A DNA stretch of 64,000 nucleotides, from the NCBI GenBank assembly GCA_022059125.1, contig JAEUWY010000002.1, positions 3,596,001-3,660,000 of the forward strand. The letters run 5' to 3'. The stretch's first letter is position 1. Every line of letters begins with the position of its first letter. Positions 1 through 64,000 of the stretch are shown in pieces. The notes under the pieces are model-generated. The model did not search any database, was not told the origin of the DNA, and worked only from the letters and a program-made list of their open reading frames with translations. The stretch comes from Corynespora cassiicola (taxonomy: Eukaryota; Ascomycota; Dothideomycetes; Pleosporales; Corynesporascaceae). A program made the translations under genes and the position numbers.

Positions 1-1061
1 TAGTGTGCGCAGGTATGCATGGAGAATGCGCAGCTGCTCGAGCGACTGCATGCGCACCTTGGGGTTGGGGAAAGCGCATGGAATCGACTCCATGCAGATG
101 GCCAGTCGTCGTACCTGGCCCCATCTCTTTGCCGAAGATGGAGTGCTGCCAAAGCCGTGCATGGGGTGGAGGTAGAGAAGGCCACCAGGGTGGATGGGAA
201 GCAAAGAAAGAGAATGAAGGCTGTACATTGGTGCGCGCTCGACTGCAATGCGCAGGGAAATGAGGGCATAGTCGATGACGCTGCGACGGTGTCGCGGAGC
301 GTTGTCAAAGCCTGGGCAGGAAATCTTGAGGTGTTCAAGATTGATGAGCTCGGAAAAGGCAGCGACAAAGGCGGGGACATTGGTTGCGGCGTGGAAAAGA
401 GGAGGGTACTGCTTGATGAGGAGATCGGTCATCTCCCAGGATCCATACTTGGGCGTCTTGTCCTTTCCTGGGCTCTGGATCTGCGGCTCGTACAGGAATT
501 GCCTCTCCTCTCCAGTCTCGGGGTCCACGATGGGGGACAGGAACGTGTCAGGGGTATGGGGCATGTGGAAGGTGAAGGTCTTCACGTGACGCCCGATTCT
601 TGAGAGGGCATCGACGCGAGCGGGCTTGGTGAAGGTGGTGGACTTGAAGGTCACGGTGAGGGACTCGAACAGATGGGGGGTCGCACGGGTGGCGAAGTCA
701 TGGCAGACCAGACGGAAGTTGGGCAGGTCCTCCTGTTCAAGATGGGCAAACACGTTGTCGCGGCAAGCGTCGTTGAGCCAGAAGCGCAAGAAGGCCGAGC
801 TGGTCGACAGCACCAGGTTGCAGATGGAGCTGTTGGAGCGTGACGCTGCGGGCAGTCAATACGGGCACAGTCGGTCGGGCGCAAGAAAGAAGGCTTCTCA
901 CATCGTCCATCCACAGTGGTCGCGGGCGTCAGGGGGATTTCACCAAAGAGCAGCTTGGAGCTGGAGCGCGACACGGTGGTGGCCTGGCTAGCATAGCTGC
1001 TCTGGCTGTCGCCCGACACCGATCGCTTGAGCGATGGCGGCGAGTGCAGTCGCGAATACAT
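1..1061 (-). CDS. F-box domain protein (3' part beyond window)
   Basis: Exons run 1061-902 and 845-1, and the frame is still open at the window edge (335 codons seen). The 56-nt intron (901-846) starts GTGAGA and ends CAG; splicing it joins a Ser-rich N-terminus to a long conserved frame. The segment around residues 75-115, with the motifs HLEQEDLPNFRLVCHDF and ATPHLFESL, reads as an F-box. It is followed by the substrate-side region typical of a Pezizomycotina family (VKTFTFHMPHTPDTF, YGSWEMTDLLIKQYPPLFHA, LEHLKISCPG). Members of this family are SCF ubiquitin-ligase substrate adaptors by F-box inference; the target is unknown. The start is the first ATG of the exon and no better upstream start was seen. 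Family assignment rests on remembered motif patterns, not a search. Confidence 0.8.
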
Positions 1062-2685
1062 GCGTTCGGTATGTCATTCAAACAAGAGTGTAGTAGGTGT
1101 TTCGTTTCAATCTCGTCGATGGCGGTTGAAACAGAACAAAAGAGCCGGAAACCTCAGGAGCGCCAGGCATCGCGACGGGCCACCAGTATTTACCGTCGTG
1201 CCGTCCAAGTGGGGTTGGGATACACGTGAGATGCAGGTGTGAGTCAATCGACTGTGTCCTGGGGGGGCTTTCGGACGGGCCTGTTCCTCGACTGCTGAAT
1301 TCGGCCAGCATACAGAGGGAGAATCACGACCATGTCGCGGTTGCGCGGTCGTGTCTTTATGTTTGGGACGTGTTGATTCGGCCTGTCCATGGGCGCGCCC
1401 GCAGCCCAGAAGTGCCCTTGAAACGTTTGCCAGCGCGCGGCCAATCGGATGCGCCCATGCACGGGACGATATATGCTTCTCTTGCAGTAGCCCCCCAGTA
1501 GCTCGCCAGCCCGTCTCCGAAAAGCGTGGCTGGGCCCTGGGATCGAGCGGTGAGAGGCGCCAAGCGGATGCTGTGGGCTCGATAGCGGCGGATCCGTCGC
1601 GTGTCTTCCATGCCGCCCTCCAGAACCACACGCGATTCGAGGAGCCAAACAATAACATTGCAGACGCCTTGTTTTGGCTCGGGATGGCACTTTGCAATAC
1701 CCGTGCCTATCGATAGCTAGCCGGTATCGATACAGTAGGGCGCGGATCGGGGCGCGTCTCCTGCGCCCTCGACTGCTCAACACCAAAACCCTATCACCAC
1801 CTCGCCCCCCCTCAGGGATGCGCCTTGTGCGCACCCATCACGGGCGCAACCACTGTGGCCATGTGAGGGGCCCTTTGTGCTTTTTTTTTCTGTCCGCCGT
1901 GCGCGGCATTGTGACTTGGTGGTCAGGCTGGCCTCTGTGATGTTTGCGCCGGCCGGAGATCTCCGACCAGACATCGGACGACAGGCGGGCAGCAACACAG
2001 ACACGTCTGCGGGGGGCGAGCAAGACCAGAACCTTCCACAGACAGGCTGAGAGATGCCGGTTTGGGAACCATGTGTACACAGACGCGCTCGTCTGCAACA
2101 ACATTGCTTACACCATCGACCACTCACCGGAATCCCCTGTCAGTCCACCTGCAGCCCAAAGTCTTGGTATGCACTACGGCGGCGCGAAAAATGCCGCACC
2201 TGCATTGTGCCCACTCCCGCCCCTACGCTACGCTGCCCTACCCTACGCTTTGGTTGCCACTGTGTGCCGAACCCATCGCTTGCAGACGGCTGCAGACAAC
2301 GCACAGAAACAGACGTGATTGAAACATTATCGTGATTGGATGTCGGCTGCCGAACACTTGAAACAAGAGGCCTCTGTCCCTGCTGCGTTTCATCTTCCTG
2401 CAGTCCGATCTTCTCGAATTCCTCAAGTCTCCAGACGGTCATTAGAGTATGGGTTGATTGGGTACAAAATATCATAGCGGTACAGCCCGCGGTCGCTCTC
2501 CAAAACCATCTCCCGTCCCTGCATTTCCCTCGGTGGGTGCCCGACCCTCTCCGTGTTCACGGACGGCATCGCCCGCGGAAGGGTTCACCGCTGTGCCCCA
2601 TGTCTTTTTTCTCCCACCGCTATTCAATCAATCTCCTCCCTCCCCCGCCCACCCTACCTTACGCCTTTAGGCAATCCGTGGCAAT
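1062..2685. other. intergenic, F-box promoter and arrestin 3' flank
   Basis: No coding frame here shows family motifs or plausible splicing. The stretch holds the promoter of the F-box gene and the 3' flank of the arrestin gene. Two 10-bp perfect palindromes containing TATCGATA lie at 1707-1716 and 1724-1733. Confidence 0.5.
1707..1733. promoter_or_regulatory. paired TATCGATA palindromes
   Basis: CTATCGATAG (1707-1716) and GTATCGATAC (1724-1733) are each perfect 10-bp palindromes. They share the TATCGATA core and are centred 17 bp apart, about 650 bp upstream of the F-box start codon. The spacing suggests a dimeric binding site, but no fungal regulator for it is known to me. Confidence 0.3.
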
Positions 2686-4355
2686 TCATCGCCTCTTCTC
2701 GTCGGAAATTCGGGGAGCACCGTCCGGCACGGGCGGAGGCTGGTAGCTCCCTCTGTATCCGTTGATCGGGGGCAAGTCCTGTCCAACTGCATCCTCGTAG
2801 CTGGGCGGCGCATCTTCGTACGGAGGCTGGGGAGACGCGGGTGCGCCATGCGCCGGCGGGAACGCTCCGGAAAAGCTTTGATGAGTCGGCGTAGTTGGCG
2901 TGTGCGGTGCCTGAGCCTGCACGGGCGGCTTGAGATCCCCGCCAGCAGAAAGGGAAGGTGTATCGCCCGTCAAAGTGGCCTCGAGTAGGGCCTTGGGCGG
3001 CGCGATGCCGGAGTAGACCTTGACGGGTAGTCGGAGGGGCAGCACAACGAGCTGGTCCTCGCCATGCTTGTACGACCCATAGCCGATCCCAACCCGGACT
3101 TCGAGCTCATAGAAACGTGAGAGATTGCACGTGGTGAAAGTCGGCGGGACAGTGTTTGGAATCGACTTTCCAGACCAATACTCGGCATTAATCGGCACTT
3201 CAGTACCCACCGCATCTGTCGGTGAGCCGATGGGAATCGCCATATTGCTCATGCTAGCCAGGATCCAGCTGTTTGACTCGGTGCGTGTCACATCGTGCGC
3301 TCTGACCTTGGTGTACCCAATGAGCTCGATCTGAAGCATCTGCAGGTATATATTCTTGGTGCGCTCGCTCATGCTCTTGACCAAAACCCGCAGAGGAAGG
3401 TCCTGGTTGCAGGTGAGAACTGCAGGGTTCGGCAACCGTGCATCCAAAGAAACGCGCGGGGGCACTCCTGTGGGCGACGTCGGGCTGCTAGGAGTCGAGT
3501 CCTTCCTGTCAAAGAAGCCAGGCTTCTTTGTCGGCGCAGCGCTCCCTCCGTTCTCAACAAACTGGTGCTGTCGCCTTGCATATGCCTCTCCGTCCATCTG
3601 CATCGGGCGCGGAGGCTCAATGGGAAGGAGGGTAAAGTTTGCCTGCGCGCGCGCATTCTCCTTGTAGAACTCTGGCCTGTTGACGGTGACTTTTACATAG
3701 TATCTAATCTCTGCTTCGCCGGGGAATCCGCTAAGAGAAGGTGGCAGCGTCGACTTGAGATGCTGCGTGGGGGTTTTCGCAACCTCGGGAATCATGTTGG
3801 AGAAGGAAACGTTGGTTGTCAAGCTATTCTGCTGCTGGCAGGCAGTGTTGAGGGGAATCTAACAGCGCTCTCGTCAGGGCCATCGATGCACTTGGGCGTC
3901 CGGAACTGACCTTAAACTGGAACGGATATTCATATTGGCCCATGTTCAGGGTGTAGCTCGCCTTTGGGTTGGCCAAGACATCCTCCATGCGCTGGTTTGC
4001 GGGCCATACTACCTGCTGCTTGTACAGAAACTGTGGTTTTGGTCAATACTGAATCAATGTAGAAACCCAATGCTGCAGCCCAATGCGTCGACATGTGAAT
4101 CCAACGCAGACAGAGAATTCAACCCATCATCTAGCTGGCGCAACTCACCTTATGGACTTCCAGCACCGGCCTCTGCTTGTCTGGTCTGTCAGGCCTGATG
4201 GGGGCAAGCAGTCGCGTGCGCGATTCGCCCTCGAGCTTCACAATGATGCTGCTGACATTGCTGGGGTTCGGGACTCTTAGAGAGACCTTGCCGTTTATCA
4301 GGTCGAGGTTGGTGTAGTGCTCGTGCGGGTGCTCGAGGCTGACGGAGACGAGCAT
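2686..4355 (-). CDS. alpha-arrestin (ART-type ubiquitin-ligase adaptor)
   Basis: Exons are 4355-4149, 4030-3911 and 3858-2686; introns of 118 nt (GTGAGT...CAG) and 52 nt (GTCAGT...TAG) join in frame to give 499 aa. The N-terminal arrestin fold starts at once (YTNLDLINGKVSLRVPNPS) and is followed by arrestin-C-like sequence to about residue 350. The proline-rich tail contains PPYED and PPSYEDA, which are PPxY motifs. Proteins of this kind recruit Rsp5-type ubiquitin ligases to plasma-membrane transporters for endocytosis; that role is inferred. The true start may lie in a short upstream exon: in frame before the ATG there is RSRLTTD behind a possible CAG acceptor near 4382, and an ATGT near 4484 could supply the first codon through a weak GTTGAT donor. 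I therefore annotate from the first safe ATG. Confidence 0.85.
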
Positions 4356-5247
4356 ATCGGTGGTGAGGCGGCTTCGTGCTGCTGCGTGTCAAAGGTTATG
4401 GCTCGGGAGTAGATGCTCGGGCGACAAGGTGACAGTTTGACCGAAATGATGCCTGAACAAGGTGAGCGACAAATCAACACATCTTATGCGACTGCCGCGG
4501 ACGTCTTGCTTGGCTATGCTGCAGGTCTTTCTGCTGTGTGAAGGGGTGTCTGATTGCTCGGCACAGCCCAGGACGCGTGGTCGATGATTCCTCGTCCGGG
4601 AGAACTGTTGGCAGCCTGCGGAATTGGCGGAGGGGCATTTTTCGCATGCCCAGAAAGTCCCCGCCTGCGTCATAGCGCCAAGCATCCTGGGCAAACAAAG
4701 GTCACGGATATAAGGTCAGTTGACTACAACAACACCAGCTTTGACAACATATTTCTGTGCGATTCTCTGTTGCGATTCCGCCTGTATCCGACGCCGCCCT
4801 TCCGAGCCAAGCTTCAACGTGGCGCATCATGGTGGTCTCCTGTCCTCTCCGCAGCCCTAGCCCCAGCTAGGCCAATGATGAGCACAGCCACAGCCACAGC
4901 CAGCTGAAGCGCCCCCTTCTTTCGTACCCAGCAGAGTGGAAGAAGGAAGGAATCCGCGCTCAGGCAAGGCTAAATCGGCACCGGGTTGCGTGGCCTCGCA
5001 TCGTGTTATCGGGGCTGAATCTATTTTCGATTGCAGTTCAAATAGTCGTCCGGGAGCAGGCAACATTGCTACTCAGAGGCCTTCTTTGGCGAGCATATCT
5101 GATACAACCAAGACAGGTCAGCGGGCTGAAGGCAAAAAAGAGACGATTAGATCCTCCGACTTACCTGCAATGTCAAGATAAAGTGCAATGGCATTGAAGC
5201 TTTGTTCACGTTAGCACGGCAATCATGCAAGTAGCGCACTGGCTCAA
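4356..5247. other. intergenic, arrestin promoter and lipase 3' flank
   Basis: No convincing coding sequence was found. The stretch may contain a short 5' exon of the arrestin gene (see that entry). A run of CACAGC repeats near 4880-4905 is the only local pattern noted. Confidence 0.45.
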
Positions 5248-6521
5248 TTACTTTCTCTTCCCGCCCGTTAGCTCCCAGAGAAACCATTTCAAGCGGTTCG
5301 TCCAGTTGATCAGATCCAGGTGGCTGACGCCGGTCAAGGTGCCTTTGTAGTTGCCCCATTGACTGGATTCGACGCTGACAGAGGTTAGTAGGTGAAGAGT
5401 CACGCCCAAGACCAAGTGAGCATACCTGACCAGCCCATCGTTGGGTCCGCCCTCAAGGCGTTTGATGATGCTGTGCGAAGCCGCGAATACAGACCAAGAT
5501 GAGGGTTCAAGCGACGCCCCATAAGAGTAATATCTGATAAAAGTAAGTATCTTCATGGTACACGACGGCGGCAACACCGAGCAAACACACCTAGTTCCTT
5601 CAACATCAGGCGTCTTGGGGTTGAAGCTATCTTTCATATAATTCCGTGTCAGCTGGGCAAATGCCCCAGTCTCCAGGCCGACGTATTCCATTACTCTGTA
5701 TATCCTCTTGATTTGCGCAGGTCCGATGGATTCGAACATGTAGTCAGCAAAAGCCGACCCTCGGTGGGGGGTCGCAATAGTTGTCAAGGACAGAACATTA
5801 AAATCGTTCGGCTTGAGCTGGCTGATCATATAGCGCGAGTCAAGACCACTGCAAAAACTTAGTAAAGTAAACTCAGGGAGAAGGCATTATTACCCCTAGG
5901 GTCGAGTTAGTACTAAAAGTTTGCGTTGCTATAGAAAGTTATACCATGCTATGTCTGTTTAAGTTAGTAAATCTCGTTATGATAATGAGAGCTGTCCACT
6001 ACGCACGCGATGATGTTGACATCTTTCCCCTTCGCTTTGGCGGAGATGCTTTCGGCCAGCTTCTGTGCTCTCGCCTCGATGCTTCCAGATGGGGGGACGG
6101 CCGCAACAATAACCTCTACACCTTTATGGGAGAGTGCATCGGTGATGCCTCGCCAGTACTCAATTCCTGGAAGGTAGCGGCCCCCTATTTTCAATTCGTC
6201 AAAGCCTAGGAGACCATGCGCGAGGATGATGGCATGCTTCTATAAGGGGTCAGAAAAACGAGTCGGCATGTTATGACCTACGCACCGGAGTTTCTGTGCA
6301 GGAGTTAGCATCGTGAGTACAAAGGAATAAAAACACACACCGTAGTGATCCCGAACCACCGCATACTCGTCATCTAGCACCCTTCCCAGATCGTGCAGTC
6401 GAGGGTCATTCTGAAGCTGCCTGCTCACATGGAAGGCCCGAGACGATTGGAGTGCGCGGACGGCCGGGTATCCCTGCCTCAAAAACGAGCGACTATACGC
6501 TCGAGAAAGGTGGAGTATCAT
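5248..6521 (-). CDS. Tgl2-like triacylglycerol lipase with microexons
   Basis: Eight exons: 6521-6341, 6293-6286 (8 nt), 6239-6007, 5954-5945 (10 nt), 5895-5894 (2 nt), 5848-5591, 5533-5426 and 5374-5248. They total 927 nt and encode 308 aa; the seven introns are 45-57 nt. The basic N-terminus (MILHLSRAYSRSF...) looks like a mitochondrial presequence. The alpha/beta-hydrolase core shows the oxyanion motif AHGLLGFDE, the nucleophile elbow AHSMGGLDSRY, ATPHRGSAF, and a late catalytic His in GVSHLDLINW. This matches the yeast Tgl2 lipase family, which hydrolyses acylglycerols in mitochondria. The elbow is assembled from exons 3, 4, 5 and 6: the 2-nt exon GG sits between an intron with branch site TACTAAC and TAG acceptor and one with GTAATA donor and CAG acceptor. 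Leaving it out gives an immediate stop. Confidence 0.88.
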
Positions 6522-7041
6522 CAGGGTAGACGCATGCCGAGCTCGAGAAAGAAGTTGAGTTGCGCGTTGATGCGTCCGAAAAGTCGCGTTCCTGGTGACG
6601 TAAGTACCACATGGACCAGGGTCTGAACATGCAGGCACCAACTCTCCATCGTGCGGATCGCAACTTGAGCTTAAAGCAACCGCACTTCTCAGAGTACGGG
6701 CATAGCATCAGACTGAGGTTGATCTCTTACGGGCCGTGCCTGTGTAGACCTGTTTGCAAGGCCTGTTTGGCCGCACTTACTCAAGTGCATACCATTCGCT
6801 GTCGGCGCTTTCGATGACGGTGCGCAGTGATTGCACTTGGGTCAGATGAGATATGGAGCAAGATGCATCGTATTTATTCTGTAGGAGATCTCTAGGCCGC
6901 TGGCGGGGAGCATGTAAACCAAAGCTCCCCTGTGCACGAATGCCCCCAGTCAACGCTCGTCCCTATCCTACACCTGATGCCCATCGCCGTTTAGCAACGT
7001 CGCATCGAGACTATATGTACGCGTCCGCTGATGGTACTCCT
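6522..7041. other. intergenic, lipase promoter and vma10 3' flank
   Basis: This 520-bp stretch between two minus-strand genes has no coding frame that I can support. Confidence 0.5.
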
Positions 7042-7592
7042 TCATCGAGGTGGCTCAGGCTTAGCATTTGTGACAGCGTTGATGAGCTGCTCAATGACCT
7101 TGTCACCCGATTTCTTTCCGATTTCCTCGATGTCCTTCACTTTGGCATCGGTGTCCTTCTTGGCCTCCTCCTCGGCCTTCTGGTTACCAGAGCTGTGCTG
7201 AGCGGGCATCAGTATTCGTCGCTCCAGATTCATGTCAGACGCAGTGTGCGCACCTCCTTCTCAAACTTCTGGAACTCGCCGTCCTTCTGCTTTCGGTAGT
7301 CCTCAATTTCCTTCTGAGCTTCGTTGCGGGCGTCCTTCACTCGCTTGGTGCGGTCTAGGCGGTCAGAGTGGTCGAAGTGGGGAGGGCGAGACATTTACAT
7401 TCTCTGGCTATGCGGCAGTCAGCAGGGTGAAGATGCGAAAGATGTGAAGCTGTACGTGCCTTGCTGGACGATCTTCTGAGCCTCACGCTCGGCCTAGAGA
7501 CGGGGTGAGTTGCGCGGCGGTTCCAAGTGGGCTGTATGCCTTACGTCGAGCAGCGTCTGGATTCCCGCAGAGTTTTGAGCGGACTGAGCCAT
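7042..7592 (-). CDS. vma10: V-type proton ATPase subunit G
   Basis: Exons are 7592-7545, 7493-7460, 7407-7399 (9 nt), 7354-7254 and 7197-7042; total 348 nt, 115 aa, the usual length of subunit G. The protein starts MAQSAQNSAGIQTLLD and continues AEREAQKIVQQARE, TKRVKDARNEAQKEIEDY and ends in a Lys/Glu-rich helix; it is one long alpha-helical peripheral-stalk subunit of the V1 sector that acidifies the vacuole. Intron 2 (7459-7408) has a GC donor (AAG|GCACGT) with a CATAG acceptor. Using the nearby GT instead breaks the conserved QQARE segment. The following exon is only 9 nt. The gene shares a 227-bp divergent promoter with PET117. Confidence 0.93.
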
Positions 7593-7819
7593 GTTAGCTT
7601 GGGGCGCAACCGTTGCGAGAAGCTGCCTGAGCTCACCATCTTGGATTACAGTCTTCAGTTGTGACGTTGGGTGGGTTGTCTGGCATGCCCGACCTGCGGG
7701 AGTGCATCACAGGACGGCGGGGACTTGGCAAGGTGGCCCAAGCTCCTCGCAGCATCAAAAGTTCATCTGGAGACACTACATTGGCACCAGACATCGCACT
7801 GATAACCCACTCGTTCACA

Positions 7820-8143
7820 ATGTCTCGCGCATCCAAGATTACGCTTGCTACTACGACTCTCGGTGCCATTGGCATCGTCATTGGGGTGCACTATGCCCAG
7901 CGCGCTGAAAAAGCCGTAAGGCTCTCCCTCCATTCTCACGGTCACGATGCGGTTCACTGACCATGAATACAGGCTATGCACGCGGGCGTCATTCGAGACT
8001 ATGAGCAGCAACGCCTCAAGAGAGAAAGACAGGCAGACTTCGAAATGCAGCGGGCTTTGGAGGAACAATACAGAAAGGTGCAGACGGTTTCGGACGGGGG
8101 AGGGCCTGCAGCAGCATCACAAAGTGAAGGGACAGGGAGTTAG
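7820..8143 (+). CDS. PET117-like cytochrome c oxidase assembly factor
   Basis: Exons 7820-7915 and 7973-8143 flank a 57-nt intron (GTAAGG...CAG) and encode 88 aa. The N-terminus (MSRASKITLATTTLGAIGIVIGVHYAQ) carries a single hydrophobic segment. It is followed by the charged helix AMHAGVIRDYEQQRLKRERQ and FEMQRALEEQYRKVQ, the signature of the PET117 family. Family members sit at the mitochondrial inner membrane and help assemble complex IV. A Ser/Gly-rich tail ends at TAG. Length and motif order fit well. Confidence 0.88.
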
Positions 8144-9637
8144 CTAAGACAGTATGGACAGTATGGAGACAACGCCGTTCTAATCAAATCGGGGACAAAG
8201 ACATGCCCCAGTTCCACACTGGAGTCGGCGCGGCCGTGGCCCCAGGCATGATGAACCTGGCCCACCAGCCGCAGCATTCCTTGCTGCCTCAGCCTTGCGC
8301 GGTGCCTGGCCTCAGCCCCAACCATGACTCCCAACCCGGTTCTTCGACGTCGAAATAGCCTCGCTGCGGGCCTTTAATTCTCCGACCGGAGTTGGGGGAG
8401 GCGATGTGGCATGCCGGTACTACTTTGGGTAGATGGGGCGTGAAACAGCCTCGTCGAGGGTCTGCCGAGCCCAGGTCGCGAACAAAGCCCTGGTATCGAC
8501 GAGGCTCGAGTGCTTTACGAGTGTGTCAGGGCAGCCTGTAGCGAACCCGAGTAGAAAGGCGTTCACCAGTGTTTCAATCTTTTGTTATACATGTCATGTT
8601 CACCGTTGGGGTCCAGGACAAAGGGGTAGAACATGGAGTTTTAGCCGCAAGTTCTCCATGTATGTCAGCACAATGGACAATCGTCTCTTTGAGCCGCGTC
8701 GATCTCATCCTCCCACTTTTTTGTTTCAGAGCCATTCCTCTCCATCAGTCGCCAGTGGGTGAGATGCCCTGTGCTCTTTGCTGGGGTCCTTCAACGAGAG
8801 TCAAGCTTCTCGCGTGATACTGTGATGCTCTGGTTTGCATGTAAAGTTTGCTTGCCAGACATGTATATTGCGGACGATTGCGCGCAATAATTGCTTCCGT
8901 GGTCATCGGTCTCGCCGCGCCGTGGACCCAAAGGCCCTCGGACCATACAGCCCCTCGGAGCCAAAACGGCAATCGACAAGCCGGCTTCTCGGGACACAAG
9001 AGGAGGATCCCAACGCCATGTCGTCACGAGCCTGAGTATTGACCATAGGTTCTAGAAAGGTTCGGCGCATGTGGGGAAGGTCGCCACCAATGAAGTCATC
9101 CATCAACCCCGAGGAGATCTGGCGATGTCCATCGCAACAACGCCCTCCGTCACACTGCATTCAACGTCTGCCGTGAAGATCGTATTTCCCTGCCGAGCCA
9201 CGAACTAGCAAGGGCTGGAGCGACCACAGCGGCCCAGGCAACCGTATTTCTCGCGCTTGGTTGCTGGTATTTGACTATGTTGTGGCCTGGCGGAACGCAG
9301 GGACAGCCACATGTGGCGGAATATTCAGGCCCGCGCTAAGCCGCACGTTTGCCTGGGGGTCATCGGGCGCCGTTCGCCTCTTGAAAGGGCTGTGTTGTCT
9401 CATCGATTCGGCCTCCTTTAAGACCACGCCCGTTCCCGCGCACACCTTCGTCCAAGCAAACGTGACTCCCCTACGCACAGCGCAACGATACACAAGATCG
9501 GTCCTTCCCGCTGCAGAGCCTCTTTTGTAAAACCTTTCGCACGAATCCGTCTTTGCCGCGGACCGCTCCTCTTCGCATAGCAGCCCGCCAGCACACAAGC
9601 TCCTGACGATCCCCGGACGTCGCACATCAACTTCACC
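8144..9637. other. intergenic, no gene seen
   Basis: About 1.5 kb of mixed composition. The open frames overlap one another on both strands without motifs or good splice signals. The right end is presumably the promoter and leader of the secreted protein that follows. Confidence 0.45.
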
Positions 9638-10627
9638 ATGAGGCTATCGCAGGCCTTCACATTTCTCACCCTGGCGCTGTCCACCGTGAACGCCGCTTCG
9701 GTGCCCAACTCCAATGCCCTAGACCTCCTCGAGGAACACGCTGCCAGCGCGCCGCGGTCTGACATTCTCGCCCCGGAGAACGCGCTCGAGAAGCGCAAAG
9801 GCGGAGGCGGACGAGGTGGGGGCGGTGGAAGTAGCAGTTCAGGTAAGCCATTTTAGCTTTTTTCCTTTATTTTCTTTACATAATCCGCGCTGGCCAACAG
9901 GCGAATTATGATAAAAGCCCGATCTCTTTTTTTAACATGTTCCCGTCGGCTTCTTTGTACACGGCGGAATGTTAACCATGTCTCAGGTGGCGGCAGGTCT
10001 TCGGGCGGAGGCAGCAGTGGCAGCAGTGGCAGCTCCGGGCGCTCGAGCCCAAGCTCCAACGCAGGCGGTTCGACGCGGGCCGGGTCTGGCGCTCCCAGGA
10101 CCTTTGGCGGTGGCGGATATTACGGAGGAGGAGCTGCCGTGCCCTACCAGTCCGGCCAGCGGTCAAGGAAGGGCATCGGGCCCTCAGCCATCCTCCCCCT
10201 TGCCGCCGTCGCCCTCATCTTCCCGGGTCTTTGGCTGTACAGCACATACCCCTACTACTACAACAACCGCTACAACTTCAGGAACGAGACGGTGCAGAAT
10301 GCCACGTACCCCCAGGGTCTCAATACGAGTCTGCCAGTTCTCTGTCTCTGCCAGGAATACAGCGTTTGCGGCTGCGACGAGAACCAGGATCAGTCGTATC
10401 TCAACTCGATTGTTGGCAACGGCAGCTACCAGGCTATGAACAAGTCTCTCGTCACTGTCAACGATGTCAACGGAACCACCCATTTGATCATCAACGGTAC
10501 TTTGCCCAACGGCACAACGGCCCCTGGCGGTACTGACGACGGCGCCGGCGTTGCTCTGACTTTGGGTCAGTACTCAGGGTACTGGGTAATGGGGCTCATT
10601 GTTGTCTACACGGCCGCCTTTATGTAA
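9638..10627 (+). CDS. secreted Gly/Ser-rich membrane-anchored protein
   Basis: Exons 9638-9842 and 9987-10627 are joined over a 144-nt intron (GTAAGC...CTCAG) and encode 281 aa. A nearer CAG at 9900 would give an early stop. The signal peptide is MRLSQAFTFLTLALSTVNA. A Lys-Arg site (EKRKGG) follows and could be a Kex2 cleavage point. Next comes a Gly/Ser low-complexity region (about residues 55-115), a hydrophobic segment (ILPLAAVALIFPGLWLYS), and a conserved-looking domain with CLCQEYSVCGCDEN and several N-glycosylation sequons. The C-terminus is hydrophobic, compatible with GPI or membrane anchoring. It resembles a fungal uncharacterised family (possibly DUF7732); the function is unknown. 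Confidence 0.8.
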
Positions 10628-12920
10628 GATTGGCCTCGGCGTGGCATCCGTTTTGGGGGGTGGGTCGCAGCGTACAGCAGTCGTCCATACCCCCCATAGG
10701 TTTCTTTGGTCACAATCCCAGCAAATTCATCTGCGGTTCGAATCATTCTAGAACGGGGCTAGACCAGGTGCATCACTGCACAGCCAGTTGCGCTGCTGAT
10801 TGGCTTCGAAAGACTTCGAAAGGGTTGTCGTGAGGTGTTATACCATGCATTATCAAGGCAAAAGGACACGGATACCTCACCGGTTTGCATTCTTGTCAAT
10901 TCGTCATAGAGGCAGAGGAGTTTCGGGTATCCAGAGCAAGATTACGCTCACAAAGGTTCGGCTCGGGCGGCGTTTTGGCCTTTCATTATACCCTTTATTG
11001 GCCGTTCGGTCTTGATTCCAGGCGTTTGTCTGACATTGAATAATCATAATCTTCATTCTAGAACTAACTGTGCACCTTGCCCGAATTTGCCTGTGTGTGA
11101 TGCGGTCGACATTTGTGGTTTGCCTGCGCTACTGCGGGTCGTTGACCTAGGTCGTGGTGCAGAGTGGCGGTCAATGGATATGTCGGGTAGCCAGCCAAGG
11201 GCTCCACCGACGATGCTGACGATGATGGACAGGGTACGATCGATGTCCGACTGGTCGCTCATCGACATCTTGTTTCCGATGTTCTAACACCGACCCAAAT
11301 TCTGCGAGTGCCTCTAACCAGCAACAGTAGTTTGATTCTCGCAAAATCATCACAGGGCCTTGGAGACAGCCTGCATGTGCACACTACTACGTTTGCCCGT
11401 CTGTCCTCACAGTGCGGTCTGAGTCAATCCTTTTCCCTGGAGTGTTTTTTTTTGTTTTCCCCGCCAGTAACGCACGAGTAGCAGCATCCGGCCTAGGGGG
11501 CGGACTGCGCCGTACACTAGCAAGCTGGTACCGATGTCTTGACACCACCGGCCTCGCAAGAATCCGGAAGGTCACGTCGGCGTCAGGCAACTACAACATA
11601 GTCTGATCAGGCCGCAGAAACGGTCGACTCCAAGTCCGTTCGTAAAGCCCTGTTCAAAGGGGAATAGTAAGAGTGTTTTTCTTCCCCTGTCCAGCTGCGC
11701 AGCAATTGCTAGATTGGAGCAAGAAAGCCTCGCCCATGTACTTACTTCTGGAGCAAGGGATACACGTTATTTCTTGGCTAGTCGAGAGGGGCGGGCGTGG
11801 GGAAGACTCAAACCAGCTAGAATGAAACGGGAACGGCTGTCAGGCGAATGTAATAGGCATCAACGAGTCTGCCTTATTCCGTGGGCCATTGCGCCTTTAC
11901 GCGCTGCCGGGGGCCAAATCCTCTCATGACTAGGCGAGTAAGACAACATTACCTGAAACAAGAAAGCACATCGTCATGGCTTGGTCGTGATGCGGGAACT
12001 TGAGTAATCGGATGAGTGTGACGCGCGCCGACCAAGTGCAAAGCTTCTAGAAGGGGTTGTCATTTCCCGCCCGTCCGTGGGAGAGTGGTGGGTGAGACAT
12101 GCGGAACGTCCGCCACGTGGGTCTAGAAAACGGGAGGGCGCATAGGGCTGCAGCTTCTGCCAACGGCCACGAGTAAGCTGACCAGGGAGCAAAGCCGCAC
12201 AGGTGCCATTGGGACTGCCAGAGGCCCGGGGAGTCGATTGTACCACCTGGGCCAGGGGAAGCTCTGGCGATCCTGGCGATTCTCATGCCCAGGGGAAGCG
12301 ACGCGGCGTTCGACTGAGATTCTCCGAGCGCCCACATCCGCCCCGTGCGTGTCTACACAGCAGACGCTGTAGTACCGCCGCCGGGGTCCATGGGAACTGT
12401 GGCGCTCTTGAGTAGGCAGAGCACTGCGATGCCGTAGCCCCGGCCCCATCATGGCCGTTGCAAAATGGTGGGGATTGATGACGATAACGATGATGAAGGA
12501 GCAGAGCGCGGTCCAATGGCAGGGGCAATTCAGGAACGGCGCATTCAGTGTGCTGTTATTCCCATGGCCTGCGCCAGCCTGCATCAACGCCTGCAGCATC
12601 TTGCTCAGCTGGTCAGCCCGTGAGGCGTCTGGACTGGTGCGATCGGCGGACCCAGAAGCGACGATTGGGGAGTGATGATGGCGAGGATGATGAGCAAGCA
12701 GCAGTGGGAGCTGCACTCCGCCCTTTGCCCAAGCCCAGCATCCCGCCCATGGCGGGCGACGGGGCGGGAGTAAGCATTGGCCTGGGCCGAGAGAGGCAAT
12801 GGATGGGACGGAGAGACAGCAGCAGCAACGGCTTGCGGCGGTGACGGTGGTGGTGGTCGCGGGAGCAGTAGAGCAGCGGTGGAGAGGCCTAGCGCGGTGC
12901 CAAAAATAAGAGCAGGGGTG

Positions 12921-12978
12921 GTGGCAGGCGGTGGCAGGCGGTGGCAGGCGGTGGCAGGCGGTAGCAGGCGGTAGCAGG
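12921..12978. repeat. 10-bp minisatellite, about six copies
   Basis: Six head-to-tail copies of GTGGCAGGCG. The last two carry a G-to-A change (GTAGCAGGCG). The 10-bp period shifts the reading frame with each copy, so the array is unlikely to be coding. Confidence 0.9.
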
Positions 12979-13682
12979 TGGGGGGCAGAAGACAGCACGC
13001 TAAGGCCGGAAGCGGTCACGTTACCGTCTCGGGACCTTTGTGACGGCACTCGCGGAAGCGGTCCCTCACGTCGACCTCGCCCACCCCCTCCCGTGGACCC
13101 ATGGACCCATCCCCGCGGCATCGCGAACGGGCAAGCCACCTGTCTCGGATCTGGCGTGCGTGCTGCACGTCGCGGTCTCTTGGGGACCTGCCCGCCAGCG
13201 CGGCAGCCGCTGCCCGCCGCCGGATGGCTGGCTCGTGCCAAAGCCGGCCAGAGGCAGGCCTGGACATGCAGACGGACGTGGACATGGACGTGGACATGGA
13301 CGACGTCGACGGCCAGCAGCTTCAGGAATCCACGTCAGAAACTCACACTGCCTCCCCCTCTGCCGCTCCTAGCACCTGGCCACGGCCGCCCTCCTCTATT
13401 CCAAGCTGCTGGCTGACGCCGAACGGCCGGGCTGTCAGACTGGAGCACCAGACCAGCCATGCTCTGGCATTGCCCGTCACTTGCGACGTTGCTGCACGAC
13501 ATGACTGGACATGGGTCGCCGCCGCCGTGGCATGGGACGCTTCGAGAGCCGACACGGCCTTTTTCGCAATATCCCATTTCTGCACACCTGCCCCCCCTCC
13601 GCATCGTCTGCACCCTCTGCGCCCGCTCTGCCCCAACGCGAACCGGCCATGGGCGCACCGTCCGCACCCACGCTCGTCTGCG

Positions 13683-13749
13683 CCCATGCCCATCCATGCC
13701 CATCCATGCCCATGCCCATGCCCATGCCCGCGCCCGCGCCCGCGCCCGC
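13683..13749. repeat. CCCATG / CCCGCG hexamer array
   Basis: A run of CCCATG units, some separated by CCAT, passes into CCCGCG units. It produces repetitive Met-Pro or His-Ala frames on either strand and explains several spurious open frames here. Confidence 0.85.
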
Positions 13750-14203
13750 TGGTCTACGCAGCGCCCTCCCCTGCCCTGGACCTCTCCGGAAGGAATTGTG
13801 GCATCTCGAAGCCCCACCCAATGGGAGCCGCAAAGTGCATGCTAACGCAGATCAACCCAAGCTGAAGAGCCCCAAGGAGCGAACGATCCATTCCTGCCGC
13901 AGCCGGACGGGACCACGCCTGCGGTCTATTCACCTTCTGAACAGGTCGGCCAGCCGTCATTCATGGCTGTGCTAGCTTCCCTCTTGCTGCCCCATTCCAT
14001 TGCACCCCATCCCATCCTACCTAATCCACCCCGTCGTCCCATCTTAGCAAACCATCGGTGCACAGTCAGCGCCTGTTCTCAGAGCTGCTGCTCCGTCCCG
14101 TTGCCTGATTGACCTGCAGTAGGCTCAACGGCCGCCTTCACTCTGCGGCCCACACCTGGTCTTGCTTCTTGCTTCTTGCTTCCCCGTCCTCCTACCTTGC
14201 TAC

Positions 14204-14210
14204 TATATAA
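14204..14210 (+). promoter_or_regulatory. TATA-like element
   Basis: TATATAA lies 233 bp upstream of the start codon of the Cys-rich small protein and is followed by a pyrimidine-rich leader typical of fungal core promoters. Confidence 0.4.
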
Positions 14211-14442
14211 TCTAGCTCCCGCTCGACTCTGATACCCCCTCCACTCCATTCCGCAAGTCTCCGTCACTACTCCATCCTCCCATCTGGCCTCCCTCCCGCA
14301 GTTGAAGCGTCAAGCTCTGTTGTCGTTTGATCCTCCCGCATCCTCCCCGCCGCCGTTGCTCCTGTTGCTCCTGTTGCTCCCGTCCCCGGTGGCCCGCAAG
14401 CATTCACGGCCATACATCTACCGTACACCCTCTGCCACCACC

Positions 14443-14685
14443 ATGTGCTATCAAGTCGTCGAACGTTACTCGGTCTGCCGATGCCTTTACTACAAGCACG
14501 CCATCGACCCTTGTGCCGCCCACGGCCAGCGCGGCCACTCTGTCCAGGAGAAGACGGTGCTCGTGGGATATGCATGCAGTCTCCACAGTAGCCACAGGCC
14601 TGAGGCCTTGTACGATCTACATGGCGCGGGCGTGCTCCCAGACTCTGGGTACGGCAGCGCCGCCTATCCCTCCGGCCAATGTTAA
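14443..14685 (+). CDS. small conserved cysteine-rich protein
   Basis: A single exon encoding 80 aa, starting MCYQVVERYSVCRCLYYKHAIDP and ending PSGQC. Five Cys lie in the first 35 residues (CYQ, VCRC, DPCA), with a sixth in VGYACS and a seventh as the last residue; the spacing could bind zinc. I recognise the N-terminal pattern from small uncharacterised proteins in other Sordariomycetes and know of no function. There is no signal peptide, so it is probably cytosolic or nuclear. The start is the first ATG in a good context (CCACCATG) after a pyrimidine-rich leader. It stands alone, with several kilobases of gene-poor DNA on both sides. Confidence 0.72.
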   Translation: MCYQVVERYSVCRCLYYKHAIDPCAAHGQRGHSVQEKTVLVGYACSLHSSHRPEALYDLHGAGVLPDSGYGSAAYPSGQC

Positions 14686-15608
14686 AAGCGCCCAATTCCT
14701 CGACAGACGAGTCAAGCGCTGCGTCCACGGATGCGATCGCACGATGCCGCCCTCGTCGGAAGCTGCCACGCCAATGGTTCTGTGATTGCTCCACCTAGCG
14801 CGCAGACCATTTCCACTTCTTTGAGCCGGCCTCGGATGCGCCGCCACGGACCAAGGCCTGGGGCGCATCCCTTTGGTTTTGATTTTATTTTATTTTCTTC
14901 TTCTTCTCTTTTTTCCCCTCTATTTCCCCCCCTCGGTACTATCATTCTACAGCTTGGGCATTGATACGGAGTTTGGCAGGGCTCGGGCTTGGAAGGCCGG
15001 ACTGGGCACATGAGGGGGAGGTTTGGGGGTTGGAGGATGCTCTTGGCATGTACGATCACGACAGATGAACTTGCATGACCCCTCGGTCACGGGAACTGGG
15101 CGCATAGCATTGGAGTACTTTTGGGCTTGCGGGAGTCGTTGCTTTGGGATCTGTTCGGTTTCTCTTCTCTTTTTTTTTTCTCCTCCCTGGTTCCTTGTTG
15201 GTTTTCCCCATGTTTGCTTCTTCAGCGGTGGAGTTCGCAGAGCGGCATCTGGCTCGGCGCCTCGTCTGATGTCGAGTGTCTAGCATAGCGGAATCTTTAT
15301 TTTTGATAGATGCGAGTCTGCCTTGCGCCGGCTCGGACTCCAACCCGATTTGTCCTGATACGGCAGAATACGTGCAGCTGGCGAAAATGTGACCACGGCA
15401 TGTGCATGCTGTGCTGTGCGTGTTGGGCGGAGGGTGCCCAGGTGGGCTTGACTCGTGGCGTGTGCCGTCTCTGGAACGCTGCAGCGCTGCTCGTCCAGAC
15501 AGGCAATGCTGGCAGCAGTGCTGGCAGCAGGTTGCCGCGCCGGATGCTCACTGCTCAGCTTCGAGCTGGGTACGTCACGGCCGGCCATGGGTCCAGGGCT
15601 TCGCCGGC

Positions 15609-15660
15609 CCTCGCCCATCCTCGCCAGTCCTCGCCAGTCCTCGCCAGTCCTCGCCAGCCT
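15609..15660. repeat. 10-bp tandem repeat, about five copies
   Basis: About five copies of TCGCCAGTCC in tandem, the first and last copy diverged. The period is 10 bp, like the array at 12921. Confidence 0.85.
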
Positions 15661-17154
15661 GCTGTGCGTTAGCACGCCGCCGCTAGGGCCGCTCCCAACA
15701 CCGCTTCTTCACCACCCTCGACCCCCGCCCAGCATACTGCGAGAGCCCTTTCAGTCGGTGTGAGAGCCGTCACGCCCTCGCGCCGCCGCTGCCCGCGCCC
15801 CGTCGCCCGCCCGAGAGGAGGCCACTATGGACCGGATGCGCTCTGCTCTCGCCGCCGGCGCCCGTTTCCGCCCAAGACGTCGGTCATCCCCGTCAGTCGC
15901 CGTATTCCCCAGATCTCGCGCGACGATCGAGGGCCATTGTCAGCCCTGCGGTGGCGAGCTGCAGCTGCTACCTCGCCCTGGCCACTGCCACGGCCGTCGG
16001 GAGCCCTCTGTAGAGACTCGCCGGCGAGTCCTCGAGGTCACCGCAGCCATCAATCGGTGCCGAAGCCAGATGCGCGGGCAGGGCACAGCAACCTCACCCA
16101 TCCGCCGTCAAACTAACGACCATGTCTTCCGGCTGCGCCTATTTTTGGCCAAGTCGAGTGCCCTGTTCTCTCTCCCGCTGCTCTCCGCTCCAGCATTCTC
16201 CATCACGCGAACCCCATTCCTCTCTCGTGCCTATCGCTCTCGGCCTCGCCCTCACGGCGTCCGTCGGCTTGTGCCGCGCCCTGTACACGTCGACCGTCTC
16301 CGCGACTGCACCTGCATCTGCACCGAGTCTGCCCTCTCACGCTGAGTAGCCATCGAGGCATCCCGCAGCTCTTTCGCGTCTCTTTTCTATTTCGAGCTTG
16401 TCATTGCCCGTAGCGCTGCCGGATCTGCCCCGCCGTCCAATGGCCGCCGCCGCTGCTCGTCAACGACTAATCCATGCGCCCTCGCTTCAAAGCTTGGTCC
16501 TACACTTGGAGCACCATGCGAACGCCTCCCGCTCGCATATCTTAGTCCACCCTCCGATGAGGCTTGCGCATTATCGCAAGAGCCACGTCTCGCCATGGCC
16601 CGGGCCTGACATCTTCGCGTCTCCCCAACCGGCCACGTACTGCCATGCTGCTGTCTCGTAAACCCACGTCCCGGGCACCGTTCTGGCAATAGACCCTGCC
16701 ACTTGTGGGTATTTTTTTCCACGGCCCTCGGGAAGGAATGCGGGCTGCCACTTCGACCAAACTTACCACCACTACTACAAGTCCACTGCATTATGCAGCG
16801 GGGAGCTGCTGTGAATCCCGATCGACATGCTCTGCTCGTATCTGCCACAGTGGTGCTGTACCCATTCCTCTAGAGCTCCCGTCGAGCTCCCGCCCTTGAC
16901 TCGTCTTTTCCCATTACACCGCTGCGTAATCGCTGATGCTTTTTAGGCGAATTGGCAATCAAAATCTCACACCGAAAGCTCTCATCGTCATCTTTTCCCA
17001 AGCCTAGTCAAAAATACACTACGCCCAAGGGAACATAGCGTTGGTACATGTGCCGAATTAGTACGTGGCTGTGCTGCAAAGCAGCGGATCAACACCATAC
17101 GCCCACCACAGCCACTAGCGTGTTTGTTCAAGTCAGTTCGGCTCTTTGCACATC

Positions 17155-17649
17155 TTACACAAGTCCCGCCTTTCCTAGACGACCACTCTGAATTTTCCTA
17201 CTCGCCCTATCCCTGGAGCGGTCTTGGCCTAGAGGATCCTGGCTTTTAGTATCCTGGAGGAATTTTCTGCGCCATGTGCGTGTCGGTGCCTTGAAGCTGC
17301 TCTTCTGACTTGGCGTACCCAGCGCCTGGGCTACGGCGTTTCCTGCAAGTTTTGTTACAGGATCCTCTACATGCTTCCGTATGACGCGACTGTCATCTCG
17401 ATCGCCCACTTCGCGTGTGGTTATGTCCGAGCATTATTCATCAGCATTATTGTAAACCACAACCGGAGAAACTGTTTTCTCGCTTCCCGTGCTCTTCTGG
17501 CGCCCGCGGGAATCGGCGTATAGCCCGTATTTGGAATTAGGGTAATTCTGACGTCGTGGAGCCTGGCCCCCACCGATTAGACCTTTCTTCCGCGCTGGCG
17601 CGGGGTCTGCAACTACCTGTGGCCTTGCTGGACCCCCTCTGCCAGGCAA
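17155..17649 (-). pseudogene. decayed reading frame of unknown family
   Basis: One minus-strand frame runs from about 17649 to a stop at 17155 and is broken by a single in-frame TAA at 17436-17434. The translation on both sides looks protein-like rather than low-complexity (QVVADPAPARKKGLIGG and NYPNSKYGLYADSRGRQ before; VIRKHVEDPVTKLAGNAVA and TWRRKFLQDTKSQDPLG after). There is no ATG at the front, and an in-frame TGA lies just upstream. It may be a relic of a larger gene or chance; I do not recognise a family. Confidence 0.3.
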
Positions 17650-20600
17650 CAGTCCAACTCGTCAGGACCACTTTGTTTCGAAATGTGGTCAACGCAACCA
17701 ATTGGTGCGGTAGCCTCCGAATTACGTGAGCTGTTATATTAGAGCACCCCCCCGAGCAATCATCAGCTTAATATCGACCCCACTCTTTGGGAAAATTTGT
17801 ATTTTCGCCGTGTATGGGCGCGATGATGGACGCTTGAACTCTCCTGGAATAGCCATGATGACTTCGTGGGCGTAAGGACCCTCCCGGGCTGGGGTGTACT
17901 GCGCCTCCACTTGACAACGAGTACGATTCCCTCATGCAATCTCATCACCGGACCATGAGTTTGCCGTGTGTCGGGTGGCTCGTGTTGGTTCGGTCGGCAG
18001 AGCAGCCTTGACCGGATGTTTCTGCTGTGAACCATGCCCGACCGTATTACCGATCCTCTTGCCGGGACGGCATCTGTCAAGGCTTTGATGTGCTTTATTC
18101 TTTTGAAAAAGCTAGACACGCCAGCTAACTGTTCGGACTTCCAAGGAATGTTCCTAATTTTTTTCGGGTCGCCAAGACGGCATCGTACGCCAACTGCCAC
18201 TCCTCGGTTGTTGGCAACATTAAGGCGTATAGCTGATTATGCTAAAAGACAAGCTAAAAATCTGGAACCTGTCGCTTGTATTTTAGGACAGCCCAGGGAG
18301 CTGTTCCCATTCGTTCCACTCTGCGCTTCCGCTTGAACCGCTCGCGTTAGGTTTGATCGTGAATGGCCTGATCTTTGCCCTGTGGAGATTGGCAAGCGAA
18401 GAGTCTTCTTTTGTTCTGTGGGAATACTACTTCTCCGGCTCGTTCCCCTGTTGTGACTGATGCCGAAGGGCATGGAGAGGCGCTGTGCTGCGCCACCCTG
18501 AACCCTACCAGTTACGAGCACCCACACTCATAGTCGCATGTACTATAACCCATGTGACCCGCTCTTCCTCAACCAAAGCTACAGTCTCTTCCTTCTATCT
18601 CTTAGCATGATTCTTTCCGCTATAGTCCCTCTCGTGCGGATACGCCTTTGCTGGGATCAGTCGGTCCCTCGCCGGCTCGTGATGCCAATACCAGCATCAA
18701 ATCAGAACTCCGTTCATCATCATTCTTTCTAAATCGGGTTAGATTCTCTTCCTTCTCTTGTCCAATTCCTAAAGCCATCTTCAACGCCACAACTTCGTCT
18801 GTCTTGCCTTTTCAGCTGGCTTCCTTTTTGTCAGACCTGTCTGCCTCCTCCTGGGCTCATGACGCCACGTGGATGCGTGCGCGGCCTTGGCATTTCCCAT
18901 GACTCAAAGTCCAAGTCGGATACGGTAATTGCTTTGGAATTCACCTTTGCTAGTCTTGTGAAACGGTTCCCTCCGAATGACAGAATGGCCGCTACACAAG
19001 GCAATGCTGACTGCAGTATAGCGCCACCGCTACGAGCGTGAACCTTTTTGCCTTGAGATGCCCGTTGATCGGTGAAGATTTGCCTGACTTGGAGGCAATA
19101 TACATCGCTTGTCGACCAGGGTCCAATATATGGAATCGTTTTCAACTGCGATACCTCTCTATTTCCGGTCAACAGCAGTGCCATTGTCTCACGTTTGCCT
19201 TGCCGGCGCGGTATCGCTAGAGGTGTTGACCAGATGGGCTGCTGATGGTGCGAGCGAGGTCTCGTGAGAGTTGGGAAGTCCTCCATCCTCCTTATCGTCT
19301 GCCCTACCATGTTTGGTCATTTATCAGGCTCCACGTCCCGCTAGGGAACTCTTACGGTCCATGTGCTCGGCGACGCTCCATCATGTCCCTTGTGTATTGT
19401 GACTGACTTGTGGCAACTCGCAAAGAGATAGAGTAGCAACCTTTTAGATGATTGACTCTAACTGTATTCCAAGCTCTTGCACTTTAAAGACTTTGTACGA
19501 CGCGCTGGTATCCTTTACATTTTATATTCCAGTATTCCCGCTTTTTCATTCAAATTTCAGTTCTAGTCGGTATCTGCAAAGTTCAAGGGGCGATCTCGAG
19601 ATGAGGATACGTTAACGGGAGAGTGCGTCGATATGCTCAATAAACTTGTCGCGTCCGAGGAGCATTCAAATCTGTGATTGAAGTTTGGTATTCTGTGAGT
19701 AAATTATGTTCCCTTTATCGCTAACTAATCATGGGGAGGACGTATTTCTGCGCAGGGGGGTGGATATGTGTTTCCAATCGACTTAGCAGTATAATTACGT
19801 ATGTCATATATACATATGTGTATATGATTGTAAGACGAGAGAAAGAAAAATTTTGAGCAAGGAGCCTGCTCAAATGCCATACTTGATGTTGCCTCGCAAC
19901 ATCGGCACATTGAAACCGTCAAAGAAGTTAACGAAAGGAAAGGTAGGAAATGGTAGAAGACGTGCTCACACCCAAGACACAGCAGTCACCCTATCCATAT
20001 GTCCTTCTGGCAGGAACCCAGAGTCAGAAAGAACTCAGGTCAGGCCTCTGAAACGGTCAGCGCGCCATCTTATGCTGGACTACGCCGCAACCACACGCTT
20101 AGTCCGGAAGTACCGAGCGCCCCATACTTGATATTGTCGAGCGCCATCCACAAATCCAGCATTTTTAAACGAAGAGCTACTTAATAGTAACGTTAATTAA
20201 GACATTTACGGACCATGGCTACGGATTGGGAAGTCCATTCGCTGGGCGGAGATGCGGCAGAGCGCTCCGGCTGAATGGATGTCTTGCATATATCATCAGA
20301 CCGGCGCTTGATACGACTCATATCTAATCATTATTTCATCCAGAGGGTATTTTCGGGTCCATGATTCCGGTGGTAAATGATCCCGAGGCACGCCATCGTA
20401 TGGTTTTTGACCTGGGTCTTCCTGGTTTGCGACAACGCCCGTGGAGATATCGGACACTCGTGAGCACCGTCTCCCGTCGCTTTGGTCCGGAAATGCGGAG
20501 GCTAGACTGAATGAGTGCTTTTGACGCTTCAAAGGCGAAAATGAAGTCAGACTGCTGGAGGCAACCAAAGGCTGACGCGCCGTTTTCTGACCGGAGGCGT

Positions 20601-21888
20601 TTGTGAGCCATTTTCGATCAGCGTGACGTTTGTGAGCAGCCCGAGGAATGTATCTTCGAAGCGCAAGCACCGCGGTAAACTTTTTTCCAAGGTAACGATA
20701 ATACTAGAAGATATGCTGAAGTGGGTTCCCACTAGACCAGTGTCTAGGAGTTGTAGTCTCATCGTGACTACGAACACGACTAAAAGCCCAAGTTTCTTTT
20801 TCTGCACATTGAAAGAATTGGGCATGGTCCAGGCGCCCCATAATTATTTTCTGCCTATTCCTTTATCCCTTTTCATTCATTTGCATATAGCCGGGCGTAA
20901 ATCTTACACTTTGGATCGTTCTGGCGTGTTAGGTTTTCCTCGAGCAGGCAGCCATCTTTGCGGCCCCAACTACCACCATACGTAGAAAGAGCCAGCAACG
21001 CAGAGGTGAGATTTTCTAGGATTGCAAAAAGAAAATCAGAAAAAAAGGGGGAATGAAAACGAAAAGGTTCGAGGATGATGCATGTTTGCTTGGATTTCTA
21101 ATCCAAAGGTTGTCGCGAGAGATGAGCTTGGCGAATGTAACGTAGACAAGTACCTAATACGTGAACCAGCATGCGAGCTTGGCAACGGCGGGCAGGCTAC
21201 CAATTCGTGTATTCTAATCCTCACTGTCCGAATATGAGTGCGAGAGAGTTCCATACAACCGTCACAGCCCCAAACAATACTGGTCAAAAGATCCCACGTG
21301 TCCAAGGCTGGGAACTTGTGCGCGAACCTCCTACCCTGGTACAATGCCTCTTGCACACCTCACCTGTCTCCATAATGCCACCCCTCCCCCCTTTTCCTTC
21401 CAAGCTCAGACTAACCCTCACGTGCACAGCCCCCCCCAATAGCGCCCGCGGGCACCGTCAGTGGCGGCCTTACTCAGTCGCTCCACGCTTCCATCATCGC
21501 ATTCCGTAATCACTCACCATCGCCAATGCATGCGGGACGAACCTGAAACACGACACATCATGTCAGCACGCAACGTCCACCCACCCACGCACCCACACAT
21601 GCGCACAAAAAAGGGCCATGCCATGCCATGGCATTTCGCATAACCGCCACCAGCATGACACACGGGATGATGATGCGTTGCTGATGGTGTTGGAAATCAC
21701 GATGGACTATCTCCGGACCGGCCTCCGAATACATACCAAGGCAGGCCCAAAATCTGACGCGAGGTGACGGGTCCCGGGAATAGATGGTAGGGGTGGCTGT
21801 TTGAGTGCGAGGGCAGAATCGGACATTCTCACTATTTTTTTCTGTGCTTATCTCTGATGTTGATTTCTCGTATGCTTTATTTGGCTGT

Positions 21889-22016
21889 GGTCTGAAACCG
21901 AAGAGTATTTTCCAGTTGTGGAAATTTAGGAAGAAATTTACATCATGTGCTTGATTCGGCCATGATATGAAACTGAGGAGTATTTGCCAATTTTGGAGAT
22001 GGAAGAAAAATTTACC
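21889..22016. repeat. imperfect tandem duplication, about 63 bp
   Basis: Two adjacent segments, about 21889-21950 and 21956-22016, share the pattern TGAAAC-GAGGAGTATTT-CCA-TT-TGGA followed by GGAAGAAAAATTTAC with scattered substitutions. They lie immediately beyond the stop codon of the zinc-finger gene, probably in its 3' UTR. Confidence 0.6.
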
Positions 22017-22039
22017 TCCGCCACGGCTCGCTGCCTTTG

Positions 22040-25000
22040 TCATTTCTCGCCCGATTTCTTTGACAGAAGCAGGCAAGGCAAAGGCGAGCGCAAGTATGCT
22101 CCCTCCGTATATTCGGAATGATGTTCTTCTCCGCTCTTTCCCAATGTCCTTTCCCGCAATTCTCTCTTTACTTCCTTAGCCTTTGTGTTTATTACTGGCT
22201 CCCATTCCACCACGACTGGGTATCTGATGCCCACACTAGGTGTATGTAGTATTCTCAATTGGCCATGTGAGCCTAAACTGAACTTTGTTCCCCGACTCAA
22301 GTTGGTGACATCCCAATACCCATTCCAACTTTGAGCAGAGTCCCCAAAATATTCCAGATTGTATTGTGCGTAGTCTTCAGAGTGTGGCTTTCTTCGGGTC
22401 CCATTCTTCATTTCTGCGCGCACCTTTTCCTCTCCACACTCGACCAGTTTTCGCTTGCGCGAGGAGGTCCTATAGCACAATTGACTAGAATCTTCAAGGA
22501 GATCTTCGTTGACGAGAATTGCGGTCTGCAAGACCGAATATCCGGGAGAGTATCGTCTCGCGTTCCTCCCATCTTGACTGAAATGCAAGCTCTGGCAGCG
22601 CATACCAAAGCCATGGCTATCATCGAAGTCCAGACATATACTCTCGGCAACAGCCATGGTGATGCATTCCGGAGAGTCTTTTAGTAGACCCGTCCAGGTG
22701 TGCTCGGAGCGGCGAAGGACAACAAGATGTTCTTCTGCGACAGCAAATTCAGATGTAGAATCACCTGCTTCATGCTCATCTTCGTTGTCGAACACTTCGA
22801 CCCACAAGGCGGAAAGCGCATCGTCCCGTTCATCAACTCCCGTCTCCTCTAGTGCAATGAAGCATTCGTTGATGGCATCGCCGATGTTTCGTTGCCACTC
22901 GGGATGATCTCTCCAGAACCTCCAAAACCTCAGGCGATCCTTCAAGGCTTCAAAGTAAGCAGACTCACAATCCGGAGAACTCCATTGGAAAGATATCGCC
23001 CTGAGATAGTTCTTCAGTCCTGGAGACCGGAGTAGATGAAGTAACTGTACTCTCCGTGCGTTCTCCGTACATAAAGATATCTCCACTCCACCCCATATCT
23101 CGAGGTACTTGATGTTGCGCAAACCATTCCGCCACCGCTGCAAAAGCGCGTCTTTAATGTTGAAACCCTCCACGCGTTTGTATTCTAGAGTGGTTCCTAG
23201 CGTTGCAAAGCCCGCGGCACTGGCTTGAACTTGAAATGTCTGAGAGCCTCTCTCTCGACGTGGCCTACATGTCCCGCGGTGCCTCAAATTTCCAGCGTTC
23301 TTCATGGCTTTCTTGATCTGTAATTTACGTGCCATCGACATGGTACATTGATCGTTGACCGCTAGCCGATCCTTCGTAATCGCGCCGATCAACAACCGAT
23401 CGGATTCAAAGAAGTCTTTGCTGAAGACTTCCTTCTGGTGCTGCTCCACATAGTCATCGTCCCATTCTCGCGTAGGCATCCAGTGACAAAACACTTCAGT
23501 TCCTCCCTCACCATTGGTCGAGGGATGCGGATCTATTTCTTGATCCCTGTCCCATGGCACGATGAAACCATTGCCGATATCATATCGCCAGACTTTGCTT
23601 GAGTTCATATCTGACTTTGATTTCCACAAAGGCCCCCACACGTCCGTTAGCGTGGCTACGTCCGTCGATAGATAAAGTTGCTCGTTGCTCGAGGAGTTGG
23701 TATGGGTGTGGAAAACCCAGACCGTTCGATGCCCAAGGAATTGGTCGAGACACTTGAGCTGCCTTTTCTGCAAAACGACACGATCGTAACGATGAAGGTC
23801 ATCCCATTCGTATTTCTTGAGGGCACCGAAACGACCAGGAAGGTGAATTGTATCACCGCCTTGGCTTAGATATACCTCTTCCATGGCCCCAGTGTGCGTT
23901 CCAACATAGGAGAGAACAGCGAGGTCGAGAAAGTGCACAGTAATAGCCAACAGGTAAATTGGATCTGATGGTTCTGGAATAGCCGGCATGATCTGCAATT
24001 GTTCCAAGAAATGACGACAGACCGAGTACAATTCTCGGGGTATTTTGATTGTGAAGTCGACTCCTGGGCCATCTTCCGACTTTGACGCATCACGCTCTTT
24101 GAACATACGGTTTTGTAGGCCAAGAAACGTTCCCTCAAAGATTCCACGGAGGTACTCCACTCTTGCGATCTCAATGGGCAATAGTTTCGCAACGTTGGAA
24201 CGTGACTTGTCAAGAACCAACACACTGAAGAAGTGTCTGCAAAAGCCTGCTTCTTGGAGGTCACGTAGGCTTTCACAAGTCTTCATGATTAGATAGCATA
24301 GCTCCTTAAACAGGGTGTAACCGTGTGGAATATTTGATAGGAGAGCATCTGCAATGAACCGATTTTTGATAGCCGAGTTCTTGAACACCATCTGCCTAAG
24401 CTGCTTGATATTGTCGATGTATTTGCTTGGCTTGAGTAAGCGATCGTCTGTGTTCACTTTTGTGTCGGCAAGGACAAAAGCATCTGCAAAGAGCCGCTCT
24501 GGGCTAGAAGCAGTGGTTGTTGTTTCGTCCGTGGAAGAGGACCTTTGCTCCCTCAAGGGATGAATCGGCTCTTCGTTGCTGGTGTCACGGTTCTCCCACT
24601 CTTGTGAAGATTTTTCTGATCTCGGAAAATTAACATCGGGAAAATTTCCGACCGGTTGTATAGGGTATGGTGAAGGGGTCATGGAGGTCTCTCCAATTGT
24701 AGGGAAATCATCGAACAGGGTCGGTGACATGGAAGAGAAATATCCAATTTCCGACTACAATAGCCATTGGAGGTCAGTATATCCATACTACATGTTAGTG
24801 CAGCAAACTTACCGTCGCAGGGGATTTCGAAGCGGATTCGGACGTTGCTGCGGGTACTCCCGGGTTCAAAATGGGCAAGGACGTGTCTTTTAGAGGAGGC
24901 TGCGACCCTACTGCCGTATGACGCTGCTTATGCCTTGCAAAAAGGTCCTGTCGAAAGAAAGTACGATGACAGTCTGGAAAATCACAGTGATGTATTGGTT

Positions 25001-25360
25001 TGGAATCATCTATAGCAGTCAGAACTTCGGGAATCTGTTGTTAACAGTCGATTGCTTACGATTCAACTGGTGTCGGTATAGGTGACTGGCTCGGGAGTAA
25101 GTCCTCCCACAGCCTTCGTGTGGGCATTCGAACTTCCTATCTGGACCCTTCTTGCTTCTACGTCTCTTGCGCGAAGGGCCTACCAGCTCTTCATTATCTC
25201 CGCTCTCGCCGATGTCATCTTCGTCTACCGCTGATCTGTAAAGTGCCCGGTCTCGAGCGGTGCCTCTATTGTCACCACCGTCGGACTCATCTTCCGATAG
25301 CTGCATGGGAGAAGCTTCTCCGGAATCCGGGCATGATTCTAGTGTCTGAGACTCAGGCAT
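22040..25360 (-). CDS. large C2H2 zinc-finger protein
   Basis: Exons are 25360-25060, 25009-24813 and 24754-22040; introns are 50 and 58 nt; total 3213 nt, 1070 aa. An acidic N-terminus and the basic stretch SRKRRRSKKG precede two C2H2 fingers. Finger 1 is CPHEGCGRTYSRASHLYRH and its final His is encoded across intron 1. Finger 2 is CDFPDCHRTFFRQDLFARH with a further His. The remaining 900 residues include a helical region (residues about 250-550) and a C-terminal part without known motifs. It probably acts in the nucleus as a transcription factor; targets are unknown. The fingers are lost if the long third exon alone is called a gene. Confidence 0.85.
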
Positions 25361-26889
25361 AGCGGTGGTGGCGGGGTGGAACGTCCGGTCGTAAGCTATC
25401 GTGAGACAAGGCTGCGGGGCAGTGCTGTGACTGCACTCTCGGGGTGCTTTTCTGTACTGAGATTACGGTAGCGGAGCTGTATTGTTGAACCAAAGTACAG
25501 AGATCGTTCAGAGTTCCAAAAACAGTAAGAACAAGTTGTGTGAAGAAGGTGAGAGGAGAAGCAGCGTTGAGATGAGCCGTTTAAGAAGCGAACTGGTGAC
25601 GTCTGGGCTGCATCTCCCGCAGCCCTTCCGGCTCGCTCAGCTACCCTCCCTTCGCAATCTGTTTTTCCCTCAGCCTTCTCGAATCAGGCCCAATATATGA
25701 CGTGGGGGACGGGACCAGGGATTGCTGCGGTGTCCATTCGAGTCCAACGATAGGCTCTGACGTTCAGGCATTTCCCCCTGGCACTGATTTCTCCTCATTC
25801 CCTTGGCGATTCCCTGAAACTGAACGATATCTGCCGGATTATGAACTCCATTGTGGCGAGTTCTGGGTGCGGGAAGGCGGGGTCCGGTCAAGCAGGGAAG
25901 GGACGGAGGGAGGGGTAGGTTTTTGGTACAACGTAGCACAGGTGGGCTTTGATTTCTTTGCTCACGGAGACGCCGAGATAGGCAGCGCTGTGCTAGAAGG
26001 CGAGAAGGCATTCTTGTAATTTTCGGGTGCTAAGAAGAAATGCCTACACTTTCATTTCCATCCAGGCATGGTGACCTTTTCCTGATTCGTTTATCAGATC
26101 TTCATATTCAATACTCTCTTCCCCCCCCTACCGTATCTCTGTCTTCTTATATACCACTACAGTCTTCGTCTCCCACACTTCTTTGCAGTGCAGTCCATAA
26201 TCACATCACCACTTATTAGCGTTCTCACATATGGGACCAAGTGTCGTTCATCTACTCGTGGGGCTTGGCATTTATGCCACCCGGGCGAGGTTCCATGCCC
26301 GTTCGGATCGTCAGCTTGTATTTGATAGGACTCCCTGAGTCCTAAACCCGCGCCATAAGCGAGCAATCACTCATCACCACAAGCAAAAACATGGCAAGAT
26401 TTTCGTTCCTCGCACGAGGTATGCATCATATTCATTCATTGTCTGCATAACGTGCATTGACAAAACGTCCAGCCCGCCACACCCCCGATTTTTCCATCCG
26501 CAGGGTGGGCGGCGACGTCGTCTTGGCCAAGCGAGCGCAGTGGCCCCGTCCGTCCCTCCGCCAAACCAAAAAAAACTTGTTTTTTTGTATGTTTTTGTCA
26601 AAAAAGTTTTTCTTTCCCCCGATTAACAGCTCCATACAGAGGGACCCGGCAATAAGTAGTCGGGGATGACGTGGATTACAACGTCTGATTATCCAAAGAG
26701 TGGAAAGGAATTTAACCCGGAACGTCGTTGGACGTGATGGAAAGGCGAGTAGGAAAAGAAAGAAGAGAAGAAAAAATTGTCGTTGCTCATCATGAAATAT
26801 AAACAGAAAGAATGGGATATCGTGAAACTGGAGAAACAGCTTAGAAAATGGCAGCTAATGTCGTAGGAGAGGCTTCGCAGGCAAGACAA
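25361..26889. other. intergenic, zinc-finger gene promoter
   Basis: About 1.5 kb holding the promoter of the zinc-finger gene and the 3' flank of esdC. A pyrimidine block with TATATA near 26150 is a possible plus-strand core promoter, but no gene downstream of it could be assembled. Confidence 0.45.
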
Positions 26890-27705
26890 TCAGGAGCGAA
26901 TGACTACGCCCTGGCGGCGGGTAGTCTTTGTCTCGTAGACGTACTCGTCCTCGGAGGAACATTCGGACGAGTCGTCGCTGTAGCCGCAGCGTGCGCCGCC
27001 GCAATCAAGCTTGACGCGGTCTCCCGCGCGGGTAATGCCGTAGCGCTCGCAGGTGCAGCAGCTGCTCCCGGAGCTCACACTCGATGGCGAAGACGAATTT
27101 GTTGAGCGCGATGTCAGGGACGGGACATCCGAGTCTTCGTCGGAATCAAAGTATGAGTCATCGTCGGACGAGGAAGCAGGCGAGATTGTCTGGCGCTCGA
27201 AGCGTTTCGTGAGGGCTTCGAGCTGCGATTTGTCGTACTGCGTCTGGATGACCTGGCGCGTTTGGCCTGGGCGCTCTGGTCGTGGCGCGACAATCTTGGA
27301 GGGCGAGAGTGAACGGCCCTTGGGAATTGATGCCGTGCTTGCGTGGCGTTCGTGGCGACCTGAAGAGCTGCGGGAGGACGATTGCTGGGCGGCGGATTTG
27401 CTGGATGACTTGCCGGAGGGGATGTCAACGATGTTGAGCTTGCGGCCTGTGGTGGGCTCTGTCGTGTGCTCTCGCGCTGGGTCGTGCGAGACGTGGTAGC
27501 CGTCAATGATGTAGTAGTACCAGTACCGCTGTCCCTGCTTCAGGGTCGCGCCTTGGAACTTGAATGCGCCAACCCATCCGCCGCTCTTCTTTGGGTCCTT
27601 GGAGAGCGGGAGCTGTCCGGCGTAGTTGTCCCATGATCCGAGTAGGTGCACCGTCTTGCAGTTGCTCGAGGTGCGAAGCGAAAAGTTGAGCTGAATAGCT
27701 GCCAT
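26890..27705 (-). CDS. esdC: EsdC-like glycogen-binding-domain protein
   Basis: A single exon of 271 aa. Residues about 1-95 form an AMPK-beta/CBM48-like carbohydrate-binding domain (VHLLGSWDNYAGQLPLS, GGWVGAFKF, YWYYYIIDGYHVSHDP, RKLNIVDIP). The rest is Ser-rich and ends with a conserved Cys-containing tail (CCTCERYGITRAGDRVKLDCGG) and an acidic cluster. This layout is that of Aspergillus EsdC, an early sexual development protein; a role in development or glycogen-linked signalling is inferred from that family. The start ATG sits at the beginning of the domain. The symbol is by similarity of architecture. Confidence 0.82.
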   Translation of the reverse strand: MAAIQLNFSLRTSSNCKTVHLLGSWDNYAGQLPLSKDPKKSGGWVGAFKFQGATLKQGQRYWYYYIIDGYHVSHDPAREHTTEPTTGRKLNIVDIPSGKSSSKSAAQQSSSRSSSGRHERHASTASIPKGRSLSPSKIVAPRPERPGQTRQVIQTQYDKSQLEALTKRFERQTISPASSSDDDSYFDSDEDSDVPSLTSRSTNSSSPSSVSSGSSCCTCERYGITRAGDRVKLDCGGARCGYSDDSSECSSEDEYVYETKTTRRQGVVIRS

Positions 27706-29634
27706 TATGAATTTCCGATTCCAAACTTTCCGTCAAAAATTCTTGAAATGATATTACGATGATGATCTTTCTTTCCAAACGTCCGGGCCAAGCAAATGGA
27801 TAGACGCGGATTGCCGATGAAGCGTAGAAGATAGCGTGAGACAGCGAGTCTGCGCAGTTGCCCTAAAGGTCGAAGAGGGGAAGACTGGTGCAGTTGTTGC
27901 TGATTGTCGTATTGAGCAAGAGAACTGGTATTACAGCGTAGTAGTTTCGTGGACCGGCCACGGAGATCGAATCGAATTAGTCGCAAAAAGAACAATCCTC
28001 TCTCTTTCGAGAAGAAGCTTGTCGTAGTAAGGTTGATAAAAAACAGGGGAGGCGTCGGCGGTAGGAGTTGGAATTAATGGCACCAGGCCTGAAGTCGGGT
28101 TGGAAGAAGGTGGGAGGGAGAAGAAACGAAACGAAGAAAAAAGGGAGACAAAAAACCACGATACACAGCTCTGAGAACTTCACACGCTTGCTGGAGAAAA
28201 GAAGCCTGAGGAGGGGCCGGGGCGGGCTTTATTTATCGCAGCTCTCGCAGGCCGGACGGTTGGGCAGGTGGCTTACCGACCGGCATATTGGCAGCAGGCG
28301 GGCTACGCAGCTTCGGAAGGGCTCGCGCATGCCGGGCGTGGATTGATTGCTGGCGCGGCGCAGAGGCAGGGAACGGGCTGGGAGGGCTGAGAGTGGTGGG
28401 AGCGGTGGGTGGGCGTTGGGTCTATCGATTGTCTTTCCAGCGCTTGACGGCGAGGCACGAGTGGTGGAGAGGGGGGTCTGTGTAGCCGGGCGCCATCGGA
28501 CGGCCCGCTGATTGGCCGGCGGGGGCGGGGGATGGTCTAGCGGGGCCCGCCGCCCGCACGGTCCCCTCGTGAAAACACACAGCCAACCACGGCCCGCCAC
28601 CGCTCTAGCCTGGTGACGTCGCCGCGAGCGGTGCATTTTGCGACTCCATCACACTGCAGTACACGGCTGGACACTGGCTGCTCTTCTACGCTTCGGGCAA
28701 TCTTATGCGTGCAGCCATGTTCCCTGCCGCTTTCGTACCTATTTGCAGCCTTTCTCTTCCCCCCACCCAGCCTAACGTGAACGGCCCGGCCAATGGCGGC
28801 CGCCCCAGCACCTGTCATCTGGACACAAAATTGACCGCATGTGGGACTCGGCGGTTAATAAACTTGGGTGGCTTGAGCCGTGCTACCTCCCGCCTGCTCA
28901 CGAGCTGGTCATCGGCGCACCTCGACGCGAAGATAGGCTTGATGATGTGCAGCACGCAGCACCGTGCAGCTTCATTCCGCACCCAGCGTCCAGCACCACT
29001 TCGGAGACGACGCAGTCATCCGCCTCACCGGCCCTCTTGAACGCACGGCGGCTGCAGCTGTGCTTGCATTGCTGCTGCTGCTGCTGCGGGCGGCACCTTG
29101 CGAACATGCGCCGCACGCTGTCAGATGGTTATATCCCACCCCTTCGCAGCAACCGTGGACCGTGCCGTCACAGTGACAGTGATAGAGGCGCTGTGGCTCC
29201 TGTCTCGCTCCCATCTCGCTCCCTCTCATTAATCCCTCGATGCTCTATATTAGCTGGCGTGAGACTGCTCGTTCCTGGGGCTGCTGTTCCTTGCATCTTC
29301 CGTCTGATTCGCCATGGAGCCGGCCCATCTCAGCCCCCAAGAATATCGCAGCTGCCCAGCTGTGGAGCGAGACTCGACGAGATCCCACACCTAGGCGCCA
29401 CAACCCTGGGTTGGCCTTCATGCAGCGCCGCTCGTCGACTTCTCAATCAAGCAAACCATGTGTCACGCCCTCACGAACCACCAACCAGGCTCCTCACTGC
29501 CGGCAGCATTCCAAGGACGAATCCAACCGTTAGATTATACTAAGACAAGCGGCAGCCATCATTCATTACCATGACCACCCACCTCCCCAGGACGCCTTCG
29601 CTGATCGTACATGCATGTCACTGCGGGCATTCCA
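27706..29634. other. intergenic, esdC promoter and tinC 3' flank
   Basis: Nearly 2 kb. The first 600 bp upstream of esdC is purine-rich on the plus strand, suggesting a long 5' leader. Frames at 28.2-29.5 kb overlap on both strands and include a CTG run at 29071-29087; none is supportable. Confidence 0.5.
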
Positions 29635-31597
29635 TCAATCGAAGCCTAGGAGGTTCTCGAGCTCCTCAGGCGTCAGCGTGCTTTTCCTCCTCTTGGGCCG
29701 CCCGCTGACCCGCGTCTTTATTGGCGAGCTGCGACTGGGGTACTTCTCCACTCCATCCTCGCCCTGCTTGACCTTTGCCGCCTTGTTCGACCGCTGCTGC
29801 TCGGCCATGGCGGCTGCGTCCGCCTCCGCTTGAACCACCTTTAGCTTGTCGTGCACTGTCAACTTTGGTGAGCGCTCTTCGGCGTGTGCATGAGGGCTGG
29901 AATGCCGCTTTTTAGTCTGCCAGTAGTCGTTAGAATACAAATATGTGGGTGAGCCCAGCGACGAGGGTGATGAAGAAACATCGACTTTGGTGACCAGCCT
30001 GAGGATCCGGTCGGCCAAATCGTCGCAACGTACATGAACAGGGGTGCGGGTATCCTGGCTTTTGCGCCTAGATGCTCGCCCTTCAGACTGCTTGGAGGAT
30101 GCGGGACGCGCGGGCTTCCCCACATCCACAAGATCTATCCCGGATGCTTCTGCATTCTCGTCGGCCAAGGATGGCGTCGTGGGTATAGAGGGCGAGAAGG
30201 CAACTTTCCTCGGAGACTTTGAGAGAGACTGCACGTTTCCGTTGCTTTCCTTAAGCGCCGGCTGGTTGGGCTGCAGCTTTAGCTTGAACATGTCTCTACC
30301 TGCTGCCTTGTCGGGTATGTCATCTGCCTCTACTGAGGGGGCATCTTGCATGTCCTCGACCTCTTCCTCGAAGACGGAGCTAGCCACCTCGTCCTCGTCT
30401 TCTTCGACAATGGTGGAAACGCCCTCGCCGTTGACCGTCTCAAGGTCTTCGCCAAGGCCCATGCCCATCTTTAGGTCGTCGAGGTTAATGGTATCACCTC
30501 CGCTGGCCATGCGCTTCCGCCAGCTATCCAGGAGGGAGAGAGTCTCTCTCCACCGTGACTCCATCTTCTCCCAGCCGGCTCTTAACCTCAATATCTCCTC
30601 CTCCCTCATCTCCACCTCTTCCACCGACACGAAGTTCGGATTGGTGAGGAGATTCTTTAGATTGTCTAGAACGGCATCCATGTCGCTCGAAAGTGTCTCG
30701 TAGCTCGTAGGCAATGTGTGGAGCATATCCTGCCTCGGGCTTTCTGCCTCCTCCCCGATTGTCGACATACTTTCGCCACTTTCGGCCCTCTGCTCTTCAG
30801 GCATGCCCTGCAAGTCCTTGAGTGTCATGAGCGTGCTCCGCACCAGACCAATCAAGTTGTCATTTTCGTCACTCAGGCTTTGACTTAATTGCGTCAGAAA
30901 CTCGGTAGTCTCCTGCTTCAGGCTGTATTCTGGGTCTTCGGTATCGAGCAAGTCGTCTCTGGCCGAGCCCGTGAAGCTGTTCAATCCCGTTGCGCCTGGA
31001 TTGATGGTGATGCTGGCGCCCACCATGCCGGCCTTGTTGCCCCGCTGCTGGCTCGTAAGGTGGCTCTTCAGCTTCTGGATCTGGATATCGCGCTTTCGGA
31101 CGTCGTTTGCGCAGCTCGTCCGCACCTGCTGAACCGTCGTCTTCAACCGCAGCATCTCCTCGCGCAAGCTCCGTGCAGACGATTCGGCGGTTCGTAAGGC
31201 AGTGCGGGCCGACCGCTCTTGTGACTGGACGAGCGAGAGTTGGCGCGAGAGGTCTTCATTGCGCGTCTGGAGCTTCTCGATGGCAATGGTCTGACGGGAG
31301 GCGTCTGCGCGGAGGGTGCGGATCGTTGCAGCAATAGACTCGCGGTGTTCTTGGTCGCGCTAAGATAAATCTGTCAGAATGGCCACGAGAAAGCCCACGA
31401 GGGCATAAAAAACTCACATCTCGTTTTAGCACCAGGTCGTGCACGAGATTGATGATCTGTGCCATAGTGACTTCCTTTCCGCCCTCGCCGCGCGAGGGGT
31501 GCGCAAACTCAATGGGCTTGCCATCGCGCAGTAGGCCTCGGGCCAGGAGGAGATTGTTGATGTAGGCGTTCGCCGTCTTGAGGTTATACGACTCCAT
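29635..31597 (-). CDS. TinC-like ADIP-domain coiled-coil protein
   Basis: Exons 31597-31418 and 31359-29635 (intron 58 nt, GTGAGT...TTAG) encode 634 aa. The N-terminus (MESYNLKTANAYINNLLLARGLL, MAQIINLVHDLVLKRD) and the following long coiled coil (ESIAATIRTLRADASRQ to about residue 170) match the Afadin- and alpha-actinin-binding (ADIP) domain. In Aspergillus this domain occurs in the NIMA-interacting protein TinC, a spindle-pole and mitotic regulator. The C-terminal half is Ser/Pro-rich with acidic patches (EEDEDEVASSVFEEEVEDMQD) and many SP/TP sites, consistent with phosphorylation. An in-frame upstream ATG at 31642 is possible, but the sequence between lacks conservation-like character. 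Confidence 0.78.
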
Positions 31598-32105
31598 TGC
31601 GGCGGTCGGTTGTGTCGTAAGGCCGTTTTGACGATGGAGTTTGGGCCAAGGCATCGTCGTAAACAACACTAGCCACCCAATTGGGACTAGCGCCGTGTCC
31701 ACGACGACCCGCTCAGGCTCGCTTCCAGTCTGCCCAGCCCAAGTCTGTTTTCTTTGGTCCGCTTTCTTCCTCAGATGGCTTTCATTCCATCTCCCAGGAG
31801 GCCAAAACGGCCTTAACTGCTGGCCTACACTACTTGACCCTTTCTCGGCTTTTCGGCCACGGGGATACGGTTAGCACCTAAATAATCTAACGCTGAGCGC
31901 AAGCTGCTTTAGTAATCCACGGACGAAGTGAAACCCTAACCATCATGGTGCATCAGGCGGCAGCTTACTCACATACTCGCACAATGGACTTGTTCCGTAG
32001 TCGACGTTTAGGTATATGTACCTTTTAGATTTCTCCTGCTTGCTCTTCCAGATCCATTCACAGCAACCAACACGTTCCAATTTCGCACTCCACTTCTCCA
32101 TCATC
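31598..32105. other. divergent promoter, tinC-like / MDR reductase
   Basis: 508 bp between divergent genes, with no coding frame supported. A stretch near 31845 faintly resembles the 5' end of U2 snRNA but lacks the branch-recognition sequence. Confidence 0.5.
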
Positions 32106-33155
32106 ATGGTTACCCAGAAAGCACTCGCCGTCACTTCCATTGGACAGCCTGTCGAATTGAAATCATCCTGGCCACTTCGTAAGCCAGGACCGAACCAAGT
32201 GCAGATCCAAGTCACGGTAGCTGCGCTGAATCCTCACGATGCGAAGGCACGTGATTTCGGCCTCATGATCAAAGATGATCTGCCTGCGCTCCTTGCCAAT
32301 GACGTTGCAGGTGTCGTTACAGCACTGGGCTCTGGAGTATCCAAGTTCAATATTGGCGATGCCGTATTTGGGTATTCGGGTATCACGCCAGGGCATGCTC
32401 AAAAGGGGCTTCAGGAGTATGCCCTTTTAGATGAAGACTACACAGTCAAAGTGCCCCAAGGATTCAGCGAACACCAAGCGGCGACCATACCTGTTAATCT
32501 TTCAGCTGGACTTATTGCATTGTTTGAAGGTAATACCCTCGGTCTTCCCGCGCCTTGGTCCGAGGAGGCAAAAACGTTTGACTATGCCAACACTCAGCTG
32601 CTCATTATTGGAGGCGGTAGCAACTGCGGAAAATATGCAGTCCAACTGGCCCACCTAGCAGGAATCGGCAAGATTGTGGTGGTGGGGGGCCAAGAACAGG
32701 AGTTGAAGAAGTATGGCGCTTCACATGTCCTCGATCGCCATGGAGGCTACGAAGTCGTCCTTGACCGCATTCGCAAGGTTGTCGGTGATGACCTTGTGTA
32801 CTGCCTTGATGCAGTTAACAACTCAGAAGGCCAGAGCCTCGGAATCGATGCTCTTTCGAGCAGCAAGAAATCCCGATTCGCTCGTCTTGTGCCTCTAAGC
32901 CCCCCTGATACATCCAAGATTGCGCCCAAGAACGCCGAATTCGAGGTGAAGGATGTCATGGGCATTCCGCACTTCTGGCCTGCGCTTGCAAAGCCATTTT
33001 TTGAGCGCCTCGGCCAGTATCTGACTGATGGGATCATCGTACCGCAGCAGTATGTTGTAGAAGAAGGGCTGAATGCTGCCAAAGTCAATGAAGTCTTGGA
33101 CCGGTATCGAGACGGCAAGCCAGTTACTCAGACCCACTTTCGTATTTCGAAATAA
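32106..33155 (+). CDS. MDR-family NADP-dependent reductase
   Basis: A single exon of 349 aa, starting at MVTQKALAVTS; an upstream in-frame ATG at 32016 would add 30 residues that look like leader. The N-terminal GroES-like fold has the MDR motif AALNPHDAKARDFG and NDVAGVVTALGSGVSKF. The nucleotide-binding fold has IIGGGSNCGKYAVQLAHLAG. There are no catalytic-zinc ligands of classical alcohol dehydrogenases, so it belongs with the enoyl-reductase/quinone-oxidoreductase-like branch found beside polyketide pathways and in detoxification. The substrate is unknown. It is followed by an MFS exporter on the same strand. Confidence 0.85.
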   Translation: MVTQKALAVTSIGQPVELKSSWPLRKPGPNQVQIQVTVAALNPHDAKARDFGLMIKDDLPALLANDVAGVVTALGSGVSKFNIGDAVFGYSGITPGHAQKGLQEYALLDEDYTVKVPQGFSEHQAATIPVNLSAGLIALFEGNTLGLPAPWSEEAKTFDYANTQLLIIGGGSNCGKYAVQLAHLAGIGKIVVVGGQEQELKKYGASHVLDRHGGYEVVLDRIRKVVGDDLVYCLDAVNNSEGQSLGIDALSSSKKSRFARLVPLSPPDTSKIAPKNAEFEVKDVMGIPHFWPALAKPFFERLGQYLTDGIIVPQQYVVEEGLNAAKVNEVLDRYRDGKPVTQTHFRISK

Positions 33156-33732
33156 ATCCGAGAGGGAAATTCTCAAGCGTATTGTAACTCTTGAGGCATG
33201 AGACATGAGCTTATTCCTTAGTCTCCGAGGATACATGTATCTGTATGTGTCTTCATCTCATTCTGACGTCATTGCTTTATCCTCTACCATGTAAATAGAT
33301 ATTGATTGTTATGATCAGACCTGATAAGAGGTAAATACAGATTCTTTTGGCTTCCAATGAAGGGCTGGCCTAGAGTTGACGATATTGTTCCATCCGGTGA
33401 TAAAAATTGCAGTAAAAGCCGCCACCCTCGTTGGGCCCTGTTGATCTCCCCACATAAACTAACCAAAACGGCATGAGTGGATCTGTTCCAGCATGCCCTT
33501 AACGTCATATAACTGAGAATTTGTAATGACTGGTTGCGCCCACCTGGTTCAAAGATTGCATATCTTCAGGGTTTTCGCATCCACCCTTCTGGAAGTCCAT
33601 CCGCGCCTACACACGCCAATCCCTATTCCTAGTCCTTCCATCCTCCAATAGTACTTCATTTATATTTTGACTGCATAGAATTAGGAGAAGCTCTTTCCTT
33701 GGACGGGATTGGCTGATATCTTACGCATAATC
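33156..33732. other. intergenic, MFS promoter
   Basis: 577 bp between two plus-strand genes. It is AT-rich with no coding frame and is presumed terminator of the MDR gene plus promoter of the MFS gene. Confidence 0.5.
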
Positions 33733-35713
33733 ATGCAGTCCTTTATACAGCATCGAAAGTTCCGTCAGCAGGTTGAGCGACAATACAATCAGCACGCGCT
33801 CTACCCCGAAAAACCATCGGCACCTTCACGAAGCCAGGAAAGACGTCGGATAAGTCGGGAAGTGGGTCAATTGCCAGATCCATCGACGTCATCTTCGTCG
33901 AACTCGTCAATATTGGAATCGGACGAGCAGCACGACAAAGATCCAATTGATATTGAACAGGCAGTGAGTCTATCTAGGCAACCAGAAAGCCAGAGGAATC
34001 CTATAGAAGGGGGTGATGGGATACTACACGAGCCCGGAGTGGCGACAACTCCAGCACATCATGGAGAGACCCATCTCAACCGCACGTCAACCCATGCAAG
34101 CCGGCGGTCGGTCGGTACGACCCTGGGTATTGCGCTCACTGGTATTGCCGTCCGAACACGCCATTCTCACGAACCTGGGACAGGAAGGGTATTCATTGTC
34201 GGCTATGAGGGCGACAAGGACCCCATGAATCCTCACAACTGGAGTTATGTCAGGCGTATATGCGCAACCGCGCTCATCGCCGGCATAGGATTCGTCGTCG
34301 GCGTCGCAAGCTCCATTGATTCAAGCGCAATGAGGCCCGCCGCAGAGGAATTCGGTGTTTCTGAAGTCGTGGAGAGTCTTGCGACGGGGCTGTATTTGAT
34401 AGGCTTTGGAGCTGGAGCACTATTCGCGGGACCCGTGTCGGAGACGCTGGGGCGAAATCCGTACGTTTTTGCCATTATACCTGCGATGAGAATACTGACA
34501 GACATATAGGGTCTATATTGGGACATTGACTATTTATATGATCTTCATCATGGCTTCTGGCCTCGCGCCTAACATTGGCGCACAGCTTGCATTCCGCTTC
34601 TTGGCTGGCTTCTTCGGCTCCACTCCACTGACTTGCGCTGGCGGATCCATCTCCGATCTCTGGTCTCCGATGGAACGCGTCTTTACCTTCCCAGTTTTCG
34701 CAAACGCTGCATTCACAGGGCCAGTTATAGGCCCCGTCATGGGCGGCTTCATCGCGCAGAGTAACTCTGTGAGCTGGAGATGGGTCGAATGGACCACCCT
34801 CATCATGTCTGGATTAGTCCTGGGATTTGTTGTTTTGTTCCAGCCGGAAACATATCCGGCCACCCTCTTAGCATGGAAAGCTAAGCATTTGCGTGAGATT
34901 ACTGGGGATGACCGATATGTGGCAGAGCTCGAGACCAAAGGCGAAACGTTCTTCCAGAGACTCAGTGTTGCTCTGTACAGGCCGTTTCTTCTGACGTTCC
35001 GCGAGCCTGTCATCATTCTTCTGGCTCTTTACCTTACAGTTATTTACATTGTTCTATTTACCTTTCTGGATGGCTACGACTATATCTTTGGTGAGATCCA
35101 CGGAGCGAGCCAAGGTATCACGGGCCTCTGCTTCCTCGGCATTGTGGTGGGTCTCTTTGGAGCGTCGATGCTCGTTCCGCTCATCTATCGCTGGGCAAAA
35201 CGAGACTTGCACAAGATACAAGAACAGGGAGGAACAAAGCTTCCGCCAGAATTCCGATTGTGGTTCAGTATGCTGGGTGGCGCACCTGCCATTCCGATAA
35301 GCCTTTTCTGGATGGGTTGGACGAGCTACGTAAGTTTCTCTGCTCAGGTTTGCTCTCTTTTAACTGTTTCTAATAATGCATGGCAGCCATCTATATCTAT
35401 CTGGTCACCCCTCGCAGCAAGTGTCCTTTTCGGCTATGGTATTCTCTGCGTGTTCATCAGCTCGTACCAGTACATCATTGATTCATACGAATCTTATGCT
35501 GCCTCTGCCCTTGCATCTGTTACGCTAATTCGTTATGTTGCTGCTGGAGGTATGACAGTCGTTGGCATTCCATTTTACAAGAATATGGGAGTGCATTACA
35601 CTTTGACGATCATGGGATGTATATCGGTGGTCTTGGTCCCGGTTCCGTATTTGTTTTATCTGTATGGAAGAAAGCTTCGGGAGTGGAGTACTTATGCAGC
35701 CACCACACAGTAA
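33733..35713 (+). CDS. MFS multidrug-type transporter (DHA1)
   Basis: Exons 33733-34460, 34510-35329 and 35387-35713 (introns 49 and 57 nt) encode 624 aa. A hydrophilic N-terminal region of about 170 residues leads into a 12-helix MFS core. The entry motif DPMNPHNWSYVRR, common to fungal DHA1 drug exporters, precedes helix 1. The loop 2-3 motif GPVSETLGRNPVY is completed by the first splice. The first ATG of the frame is 33733; earlier codons use TTG. It probably exports a small organic compound across the plasma membrane. It converges on the NmrA-like gene, 133 bp apart. Confidence 0.9.
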
Positions 35714-35846
35714 GGCGGAAGAATTTTTGACGAAATCCTTGACAATGCGATTGGCAAAGAGGCTCGTACAGAAATGGATCGGTAGCGATCAAAATGGTAT
35801 CATTATTCTACAGGTATTCTGCAATTCAGTGAGGGCAGTTTATTAA

Positions 35847-36926
35847 TTACTTTGTCTTCTTGCTCCACGCGCTTTCAGTCTCCAGCCAAGTACGAAACCC
35901 CTTCAGGCCTGGGTTTGTCTTTTTCAAGTTTTGAACGTCCGCGCCATAGCCTACATCGCCAAACCACTTGAACATGTAGCCCATCTCCTTGACTAGCCAG
36001 CCGATAATGATTGCGATGAATCGGTACGTCGTAGGCAGCTTCTCTCCCGTAGTTTGCTCAAAAATGGTCTTGAACTCGTCCCGAGTCAATTCGTCACCTG
36101 CCAGCGACAATTTCTTGTTTTTATATTCGTCTGGCTTTGTAAAAGCCTCGGCAGCATAGAAACCAATGTCGCTAGTGGCAATCAGCTGCAGTTTTTGTTC
36201 CTGAGAAGGCACAAATTAGCAACGTTCATCGGAGAATCGATGGTGCAATATGGCAAAATGCCACTAGCTCCGCACGTAGATCAATCTTACCTTTTGCAGG
36301 TTTAAGCCCCAAATTGTTGTAAACACTTTCCCAAAGAAATCAGGTGTTAGGTTCTCAAAGAAGGCAACAGGCCGCAGGACGGTCCAGTCCATAGCCTCTT
36401 TGCTATCCTTGGTCTTGGCAAAAAGGTGCTGCTCGATCCTGTGCTTGCTGATGAAGTGGGGGACATTGGTGGGGTCATTATCTGAGCGCGGACCTCCACG
36501 ATCTACAGAAGAGTAGACAAAGTGCTGTACGCCGTTTTTGAGCGACGCATCGATGAGAGCTTTGCCCTGGCGTTCTTCGCTTGCTGCACTTTGTCCGTCA
36601 CCCATTGCCACCTATTTTCGATTCAGCATCGACCGCCCACATGATACCAGGTATTGGAGTTTACTCACCTGTACACTGAAAACACCCCAGATTGGTAGTT
36701 TTGTGGCTTCTTTAGCTTGCTGGAAGACATCATCGATTTTTTCTTGGTTTCCGGTGATGAGCTTGATCTTTGGAGATTTCTGTGCGAGCTTCTTCGCTGA
36801 TTGCGACTGGGCATTTCGCGTCAGTGCCAAAATCTCAAAGTTGGCGTCGGATTTGAGTAGCTCATTGATGACCGAGCCACCTTGTTTGCCGGTAGCGCCC
36901 GTGATGAGGAGGGCGCGCGTTGCCAT
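35847..36926 (-). CDS. NmrA-like NAD(P)-binding protein
   Basis: Exons 36926-36669, 36611-36291 and 36200-35847 (introns 57 and 90 nt) encode 310 aa. The N-terminus carries the Rossmann motif ITGATGKQGGSVI (GxxGxxG). Then come IKLITGNQEKIDDVFQQ, FVYSSVDRGG, WTVLRPVAFFENL and LIATSDIGFYAAEAF, in the order expected for the NmrA family of atypical short-chain dehydrogenases. Such proteins act as redox sensors or as reductases of isoflavone-reductase type; which applies is unknown. Neighbours (MFS, aminotransferase) suggest specialised metabolism. Confidence 0.88.
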
Positions 36927-37718
36927 GACGTTCAAAGATTAGCTATCTTCCCTTTTTCGCGGATAAAATATAAACGATGCACAGAGTAAGTAATGCAATT
37001 TGAGCTTTTCAGATGTGTCCCTCAATTCATGACTCCAGAGCTCGTCTTTATAATATTCGTCCGTACCCCTTTGCAAGGCTGCATTACTCAACCATCGGCC
37101 TTCCACACACCGAGCACCGACATGCCGACTAGAACCCGAACACCTTGTAGCCTGACAATGGCGGTGACAAAGCCATAGCGCTGTTTGGAATGACTCAGAA
37201 CCGGACAAAGAAAGGCTCGCGAATTTGCGAGAGCGGGAGAGATATACAGGTACCTAGGTAGGTAGCTGCACGCCAGGGCCATGCCGTTCCATTTTGGGCT
37301 AGCGTTCATCCCGCAGAAAGGGGTGTATGACGCTCTGTGTCATCATTACTATCTCTCTGTGATATCCAAAACACCCTCATTGCAATAGGCATGAAGGCCT
37401 TTTTCATGATGCCAAAGCCATGCCGGCATGGTATTGTGAAGAGAGGGAGCTCACCAGCAGCCGCAAAGTCGATTAGTCATGAAGGCGATCTTGTCACCGA
37501 AGACCATCTTGTTGACGGGGAATTCTCTGACGGATACCGAACTTATTGAAGTCATTGCATAGAAACTACAGAGTTTGATATTGGTATAATATTCCATGGC
37601 TTTAATAATGATCCGGCACTATGATAAGGCTATCAAGACTAACTAACTGCGTTTTCTTGACGTTTGCAACCAAGAATAGCTAGCCAGGGCGCCTATTTCC
37701 AAGGCCAAGCGGCACATT
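36927..37718. other. intergenic, NmrA-like promoter
   Basis: 792 bp without a supported gene. It contains GGTACCTAGGTAGGTAG near 37250, a short CTAGGTA repeat often seen in fungal intergenic DNA. Confidence 0.45.
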
Positions 37719-38702
37719 CTACAGCTTGGAATCTTTTGGGTACTGCACTTCGAAACTGTAAGTCGGATCGTAATGCATTTCCCAATACCCATCCCAAATT
37801 TGAGTCGTGATGGGACCAATTTTGCCTCCATTGATCGGTCGATCGTCCAAGATTGTAATGGGCATGATCCCACCGGCAGTCGTGCACATGAAAATCTCAT
37901 CAGCCTGATAAGCCAAGTCTACCGGCACAATCTGCATACGGACCTCTATACTCTTCTTCTTCGCGACATCAAAAATACTTTTGCGCGTAATGCCCTCGAG
38001 AACGCCGCGATCTGGGGTGTACAATACCCCGTCCTTGATCACAACGATGTTGTAGCCTGAGCCTTCTGTGATGTTCGTATCGCCATCCGTCAAGAAGGGG
38101 TAAGTTGCTCCTCGATCGGCTGCCTCGAACAATCCTCTGGTCAAGTCGCCCCATTGCAGGTTCTTGGCTGTAGGATCCATCGAGCCCGGCGGCGTGCGGC
38201 GGACAGTCCGTGCAATTATCGCTCTACCACTTCCTGCTAGCTGCACCTCTGGCTCCATGACCCATACATATGGTTGAATGAACATGTAGAGTGTGTTGTT
38301 GAACAGTTCCTTGGGAGCCGCACCCCTGATGCCTTTCATGCCCCGCGTAACAATCAGCTCGACAAAAGCATCGCGAATTCCGCTGCGCGCCAACATGTCG
38401 AACAAGATGCATTTGACTTCATCGCGAGGAATTGGAAGACGTAGTCTGGTCTTCTTGCAGCTCGCTTCTAGACGTGCAAGATGCTCGTCGAGTCGGAAGA
38501 ATCGCCCGTCCCACACAGACGGCACGTCGTATACCAGGTCGCTGCGTAAGAATCCTTGGTCCAAAAGCGGGATTTGAGCTTGATGCAGGGGTACTAGGTC
38601 GCCCTCTATCCATGCGACACCTTTTGCCAACGGGTTCGTGCTCGATTCTATGATGCGACGTCGAGCTTGGTAAGCGTCGAATACTTTCTTCATGCTAGTC
38701 AT
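37719..38702 (-). CDS. class IV PLP aminotransferase, (R)-amine transaminase-like
   Basis: A single exon of 327 aa. The fold-type IV aminotransferase signature is complete: [20 protein letters not shown] near residue 50, [30 protein letters not shown], the PLP lysine in [12 protein letters not shown] (Lys180), and the phosphate-binding [17 protein letters not shown] with a later [11 protein letters not shown]. The active-site loops YDVPSVWDG and RGMKGIRG resemble the fungal (R)-selective omega-transaminases more than D-amino acid or branched-chain aminotransferases. It would transfer an amino group between an (R)-amine and a keto acid. It is cytosolic, with no targeting peptide. Confidence 0.9.
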
Positions 38703-39264
38703 GGTTCGATCGAGATGGGGCGATTGCTAGAAGAGCTTGAAGGAGAATATGTTGATGCTGATGATGATGATGAAGCAGTATGAACAGACACGCGCTCTTT
38801 TGCACTCTGATAGAGGTTGAATGTTGACGTGGTATCGTGTGCATAGATGAGCACTGCGGGGCCGATAACGCGGTGATAGGTAGCCTGCACGTCAAGCTGT
38901 GCCGTTTACGGAAATACTAGATACGGCAATCGTCCCAACCCTTTTCTAGTCGTGGCACCCGTGATTGGATCGTTTTATCTGAGAGCCAGATGCACCACAA
39001 GAGTTCATTTTTGGCAAGAGCTTGCTCTGATGGTTGCCTCTTCTTGCCACAGTGTGCTTTGTAATACCCTCGGCACTTGATCAGGCAAAGGCCCAAATAG
39101 TCGATTGGGCTATCAAGCCATAGTCCAGTGGTAAAAGATTCGCTCACATTCAAAGCCTCAAGGTACCGTTATGGTCAAGAAGTCGTGATTTGCGAAGAAC
39201 AATGGGTTGGAAAGATTTTGAACATGCATTGTATATCTATTGAAGCCACACGAAACCTTGTCAA
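38703..39264. other. intergenic, aminotransferase promoter
   Basis: 562 bp containing the aminotransferase promoter and ABM gene 3' flank. A tRNA-A-box-like TAGTCCAGTGG at 39120 is not followed by a B box. Confidence 0.5.
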
Positions 39265-39668
39265 TTATGGCTTCTGGGTCAGTTCTTCTTTCACCAAAAC
39301 CCACTGGTTACCCTCCATCCTGGTGTAAATCTCAATCTCCCGTGGTTTGATCCACATAGGCTCGGTCTTCTCGAGATATGGCTTGTAGTATTCTTTCTTC
39401 AATTGGACCTGTGACTAATGGGCATATGGCATCCCTTACGAGCGAACACACTTACATTTATCATCCAATCTTTTGATGCATTCCAGTTTTCCACAAATTT
39501 AAATGTCCCGGGCTCACCATCCATCTGATAGACTTCGAAAAAGATGCACTCGGGCTCCGAGGTCACAGCGTCCCACGCCGGCTTCAGAGCCTCGATAAAC
39601 GCCGGCACATTCTCGGGTGCAACGGTGATTTTGACGTGCAGGGAGTAGGAGGGACCGGTGTATACCAT
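39265..39668 (-). CDS. antibiotic biosynthesis monooxygenase (ABM) fold protein
   Basis: Exons 39668-39456 and 39408-39265 are joined over a 47-nt intron (GTAAGT...CAG) and encode 118 aa. The dimeric alpha/beta-barrel pattern is clear: YSLHVKITVAPENVPAFIEAL, then EPECIFFEVYQMDGEPGTFKFVENW, then the C-terminal helix and IKPREIEIY. Members of this family include cofactor-free monooxygenases and small-molecule-binding proteins. Without splicing, the frame loses its last 47 residues. It probably belongs with the neighbouring aminotransferase, but this is inference from position. Confidence 0.82.
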
Positions 39669-40804
39669 ATTGGACGAGTATGTAGTCTATGAAAAGATGA
39701 GACTGGAGTTTAAAGTACCTAGGACCCTCTGCATTTATAATTAAAATCAGTCGTCAGTCACTGCTGTGCCACCGGAACACGATGCTCATCTGAGATAAGC
39801 TGGCTTTTCTCCTTCTCTTGGATAGATAAAAGGTCGCACCTGGATCGAATCGATGTAGAGAGAGACGAATGAGCGCGTAGGAAGAGTACTATTGATGAGA
39901 TTCAACTACCTCTCAGAGTGCAGTATCGCCTCGTCCGTGTCAGCAGTAAGATTGATTTAGCTAGTACTCCCCCCTTTCAGAACTAGCTTGACTATGAGCC
40001 CGTATATTTATGTGGGCTGTTCAAAGGTTCCCACTGGTCAGGCCATGAGCTGAGTCAGGTTGCTGTGCTTGGTAAACGAGATAGTAATCCAAGAACAGAA
40101 CCAAGGACTGGATTGCAATATTAAGCACGTGGGAGGCGCTTGTCGGAGGTATGCACACTGGCGCCACACATCGGCAGCCATGCGCCATTCCGCCACCCCT
40201 GGCACAACTCAGGTATGTGAGGTCAGAGAAGGGAGATGAGATGAGATCCTGACAAGAGACACTGGACGGATTAACAACGGAGCTGTCCAGTCGGGCCGTG
40301 ACGGGCTAAACCATGGGGTCCACTGAAGCCATACCGGAAATAGACTAGCGTTAAAGTCGAAGAGCCTTTCCTCTGCTCCGAAGGCACTCCTCCGCGCGCC
40401 GTTCTACCTCTTCATCCATCGCTTTGCTGGCGAGGCGGACAACTAACTCCATCACCACATCTCCTAGCTTTCGTCGTGTCGGACAGCAGGATGGGCCTCC
40501 CAAAGCAGGAAACTCTCCGCAACCCCTCGTCTTGGGACTCGGCTCGGTTGACACCTCATCCCAATTCCTCCGGGACCTGCATCGAAGGAGACTAGGACCG
40601 TTGAGCGAAACCTGGAGAATTGGTTAAATACGAGAATTTGGGGAGATCGTCACGCCGCGGCACCCCGCCTCCAGATCTTGGGTTCCTGGGCCTCGGTGTA
40701 ATGACCACCGCGTCCGTCTTGGCCGACGAATCCATGCATCCAATATAAAATAATAATAGCCGCAGCGACTAGGTTTTTTTTCGCTGCCATTGACCTTCTC
40801 TGCA
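39669..40804. other. divergent promoter, ABM protein / galactanase
   Basis: 1.1 kb between divergent genes, with no coding frame supported. The left half is AT-rich (near 39740) and the right half contains the presumed galactanase promoter. Confidence 0.45.
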
Positions 40805-42511
40805 ATGTCATTCCGCACCATTTCCTGTGGCCTTTTGCTGGCTGCGGCCACCGCTTCTGCCAAATGGATTGTTCCCGGTGCCAGATGGCGCGACACCAAC
40901 GGCGAGCTTGTCAATGCCCACGCAGGAGGCGTGACAATTGACCAGGAGACGGGCCGCTTCTTCTGGTTCGGAGAGTACAAGATTGAGGGCCAGGAAGAAG
41001 GCGGTGGCATCTCAGTCTACAGCTCCGATGATTTGGCCACTTGGACCCATGAGGGCATGGCTCTGGGTATGTTGAGCTCCCGGTGTCGAGCTGCACGCAC
41101 TGATTCGCAACCTTAGAGCCAATTGAGGGACACCCTTACATCTCCACGGAGCACATCATTCAGAGGCCCAAGGTAGCCTACAGTGAACCCACCGGAAAAT
41201 ACCACGTACGTAATTCCTCGCATCACTCAAGTGGCTGCTAATTGTGTCGCAGATGTGGTGGCACGCTGATAACTCCACTTATGGGTGGCTTCTTCAAGGC
41301 TTCGCTGAAGCTGACAACATCACTGGACCCTACTCCTTTGTCGATGCGACCCTTCCTCTCGGAAACTGGTCTCAGGACTTTGGCCTTTTTACCGATCGCA
41401 AGGATGGCAAGTCCTATGCGCTCTACTCCAATGGCGATCGCAGGGAGGCTCGCGACGTCTACCTCACCAGCTACAATGACGCAATCACTGAGCTTGACGA
41501 AGTTGTATACCGATGGGACAAGTTTGACCTTGAGGCGCCCACAATCATCCAGACTGATGAGAGCTACTTTGCTCTGATGAGCCACAAGACTGGATATAGG
41601 CCAAACAGTGAGTTCTAGATGCCAGGTTTCATGATCGGAACTGATTCAATCCTAGACGTCGTTGCATTCCGTGCCGACTCCCTGAGTGGACCGTGGTCCC
41701 AGCCTTTCATCGTTTCGCCATTGAACACTCGTACCTTTAACTCCCAGTCCGGCTTCTCTCTGCGCATTGACGGTACCAAGAAGACCACCTACCTCTACCT
41801 TGGTGACCAAGTAGGTGCACACCATCAAGTATCTGTTTTCAATTCTGATATTTTGCAGTGGGACTCCAACTCGCTCTGGGAGAGTCGTTACATTTGGCTT
41901 CCGATAGATATTGATGAGAAGAAGAAGTCCCTCGAGGTTGTCTGGCACGATATTTACGATTTGGATGTGTAAGTTTCAAGGAACGTACATGATCTTTTGC
42001 ACAGACTAACACGGAAGCCAGTAAAACCGGAGAAGTTACACCCATCGAGGGCAAGACCTACTACAACAAGGATGCCACCACTACTGGAAATGCTTTCCAC
42101 CAGGAGGCCAACTTTGGAAGCGACGGTACCATCTTGACCGGAATCTACGGCAACGACAGCAAGGTGATCTTCTCCAACATTGAAGGCACTGGCAAGCCGC
42201 AGTGGGTCTCGTTTTACTACCAAAACACCGATGACATGGGTTTTGGCGACCAGCCCGGCGGTACTCCCGACCGCATCGGCGGAACCTGGCAGTTGCGTCG
42301 CATCGCTAGCGTTATTGTCAACGGCAACACACAGCACGTCGAGTCCTTGTACCAGCGTGACACCCACAAGGGCATCATTTTGAGCACGCCTCTGCAGTTG
42401 AACTTGAACAAGGGCAAGAACAACACAATCACTATCGGTGGTCTCAGCAACGGCTTTGATGTCAAGGGTGCGGACATTGACCGCATCGTCGTCTACCCAC
42501 CCGAGGAATAA
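40805..42511 (+). CDS. secreted GH43 exo-beta-1,3-galactanase with CBM35-like domain
   Basis: Six exons: 40805-41066, 41117-41205, 41253-41607, 41656-41810, 41859-41968 and 42022-42511, encoding 486 aa. The signal peptide is MSFRTISCGLLLAAATASA. The five-bladed propeller starts VPGARWRDTNGELVNAHAGGV (GH43 subfamily 24 pattern) and continues ETGRFFWFGEYK, IQRPKVAYSEPTGKYHMWWH, TGPYSFVDATLPLG, DRKDGKSYALYS and FDLEAPTI. The last 165 residues form a beta-sandwich like CBM35 (HQEANFGSDGTILTGIYGNDSKV, ISLNGF-type repeats). It would release galactose from plant arabinogalactan side chains outside the cell. All five introns are 47-53 nt. Confidence 0.85.
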
Positions 42512-42810
42512 AGTGGTGGTACCGATACCATTAGTAATGCAGTAATAGAATAATGACTTACTGATTTGTCTATCTGCTGCTATACATGTGAAACCTATAG
42601 GATCAAAGCGACTAACCGAAGGGCTGGCACCATGATATGATTTTCACTTGTTTAACTTGACTGCATCGCACCTCGTGAGATTACACAAGTATAGTTTCGA
42701 ACCTATTCATTGTTTCTACATTCTTGAGAGTGATGTTAAGAATAATCTTCTAATAAAGATGAAAATATAATGGCATTAAAGACTAAGCTCAGCAATTTGG
42801 TGGATCCCCA
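42512..42810. other. intergenic between convergent genes
   Basis: AT-rich 299 bp carrying the 3' UTRs and terminators of the galactanase and receptor genes. Confidence 0.5.
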
Positions 42811-44341
42811 TCAAAAGCTATCGCGATCATGAGTGGTCGCCTTGGAGCCGTTCTTCGTCAATTCGTCCATTTGCACCAAAGCTGTCTCGTCGTGATGCGG
42901 ATCCGTAGCCGAGTGTATCTCTACGGTTCTCGTATACGTAATCGTCTTGGCTCCCCGCCTCTCCGCTCTCCCCTCCCCTCTACTGGCATTTGGATTCGTG
43001 TTGTCTTGACCAGGCATCCCTCGTCGACTGTTGGACCCATACTTGGCGTAGTAAACAGCCGATGCGTTTCTAGTACTGCCCATGATGCCAGGTAACAGGC
43101 GCACAAGCATCACACGTAGAGCAGGCATACACGCGCACATGATCCCGACATTGATCTCGACCGTGCTCCATACTGAAACATCCCACTGATCGTAGGTAGG
43201 GTTTTTGGAACTTGCGAAATGCACGAGAGATTGGAGGCGGAGTATTGACACCACGGTGACACTGGAAAATGATGAGCGATATGTCGGCATGGATTGGAGG
43301 GCTTGCACTTACAATGTGCCCACACAGAACATCAATGCGACACTGATCTTCTTCTTGAATCCCATTTTCAAGCCAAAGAGTTGAGACAGGGGTATGGCTA
43401 GCATCCAAAGGTCCAGCGCAATCGATATGGCAGCATTGGACCAGCCAAGAGCATTGATGTTGATGCATTTTCCAGCGTGCTCACCGTGCCAATTGTGCCA
43501 GTAATAGCTTATCGGCTGGCATTGGAAGATAGCAACCATGACGAAGATAGCCCCAAACAGGATGTTGAACACCACGGTCCCTAGGATGACTCGCCGAATG
43601 GGCCTTCCTGGAAAGATGCGATGGTAGAAGAAGAGAAGCGAGAGTTTGAGAAGGGTGACCTGTGCAAAGTACAAGACTTCCATGATGTAAAACCATCGCG
43701 CAAAGCTGGTTACCTTTTCAAAGTCGAGCGTCCATACATCTCTTCCGAGGCCGCTGGCCGCCATTCCATGAACGTTTATCACGGAGCTGGGGACGCCAGA
43801 AAGACAGGTGATGAGGATGAACCAGTCATCCAAGCCAATCTCTGACATTGTGAGGACCATTTTGTAGACGAGGCGGAGCAGGACACATGCGGCCGATATT
43901 ATGCCCATGGTGTTCGATATCGTCTTATAGAGGCCAGACCGGTCGCGAACGGGAGCACCGCAGGCGGTGGTTGTGACATTTTTGGTGGCTACAACATCAG
44001 TCAGTCTCACGTTCCTTTTTTCCCTAAACTCTTCCAGATGTGGCTTACTGAGAGCCTGTTTAGTAGTGCACGCCTGCATCACACAAGCTTCCACGCTGCT
44101 CTGTAGCTGCATATCCATGCAGACACAGGTCTGGTTGGTGAGGCCGCATGCCGACTCGCCGATGGCGGCGAAAAGGCATTCCGTCTAGAAGGTTTAGCAG
44201 CGAGGACTAGCCGAACATCGCGCCCAGAACTTCACGTACTGCACAGCCAGGCAGGAGATCGATGGAGTCGGTCAGAGATCCATTCGCAGCACCCAAAAAC
44301 AGGGCTGCGAGGAAGATTGTCACAATTCTGAAAGGGGTCAT
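42811..44341 (-). CDS. CFEM-domain PTH11-like receptor
   Basis: Exons 44341-44240, 44184-44049, 43988-43313 and 43261-42811 (introns 55, 60 and 51 nt) encode 454 aa. A signal peptide ([21 protein letters not shown]) is followed by a CFEM domain with all eight Cys ([31 protein letters not shown]). Seven transmembrane helices follow, with the fungal rhodopsin-like motifs [42 protein letters not shown] and [19 protein letters not shown]. The cytoplasmic tail is hydrophilic. This is the Pth11 class used in surface and host sensing; the ligand is unknown. It converges on the secreted galactanase gene. Confidence 0.9.
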
Positions 44342-45529
44342 TGCTCAATCGAAGCCGCGCAAACCGAATCGAAAGAAAGCAGGGTGCCGCTCGAAAATAT
44401 GCATTTTGAATATTTCATCTCCGAGTCGCCACGCCGGTTAAATTGTTCCCCTCTGCTTCGAACAGCAGTATAGGGTGGATGCAAGCGGAAGGCTGCGGTC
44501 CCCTAACAGGAGGTGATTCCTGAAACGGGACGTCGCTGACGAATAGGGCTTCGGTTGTATGATGGAGGGTTGCCGTTCTATCCAAGAACCATTCTGGAGC
44601 CGATTCAATCCTAGGGCCCTCACAAGGCCTCGGGCGAACATGCATCAAGACGTCTAGGAAGCGGTCGAGACACGTTGTGCCTGACAGCTGGAGTCCGATA
44701 GCGTCGGCAATCCATCAGAACGTAGAATTTTCACATGCAGTCCTGTCACATAGCCGGCTCAACGAACTTGCCGTTCGAAAGCCTAGGTCCAATCGAGGAT
44801 CGCGGGTATGGAGCCGTCGTCTAGAGCCGGAGCACTAGCTGTTCCTGTCTAGACGGGGGCAAGCGAGCGACATGTCGCTATGCTGGGCAGAAGTATAGAT
44901 GGTAAGGAAAGTTGAGCGGCACAGCATTAATAGGTGGCTGAAACGGTTCGGTAGTCTGACCATGTGAGGCCAGAATCCTTCCGACAGGCCCGGCGCCGCG
45001 TGCCTGACGTCGCCCCTGGACCCATTTTGATATTGAAATGCTGAGCGCCCCACCATAAAAAGCAAGAATTTTTCGCGCAACACCGTGGCGTCTTTTGTCG
45101 TGGGGTTGACGATTGTATGCGCCGGTGTAGACAGATCGTCGTGCGGGTAGACGGAGCGTGGCGATCATCGCTCTATCCCGCCGGCGAACCACCGAGGAGT
45201 ACCGTAGAGTATGAAACCTCAGGTACAAGACTACTGTATGCCGGCATGGCCCCTGGTTTTCCTCTTTTGCGCAAGCCCCAAGCCCAGGCCCCATTACAGT
45301 TGTTTGTAGAAAGACGTCCGTGTTCGACCATGTGGACAATAGTCAGGGTCTGCTCCGAACTTCCTAACTTGGTCGCGATCGTCCGTGGCGAGGGCCGGAA
45401 CACTAAGTTAGTTCTCCTTTTCGTCTACAAAGTTGACTTGGGAGTATATATCTTGACAGGACGTTTCTGCTGTGCTTCGATGTGACTGCTTGCATTCGCC
45501 TCTTGAAACGTTCTTCTAGGCGGTCGACA
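44342..45529. other. divergent promoter, receptor / flavin oxidase
   Basis: 1.2 kb between divergent genes. Small frames overlap on both strands without motifs; no gene is supported. Confidence 0.45.
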
Positions 45530-47349
45530 ATGGCAATGAAGCTCCTTGTGGCTCTCTCTCTTTTGGCCGTACAGGCGCACGCGAGGCTTGGTGAGAGGAG
45601 CACTTGCTACTGCTTCCCGGGGGACAAGTGCTGGCCTGCATCCCCAGCCTGGGCAAGCCTCAACAGCACCGTCGGGGGTCGCCTTATTGCCACTGTTCCT
45701 ATCGGATCCCCATGTCACGACCCCAACTACGATGCTGCAGCGTGCTCTGCACTGCAGAGCCAATGGGGAGCACCAGAACTCCAGTAAGTGGAGAAACGAA
45801 GGAGTGGGGCAGTTCAAGTGCTGATTTGTCGAAACAGTCTGGCCTCGTCGTCGTCGGTCATGCAGGCCTACTTTGCGAACCAGAGTTGTGACCCATTCAC
45901 CGCCCAAGAGCAGCCATGCCTGTTGGGAAACTACGTCAATTACGCGGTAAATGCATCCTCGAGTGCAGATGTTGTGGCCGCCATCAACTTTGCACGCAAC
46001 AGGAACATTCGCTTCGTCATTCGCAACACTGGTCATGAGTATGTGTTCACTATAACCCCGGTCTGCCAAGCATGCAACCACAGCTATACTGACTATATTC
46101 CTGCAGCTTCCTAGGGAGGTCTACGGGCGCTGGTTCTCTTGCAGTCTGGACGCGACACCTGAAAGGGTTCCAAGTCTCTGATTGGTCCGACTCATTTTAC
46201 CAGGGCAAAGCAGTCAAGATGGGCGCAGGAATCTTGGGTTACGAAGCCGTAACAGCTGCCGCCGCCGAGGGACTTGTAGTGATCACCGGAACGTGCCCAA
46301 CGGTCGGCGCTGCGGGTGGTTACATCCAGGGCGGTGGCCATTCTGCTCTCAGCACAAACTTCGGTTTGGGTGCCGATCAGACTCTTGAGTTCGAAGTGGC
46401 CACTGCAGCTGGAAAGATTGTCAAGGCCTCCAGGACACAGAACTCTGACCTCTACTGGGCCTTGAGCGGAGGTGGAGGTGGAACATATGCCACCGTCCTT
46501 TCAGTCACCGTTCGAGCATACCCAGATGCCAAGGTCGGCGCGGCGACGCTTCAATTGGCCGCTGCGGGAACTACACCCGACAAGTTTTACGAGGCTATCG
46601 GGAAATTCCATGCCATGGTGCCGAACATTACCGACAGCGGAACTTCGATGGCCTTTGTCTTCAACTCGCAAATCTTCTCCATCAGCCCAATCACCGCCTT
46701 CAACCAGACGTCTGAGCAGGTCAAGGCGCTCCTAGCACCCTTCATCACGGTTTTGACCGAGTTGGCCATTCCCCATGCGGTGACCTACTCCGACTCTGCC
46801 TCGTATTATGAGCACTACGACAAGTACATGGGACCTCTTCCCTACGGCCACATCGAGGCGGCAGCATACCAATTCGGCAGCCGCTTGATTCCCCGCAGTG
46901 TCTTGGAGAACGACAACGATGCTCTCCAGGTGGCACTGCGCAATGTCACCGAAAACGGAGTCCTTGCAGTTTCTGTCTCCTTGAACGTCACTCGTCAATC
47001 CAACAGGCCCAATGCCGTTCTTCCAGCGTGGCGAAATGCTGCTATTCACATGCAGTTGACTACGGCCTGGGACTCGACTGCCCCATGGGCCGAAATGGTC
47101 GCCGACCAGATGCGCATGACGACCGAGTTCGTTCCTCAGATTGAAGCCGTGACCCCTGGAAGTGGAACCTATGTGAACGAGGCCGATTTCCGCACGCCGA
47201 ACTGGAAAGAGAAGTTCTTTGGCGCAAACTATGCCAAGCTAGCTTCCATCAAGAAAAAGTGGGATCCCACGTCAATGTTCTATGGAACCAAGCTAGCGGG
47301 AAGTGATGTGTGGAATGTAGCTAATGATGGAAGGATGTGCAAGGTGTAG
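45530..47349 (+). CDS. secreted FAD-linked oxidoreductase (BBE type)
   Basis: Exons 45530-45783, 45838-46038 and 46107-47349 (introns 54 and 68 nt) encode 565 aa. The signal peptide is MAMKLLVALSLLAVQAHARL. The PP-loop FAD domain shows [30 protein letters not shown], where the His after the second splice is the expected site of 8-alpha flavin attachment, and VITGTCPTVGAAGGYIQGGGHS, whose Cys fits the second attachment site of berberine-bridge enzymes. The C-terminal BBE segment (FGANYAKLASIKKKWDPTSMFYG) is complete. It oxidises a small molecule or carbohydrate with O2, outside the cell or in the secretory pathway. The next ATG two codons on is an alternative start. Confidence 0.9.
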
Positions 47350-47554
47350 AAAATACCTGTAAATCATGTAAAATACGGTCTCCTGTCGACCATGTAGACA
47401 GGCTAATGAAAACAAGTGAATATTTCAGATAAGGACCCAATGGAACTCGGTGATATGACTCATTTTGTGCAAGCCTCCTAATTTCTGGTTGGGATGGAGT
47501 GCGATCTCTAGCTTCCTAGACAAAATAAACTCTAATCTACGCTCAATTCGTCAA

Positions 47555-49953
47555 TCAATAATATACTTCCCCCACTTTGGGCTTTTCCACAGGTCGTGAG
47601 GACAAGAAGCAGTGTCTCTTTCCGCCTACGAGACTTCCTTCTACCACGCCCCATTGAACTTGACCTAAGTGCGGGTCCACCTCATTAGAGTCAGGGTGAC
47701 ATAAGGCGCTGATGAAAAGACTGCAGGAAAATACGGGCGGCACCGTTGGGCGGACCTTGCGATGCCCAATCCATCCAACACCAATGACTAGACCTAACCC
47801 AACGCCATAAAAGACCATGAGGCTCGAAAGCGATGCACCACATCCAGACATTGAATCTTGACCTTTACGAGTCCCCTCATGATCGAAGGCGTCGAAACGA
47901 ACAAGGAAAAAGGTCTATGATAGCAGCCAATGCAAGATCCCGCTAATGGTCATGAGAGGAATGGCCCATTTGTATGGCAGCTGCAAGAAGTACGTACTGC
48001 GCTGTTCACCACGACGTTTTGTGACCCTAAGTCCTTTGCGCGAAGACCCGAACGCATTCCATTCATTTGCAGATGCCATCAAGGTGCACATGGTGTTCAG
48101 GTTCAGATAACAGAATGAGAGTAGGACCTGGGGCATGTTGGCCAGCCAGGCAGAGAAGAGCATTCCATCGGCTGTTCCTCTAATGTTGCCAAGCTGGAGA
48201 ATGTTATCGGATGCGCTTCCCCATGCCCAAGCATTCACGTAGTCGCTAGCGAAAAGTGGGAAAGCCCCGACAATGATGGCAAGTAGGAGACCCCTGTACT
48301 TGGTTAGTAAAAGCACATGTAGACATATTATAGTACTTACGATACGATGGCTGGGCTGCCTTTGTCGATCTTTATCCAAAAGTTGAATTGCTGCAACCGA
48401 GGAAGCCACGCGTGTCTTTCATATTCTGATTCCCCTTCCTCGGATTCAACTTCTAGTGTGGCAAACAACGGTTGGTTACTTCTTTCCCATTTCTCGTTGC
48501 CTCTCATCAAGAGGCAATCTTCTGCAGTTGTTGAATCGGGTCTTTCCAGAAATGATGCTGCCGCATCTCCCAACGTAACGATGTATTCAGAACGGTCCTT
48601 CAATAGTACAAAGACCATGATGAGAAGCTTGAAAAAGTTGAACAGTGTTACTGCTATCATAAAATATAGACTGATCTGGATGTGCGAACGGTGTGTGTTT
48701 CTGGTTGTGAACCCGTTGATAACTCGCAGGGAGGTCGGGGTCGAGGGCCTAGGGGCACTGGAATTTGAATAAATAGACTCTTTAAATCCACGGTATGGTA
48801 TCATATCTGAAGATGGATGAGAGAGGTGCTTTCCCGTGATGTTCGTGAATAATGCCCCGGGGAGGTAGTGCGTCATCGAGAATGTTCCAATGTTTTCTGT
48901 GGTTCCAAACGCAACATGATCAACCGCCAGAAACAGATCGCCATACCGAGAGACATGCTTCGATGCATAATGTTGCCTCCATTCTGAGTTACTGAGGTTG
49001 ATATAAGTATTCAAATTTCTGTTCCGGGAAGAATTCGTGAAGTGCATCCCCTCATATTCGTCAGACCAGACGTTGATGGTTGTAATACGATACTCCTTGA
49101 TGGCGATGATTTTGAAAATAGAAGCATTGTAACTAGATTTATTCAGCATTCCAGTCCAAGCTCAGACTCTATGTCTCTTACAATAGATGCAGCGGCACTG
49201 AGGAAAGTGCTAACAATACGCATAATGTAGCACGCTTCCGAGATATAAGTCTCAAGTTACGGAGACTAAGAACTCCTACATCAAGCCAATCTCCCATTCT
49301 ATGAGCTCTGTCAATCTCCGAGCGCTTAGGGGAGCTCAAAACCTGCATAGTATAATTACTACTGGCCAGCAACACTGTGCTGAGGGCATTGATGAAGATA
49401 TGAAAGACGGTGTTCCATCGCTCAATGCTTTCTTCATCGCCCTCCATCAAGTCGGCCATCCCTGCCTGATCATATCCATTGGGAAATCGAAATGCACCAG
49501 CTACCAAAAGACTAATGTTACAGCAGAGGACAAATGCGGATGCATAGCAACCAAATAGAACGCCCATACGCCAACCGTAGTATCTGCTTCTCTGTAGCCG
49601 GCGATTAAGCTTAGAAGTCATTAATTTCGCAAAATTGCTCGTCTTTTCCCAGGTACTCCCGAATGATCTGTTGTCTCCTCTCATTTTTGAAGAGGATGGC
49701 AAGGTTTCAACAGACGTGGGCCTTGGGTTGTCAGATATATGACGTCAGAATAATTTTGGTGGGCGTAAAAGCGATGTAGAACGAACCGGAGAGCCACGTT
49801 TTCGAAATCATTTTCCCCTGTTGATAAATCTATAGACGTACGATCCATTTTTTGCCGAGTATCAGTCTCGGAGGCTGGTCTAAATGATGTGGGCGTCCCG
49901 ATACGCCTCATCTCAATAACATCATTTTCTTGTGCGATGCTCCATGTAGACAT
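47555..49953 (-). pseudogene. DUF6536 membrane protein gene with in-frame TAG
   Basis: Exons 49953-49787, 49721-49182, 49132-48341 and 48293-47555 (introns 65, 49 and 47 nt) give one frame of 745 sense codons interrupted by a single TAG at 47917-47915. The N-terminus is hydrophilic. The first helices follow (YYGWRMGVLFGCYASAF), then the family motif SSPKRSEIDRAHRMGDWLDVGV and ALSSVPLHLFYNASIF, and further membrane segments. After TAG the same frame continues TFFLVRFDAFDHEGT, a conserved-looking helix pair and the Cys/His motif SALCHPDSNEVDPHLGQVQWG that normally ends the family. CAG to TAG is the simplest cause. Translation as it stands gives a 625-aa protein lacking the last helices. The first donor (GTTCGT) is weak, so exon 1 is less certain. 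Confidence 0.65.
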
Positions 49954-50406
49954 TTTCTATCTCTCATAGATAATGGATATGGCTTGCTTGTTAGAAAGGT
50001 ACGTGAGATCGACTTGAAAGTTGAGAAGTCAAAGTAAAAATAATGAATGCTCAACTTGGGCACAAGGCTGAAGCTGATCAGTGAAGACTCGTGGCTGTGT
50101 AAGCAGCCAACATCGGAATCCTATGATCCAGTCACACAAAGACTTACAAGATCCCCCCTATCATAAACAAGAAGAAGATTAGGCTGAGAATCAATAATGC
50201 CGCCATATCATCCGATGTTGACGCCATTATACCCAGGTAGTTAGGTGCCATTGGCCAGAGAGTGCCTACTGTATGTACTCAGCCACCACCAATAAGCTCG
50301 GTTACAGGAGCTCTGCCCACCTCTAAGTTCCGCCTACTTTTAGAAAAATAAGCCACTCTGTAAAAACACGTATTAAGAAAAGCTACTGTTGGGGAAACCC
50401 AACGCG

Positions 50407-50430
50407 CCTGTCGCAGGACCCTGCGACAGG
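50407..50430. repeat. perfect 11-bp inverted repeat (hairpin)
   Basis: CCTGTCGCAGG and CCTGCGACAGG are separated by AC. The arms are GC-rich inside an AT-rich block, so the element stands out; it could be a transposon terminal remnant or a transcription-stopping hairpin. Confidence 0.75.
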
Positions 50431-50581
50431 CAGGCTTGACTAGCCAAGAGTAAGATAACCCGCTCACTGGCCAAAGGGCCTAATCTAACAACTACTTCAC
50501 ACTTTTTGATCAAGTAACGTATCGACCAATCGATCCACAACTGATTAGGCCGCATTGCCTACCAGCTACAGAATTTTATTA

Positions 50582-50740
50582 TTTTTAGCTGTGCTAGACT
50601 AAAACTAAAGAGTAAATATAAATAAGAAAAAAGATAGTAATATCATTAGTTAAGTATTCAATTTTAAAAGCGGTAAAAGGTTTTGTTTTTTTAGCTTTAC
50701 TAGACTAAAACTAAATAGTAAGTAGAAGTAATAAGTATAA
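50582..50740. repeat. direct repeat pair, AT-rich
   Basis: A segment starting TTTTAGCTGTGCTAGACTAA at 50582 recurs as TTTTAGCTTTACTAGACTAA at about 50690. Both continue AACTAAA-AGTAA and stay similar over about 45 nt. The differences are mostly transitions, compatible with repeat-induced point mutation. Confidence 0.6.
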
Positions 50741-50975
50741 ATTGTAAAAATGCATTGAGGAAGTTTTATCCTCCATGTGGTTGAGTCGTTGGGCCTGGAA
50801 ACCACGGTTCTGTCACTCAGCAAAAACACTACCATCACAAACATCACCTCCGGAGCTCAAAGTGCTAGTTAATTATTTAATAAAATAAAAACTAAAAAAG
50901 TAATACTTAAGTCTCGATATAGATTTTAGAACTGATCTAACTTTCTGTCAATATTTTTATCACAGCTCAATTAGA

Positions 50976-52845
50976 TCATTTGTGCCTTTGGGAGCAGATA
51001 AGTCGGATATCGGGATGAGTAATCCATTCGTCCGGGTTTACTGCATAGTTGCTGTTTACGTCCTCTGGTCTCAGGGCCACCTGATAATCCTTGACTATAG
51101 CAGCGACAATGCTTCGAAGCATACGATCGGCAACGAATTTTCCCATACATTGACGTGGACCAAAGCCATACCGCCACATGTTGTATCGCACCTATCTCAT
51201 AATCAGCAAGGGGTTCAATAACAAGAAAGGGGAGGAACTATACCTGTGCAGGCTTTAGCCCCAGGAACCGCTCTGGAATGTACTCGTGGCTCTTGTCGCC
51301 CCAGAAGGGATTACGGATATTAAGCCCGTAGGTGTCGACAATGACCATTGTCTAAGGGAGGTCAATATCATATAAAGATAGAAGTAGTCTAGGGTACTTA
51401 CGCGTCCAGGAATCATCCACTCGCCAACTTTTCGGTCCGTCGGAGGAGCCTGAGGAATCGAGAAGGCTGTAACATGGAGTTAGATTGGTATATTGATGAG
51501 ACAAAATTTATCAACTCACGTGCAACAGGCCGCAGACGAGACGATTCGTTGATGCATGCCGCGAGGTAGGTATCTCCGCGGGCAATATATGCATCCCAGG
51601 AGGCATCGTCAGTGCCGCTTTCCCTTTCAATCTCCTCACGAAGTCTGGCTTGATCTTTGGGAGAGGAAGCAATGTAGATAAAGTTCCATGAGATGGCGCC
51701 AGTCGTGACGTCAAGATTTGCGAAGAGGGACTCGTCCAATGTTTGCAACAACTATTGCACGTTAGTTATCGTTTGTTCTCATAGTCTCATGAAGATGTTC
51801 ACCTGGGTTTGGTTAATTTTGCCTTCTTTGCAGTCCTCCCACAGCTTGGTCATGGGTGTCGAAGCTCCTCTAGCCTTGGACTTATCGTATATAGCTTTGT
51901 TAAAGCGTAGCCACTCCTGCTGGAAATCTTCCAGCAATCTGTTTGCCGTGGTGGGAAGGTAACGCGACAGCGAGAAACGAGCCATGCCACCTTTGATTAC
52001 AAAGGTGAAAAGCTTCTGACGAACTGGTGAAATTTTCCTAAGCCATCGGATATCTTCGGGGTCAAGATCACCATACAATAGCGTGGCAACAACAAGGAAA
52101 GGGTAGAAGTTGATATCTTTGGCAGGGTCAAAGATCCCGTTTCGGAAATCTCCGCTGCTGCACAGATGCTCTACGAATTTTCGGGTCTCCTTGCGAATAA
52201 CGGGGGCTTCATTAGAGATAGCCATGTGGGTAAAAGGCACTTCCATCTGGGACCGGAGGCTTTGCCACGACTTGCCGCTGAGCAAGCCCACGCATTGACC
52301 CAATATTTGGCTCATCAAGTACCCCGAGTCATTATTGATGGCTTTGTAGTGCTGGTCAGAGTCTTTGAATATTTCCTTCAGATACTGCGGGTCAGATACC
52401 ACACTGAGTCAAATTAACTTCAGCGCCAAAATTGAGAATAAAGTATACGTACACCTCGGATGTAGATCCGGACCAGATTCTGTATGTAGAGCCGTGTAAT
52501 TTGCGCCATTCTTCGGCATTCTCGCGACCTTCATGGAACTTTGCGACGTCCCCATTGCCATTAGGCCAAATGTAAGGCAGGGATGGCAGACTTTTCGTGC
52601 GGGTTTCATCTTTTATAGGATACGCCCAGTGTAGATACCACTATTTCCTGTGAGTTTACGTTGATACTAATAGATCCGGTGACTTGTCGTACATTTAAAA
52701 TAGCGGATAGTAGTTTTGTAATTGCTGCATTGACAAAAGAGCGAGCTTTGAGCAAAGCCACGGTGACCAAGGTGGTGATACTCAGTCCCAAAGCCAGGTG
52801 ACTGAGTGCCAAAGGGCTGGCACTCACTACGTCATAGAGGAGCAT
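50976..52845 (-). CDS. cytochrome P450 monooxygenase (cluster P450-1)
   Basis: Seven exons: 52845-52693, 52640-52453, 52403-51803, 51751-51520, 51466-51402, 51351-51244 and 51191-50976, encoding 520 aa with introns of 49-54 nt. The N-terminal membrane anchor is ALSHLALGLSITTLVTVALL. The I-helix region is DESLFANLDVTTGAISWNF, ExxR is ESSR (NESSRLRPVAPFSIP), and the heme-binding loop is FGPRQCMGKF with the axial Cys. It is an ER-bound monooxygenase of unknown substrate. It is divergently transcribed from GST-1 across a 530-bp promoter containing TCGGTTACCGA. Confidence 0.9.
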
Positions 52846-53375
52846 TTTCGCTCAATGGAAAAGACAAATCACCAAATCCAAATGTAACAAAGCTACTAAA
52901 AGTAATCCAGTTGGAGGGAAAGAATGTTGTTGATAGCTAGGGGAGGAGAATTGGCATAAGTGTTCCGTACCCTGGCTGGGATGTAATGAACAGTCTAGCC
53001 TATCAAAATACGGTTAGGGACGCTTTTGAATGCGCAATCGGTTACCGAGCCCTCCAATCAGAAAATAGTAAACTAACAATGATGCTGAAGATCCCTGCTG
53101 ATCATATGGCTACAGGCCCATGGCCCCTTAAAAGAAATAGCACTAGAATTATAGAAACCATACTTTCTATTGTAGTTGAACTCTTTATCACGGAATATTT
53201 CAGAGATATCATTTAGTTTAACTGCATTTATTCTGTCAGCGTCTTTTGACGAGTTGTTGACGATTGAAATTTTTATCGGAAGCCGAACCCATCGCGCTGC
53301 AAGACCATAAGAACAATCAATAATCAACTTTATCTAAACATCGCCATCAATCAAAGTTACTCATTCTAGGATAAA
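52846..53375. other. divergent promoter, P450-1 / GST-1
   Basis: 530 bp with no coding frame supported. It carries the cluster palindrome at 53038-53048. Confidence 0.6.
53038..53048. promoter_or_regulatory. TCGGNNNCCGA site 1
   Basis: TCGGTTACCGA lies 193 bp upstream of the P450-1 start and 328 bp upstream of the GST-1 start. It is one of five such sites in this cluster. Confidence 0.75.
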
Positions 53376-54241
53376 ATGGGTTCTACAGAGATGAATTTTC
53401 CTGCTGTCAAGTACGGCGACGTCCCCCATGAGGGAAAGCCAATTCTCTATGTTGTGAAAGGTGCAGTTTCCATCCACGTATCTACTGCTTCTGTTTAACC
53501 GTTTTCTAGCCACAAAAACCTCTTACATAAATTACATGAAGGTTTTGATGTTAGCAGAAGAGCTTGGTATAGACTACGACATTTCGGTGGTTGTCACCAA
53601 AGACGATTGGTACAAGCCCATTCACCCCGAGCGCTATGTACCAACGATCCGTGACCTGGATCCGGAAACAAAGCAGGACATTTACGTGTTTGAGAGTACC
53701 GCTTGTCTTCAGTACCTGGCGGATACATATGATAAAGAAGGACTTTGGCATGGCAAGACCCAGTACGAGAAGGGCAACATCCTTTCATGGATTGCGTACC
53801 AGACTGCCGGACTTGGGTAATACTTTGCCTAGACTACATCTTCATAACTAACATCATATCGTAGCGCAACTTCGAAGTATTGGCTATATTTTTACGCTGT
53901 ACACGAGGAGAAGCTTCCGAAGACAATTGACAAGTATGGATTGTCCCATTCCATGAATGATTGAATGCTGACATGACGCCAATAGGTTGTACGCAAACGT
54001 TTTGAAGCAATGGGATATTTTGGAAAAGCGCCTTTCCGAGCCAGGTCAAACATACATTGCGCTCAAGGACCGCCCAACAGTGGCAGACCTGGCATATCTC
54101 CCCTTCGCGATGCCGTACATGTTTGAGTTCATGCAGGTTAAGATCGAAGACTGGCCCAAGATCAAGGAGTGGTCCGAGCGCATGTTGAGTCGCCCAGCTG
54201 TCCGCAAGATCTTGGACTTTGCTCCTACCATAGGCAATTAG
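53376..54241 (+). CDS. glutathione S-transferase (cluster GST-1)
   Basis: Exons 53376-53460, 53510-53816, 53865-53933 and 53986-54241 (introns 49, 48 and 52 nt) encode 238 aa. The N-terminal thioredoxin fold has TSYINYMKVLMLAEELGIDYD, HPERYVPTIRD and the glutathione-binding VFESTACLQYLADTYD. The C-terminal helical domain is LSWIAYQTAGLGATSKYWLYF and RPTVADLAYLPFAMPYMFEF. It resembles Ure2-like GSTs. It would attach glutathione to an activated intermediate or catalyse a thiol-assisted isomerisation. It is a paralogue of the gene at 59451-60351, with matching intron positions. Confidence 0.9.
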
Positions 54242-54596
54242 ATTATTCATTAGAGTGTTGTTAAATGAAACCAAACCAAAGACCAAATAATGAATCATTT
54301 TCCATGAATGTTGTTGCTACAAGTTTTTGTCGTGAAACACGTTCATGCGGATGCGAGGCGGTCGGCTTTCGAGAATCGCCGTCGGGAGCCGATGAAATGC
54401 CTGCCCTACGCCCGAACAATTGTGCCAAGAAACCGCAAGCCATCATTGCTGCCATTATTGCGATTCTGTATACGTTGTGTACCATTCGATCGCTGCTATC
54501 ATATTTGTAAATCCGCTCTGTCTTTTTACTTTATTCGTTTCTTCCTGCACCATTGTCTGCCATTGAATCCAACACGCTCGTTAAATCCCAAGAACC
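54242..54596. other. intergenic, GST-1 terminator and ABC promoter
   Basis: 355 bp between two plus-strand genes, with no coding frame. It holds the palindrome at 54382-54392. Confidence 0.6.
54382..54392. promoter_or_regulatory. TCGGNNNCCGA site 2
   Basis: TCGGGAGCCGA lies 205 bp upstream of the ABC transporter start codon. Confidence 0.75.
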
Positions 54597-57359
54597 ATGG
54601 GGCCTGTCGCTTTTAGCGCAGTCCTTTGGTCATACCCAGTCTCCTTTGGCTTAGTATCGCTAACAGCAAACTCTTATGAGGCACTGTACAAAACTGAGGA
54701 GCCATCAAGTAAGGCTTCGAATCGCCGACGCATAGCAAGAGCAAACAAATCACTGTTGCTGCTTCATTCAATTCTAGCGGTTCTTCTTGTAAGTTCCCCA
54801 ACATTTTTGAAGTAACCAGATCACTGATGTGTATACCGATAGGCCGTCAATACGTGTCTTGCCGCGTATGGCTCACTAAAGCATGTTCCCGGTCCACTGT
54901 TTGCCAGTGAAGCATACTTGGTGAGACTTCGAAACGCGCATGATGGGTACATTGTCTAACATATCTTATCAAGGGTGCTATCATCTCGATTCTATTGATA
55001 TTTTGCAGCTCACTTCTTCCCGATCCTGACATCCCCTACTCACCAAACTACCCCAATTTCCTAACATGGCTCCTGAGTATCGTGTACGAGGCTACTATTC
55101 TGGCCATGTGTTTTGTCAATGCCAGGTATTCCAAAAACGAAAACCAGAGTCCACTGGTAGTGGCATGTGAGGCACTTGGAGCCGCCCGCCTCGTGATCCT
55201 GGGCGTAATGGTAACTCTTTTCCTGTTCAGCCGGCGTGTAGTCGACGACGCCAGATCAGACAGCGAGTCTGAGTCCCTTCTCAGTCCAGAGCAGAGCGTG
55301 CATTATGGGTCTACCGCGGCAGCTGCCTCTCAAAGCTCGAAAGATGCCCAGACCGTGTCGGCCTTTGACTATCTGGCCGGATTCCGTGACCTGATTCCAT
55401 ACCTTTGGTAAATTTTCTATCACAACCCTCTATGACAGATGAAAGCTGACATAAAAGGCCGTCCGATGATCATATCCTGCAAGCATGGGCTGTTTTCTGT
55501 TTTGGGCTGTTGGTTGCCCAGCGAGTCATCAACATCATGGTGCCACACCAGCTTGGTATCGTGGTAGATCATTTGGGAAAAGGCAAATTGCCTCTCAAAG
55601 ACATCATGTTGTATGTGGTGTACCGCAGCTTGCAAGGACAGCAGGGTGTCTTAGGTTCCCTACGCGCTATCCTGTGGATTCCCATCAGTCAGTCAGCGTA
55701 CCGCCGGCTTACTGTCGCTGCATTCGAACACGTTATGAAGCTTTCTTTAGATTTCCACTTAAGCAAGCGTATCGGAGAAGTAATCAGCGCACTCAGCAAA
55801 GGCAGCGCGATAAACACCTTCCTAGATGGACTTATCTTCCAACTCTTTCCTATGGTGTTTGACCTCTTCGTCGCGGCCGTCTACTTCTTCGTGTTTCTGG
55901 ATGCATTCTACGCCATTATCGTCGTGGCTGTTATGTGGTTTTACCTGTTCATCACAATCTACATGGCCAAATATCGCGGCAGAGCAAGACGTGAAGCTGC
56001 CACCAGGGATCGTGAAATGGAGGCTGCAAAGTAGGCACACTGGTTTTTTCCCCCCTCTCTGGGATTACGAGACTAACTGGATACACAGAACTGATGCCAT
56101 CATGTCCTATGAGACTGTTCATCACAACAGTGCTTTGCCCCTTGAACTTTCCAAGTTTCAGCGCCTGGTAAAATACTTTCAGGAAGCGGAGTACTCTGTG
56201 TTCTTCTCGTTGAACACGCTCAACGCTGTGCAGAACTTCATCTTCGTCATTGGTGTCCTCCTTACCTGTCTCCTTGCGGCGTTCCAGATCTCCGAGGGAA
56301 TGCACAAGGTTGCCATGTTTGTCACAGTGTTGACGTACCTGGCTCAGTTGCAGGCTCCTTTGAATTTCTTCGGCAGCTTCTACACTCAAGTACAGAACAA
56401 CATGGTGGATGCCGAGCGCATGCTGGCCCTCGTGAGTAAACCCAAGATCTTGACGCTTATGACATGCAAGCTGACGAAGCCACCTCATCTTAGTACAAAA
56501 TCACACCCCACGTGAAGGACAGTCCCAAGGCTAAGCCTATGAATACATGCCAGGGCAAGATCTCATTCAACAACATCGACTTTGCGTATGACAAGAGGAA
56601 GCCGACCCTCTCGAAAGTCAGCTTCCAAGTCCAACCCGGCACCACCACAGCCATCGTAGGCGAAAGCGGCAGCGGCAAATCCACCGTCCTCAAGCTCCTC
56701 TTCCGATTCTACGAGGTCGACGGAGGCAGCATCCAGATCGACGGTGTTGACGTCCGTGACGTCACCATGGCGACGCTGCGCACACACTTCAGCGTTGTGC
56801 CCCAGGACACCATCCTCTTCAACGAGACCATCCTGTACAACGTCAGGTACTCGAATCCCGATGCTACGCTGGAGGAAGTGCAGGCTGCGTGCAAGGTTGC
56901 CAGCATCCACGACAAGATCATGAGTTTCCCGGATGGATACGACAGCAATGTTGGGGAGAGGGGTCTTCGGCTGTCGGGCGGCGAGAAGCAACGCATTGCC
57001 ATCGCGCGTGCGGTGCTGAAGCGGCCTCAGATTATGCTTTTGGATGAGGCGACTGCGTCGTTGGATTCGCAGACGGAGCGCCTCATTCAGGATGCGCTGA
57101 AGACGGCGTGTGAGGGGCGGACTACTATTGCTATTGCGTAAGTCGACGTTTTCTTGGTGGTGCTCAATATGATAAATTGCTGACTTGGAGATTTAGCCAC
57201 CGTTTGTCGACGATTACCGATGCGGATCAGATTATCGTCATGCACCAGGGTTGCATTGTAGAGAGGGGAACGCACGAGCAGCTGCTGGCGCTCAAGGGGA
57301 GATATAAGTCCATGTGGGAGAAACAGACGAAGGCTGCTCCGGCCGCGACACCGACCTAG
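54597..57359 (+). CDS. ABC transporter, ABCB half-size HMT1-like
   Basis: Seven exons: 54597-54788, 54843-54920, 54974-55407, 55458-56030, 56089-56431, 56494-57137 and 57197-57359, encoding 808 aa. An extra N-terminal membrane domain of about five helices precedes the six-helix exporter domain ([42 protein letters not shown]). The single ATPase domain shows Walker [11 protein letters not shown]-loop VVPQDTILF, signature LSGGEKQR, Walker B IMLLDEAT and H-loop AHRLSTI. This TMD0-plus-half-transporter layout is that of Hmt1, which moves glutathione or phytochelatin conjugates into the vacuole. Next to two GSTs, it may carry a glutathione adduct made by this pathway. Confidence 0.92.
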
Positions 57360-57768
57360 GGTCCAAGAACAACTTTTCCTTTGTATAGTTTCAGGTAATT
57401 TTGGTAGAATATGGGATTAAGGTTTTTGTAGTGATAGTGTAGGCTCTTATGCAATGTATAAGCTGAGTGTGGTTATGGTTCATCTAGAAGTCAGTATTTG
57501 TTTCATTGTGCAGCCCAATTGATGCAGCTTTTGTACATTAGGCAATATGATAAGCTCCAAGTAGTTCGATACGAATTCATTGCGTTCCCTTTACCTTTGT
57601 ACTAGTGGTTTTATGTAAGTCTCTACATGTTGAAATCATTGTAATGCCGCAGGGTCTTGAACTCCGGTAGTGGGCCGAAATGTGTCCCCGACCAAACGGT
57701 CCAATGTAAATTTATATGAAGATGACTACTCAATAAACCATCCAAATGACTACAGCAAATATACCCTT
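57360..57768. other. intergenic between convergent ABC and MFS genes
   Basis: 409 bp, AT-rich 3' flanks of convergent genes; no coding frame supported. Confidence 0.55.
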
Positions 57769-59176
57769 CTAAACACACCCGACTACAAACACGCCAGCCG
57801 ATGTGGCGGCGAGAATGGCAGCAACATACAAGACGCTGCCCCCCGGATGGGTACTTTGCCAGCCACCGAGCAGCGGGGCCGAAAGAAGGCTACCTACGCC
57901 TTCTGCAATTGAAAGGGCGGCAACAGCCAGAGCATCATGTTGGCGGCGCTGCACGAGATGTGCCTTGACGAAAGACGGCGTGGCCAGGCCCAAGGCTGCC
58001 ACAGCCACGACGGGGAACAGAGCCCACGCCACAGGGACCGTCGCAAGGGCACATAGAGCGCCGACAAGCACAGCAAGTGAAACTAGCACGGCTCCAGAAT
58101 TGCGTGCAGGCCGCGATGCAACGGCGGCGACGACGAGGTACAATGAAGAGGTACCCGCCGCGACTGATAGGATGAGCCCGTTCTGCGCGGGCGTGAAGCC
58201 AAACTGCAGCGTCGCATGCACCATCAGCGCAGGGAACATGTACGATATGGCCGCATTATACAACAACATGGCACCGCCATGCGCGGCGAGAACTCTATCG
58301 CTGAAAAGGCGCATGGCTGGACGAGCAAAGGCCGCGAGTGGCGAGTCGCTACCATGACCACCTGCACCCTCGCTGCCGCTGTGCACGTGACCGACGGCAC
58401 TCCCATCATCTAACCGCCCTACCACCACCAGGTAGACGGCCGCCATGGCAAAAATGACAAGCGCGACAGCAAAGGAGACGCGGAAATCGGCCAGCAGAGC
58501 CGCGAGCGCCGGGCTGAGGGCCATGCCCGCCATGTACAAAGCGAGCGAAGCCGACATGAGCCGTCCCACGCCGCCTTGATCGCTGCTCCGCGCATACAAG
58601 GCATTCAACACCATGTGCAACGTATTATCCGTCGCCAGACCCTCGAGCACGCGCGCACCAAGCGCGAGCCCCACGCTCTTGCGCATCACTGTCACACCGT
58701 CAGCCTATGCCACCCATCACGATCCTCAGGAGCCTTCGTTTCATCCCCGCCCTCCCCGACATCCCCATTGGGACAGCCACACACGGAGATAGCTCACCTC
58801 CGGCCCCAAGCACCACCACGCTCCCGGCCCGCAGGCCCACCCATACCGCTAGCCCCGTCTGCGTGGGCAGCCGCTCGTACACGCTCACGGCCAGGAGGCC
58901 GCACACGTTTGCGATTGTGGTTGCTGCCGCTACGGCGGAGGCGTAGGCGGCCTTCTCCGATGAGGCGCATTGCGAGGCGTCTTTGCAGAGGATGTGCGCG
59001 TAGGCATAGACGGTTGAGGCGGCCGTTGCGGCCATGGCGCACGAGGCGAGGAAGGAGATGGGCATGGCCTTGTAGCCAGCGGGTATGCCCTTTGAACGCC
59101 ATAGGGGGGTGTCGGATGGCGGTTCGGGTTCGGGTTCTCGGTGGAGGAGGGAGGCTGTTTCGGCGGGGTGGGGCAT
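57769..59176 (-). CDS. MFS transporter (cluster exporter)
   Basis: Exons 59176-58798 and 58688-57769 (intron 109 nt, GTGAGC...CAG) encode 432 aa with about 12 hydrophobic segments. Helix 1 is MPISFLASCAMAATAASTVYAYA and the splice joins VVLGAG to VMRKSVGLALGARVLEGLATD. A central hydrophilic loop is rich in Gly, Ser and His (GHVHSGSEGAGGHG). The family resembles multidrug or vesicular-amine-like MFS proteins. I choose the ATG at 59176 because the in-frame ATG at 59395 would place the cluster palindrome (59297-59307) inside the coding sequence and add a hydrophilic tail without conserved character. GC content is higher than in neighbouring genes. Confidence 0.82.
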
Positions 59177-59296
59177 GTTTGTCCTTCTTTCGTTCTTTGT
59201 CTCTTTTGGCGGAGACGGTTTAGGTTTGCCAGTCGATTCGGGGTGGCTGGGCTTGATTTGGCTGAGGGACTTCTTGTAGCGGGGGTGAGTATGAGG

Positions 59297-59307
59297 TCGG
59301 TGACCGA
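59297..59307. promoter_or_regulatory. TCGGNNNCCGA site 3
   Basis: TCGGTGACCGA lies 121 bp upstream of the chosen MFS start codon and 144 bp beyond the GST-2 stop. Confidence 0.75.
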
Positions 59308-59450
59308 CTTTATTGGCTCTTCTTTTGGCTTCATCACTGCATTCTACTCGTATCTGGAAGATGAGATAGCTCAGGGCCATTATGACGGCGGTCATGCAAA
59401 TTCAAGCTATCTATCGAACCCATCTACTTTTTGTCGTCCTGTCTTCCATT

Positions 59451-60351
59451 TCAGTGTCCAATGCTGGGCGCCGTTGACATGACCTTTTGCACTGCAGGCC
59501 GAGACAACATCAATTCACCCCATCGCTTTATGTTTGGCCAGTTGTTGATGTCCACGCCAAAGAAGCCAAACATCCATGGCATCGAAAAGGGAAAATACGA
59601 GATATCTGCCAAAGTCGGCCGATCAGGAAGGGCTATGTACGTTTGCCCTGGGAGGGCCAATCGCGCCTCCAACATATCCCAGGCTTTCAGTGTGTTGGCA
59701 TGTAGCCTACTTAAAGTAAGCTAGAGTCAACAAATTGAGATTATTAGAAAGACATACTTTGCGCATGTTTTTGGCATAGGTTCAGCATTCTGCCTAGTGG
59801 GATATCCGCGCAGGAAATAAAGCCAATATTTGGCAGTGGCGCTGTACGCATTAGCATCAGAAGATCATCACTTTCGTATACTGATCAACCTTACCCGAGA
59901 CCAGCCGTTTGGAAGGCCGTCCATGAAAGGACTTGTGCCTTTTCCCATGCCGTTCGGCCCGTCCATTCCCCATTGCCATCGTATTTGGCCGTCAGGTACT
60001 GCAAACATGCCGTTCCTTCGAAAACAATGATTTTTTCGCCCGTGACATCATCCTTGTCTTTTAGAGATGGAACCATACGCTCCGGATGAACTGCGTAGAA
60101 CCACTCATCTCGTGTGTCGATGACAGATAAAAGGTACGGAAAGTTGAGTTCCTCTGCAAGGATCAGGGGCTTGATGTAGTTGATGTACGATGTTTGGTCC
60201 GCTAGCCATCTTTGTGTTAGCCCTGCTTCTCATCCCCTCGACTGTGGGGTCCCGCACCTTTGATAACGTATAGGATCGTTCTGCCGTCGTGTTCCACGTC
60301 GCCAATGATGACCTCTCCATTTGGCCGTGAAGCTACCGTCGAGTCTGCCAT
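59451..60351 (-). CDS. glutathione S-transferase (cluster GST-2)
   Basis: Exons 60351-60258, 60201-59895, 59841-59758 and 59706-59451 (introns 56, 53 and 51 nt) encode 246 aa. Motifs parallel GST-1: TSYINYIKPLILAEELNFPY, HPERMVPSLKD, VFEGTACLQYLTAKYD, LSWTAFQTAGLGATAKYWLYF, RPTLADISYFPFSMPWMFGF. In the glutathione-binding motif the Ser of GST-1 (ESTA) is Gly (EGTA), which may alter thiol contact. Exon 2 (307 nt) and exon 4 (256 nt) have exactly the lengths of the corresponding GST-1 exons, so the two genes are duplicates. The third acceptor (AAGTAG) is chosen over an earlier CTAG to keep the frame. Confidence 0.88.
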
Positions 60352-60769
60352 TTTCGTGATCTTTGTGCCAATTTGAGATCTTTTCTCTCAAACAGAAGAA
60401 CGGTCAAGACGCCCACCTCATAGTTATGTATCTGGAAAGACATTTGAGGCGAGTTGAGCTCGGTCGCCGACCATTGAGTACATGTCGAAGACGACGCTTC
60501 TGGTATTCCATTTAAAAAAATTGGGGGCTGAAGCCGTAAACATATCTGAGTTGTGGCTATTAACGATTGACGGACTGAGGATGAAAAGTCATCTATAGAT
60601 GTTTGTCTACTTGGAATCGCGCTTTAAAGTCCTGTGTAACCCATCGACCAACGACAAATTAGAACTAGAACTTGGAAAAAAAAACATCTTCCATTTTCCA
60701 CTACCCTACCCAATCAGAGAAACACCAAAACGATATCACGAACCTCATCAAACCTCATACCCTACCCAA
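60352..60769. other. intergenic, GST-2 promoter and P450-2 terminator
   Basis: 418 bp, no coding frame. It contains the palindrome at 60460-60470. Confidence 0.6.
60460..60470. promoter_or_regulatory. TCGGNNNCCGA site 4
   Basis: TCGGTCGCCGA lies 109 bp upstream of the GST-2 start codon. Confidence 0.75.
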
Positions 60770-62742
60770 TTACTGCTTTCGCCGCCTAAAAGAAACATAT
60801 GCGTCAATACTCGGCATGATTTGGCCTCCAATTGGCCAATCAACCGGCTTTCCAGTGCGTTTAGGAGTGAAGCGCATCTCGTAGTCGACCAGAAACTTTG
60901 CAAAGACAATTTTTGAAGTTTCTGTCGCTAAAAATCTACCGGGGCAGGTCTGAGTACCATAGCCAAATCTGAAATTATTGGTCAGCTGAAATATATGCAA
61001 AGTCTTGAGTTTTCTTACGGAAGATATGTGCGGCTTTGTGTTACCGACTTGACCTTGACCGAGTTTGTTTCGGCGTCGTAGAAACGGTAGCCATCAAACT
61101 CGAGCGGGCGCTCGTAGTACTCTTCATCTCTCTGGATAGCTAGAGTCGGGAAGCCAATGAGTGTTCCTGCTTTAACGACCTCGCCATTTGACAGAGGAAT
61201 ATCGACATCAACCTTTCGCTGCAAAGTGACTTGAGGATTCTGTTAGCATTCCATAGCAAGCCCCAATGTGACCCCAAAAATTGACTTACGTGCAGTGGGC
61301 GGGCTCAACCTCAACGTTTCCCTCAAAAAGCTGTCCAACTTGGGCATCCTCGCCGCAGCCTCCTTGTTCCAACCGCCACACTCCCTCACAGCCGTCACAA
61401 TCTCCTCTCTGAGCGGCTCCAAATACTCCTGATGCCCCAGCACCGAAAGAATCAACTGACACACCACCACCGAAAACAACCCCGCAGCTGCAAATGTCAA
61501 GAACAACTCTTGATTCACGATCCTTGCATACGACGCTTCAGTATCATCCTTTGCACTCTTCAAAAGCCCATCAAGCATTGCAAAGTTCTCGCTCGAGTAG
61601 TCGGCCGCCTGCCTCTTGCGAAGCTCGGGGTACACAAACTTGCGCACTTCGCGCTGGTGGGCGCGGATCTGACGGCCACCCTTGGACACCCAGAAGAAGG
61701 GAACGCGCATGAAGGCAGGCATGGCGAAGAGGGGCGCGTTCCACGATGTCACTTCTTCTGTATAGCCGCGCGCGTGGTGGATGTAGTCGGGGTTGGCGGC
61801 AAGGGCGGGGCCGACCATTACGGCGGCGGTTACGCGGTGGATGATGTCGAGGGTGGCGTCCCAGAGCATGACGGTTCTCCAGCCTAATTCTGCGTTAGAT
61901 ATATTTCTCATTTATTTCTTTCCAAGGCGTGGTTCTATTTGGGTGGTTGTGCGCTTACCCCGTGTGTTTTTTGGTGGCTCGAGGCGTTCGGCGATTGCGA
62001 GGTCGGTTTGCTCCGCAATGTAGTTGGTCATGCTCGCTGTGGACATTGTCAGAATTCTCTTCAAGTAAGACTTAATTGCTGCTCTTCTTTACTCACGGAG
62101 ACTGAAGTTCAACTGCGACTTTACTGCTTTCACATAGTCGCGTTGACATACCATGTCGCCGACGTGGAGGTTCCACATGAAATGCTATGCATATGTCAAC
62201 TCCAAATCCTCCAACAACGATGAAAGTCTCACCTCGTCAACTACTTTGAGAAATGACAGCTTTTGTAGCGGCTGATTCTTGATGTCGTCGAAGAATTTCG
62301 GAGGTAAAATATGAATGAGCTCGTCGTTGATCCATGTTGCCCAAATCTTGTCTTGCTTCGTATACTGTAATCACGCTTAGTTCTTGAAGCCATCCTTCCA
62401 ATTTCCATCCTGAGAATTATTTCGACACCCTTCAAAAAGTTCCAAGCTTACCCTTTTGTAGCCATCGAAAACAACATTGTTCGGATCGAGATTGAACTTG
62501 GTCATCATCGTCCGGCGCAGCCACCATCCACAATCCCCTAGGACCACATGCTTGTTGCCTCTCCGCTCGAGAAAGTCGTAAAACGGCCCCAACCCAATAA
62601 AAAAGACTGCGATTATTCCCAAGAGGGTGACATAGGGACGCCAAGCCTCTGAGAATCCAAGAAAGTTGCCATTGGTCGGAGCATGGTGGAGAGGAAGTGT
62701 GTCCGCTTGTGTGCTATTGTCGGACCATGAAGTAGATTCCAT
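60770..62742 (-). CDS. cytochrome P450 monooxygenase (cluster P450-2)
   Basis: Seven exons: 62742-62452, 62364-62233, 62184-62097, 62036-61959, 61883-61290, 61229-61019 and 60968-60770, encoding 530 aa. The N-terminal anchor is VTLLGIIAVFFIGLGPFYDF. Conserved parts are QELFLTFAAAGLFSVVV (I-helix region), ExxR in RETLRLSPPTALTLQRKV, PLEFDGYRFYDAET, and the heme loop FGYGTQTCPGRFLA. The pattern recalls the fungal ent-kaurene-oxidase-like P450 class used in secondary metabolism. Intron 5 has its branch site TGCTAAC directly before a CAG that is skipped; the AAG 10 nt further is the only acceptor that keeps the frame. Confidence 0.9.
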
Positions 62743-63160
62743 GGTTCTTTCCTTGACATACGTATCGGGCTCACTAGAAGGATCAATTTCAGAATTGTGG
62801 TGCGCAACTTATGGTGCATTATATGCAGGAGCTAACTTGATTGGCATATCCTGGATCGGGGACCGAGTTACGGCCGACCCAGATTGGCAGGTCTGCCTCT
62901 TAATACCAGAGCCTTACACCGCCCCGATACAGTAAAAGCGCTTCATGCGAGACTATCAGTTTTTTGAAACTCATTCGCAAGCATACTACTTGCGAGAAAC
63001 ACAGGGTTCACAGTTATAAACACGCGATACTATTCGTAAGTTCTTATCCACTCGGATACCGACAAACTTTATACATTACATATACACTTCTGGTTTGTCA
63101 AAAAAAAATACTACTCTCTCAAAAAATCAATTACGAACCTTTTCGTAGAGTTACTCTAAG
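62743..63160. other. divergent promoter, P450-2 / CmcJ-like oxygenase
   Basis: 418 bp, no coding frame supported. It carries the palindrome at 62856-62866 and a nearby CGGCCG. Confidence 0.6.
62856..62866. promoter_or_regulatory. TCGGNNNCCGA site 5
   Basis: TCGGGGACCGA lies 114 bp upstream of the P450-2 start and 295 bp upstream of the oxygenase start. Confidence 0.75.
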
Positions 63161-64000
63161 ATGACCGCCCTCCCCAAGTACGACGCAGAGATGCTCTACA
63201 TCGAGCCCTGGCAAGACAAGAAGGAAGCCCCATACTATCGCACGAACCCCGACCCCGGCTTCGAGGTCAAAAACTACGACTGGCTACCATACAAAGTAGG
63301 CGTCGAAGACTGCCGGGCCTGCAAGGATAATTTTACTTTGGATGATCACGCGTTCGCCTTCGTGGACGATGCTGATGGCGGCCGGCCAGAGGTACTGCAA
63401 GCCATCCGCGACATAAACACCGAGAAAATCGAAAAGGAGTACTATCCTGCGGTTGAAGCACTGGTCAAGCGTAAGACGGGTGCCGACAAGGTTATCATTT
63501 TCAATCATTCGATTCGCAAGCGTGATCCGGCGGAGGGCTTTTTCGGTAGCCCCGGGAAGCAACAGCCAGGTAGAACGGTATGCATGTCGCGCTTGAATAT
63601 TTAATAATGCTCTCTGACTATGTTCTAGGTGCATTGCGACCAGTACGATACAGTTTGCCAGAGCCGACAACGTCGATGAGGCTAATGCCACCACAGGACT
63701 CCCAAAGGCGCTATCCGCCGAGCCCGCCAATACGCCGGTGAGGAAGCAGAAGAACTTCTTAAAGGCCGCTTTCGCATTATCAAGTAAGGATGCATGATTC
63801 AAAGGAAGGCGAAGCGACAAGGCGCTAACAAAATACCAGCGTCTGGAGACCAATCAACGGCCCTGTCGAGGACTGGCCGCTTGCGACAATGGACGGCAAA
63901 TCTTTGAGCCAGGATAACCTACACGCTACAGATCTCTGGAAGAATCAATGGGAGGAGCTCGGATCTACATACAATATAAGTCATGGGGAAGGCCAGAAGT
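63161..64000 (+). CDS. CmcJ/GA4-desaturase-like oxygenase (partial)
   Basis: Exons 63161-63577, 63629-63642 (14 nt), 63697-63783 and 63840 to beyond the window; introns 51, 54 and 56 nt. The N-terminus reads EPWQDKKEAPYYRTNPDPGFEVKNYDW. The 2-oxoglutarate/Fe(II)-type iron motif HCDQ is made by the 14-nt exon and is followed by TPKGAIRRARQYAGEEAEEL and FRIINVWRPINGPVEDWPLA. This is the CmcJ / GA4 desaturase family, which includes the AsaB oxygenase of aspergillic acid synthesis. Such enzymes hydroxylate or desaturate small molecules. The C-terminal iron ligand is outside the window. Known homologues often have HVDQ; here Val is replaced by Cys. Confidence 0.87.

What the first reader, a model, noticed from the sequence alone, without database searches (positions are those of the whole stretch)
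53038..62866. One perfect TCGGNNNCCGA palindrome in each of five promoters serving seven neighbouring genes
Seen: TCGGTTACCGA (53038), TCGGGAGCCGA (54382), TCGGTGACCGA (59297), TCGGTCGCCGA (60460) and TCGGGGACCGA (62856). Each lies in the intergenic promoter of cluster genes (P450-1/GST-1, ABC, MFS, GST-2, P450-2/CmcJ-like), 100-330 bp from the starts; the central three bases all differ. A specified 8-base palindrome is expected about once per 65 kb by chance, so five within 10 kb, all in promoters, is far from random. Known: AflR-type Zn2Cys6 dimers bind TCG-N5-CGA. Inference: a pathway-specific regulator, probably encoded to the right of the window, controls all seven genes. The sites also define the left edge of the cluster, as none was noticed upstream of the DUF6536 gene.
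Basis: partly seen in the sequence, partly recalled or inferred. Interest (0 to 1): 0.9.

Follow-up and report, generated by a model that had tools for sequence, protein, structure and literature searches.

The report
Shared switch site of toxin-type cluster
A short mirror-image DNA site sits just in front of nearly every gene of a fungal gene cluster for a gliotoxin-like sulfur compound, most likely as the docking site of the cluster's own regulator; this kind of site was already predicted for such clusters, and the useful extra is a second cluster in the same genome with the same site but different neighbouring letters.

Summary
Past the window, 20 TCGGN3CCGA sites fill 51.5 kb (0.75 expected). 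By my gene models 19 of 20 are intergenic, and 22 of 26 genes have one 67-256 bp before the start. The genome appears to be Corynespora cassiicola. The genes form an epipolythiodioxopiperazine (ETP) set: two NRPS genes, GliT-type reductase, GSTs, M19 dipeptidase, aminotransferase, methyltransferases, P450s. A Zn2Cys6 gene lies 13 kb right of the window, as predicted, but without a site in its own promoter. The motif is the one already proposed for SirZ and GliZ: a new member of a known kind. The looser AflR-type TCG-N5-CGA is at most weakly enriched. New here: a second ETP-like cluster on the same contig has 8 such sites in 45 kb and a different Zn2Cys6 regulator. Flanks differ (outward A in 8 of 8 sites against 3 of 20), hinting at two insulated regulons with one core; that comparison was made after seeing the sites. 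Binding and co-regulation are inferred; nothing was assayed.

The parts
53038..53048 (.). TCGGTTACCGA, P450-1/GST-1 divergent promoter
   Evidence: 195 bp from P450-1 start, 328 bp from GST-1 start
53276..53286 (.). TCGGAAGCCGA, second site of the P450-1/GST-1 promoter, not in the finding
   Evidence: 90 bp from GST-1 start
54382..54392 (.). TCGGGAGCCGA, ABC promoter; a one-mismatch copy lies at 54362
   Evidence: 204 bp
59297..59307 (.). TCGGTGACCGA, MFS-1 promoter
   Evidence: 120 bp
60460..60470 (.). TCGGTCGCCGA, GST-2 promoter
   Evidence: 109 bp
62856..62866 (.). TCGGGGACCGA, P450-2/CmcJ-1 divergent promoter
   Evidence: 114 bp from P450-2 start
63052..63062 (.). TCGGATACCGA, second site of the P450-2/CmcJ-1 promoter, not in the finding
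   Evidence: 98 bp from CmcJ-1 start
51238..52845 (-). P450-1, leftmost gene with a site; the 3' end of the model is uncertain
   Evidence: Pfam p450 6.4e-29; model
53376..54241 (+). GST-1 (GliG type)
   Evidence: Pfam GST_N_2 2.6e-10
54597..57359 (+). ABC transporter
   Evidence: Pfam ABC_tran 6.6e-33, ABC_membrane 2e-27
57769..59176 (-). MFS-1 transporter
   Evidence: Pfam MFS_1 3.8e-9
59451..60351 (-). GST-2 (GliG type)
   Evidence: Pfam GST_N_2 2.6e-5, barely over its cut-off
60770..62742 (-). P450-2
   Evidence: Pfam p450 7e-26 on the inner exons
63161..64000 (+). CmcJ-1, CmcJ/NvfI-family oxidoreductase, runs past the window end
   Evidence: NCBIfam NF041278 6.6e-56

Best explanation
The palindromes are binding sites of a pathway-specific Zn2Cys6 activator for an ETP biosynthetic cluster. 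The window holds the left seventh-gene edge of that cluster; it runs on to extended coordinate about 106,000 (window coordinates continued past 64,000; contig C2 to about 3,702,000). The most likely regulator is TF1 (77,010-78,506, minus strand), which would bind TCGG-N3-CCGA as a dimer, one CGG half-site per subunit, and switch the cluster on as a unit, with sites 67-256 bp upstream of 22 of 26 genes. Shown: the sites, their density, their placement, the gene content, the Zn2Cys6 gene. Inferred: that TF1 binds them, that the genes are co-regulated, that the product is an ETP.
For: 20 sites in 53,038-104,518 against 0.754 expected at the genome rate (Poisson 7e-22); none in 39,560-53,038, 104,519-124,000 or the next 10 kb. 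Spacing is specific: in 51-106 kb N3 has 20, each other spacing from N0 to N15 has 0-3; among all 256 four-letter N3 palindromes the next best has 4. 19 of 20 sites are intergenic although only 23 percent of the span is (binomial 1.4e-11). ETP gene set: GliT-type reductase (4ntc GliT, 7e-90), a second one (7br0, 5e-107), two GSTs, aminotransferase, AIG2-like, M19 dipeptidase, methyltransferases, NRPS with A-T-C-A-T-C and a T-C-A one. TF1 has Zn_clus 5.8e-9. The same motif is proposed for SirZ in eight sir promoters (PMC8191991, passage) and for GliZ (PMC4006717, passages), where the regulator's own gene lacks it, as here. A second ETP-like cluster in this genome shows the same excess.
Against: No binding or expression data. 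TF1 (no perfect site nearer than 905 bp), CmcJ-2, TrxR-1 and the dipeptidase lack a perfect upstream site; one-mismatch copies lie near the last three. One site (101,268) is inside the dipeptidase gene. No GliZ or SirZ sequence was at hand, so orthology of TF1 to them was not tested. A paralogue of TF1's C-terminal part on contig C6 has 0 sites in 60 kb. In Dichotomomyces, GliZ shifted only three of seven gli promoters tested (PMC7022936, passages). The gene models come from my own simple script, with several starts set by hand.
Confidence: 0.82

Rival explanations
1. The sites are bound by another regulator, for example the Zn2Cys6 protein of the second ETP-like cluster (TFb, C2:43,465) or a global one, and TF1 acts elsewhere.
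For: Both clusters carry the same core, and both have a Zn2Cys6 gene. TF1's own promoter lacks a site.
Against: Spacer and flank letters differ between the clusters; TF1 lies inside the dense stretch; regulators without a site of their own are the rule reported for gliZ (passages).
Confidence: 0.13
2. The excess is chance, base composition or copied promoter DNA.
For: GC-rich palindromes are common in such DNA; the reversed control pattern has 846 genome-wide matches.
Against: 0 of 100 shuffles reach the window count; other spacings and other palindromes are not enriched; the flanks of the 20 sites differ from each other beyond the core.
Confidence: 0.01
3. AflR-type regulation through the looser TCG-N5-CGA.
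For: 27 matches in the window against a mean of 16.84 in shuffles, 1 of 100 reaching 27; without the strict sites 26 lie in the cluster's 54,760 bases and 18 in the other 69,240; one-mismatch sites before CmcJ-2/TrxR-1 and the dipeptidase.
Against: Most of the excess is the strict form: 20 in the cluster, 2 outside. In 53,038-63,062 the other members number 5 against 2.5 expected (P 0.10).
Confidence: 0.04

Closest known systems
SirZ regulon of the sirodesmin cluster, Leptosphaeria maculans
   Same: TCGGNNNCCGA in promoters of an ETP cluster with an in-cluster Zn2Cys6 regulator; both fungi are Dothideomycetes (class recalled)
   Different: Eight sir genes carry it (PMC8191991, passage); here 22 of 26 genes; sequence kinship of TF1 to SirZ untested
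GliZ regulon of the gliotoxin cluster, Aspergillus fumigatus
   Same: Same palindrome, reported in every gli promoter but gliZ and gliA (PMC4006717, passages); regulator's own promoter empty
   Different: More genes here, two GliT-type reductases, two NRPS genes, two CmcJ-family genes; 16 of 20 spacers fit NNA
AflR and TCG-N5-CGR sites of aflatoxin clusters (recalled)
   Same: Zn2Cys6 regulator, palindrome with the same outer letters
   Different: The strict inner G and C are needed for most of the excess here
Viriditoxin (vdt) cluster motif, Aspergillus section Fumigati
   Same: TCGGNNNCCGA also found upstream of vdt genes (PMC10512231, passage)
   Different: Not an ETP cluster: the core is not unique to ETP regulation

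Membership tests
SirZ/GliZ-type ETP regulon | TCGGN3CCGA in most promoters of the cluster | tested here: met
   22 of 26 modelled genes, 19 of 20 sites intergenic; density
SirZ/GliZ-type ETP regulon | Zn2Cys6 regulator gene inside the cluster | tested here: met
   TF1, Zn_clus 36.4 bits against a cut-off of 21
SirZ/GliZ-type ETP regulon | Regulator's own promoter lacks the site | tested here: met
   nearest perfect site 905 bp from the TF1 start, beyond TF2
SirZ/GliZ-type ETP regulon | TF1 is an orthologue of SirZ or GliZ | not tested
   no SirZ or GliZ sequence was returned or 66 under that name
SirZ/GliZ-type ETP regulon | The regulator binds the site and drives the genes | not testable with these tools
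   needs EMSA and a deletion
ETP biosynthetic cluster | GliP-type NRPS, GST, dipeptidase, aminotransferase, P450, GliT-type oxidoreductase | tested here: met
ETP biosynthetic cluster | Third T domain at the end of the GliP-type NRPS (recalled feature) | tested here: not met
   A-T-C-A-T-C; no further T seen by eye in the forward frames of 96,901-97,700; the T-C-A protein begins with a T
AflR-type TCG-N5-CGA regulon | Looser pattern enriched apart from the strict sites | tested here: inconclusive
   26 in 54,760 against 18 in 69,240 bases

The most novel reading that the evidence does not exclude
One genome runs two ETP regulons with the same TCGGN3CCGA core but different outer and spacer letters, each read by its own, differently built Zn2Cys6 protein: cluster A as (G/C)TCGGNNACCGA(C/G), cluster B as TCGGNNNCCGAA. 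A third, TF1-like regulator on contig C4 would use TCGGACTCCGA. The letters around the core would then be the insulation code between paralogous pathways. In cluster A a conserved 167-residue protein without a DNA-binding domain, but with a domain like TF1's C-terminal part, would act as partner of TF1.
Probability: 0.3. Interest if true: 0.62.

Novelty: new member of a known kind. Interest (0 to 1): 0.42.

Why it matters
The sites delimit an ETP cluster of some 26 genes in a crop pathogen from DNA alone, including transporters, a purine-type permease and CmcJ-family oxidoreductases that homology to gli or sir genes would leave out. Two clusters with one core motif in one genome make a natural test of how related Zn2Cys6 proteins avoid each other's targets, an old question for this large family.

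Tried and rejected
Considered and dropped: chance (shuffles, genome count, spacing control); AflR-type looser site as the main element; one site per promoter. A first gene-finder run joined most of the cluster into one gene and was thrown away; one search replaced it. Pfam offered no second domain for TF1 and only sub-threshold hits for TF2. A paper search for AclR/AclT returned knee-ligament papers, so the name AclR for 7br0 is recalled. PMC12881047 held none of the terms asked. The 2008 paper that proposed the motif is not held; I know it only through the passages. Comparing promoters in related species was not possible: no fungal genome collection is offered.

Selection to bear in mind: the second cluster was fetched because GliT-like matches lay there and because three of its sites had already shown. 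The GliT-like match at C5:1,969,437 was not examined for sites. Flank and spacer comparisons were chosen after seeing the sites; the spacer difference alone is not significant (16 of 20 against 3 of 8, P 0.068).
Full report
Coordinates past 64,000 continue the window to the right (window = contig C2 3,596,001-3,660,000; loci L005-L010 follow directly).

THE OBSERVATION. TCGGN3CCGA occurs 9 times in the window: the five listed, 53276 and 63052 in the same stretch, and 2343 and 39550 outside it. Shuffles give 1.09 on average and 0 of 100 reach 9. The genome has 650 in 44,353,003 bases; the pattern read backwards has 846, so the word is not common in itself. The right flank holds 13 more, from 66,799 to 104,508. 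In all, 20 lie in 53,038-104,518 against 0.754 expected (Poisson 7e-22; 7 against 0.147 in 53,038-63,062, 2.6e-10). None lies in 39,560-53,038, in 104,519-124,000, in the 10 kb after that or in the 10 kb left of the window. Two controls: between 51,000 and 106,000 the spacings N0-N15 other than N3 give 0-3 each; of the 256 four-letter palindromes with N3, TCGG has 20, the next best 4, the mean is 0.96.

PLACEMENT. A simple spliced gene finder of my own, with starts partly set by hand, gives 26 genes from P450-1 to an MBOAT gene at 105,997. Intergenic DNA is 12,705 of 54,760 bases, yet 19 of 20 sites are intergenic (binomial 1.4e-11). 22 of 26 genes have a perfect site 67-256 bp upstream of the modelled start (median about 125 bp). 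The four without are TF1 (nearest 905 bp), CmcJ-2, TrxR-1 and the M19 dipeptidase. Copies with one mismatch lie between CmcJ-2 and TrxR-1 (82,412 and 82,428) and 92 bp before the dipeptidase (102,541). One perfect site (101,268) lies inside the dipeptidase gene. The P450-1/GST-1 and P450-2/CmcJ-1 divergent promoters have two sites each, one nearer each gene.

WHAT THE GENES ARE. Right of the window lie two more methyltransferases, a purine/allantoin-type permease, NRPS pieces and a Zn2Cys6 gene, then reductases, a GNAT gene, an AIG2-like gene (GliK type), an aminotransferase (GliI type), a third methyltransferase, an M19 dipeptidase (GliJ type) and an MBOAT gene, P450s and the large NRPS. The fragment of MFS-2 that was scanned stays below the Pfam cut-off. 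TrxR-2 has a CLFC motif and matches GliT, 4ntc, at 7e-90. TrxR-1 has CLVH in its place and matches 7br0, which shows the same CLVH in the alignment, at 5e-107; that 7br0 is the aspirochlorine enzyme AclR is recalled. Both CmcJ-type genes match the NCBIfam CmcJ/NvfI family. This is the ETP gene set. TF1 is 96 percent identical to a Corynespora cassiicola protein and TF2 99 percent, so the genome appears to be that species. [quoted passage not shown] whether it is this cluster I did not test.

THE REGULATOR. TF1 (77,010-78,506, minus) has a Zn2Cys6 domain followed by SRRAGRPRPKR and a cysteine-rich C-terminal part; 18 relatives aligned keep invariant C-x-C and other residues there. Next to it, TF2 (78,730-79,236, minus) has no Zn2Cys6 domain. 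It is conserved in 9 proteins found, among them Plenodomus biglobosus J1614_010417, whose number adjoins that of the TF1 relative J1614_010418. Profile comparison joins TF2 to the C-terminal part of TF1 (probability 89.7, E 1.8e-6, 92 columns, shallow alignments). TF2 has a site 175 bp upstream, TF1 none of its own. That matches gliZ, which lacks the motif in A. fumigatus (PMC4006717, passages) and in five section Fumigati species (PMC10512231, passage).

WHAT IS KNOWN. The motif TCGGNNNCCGA was proposed from ETP clusters of three species and lies before eight sir genes; SirZ binding is called a hypothesis (PMC8191991, passage). The GliZ site is described as proposed but not experimentally proven (PMC4006717, passages), and PMC6923255 gives a near-identical motif (passage). 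In Dichotomomyces cejpii, GliZ shifted three of seven gli promoters (PMC7022936, passages). So the present case is a new member of a known kind, with unusually full coverage. My searches for print on this cluster were (listings; one returned two papers, each naming Corynespora once), which do not exclude other reports.

A FINER MOTIF. Read in the better direction, 16 of 20 sites have A as third spacer letter (TCGGNNACCGA). Genome-wide 234 of 650 sites do (133 + 128 strand hits, 27 counted twice), so 218 of 630 outside (Fisher 5.8e-5).

A SECOND CLUSTER. GliT-like matches led to C2:35,001-80,000. There tblastn finds relatives of P450-1, GST, ABC (55-72 percent by piece), the T-C-A NRPS, AIG2-like, aminotransferase, MBOAT, methyltransferase, MFS and two reductases. 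It has 8 TCGGN3CCGA sites in 45 kb against 0.66 expected (5e-7), every other spacing N0-N15 having 0 or 1. Three of the 8 were already known when I chose the region. Four of the 8 sites lie roughly 110-170 bp from starts of methyltransferase, GST, aminotransferase, NRPS and AIG2-like genes; two lie farther upstream of a P450 and the regulator; one is unassigned; one (73,984) lies within the AIG2-like gene. Its Zn2Cys6 protein has TESRVGKVQGNRKRKR after the zinc cluster, unlike TF1. Outward flanking letters differ: A in 8 of 8 sites against 3 of 20 (Fisher 5e-5; by letters 10 of 16 against 3 of 40). C differs weakly (P 0.035) and the NNA spacer not significantly (3 of 8 against 16 of 20, P 0.068).

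A THIRD LOCUS. A TF1-like gene with both domains lies at C4:179,726-180,916, among what look by eye like terpenoid genes. Four sites lie within 15.7 kb, three of them TCGGACTCCGA, of which the genome has 29 (1.8e-7). Four sites in 15.7 kb would be expected in about 0.27 stretches of the genome, so that part is weak. A gene on C6 with only the C-terminal part has no site in 60 kb.

READING. Best supported: an in-cluster Zn2Cys6 activator reads one site per gene and switches the whole ETP pathway. The core is shared by at least two ETP-like clusters of this genome, so core alone cannot give specificity if both regulators read it; outer and spacer letters are the candidate. That last step is a hypothesis from 28 sites, formed after looking.

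Noticed in passing
extended 78,730-79,236 (L006:4730-5236, minus): TF2, a 167-168-residue protein without a DNA-binding domain, like TF1's C-terminal part, conserved beside TF1 relatives; a possible partner of the regulator.
   Followed up: partly
extended 73,555-76,911 and 90,797-97,140: Two NRPS genes: one reads T-C-A, the large one A-T-C-A-T-C without the third T that I recall for GliP; the missing T might be supplied by the other protein.
   Followed up: partly
extended 82,511-83,546: Second GliT-like reductase with CLVH instead of CxxC, nearest to 7br0; may point to an unusual disulfide.
   Followed up: partly
G000 C2:35,001-80,000 (L025, L026, L028, L029, L027): Second ETP-like cluster near the contig end with its own regulator and 8 sites; a transposase-like frame (by eye) lies at 57,250.
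   Followed up: partly
G000 C4:175,942-191,634 (L013-L015): Three TCGGACTCCGA and one TCGGCTACCGA around a TF1-like gene in a probable terpenoid cluster.
   Followed up: partly
window 45,530-47,349: A three-exon gene that looks by eye like an FAD-linked oxidase, left of the cluster and without a site.
   Followed up: no
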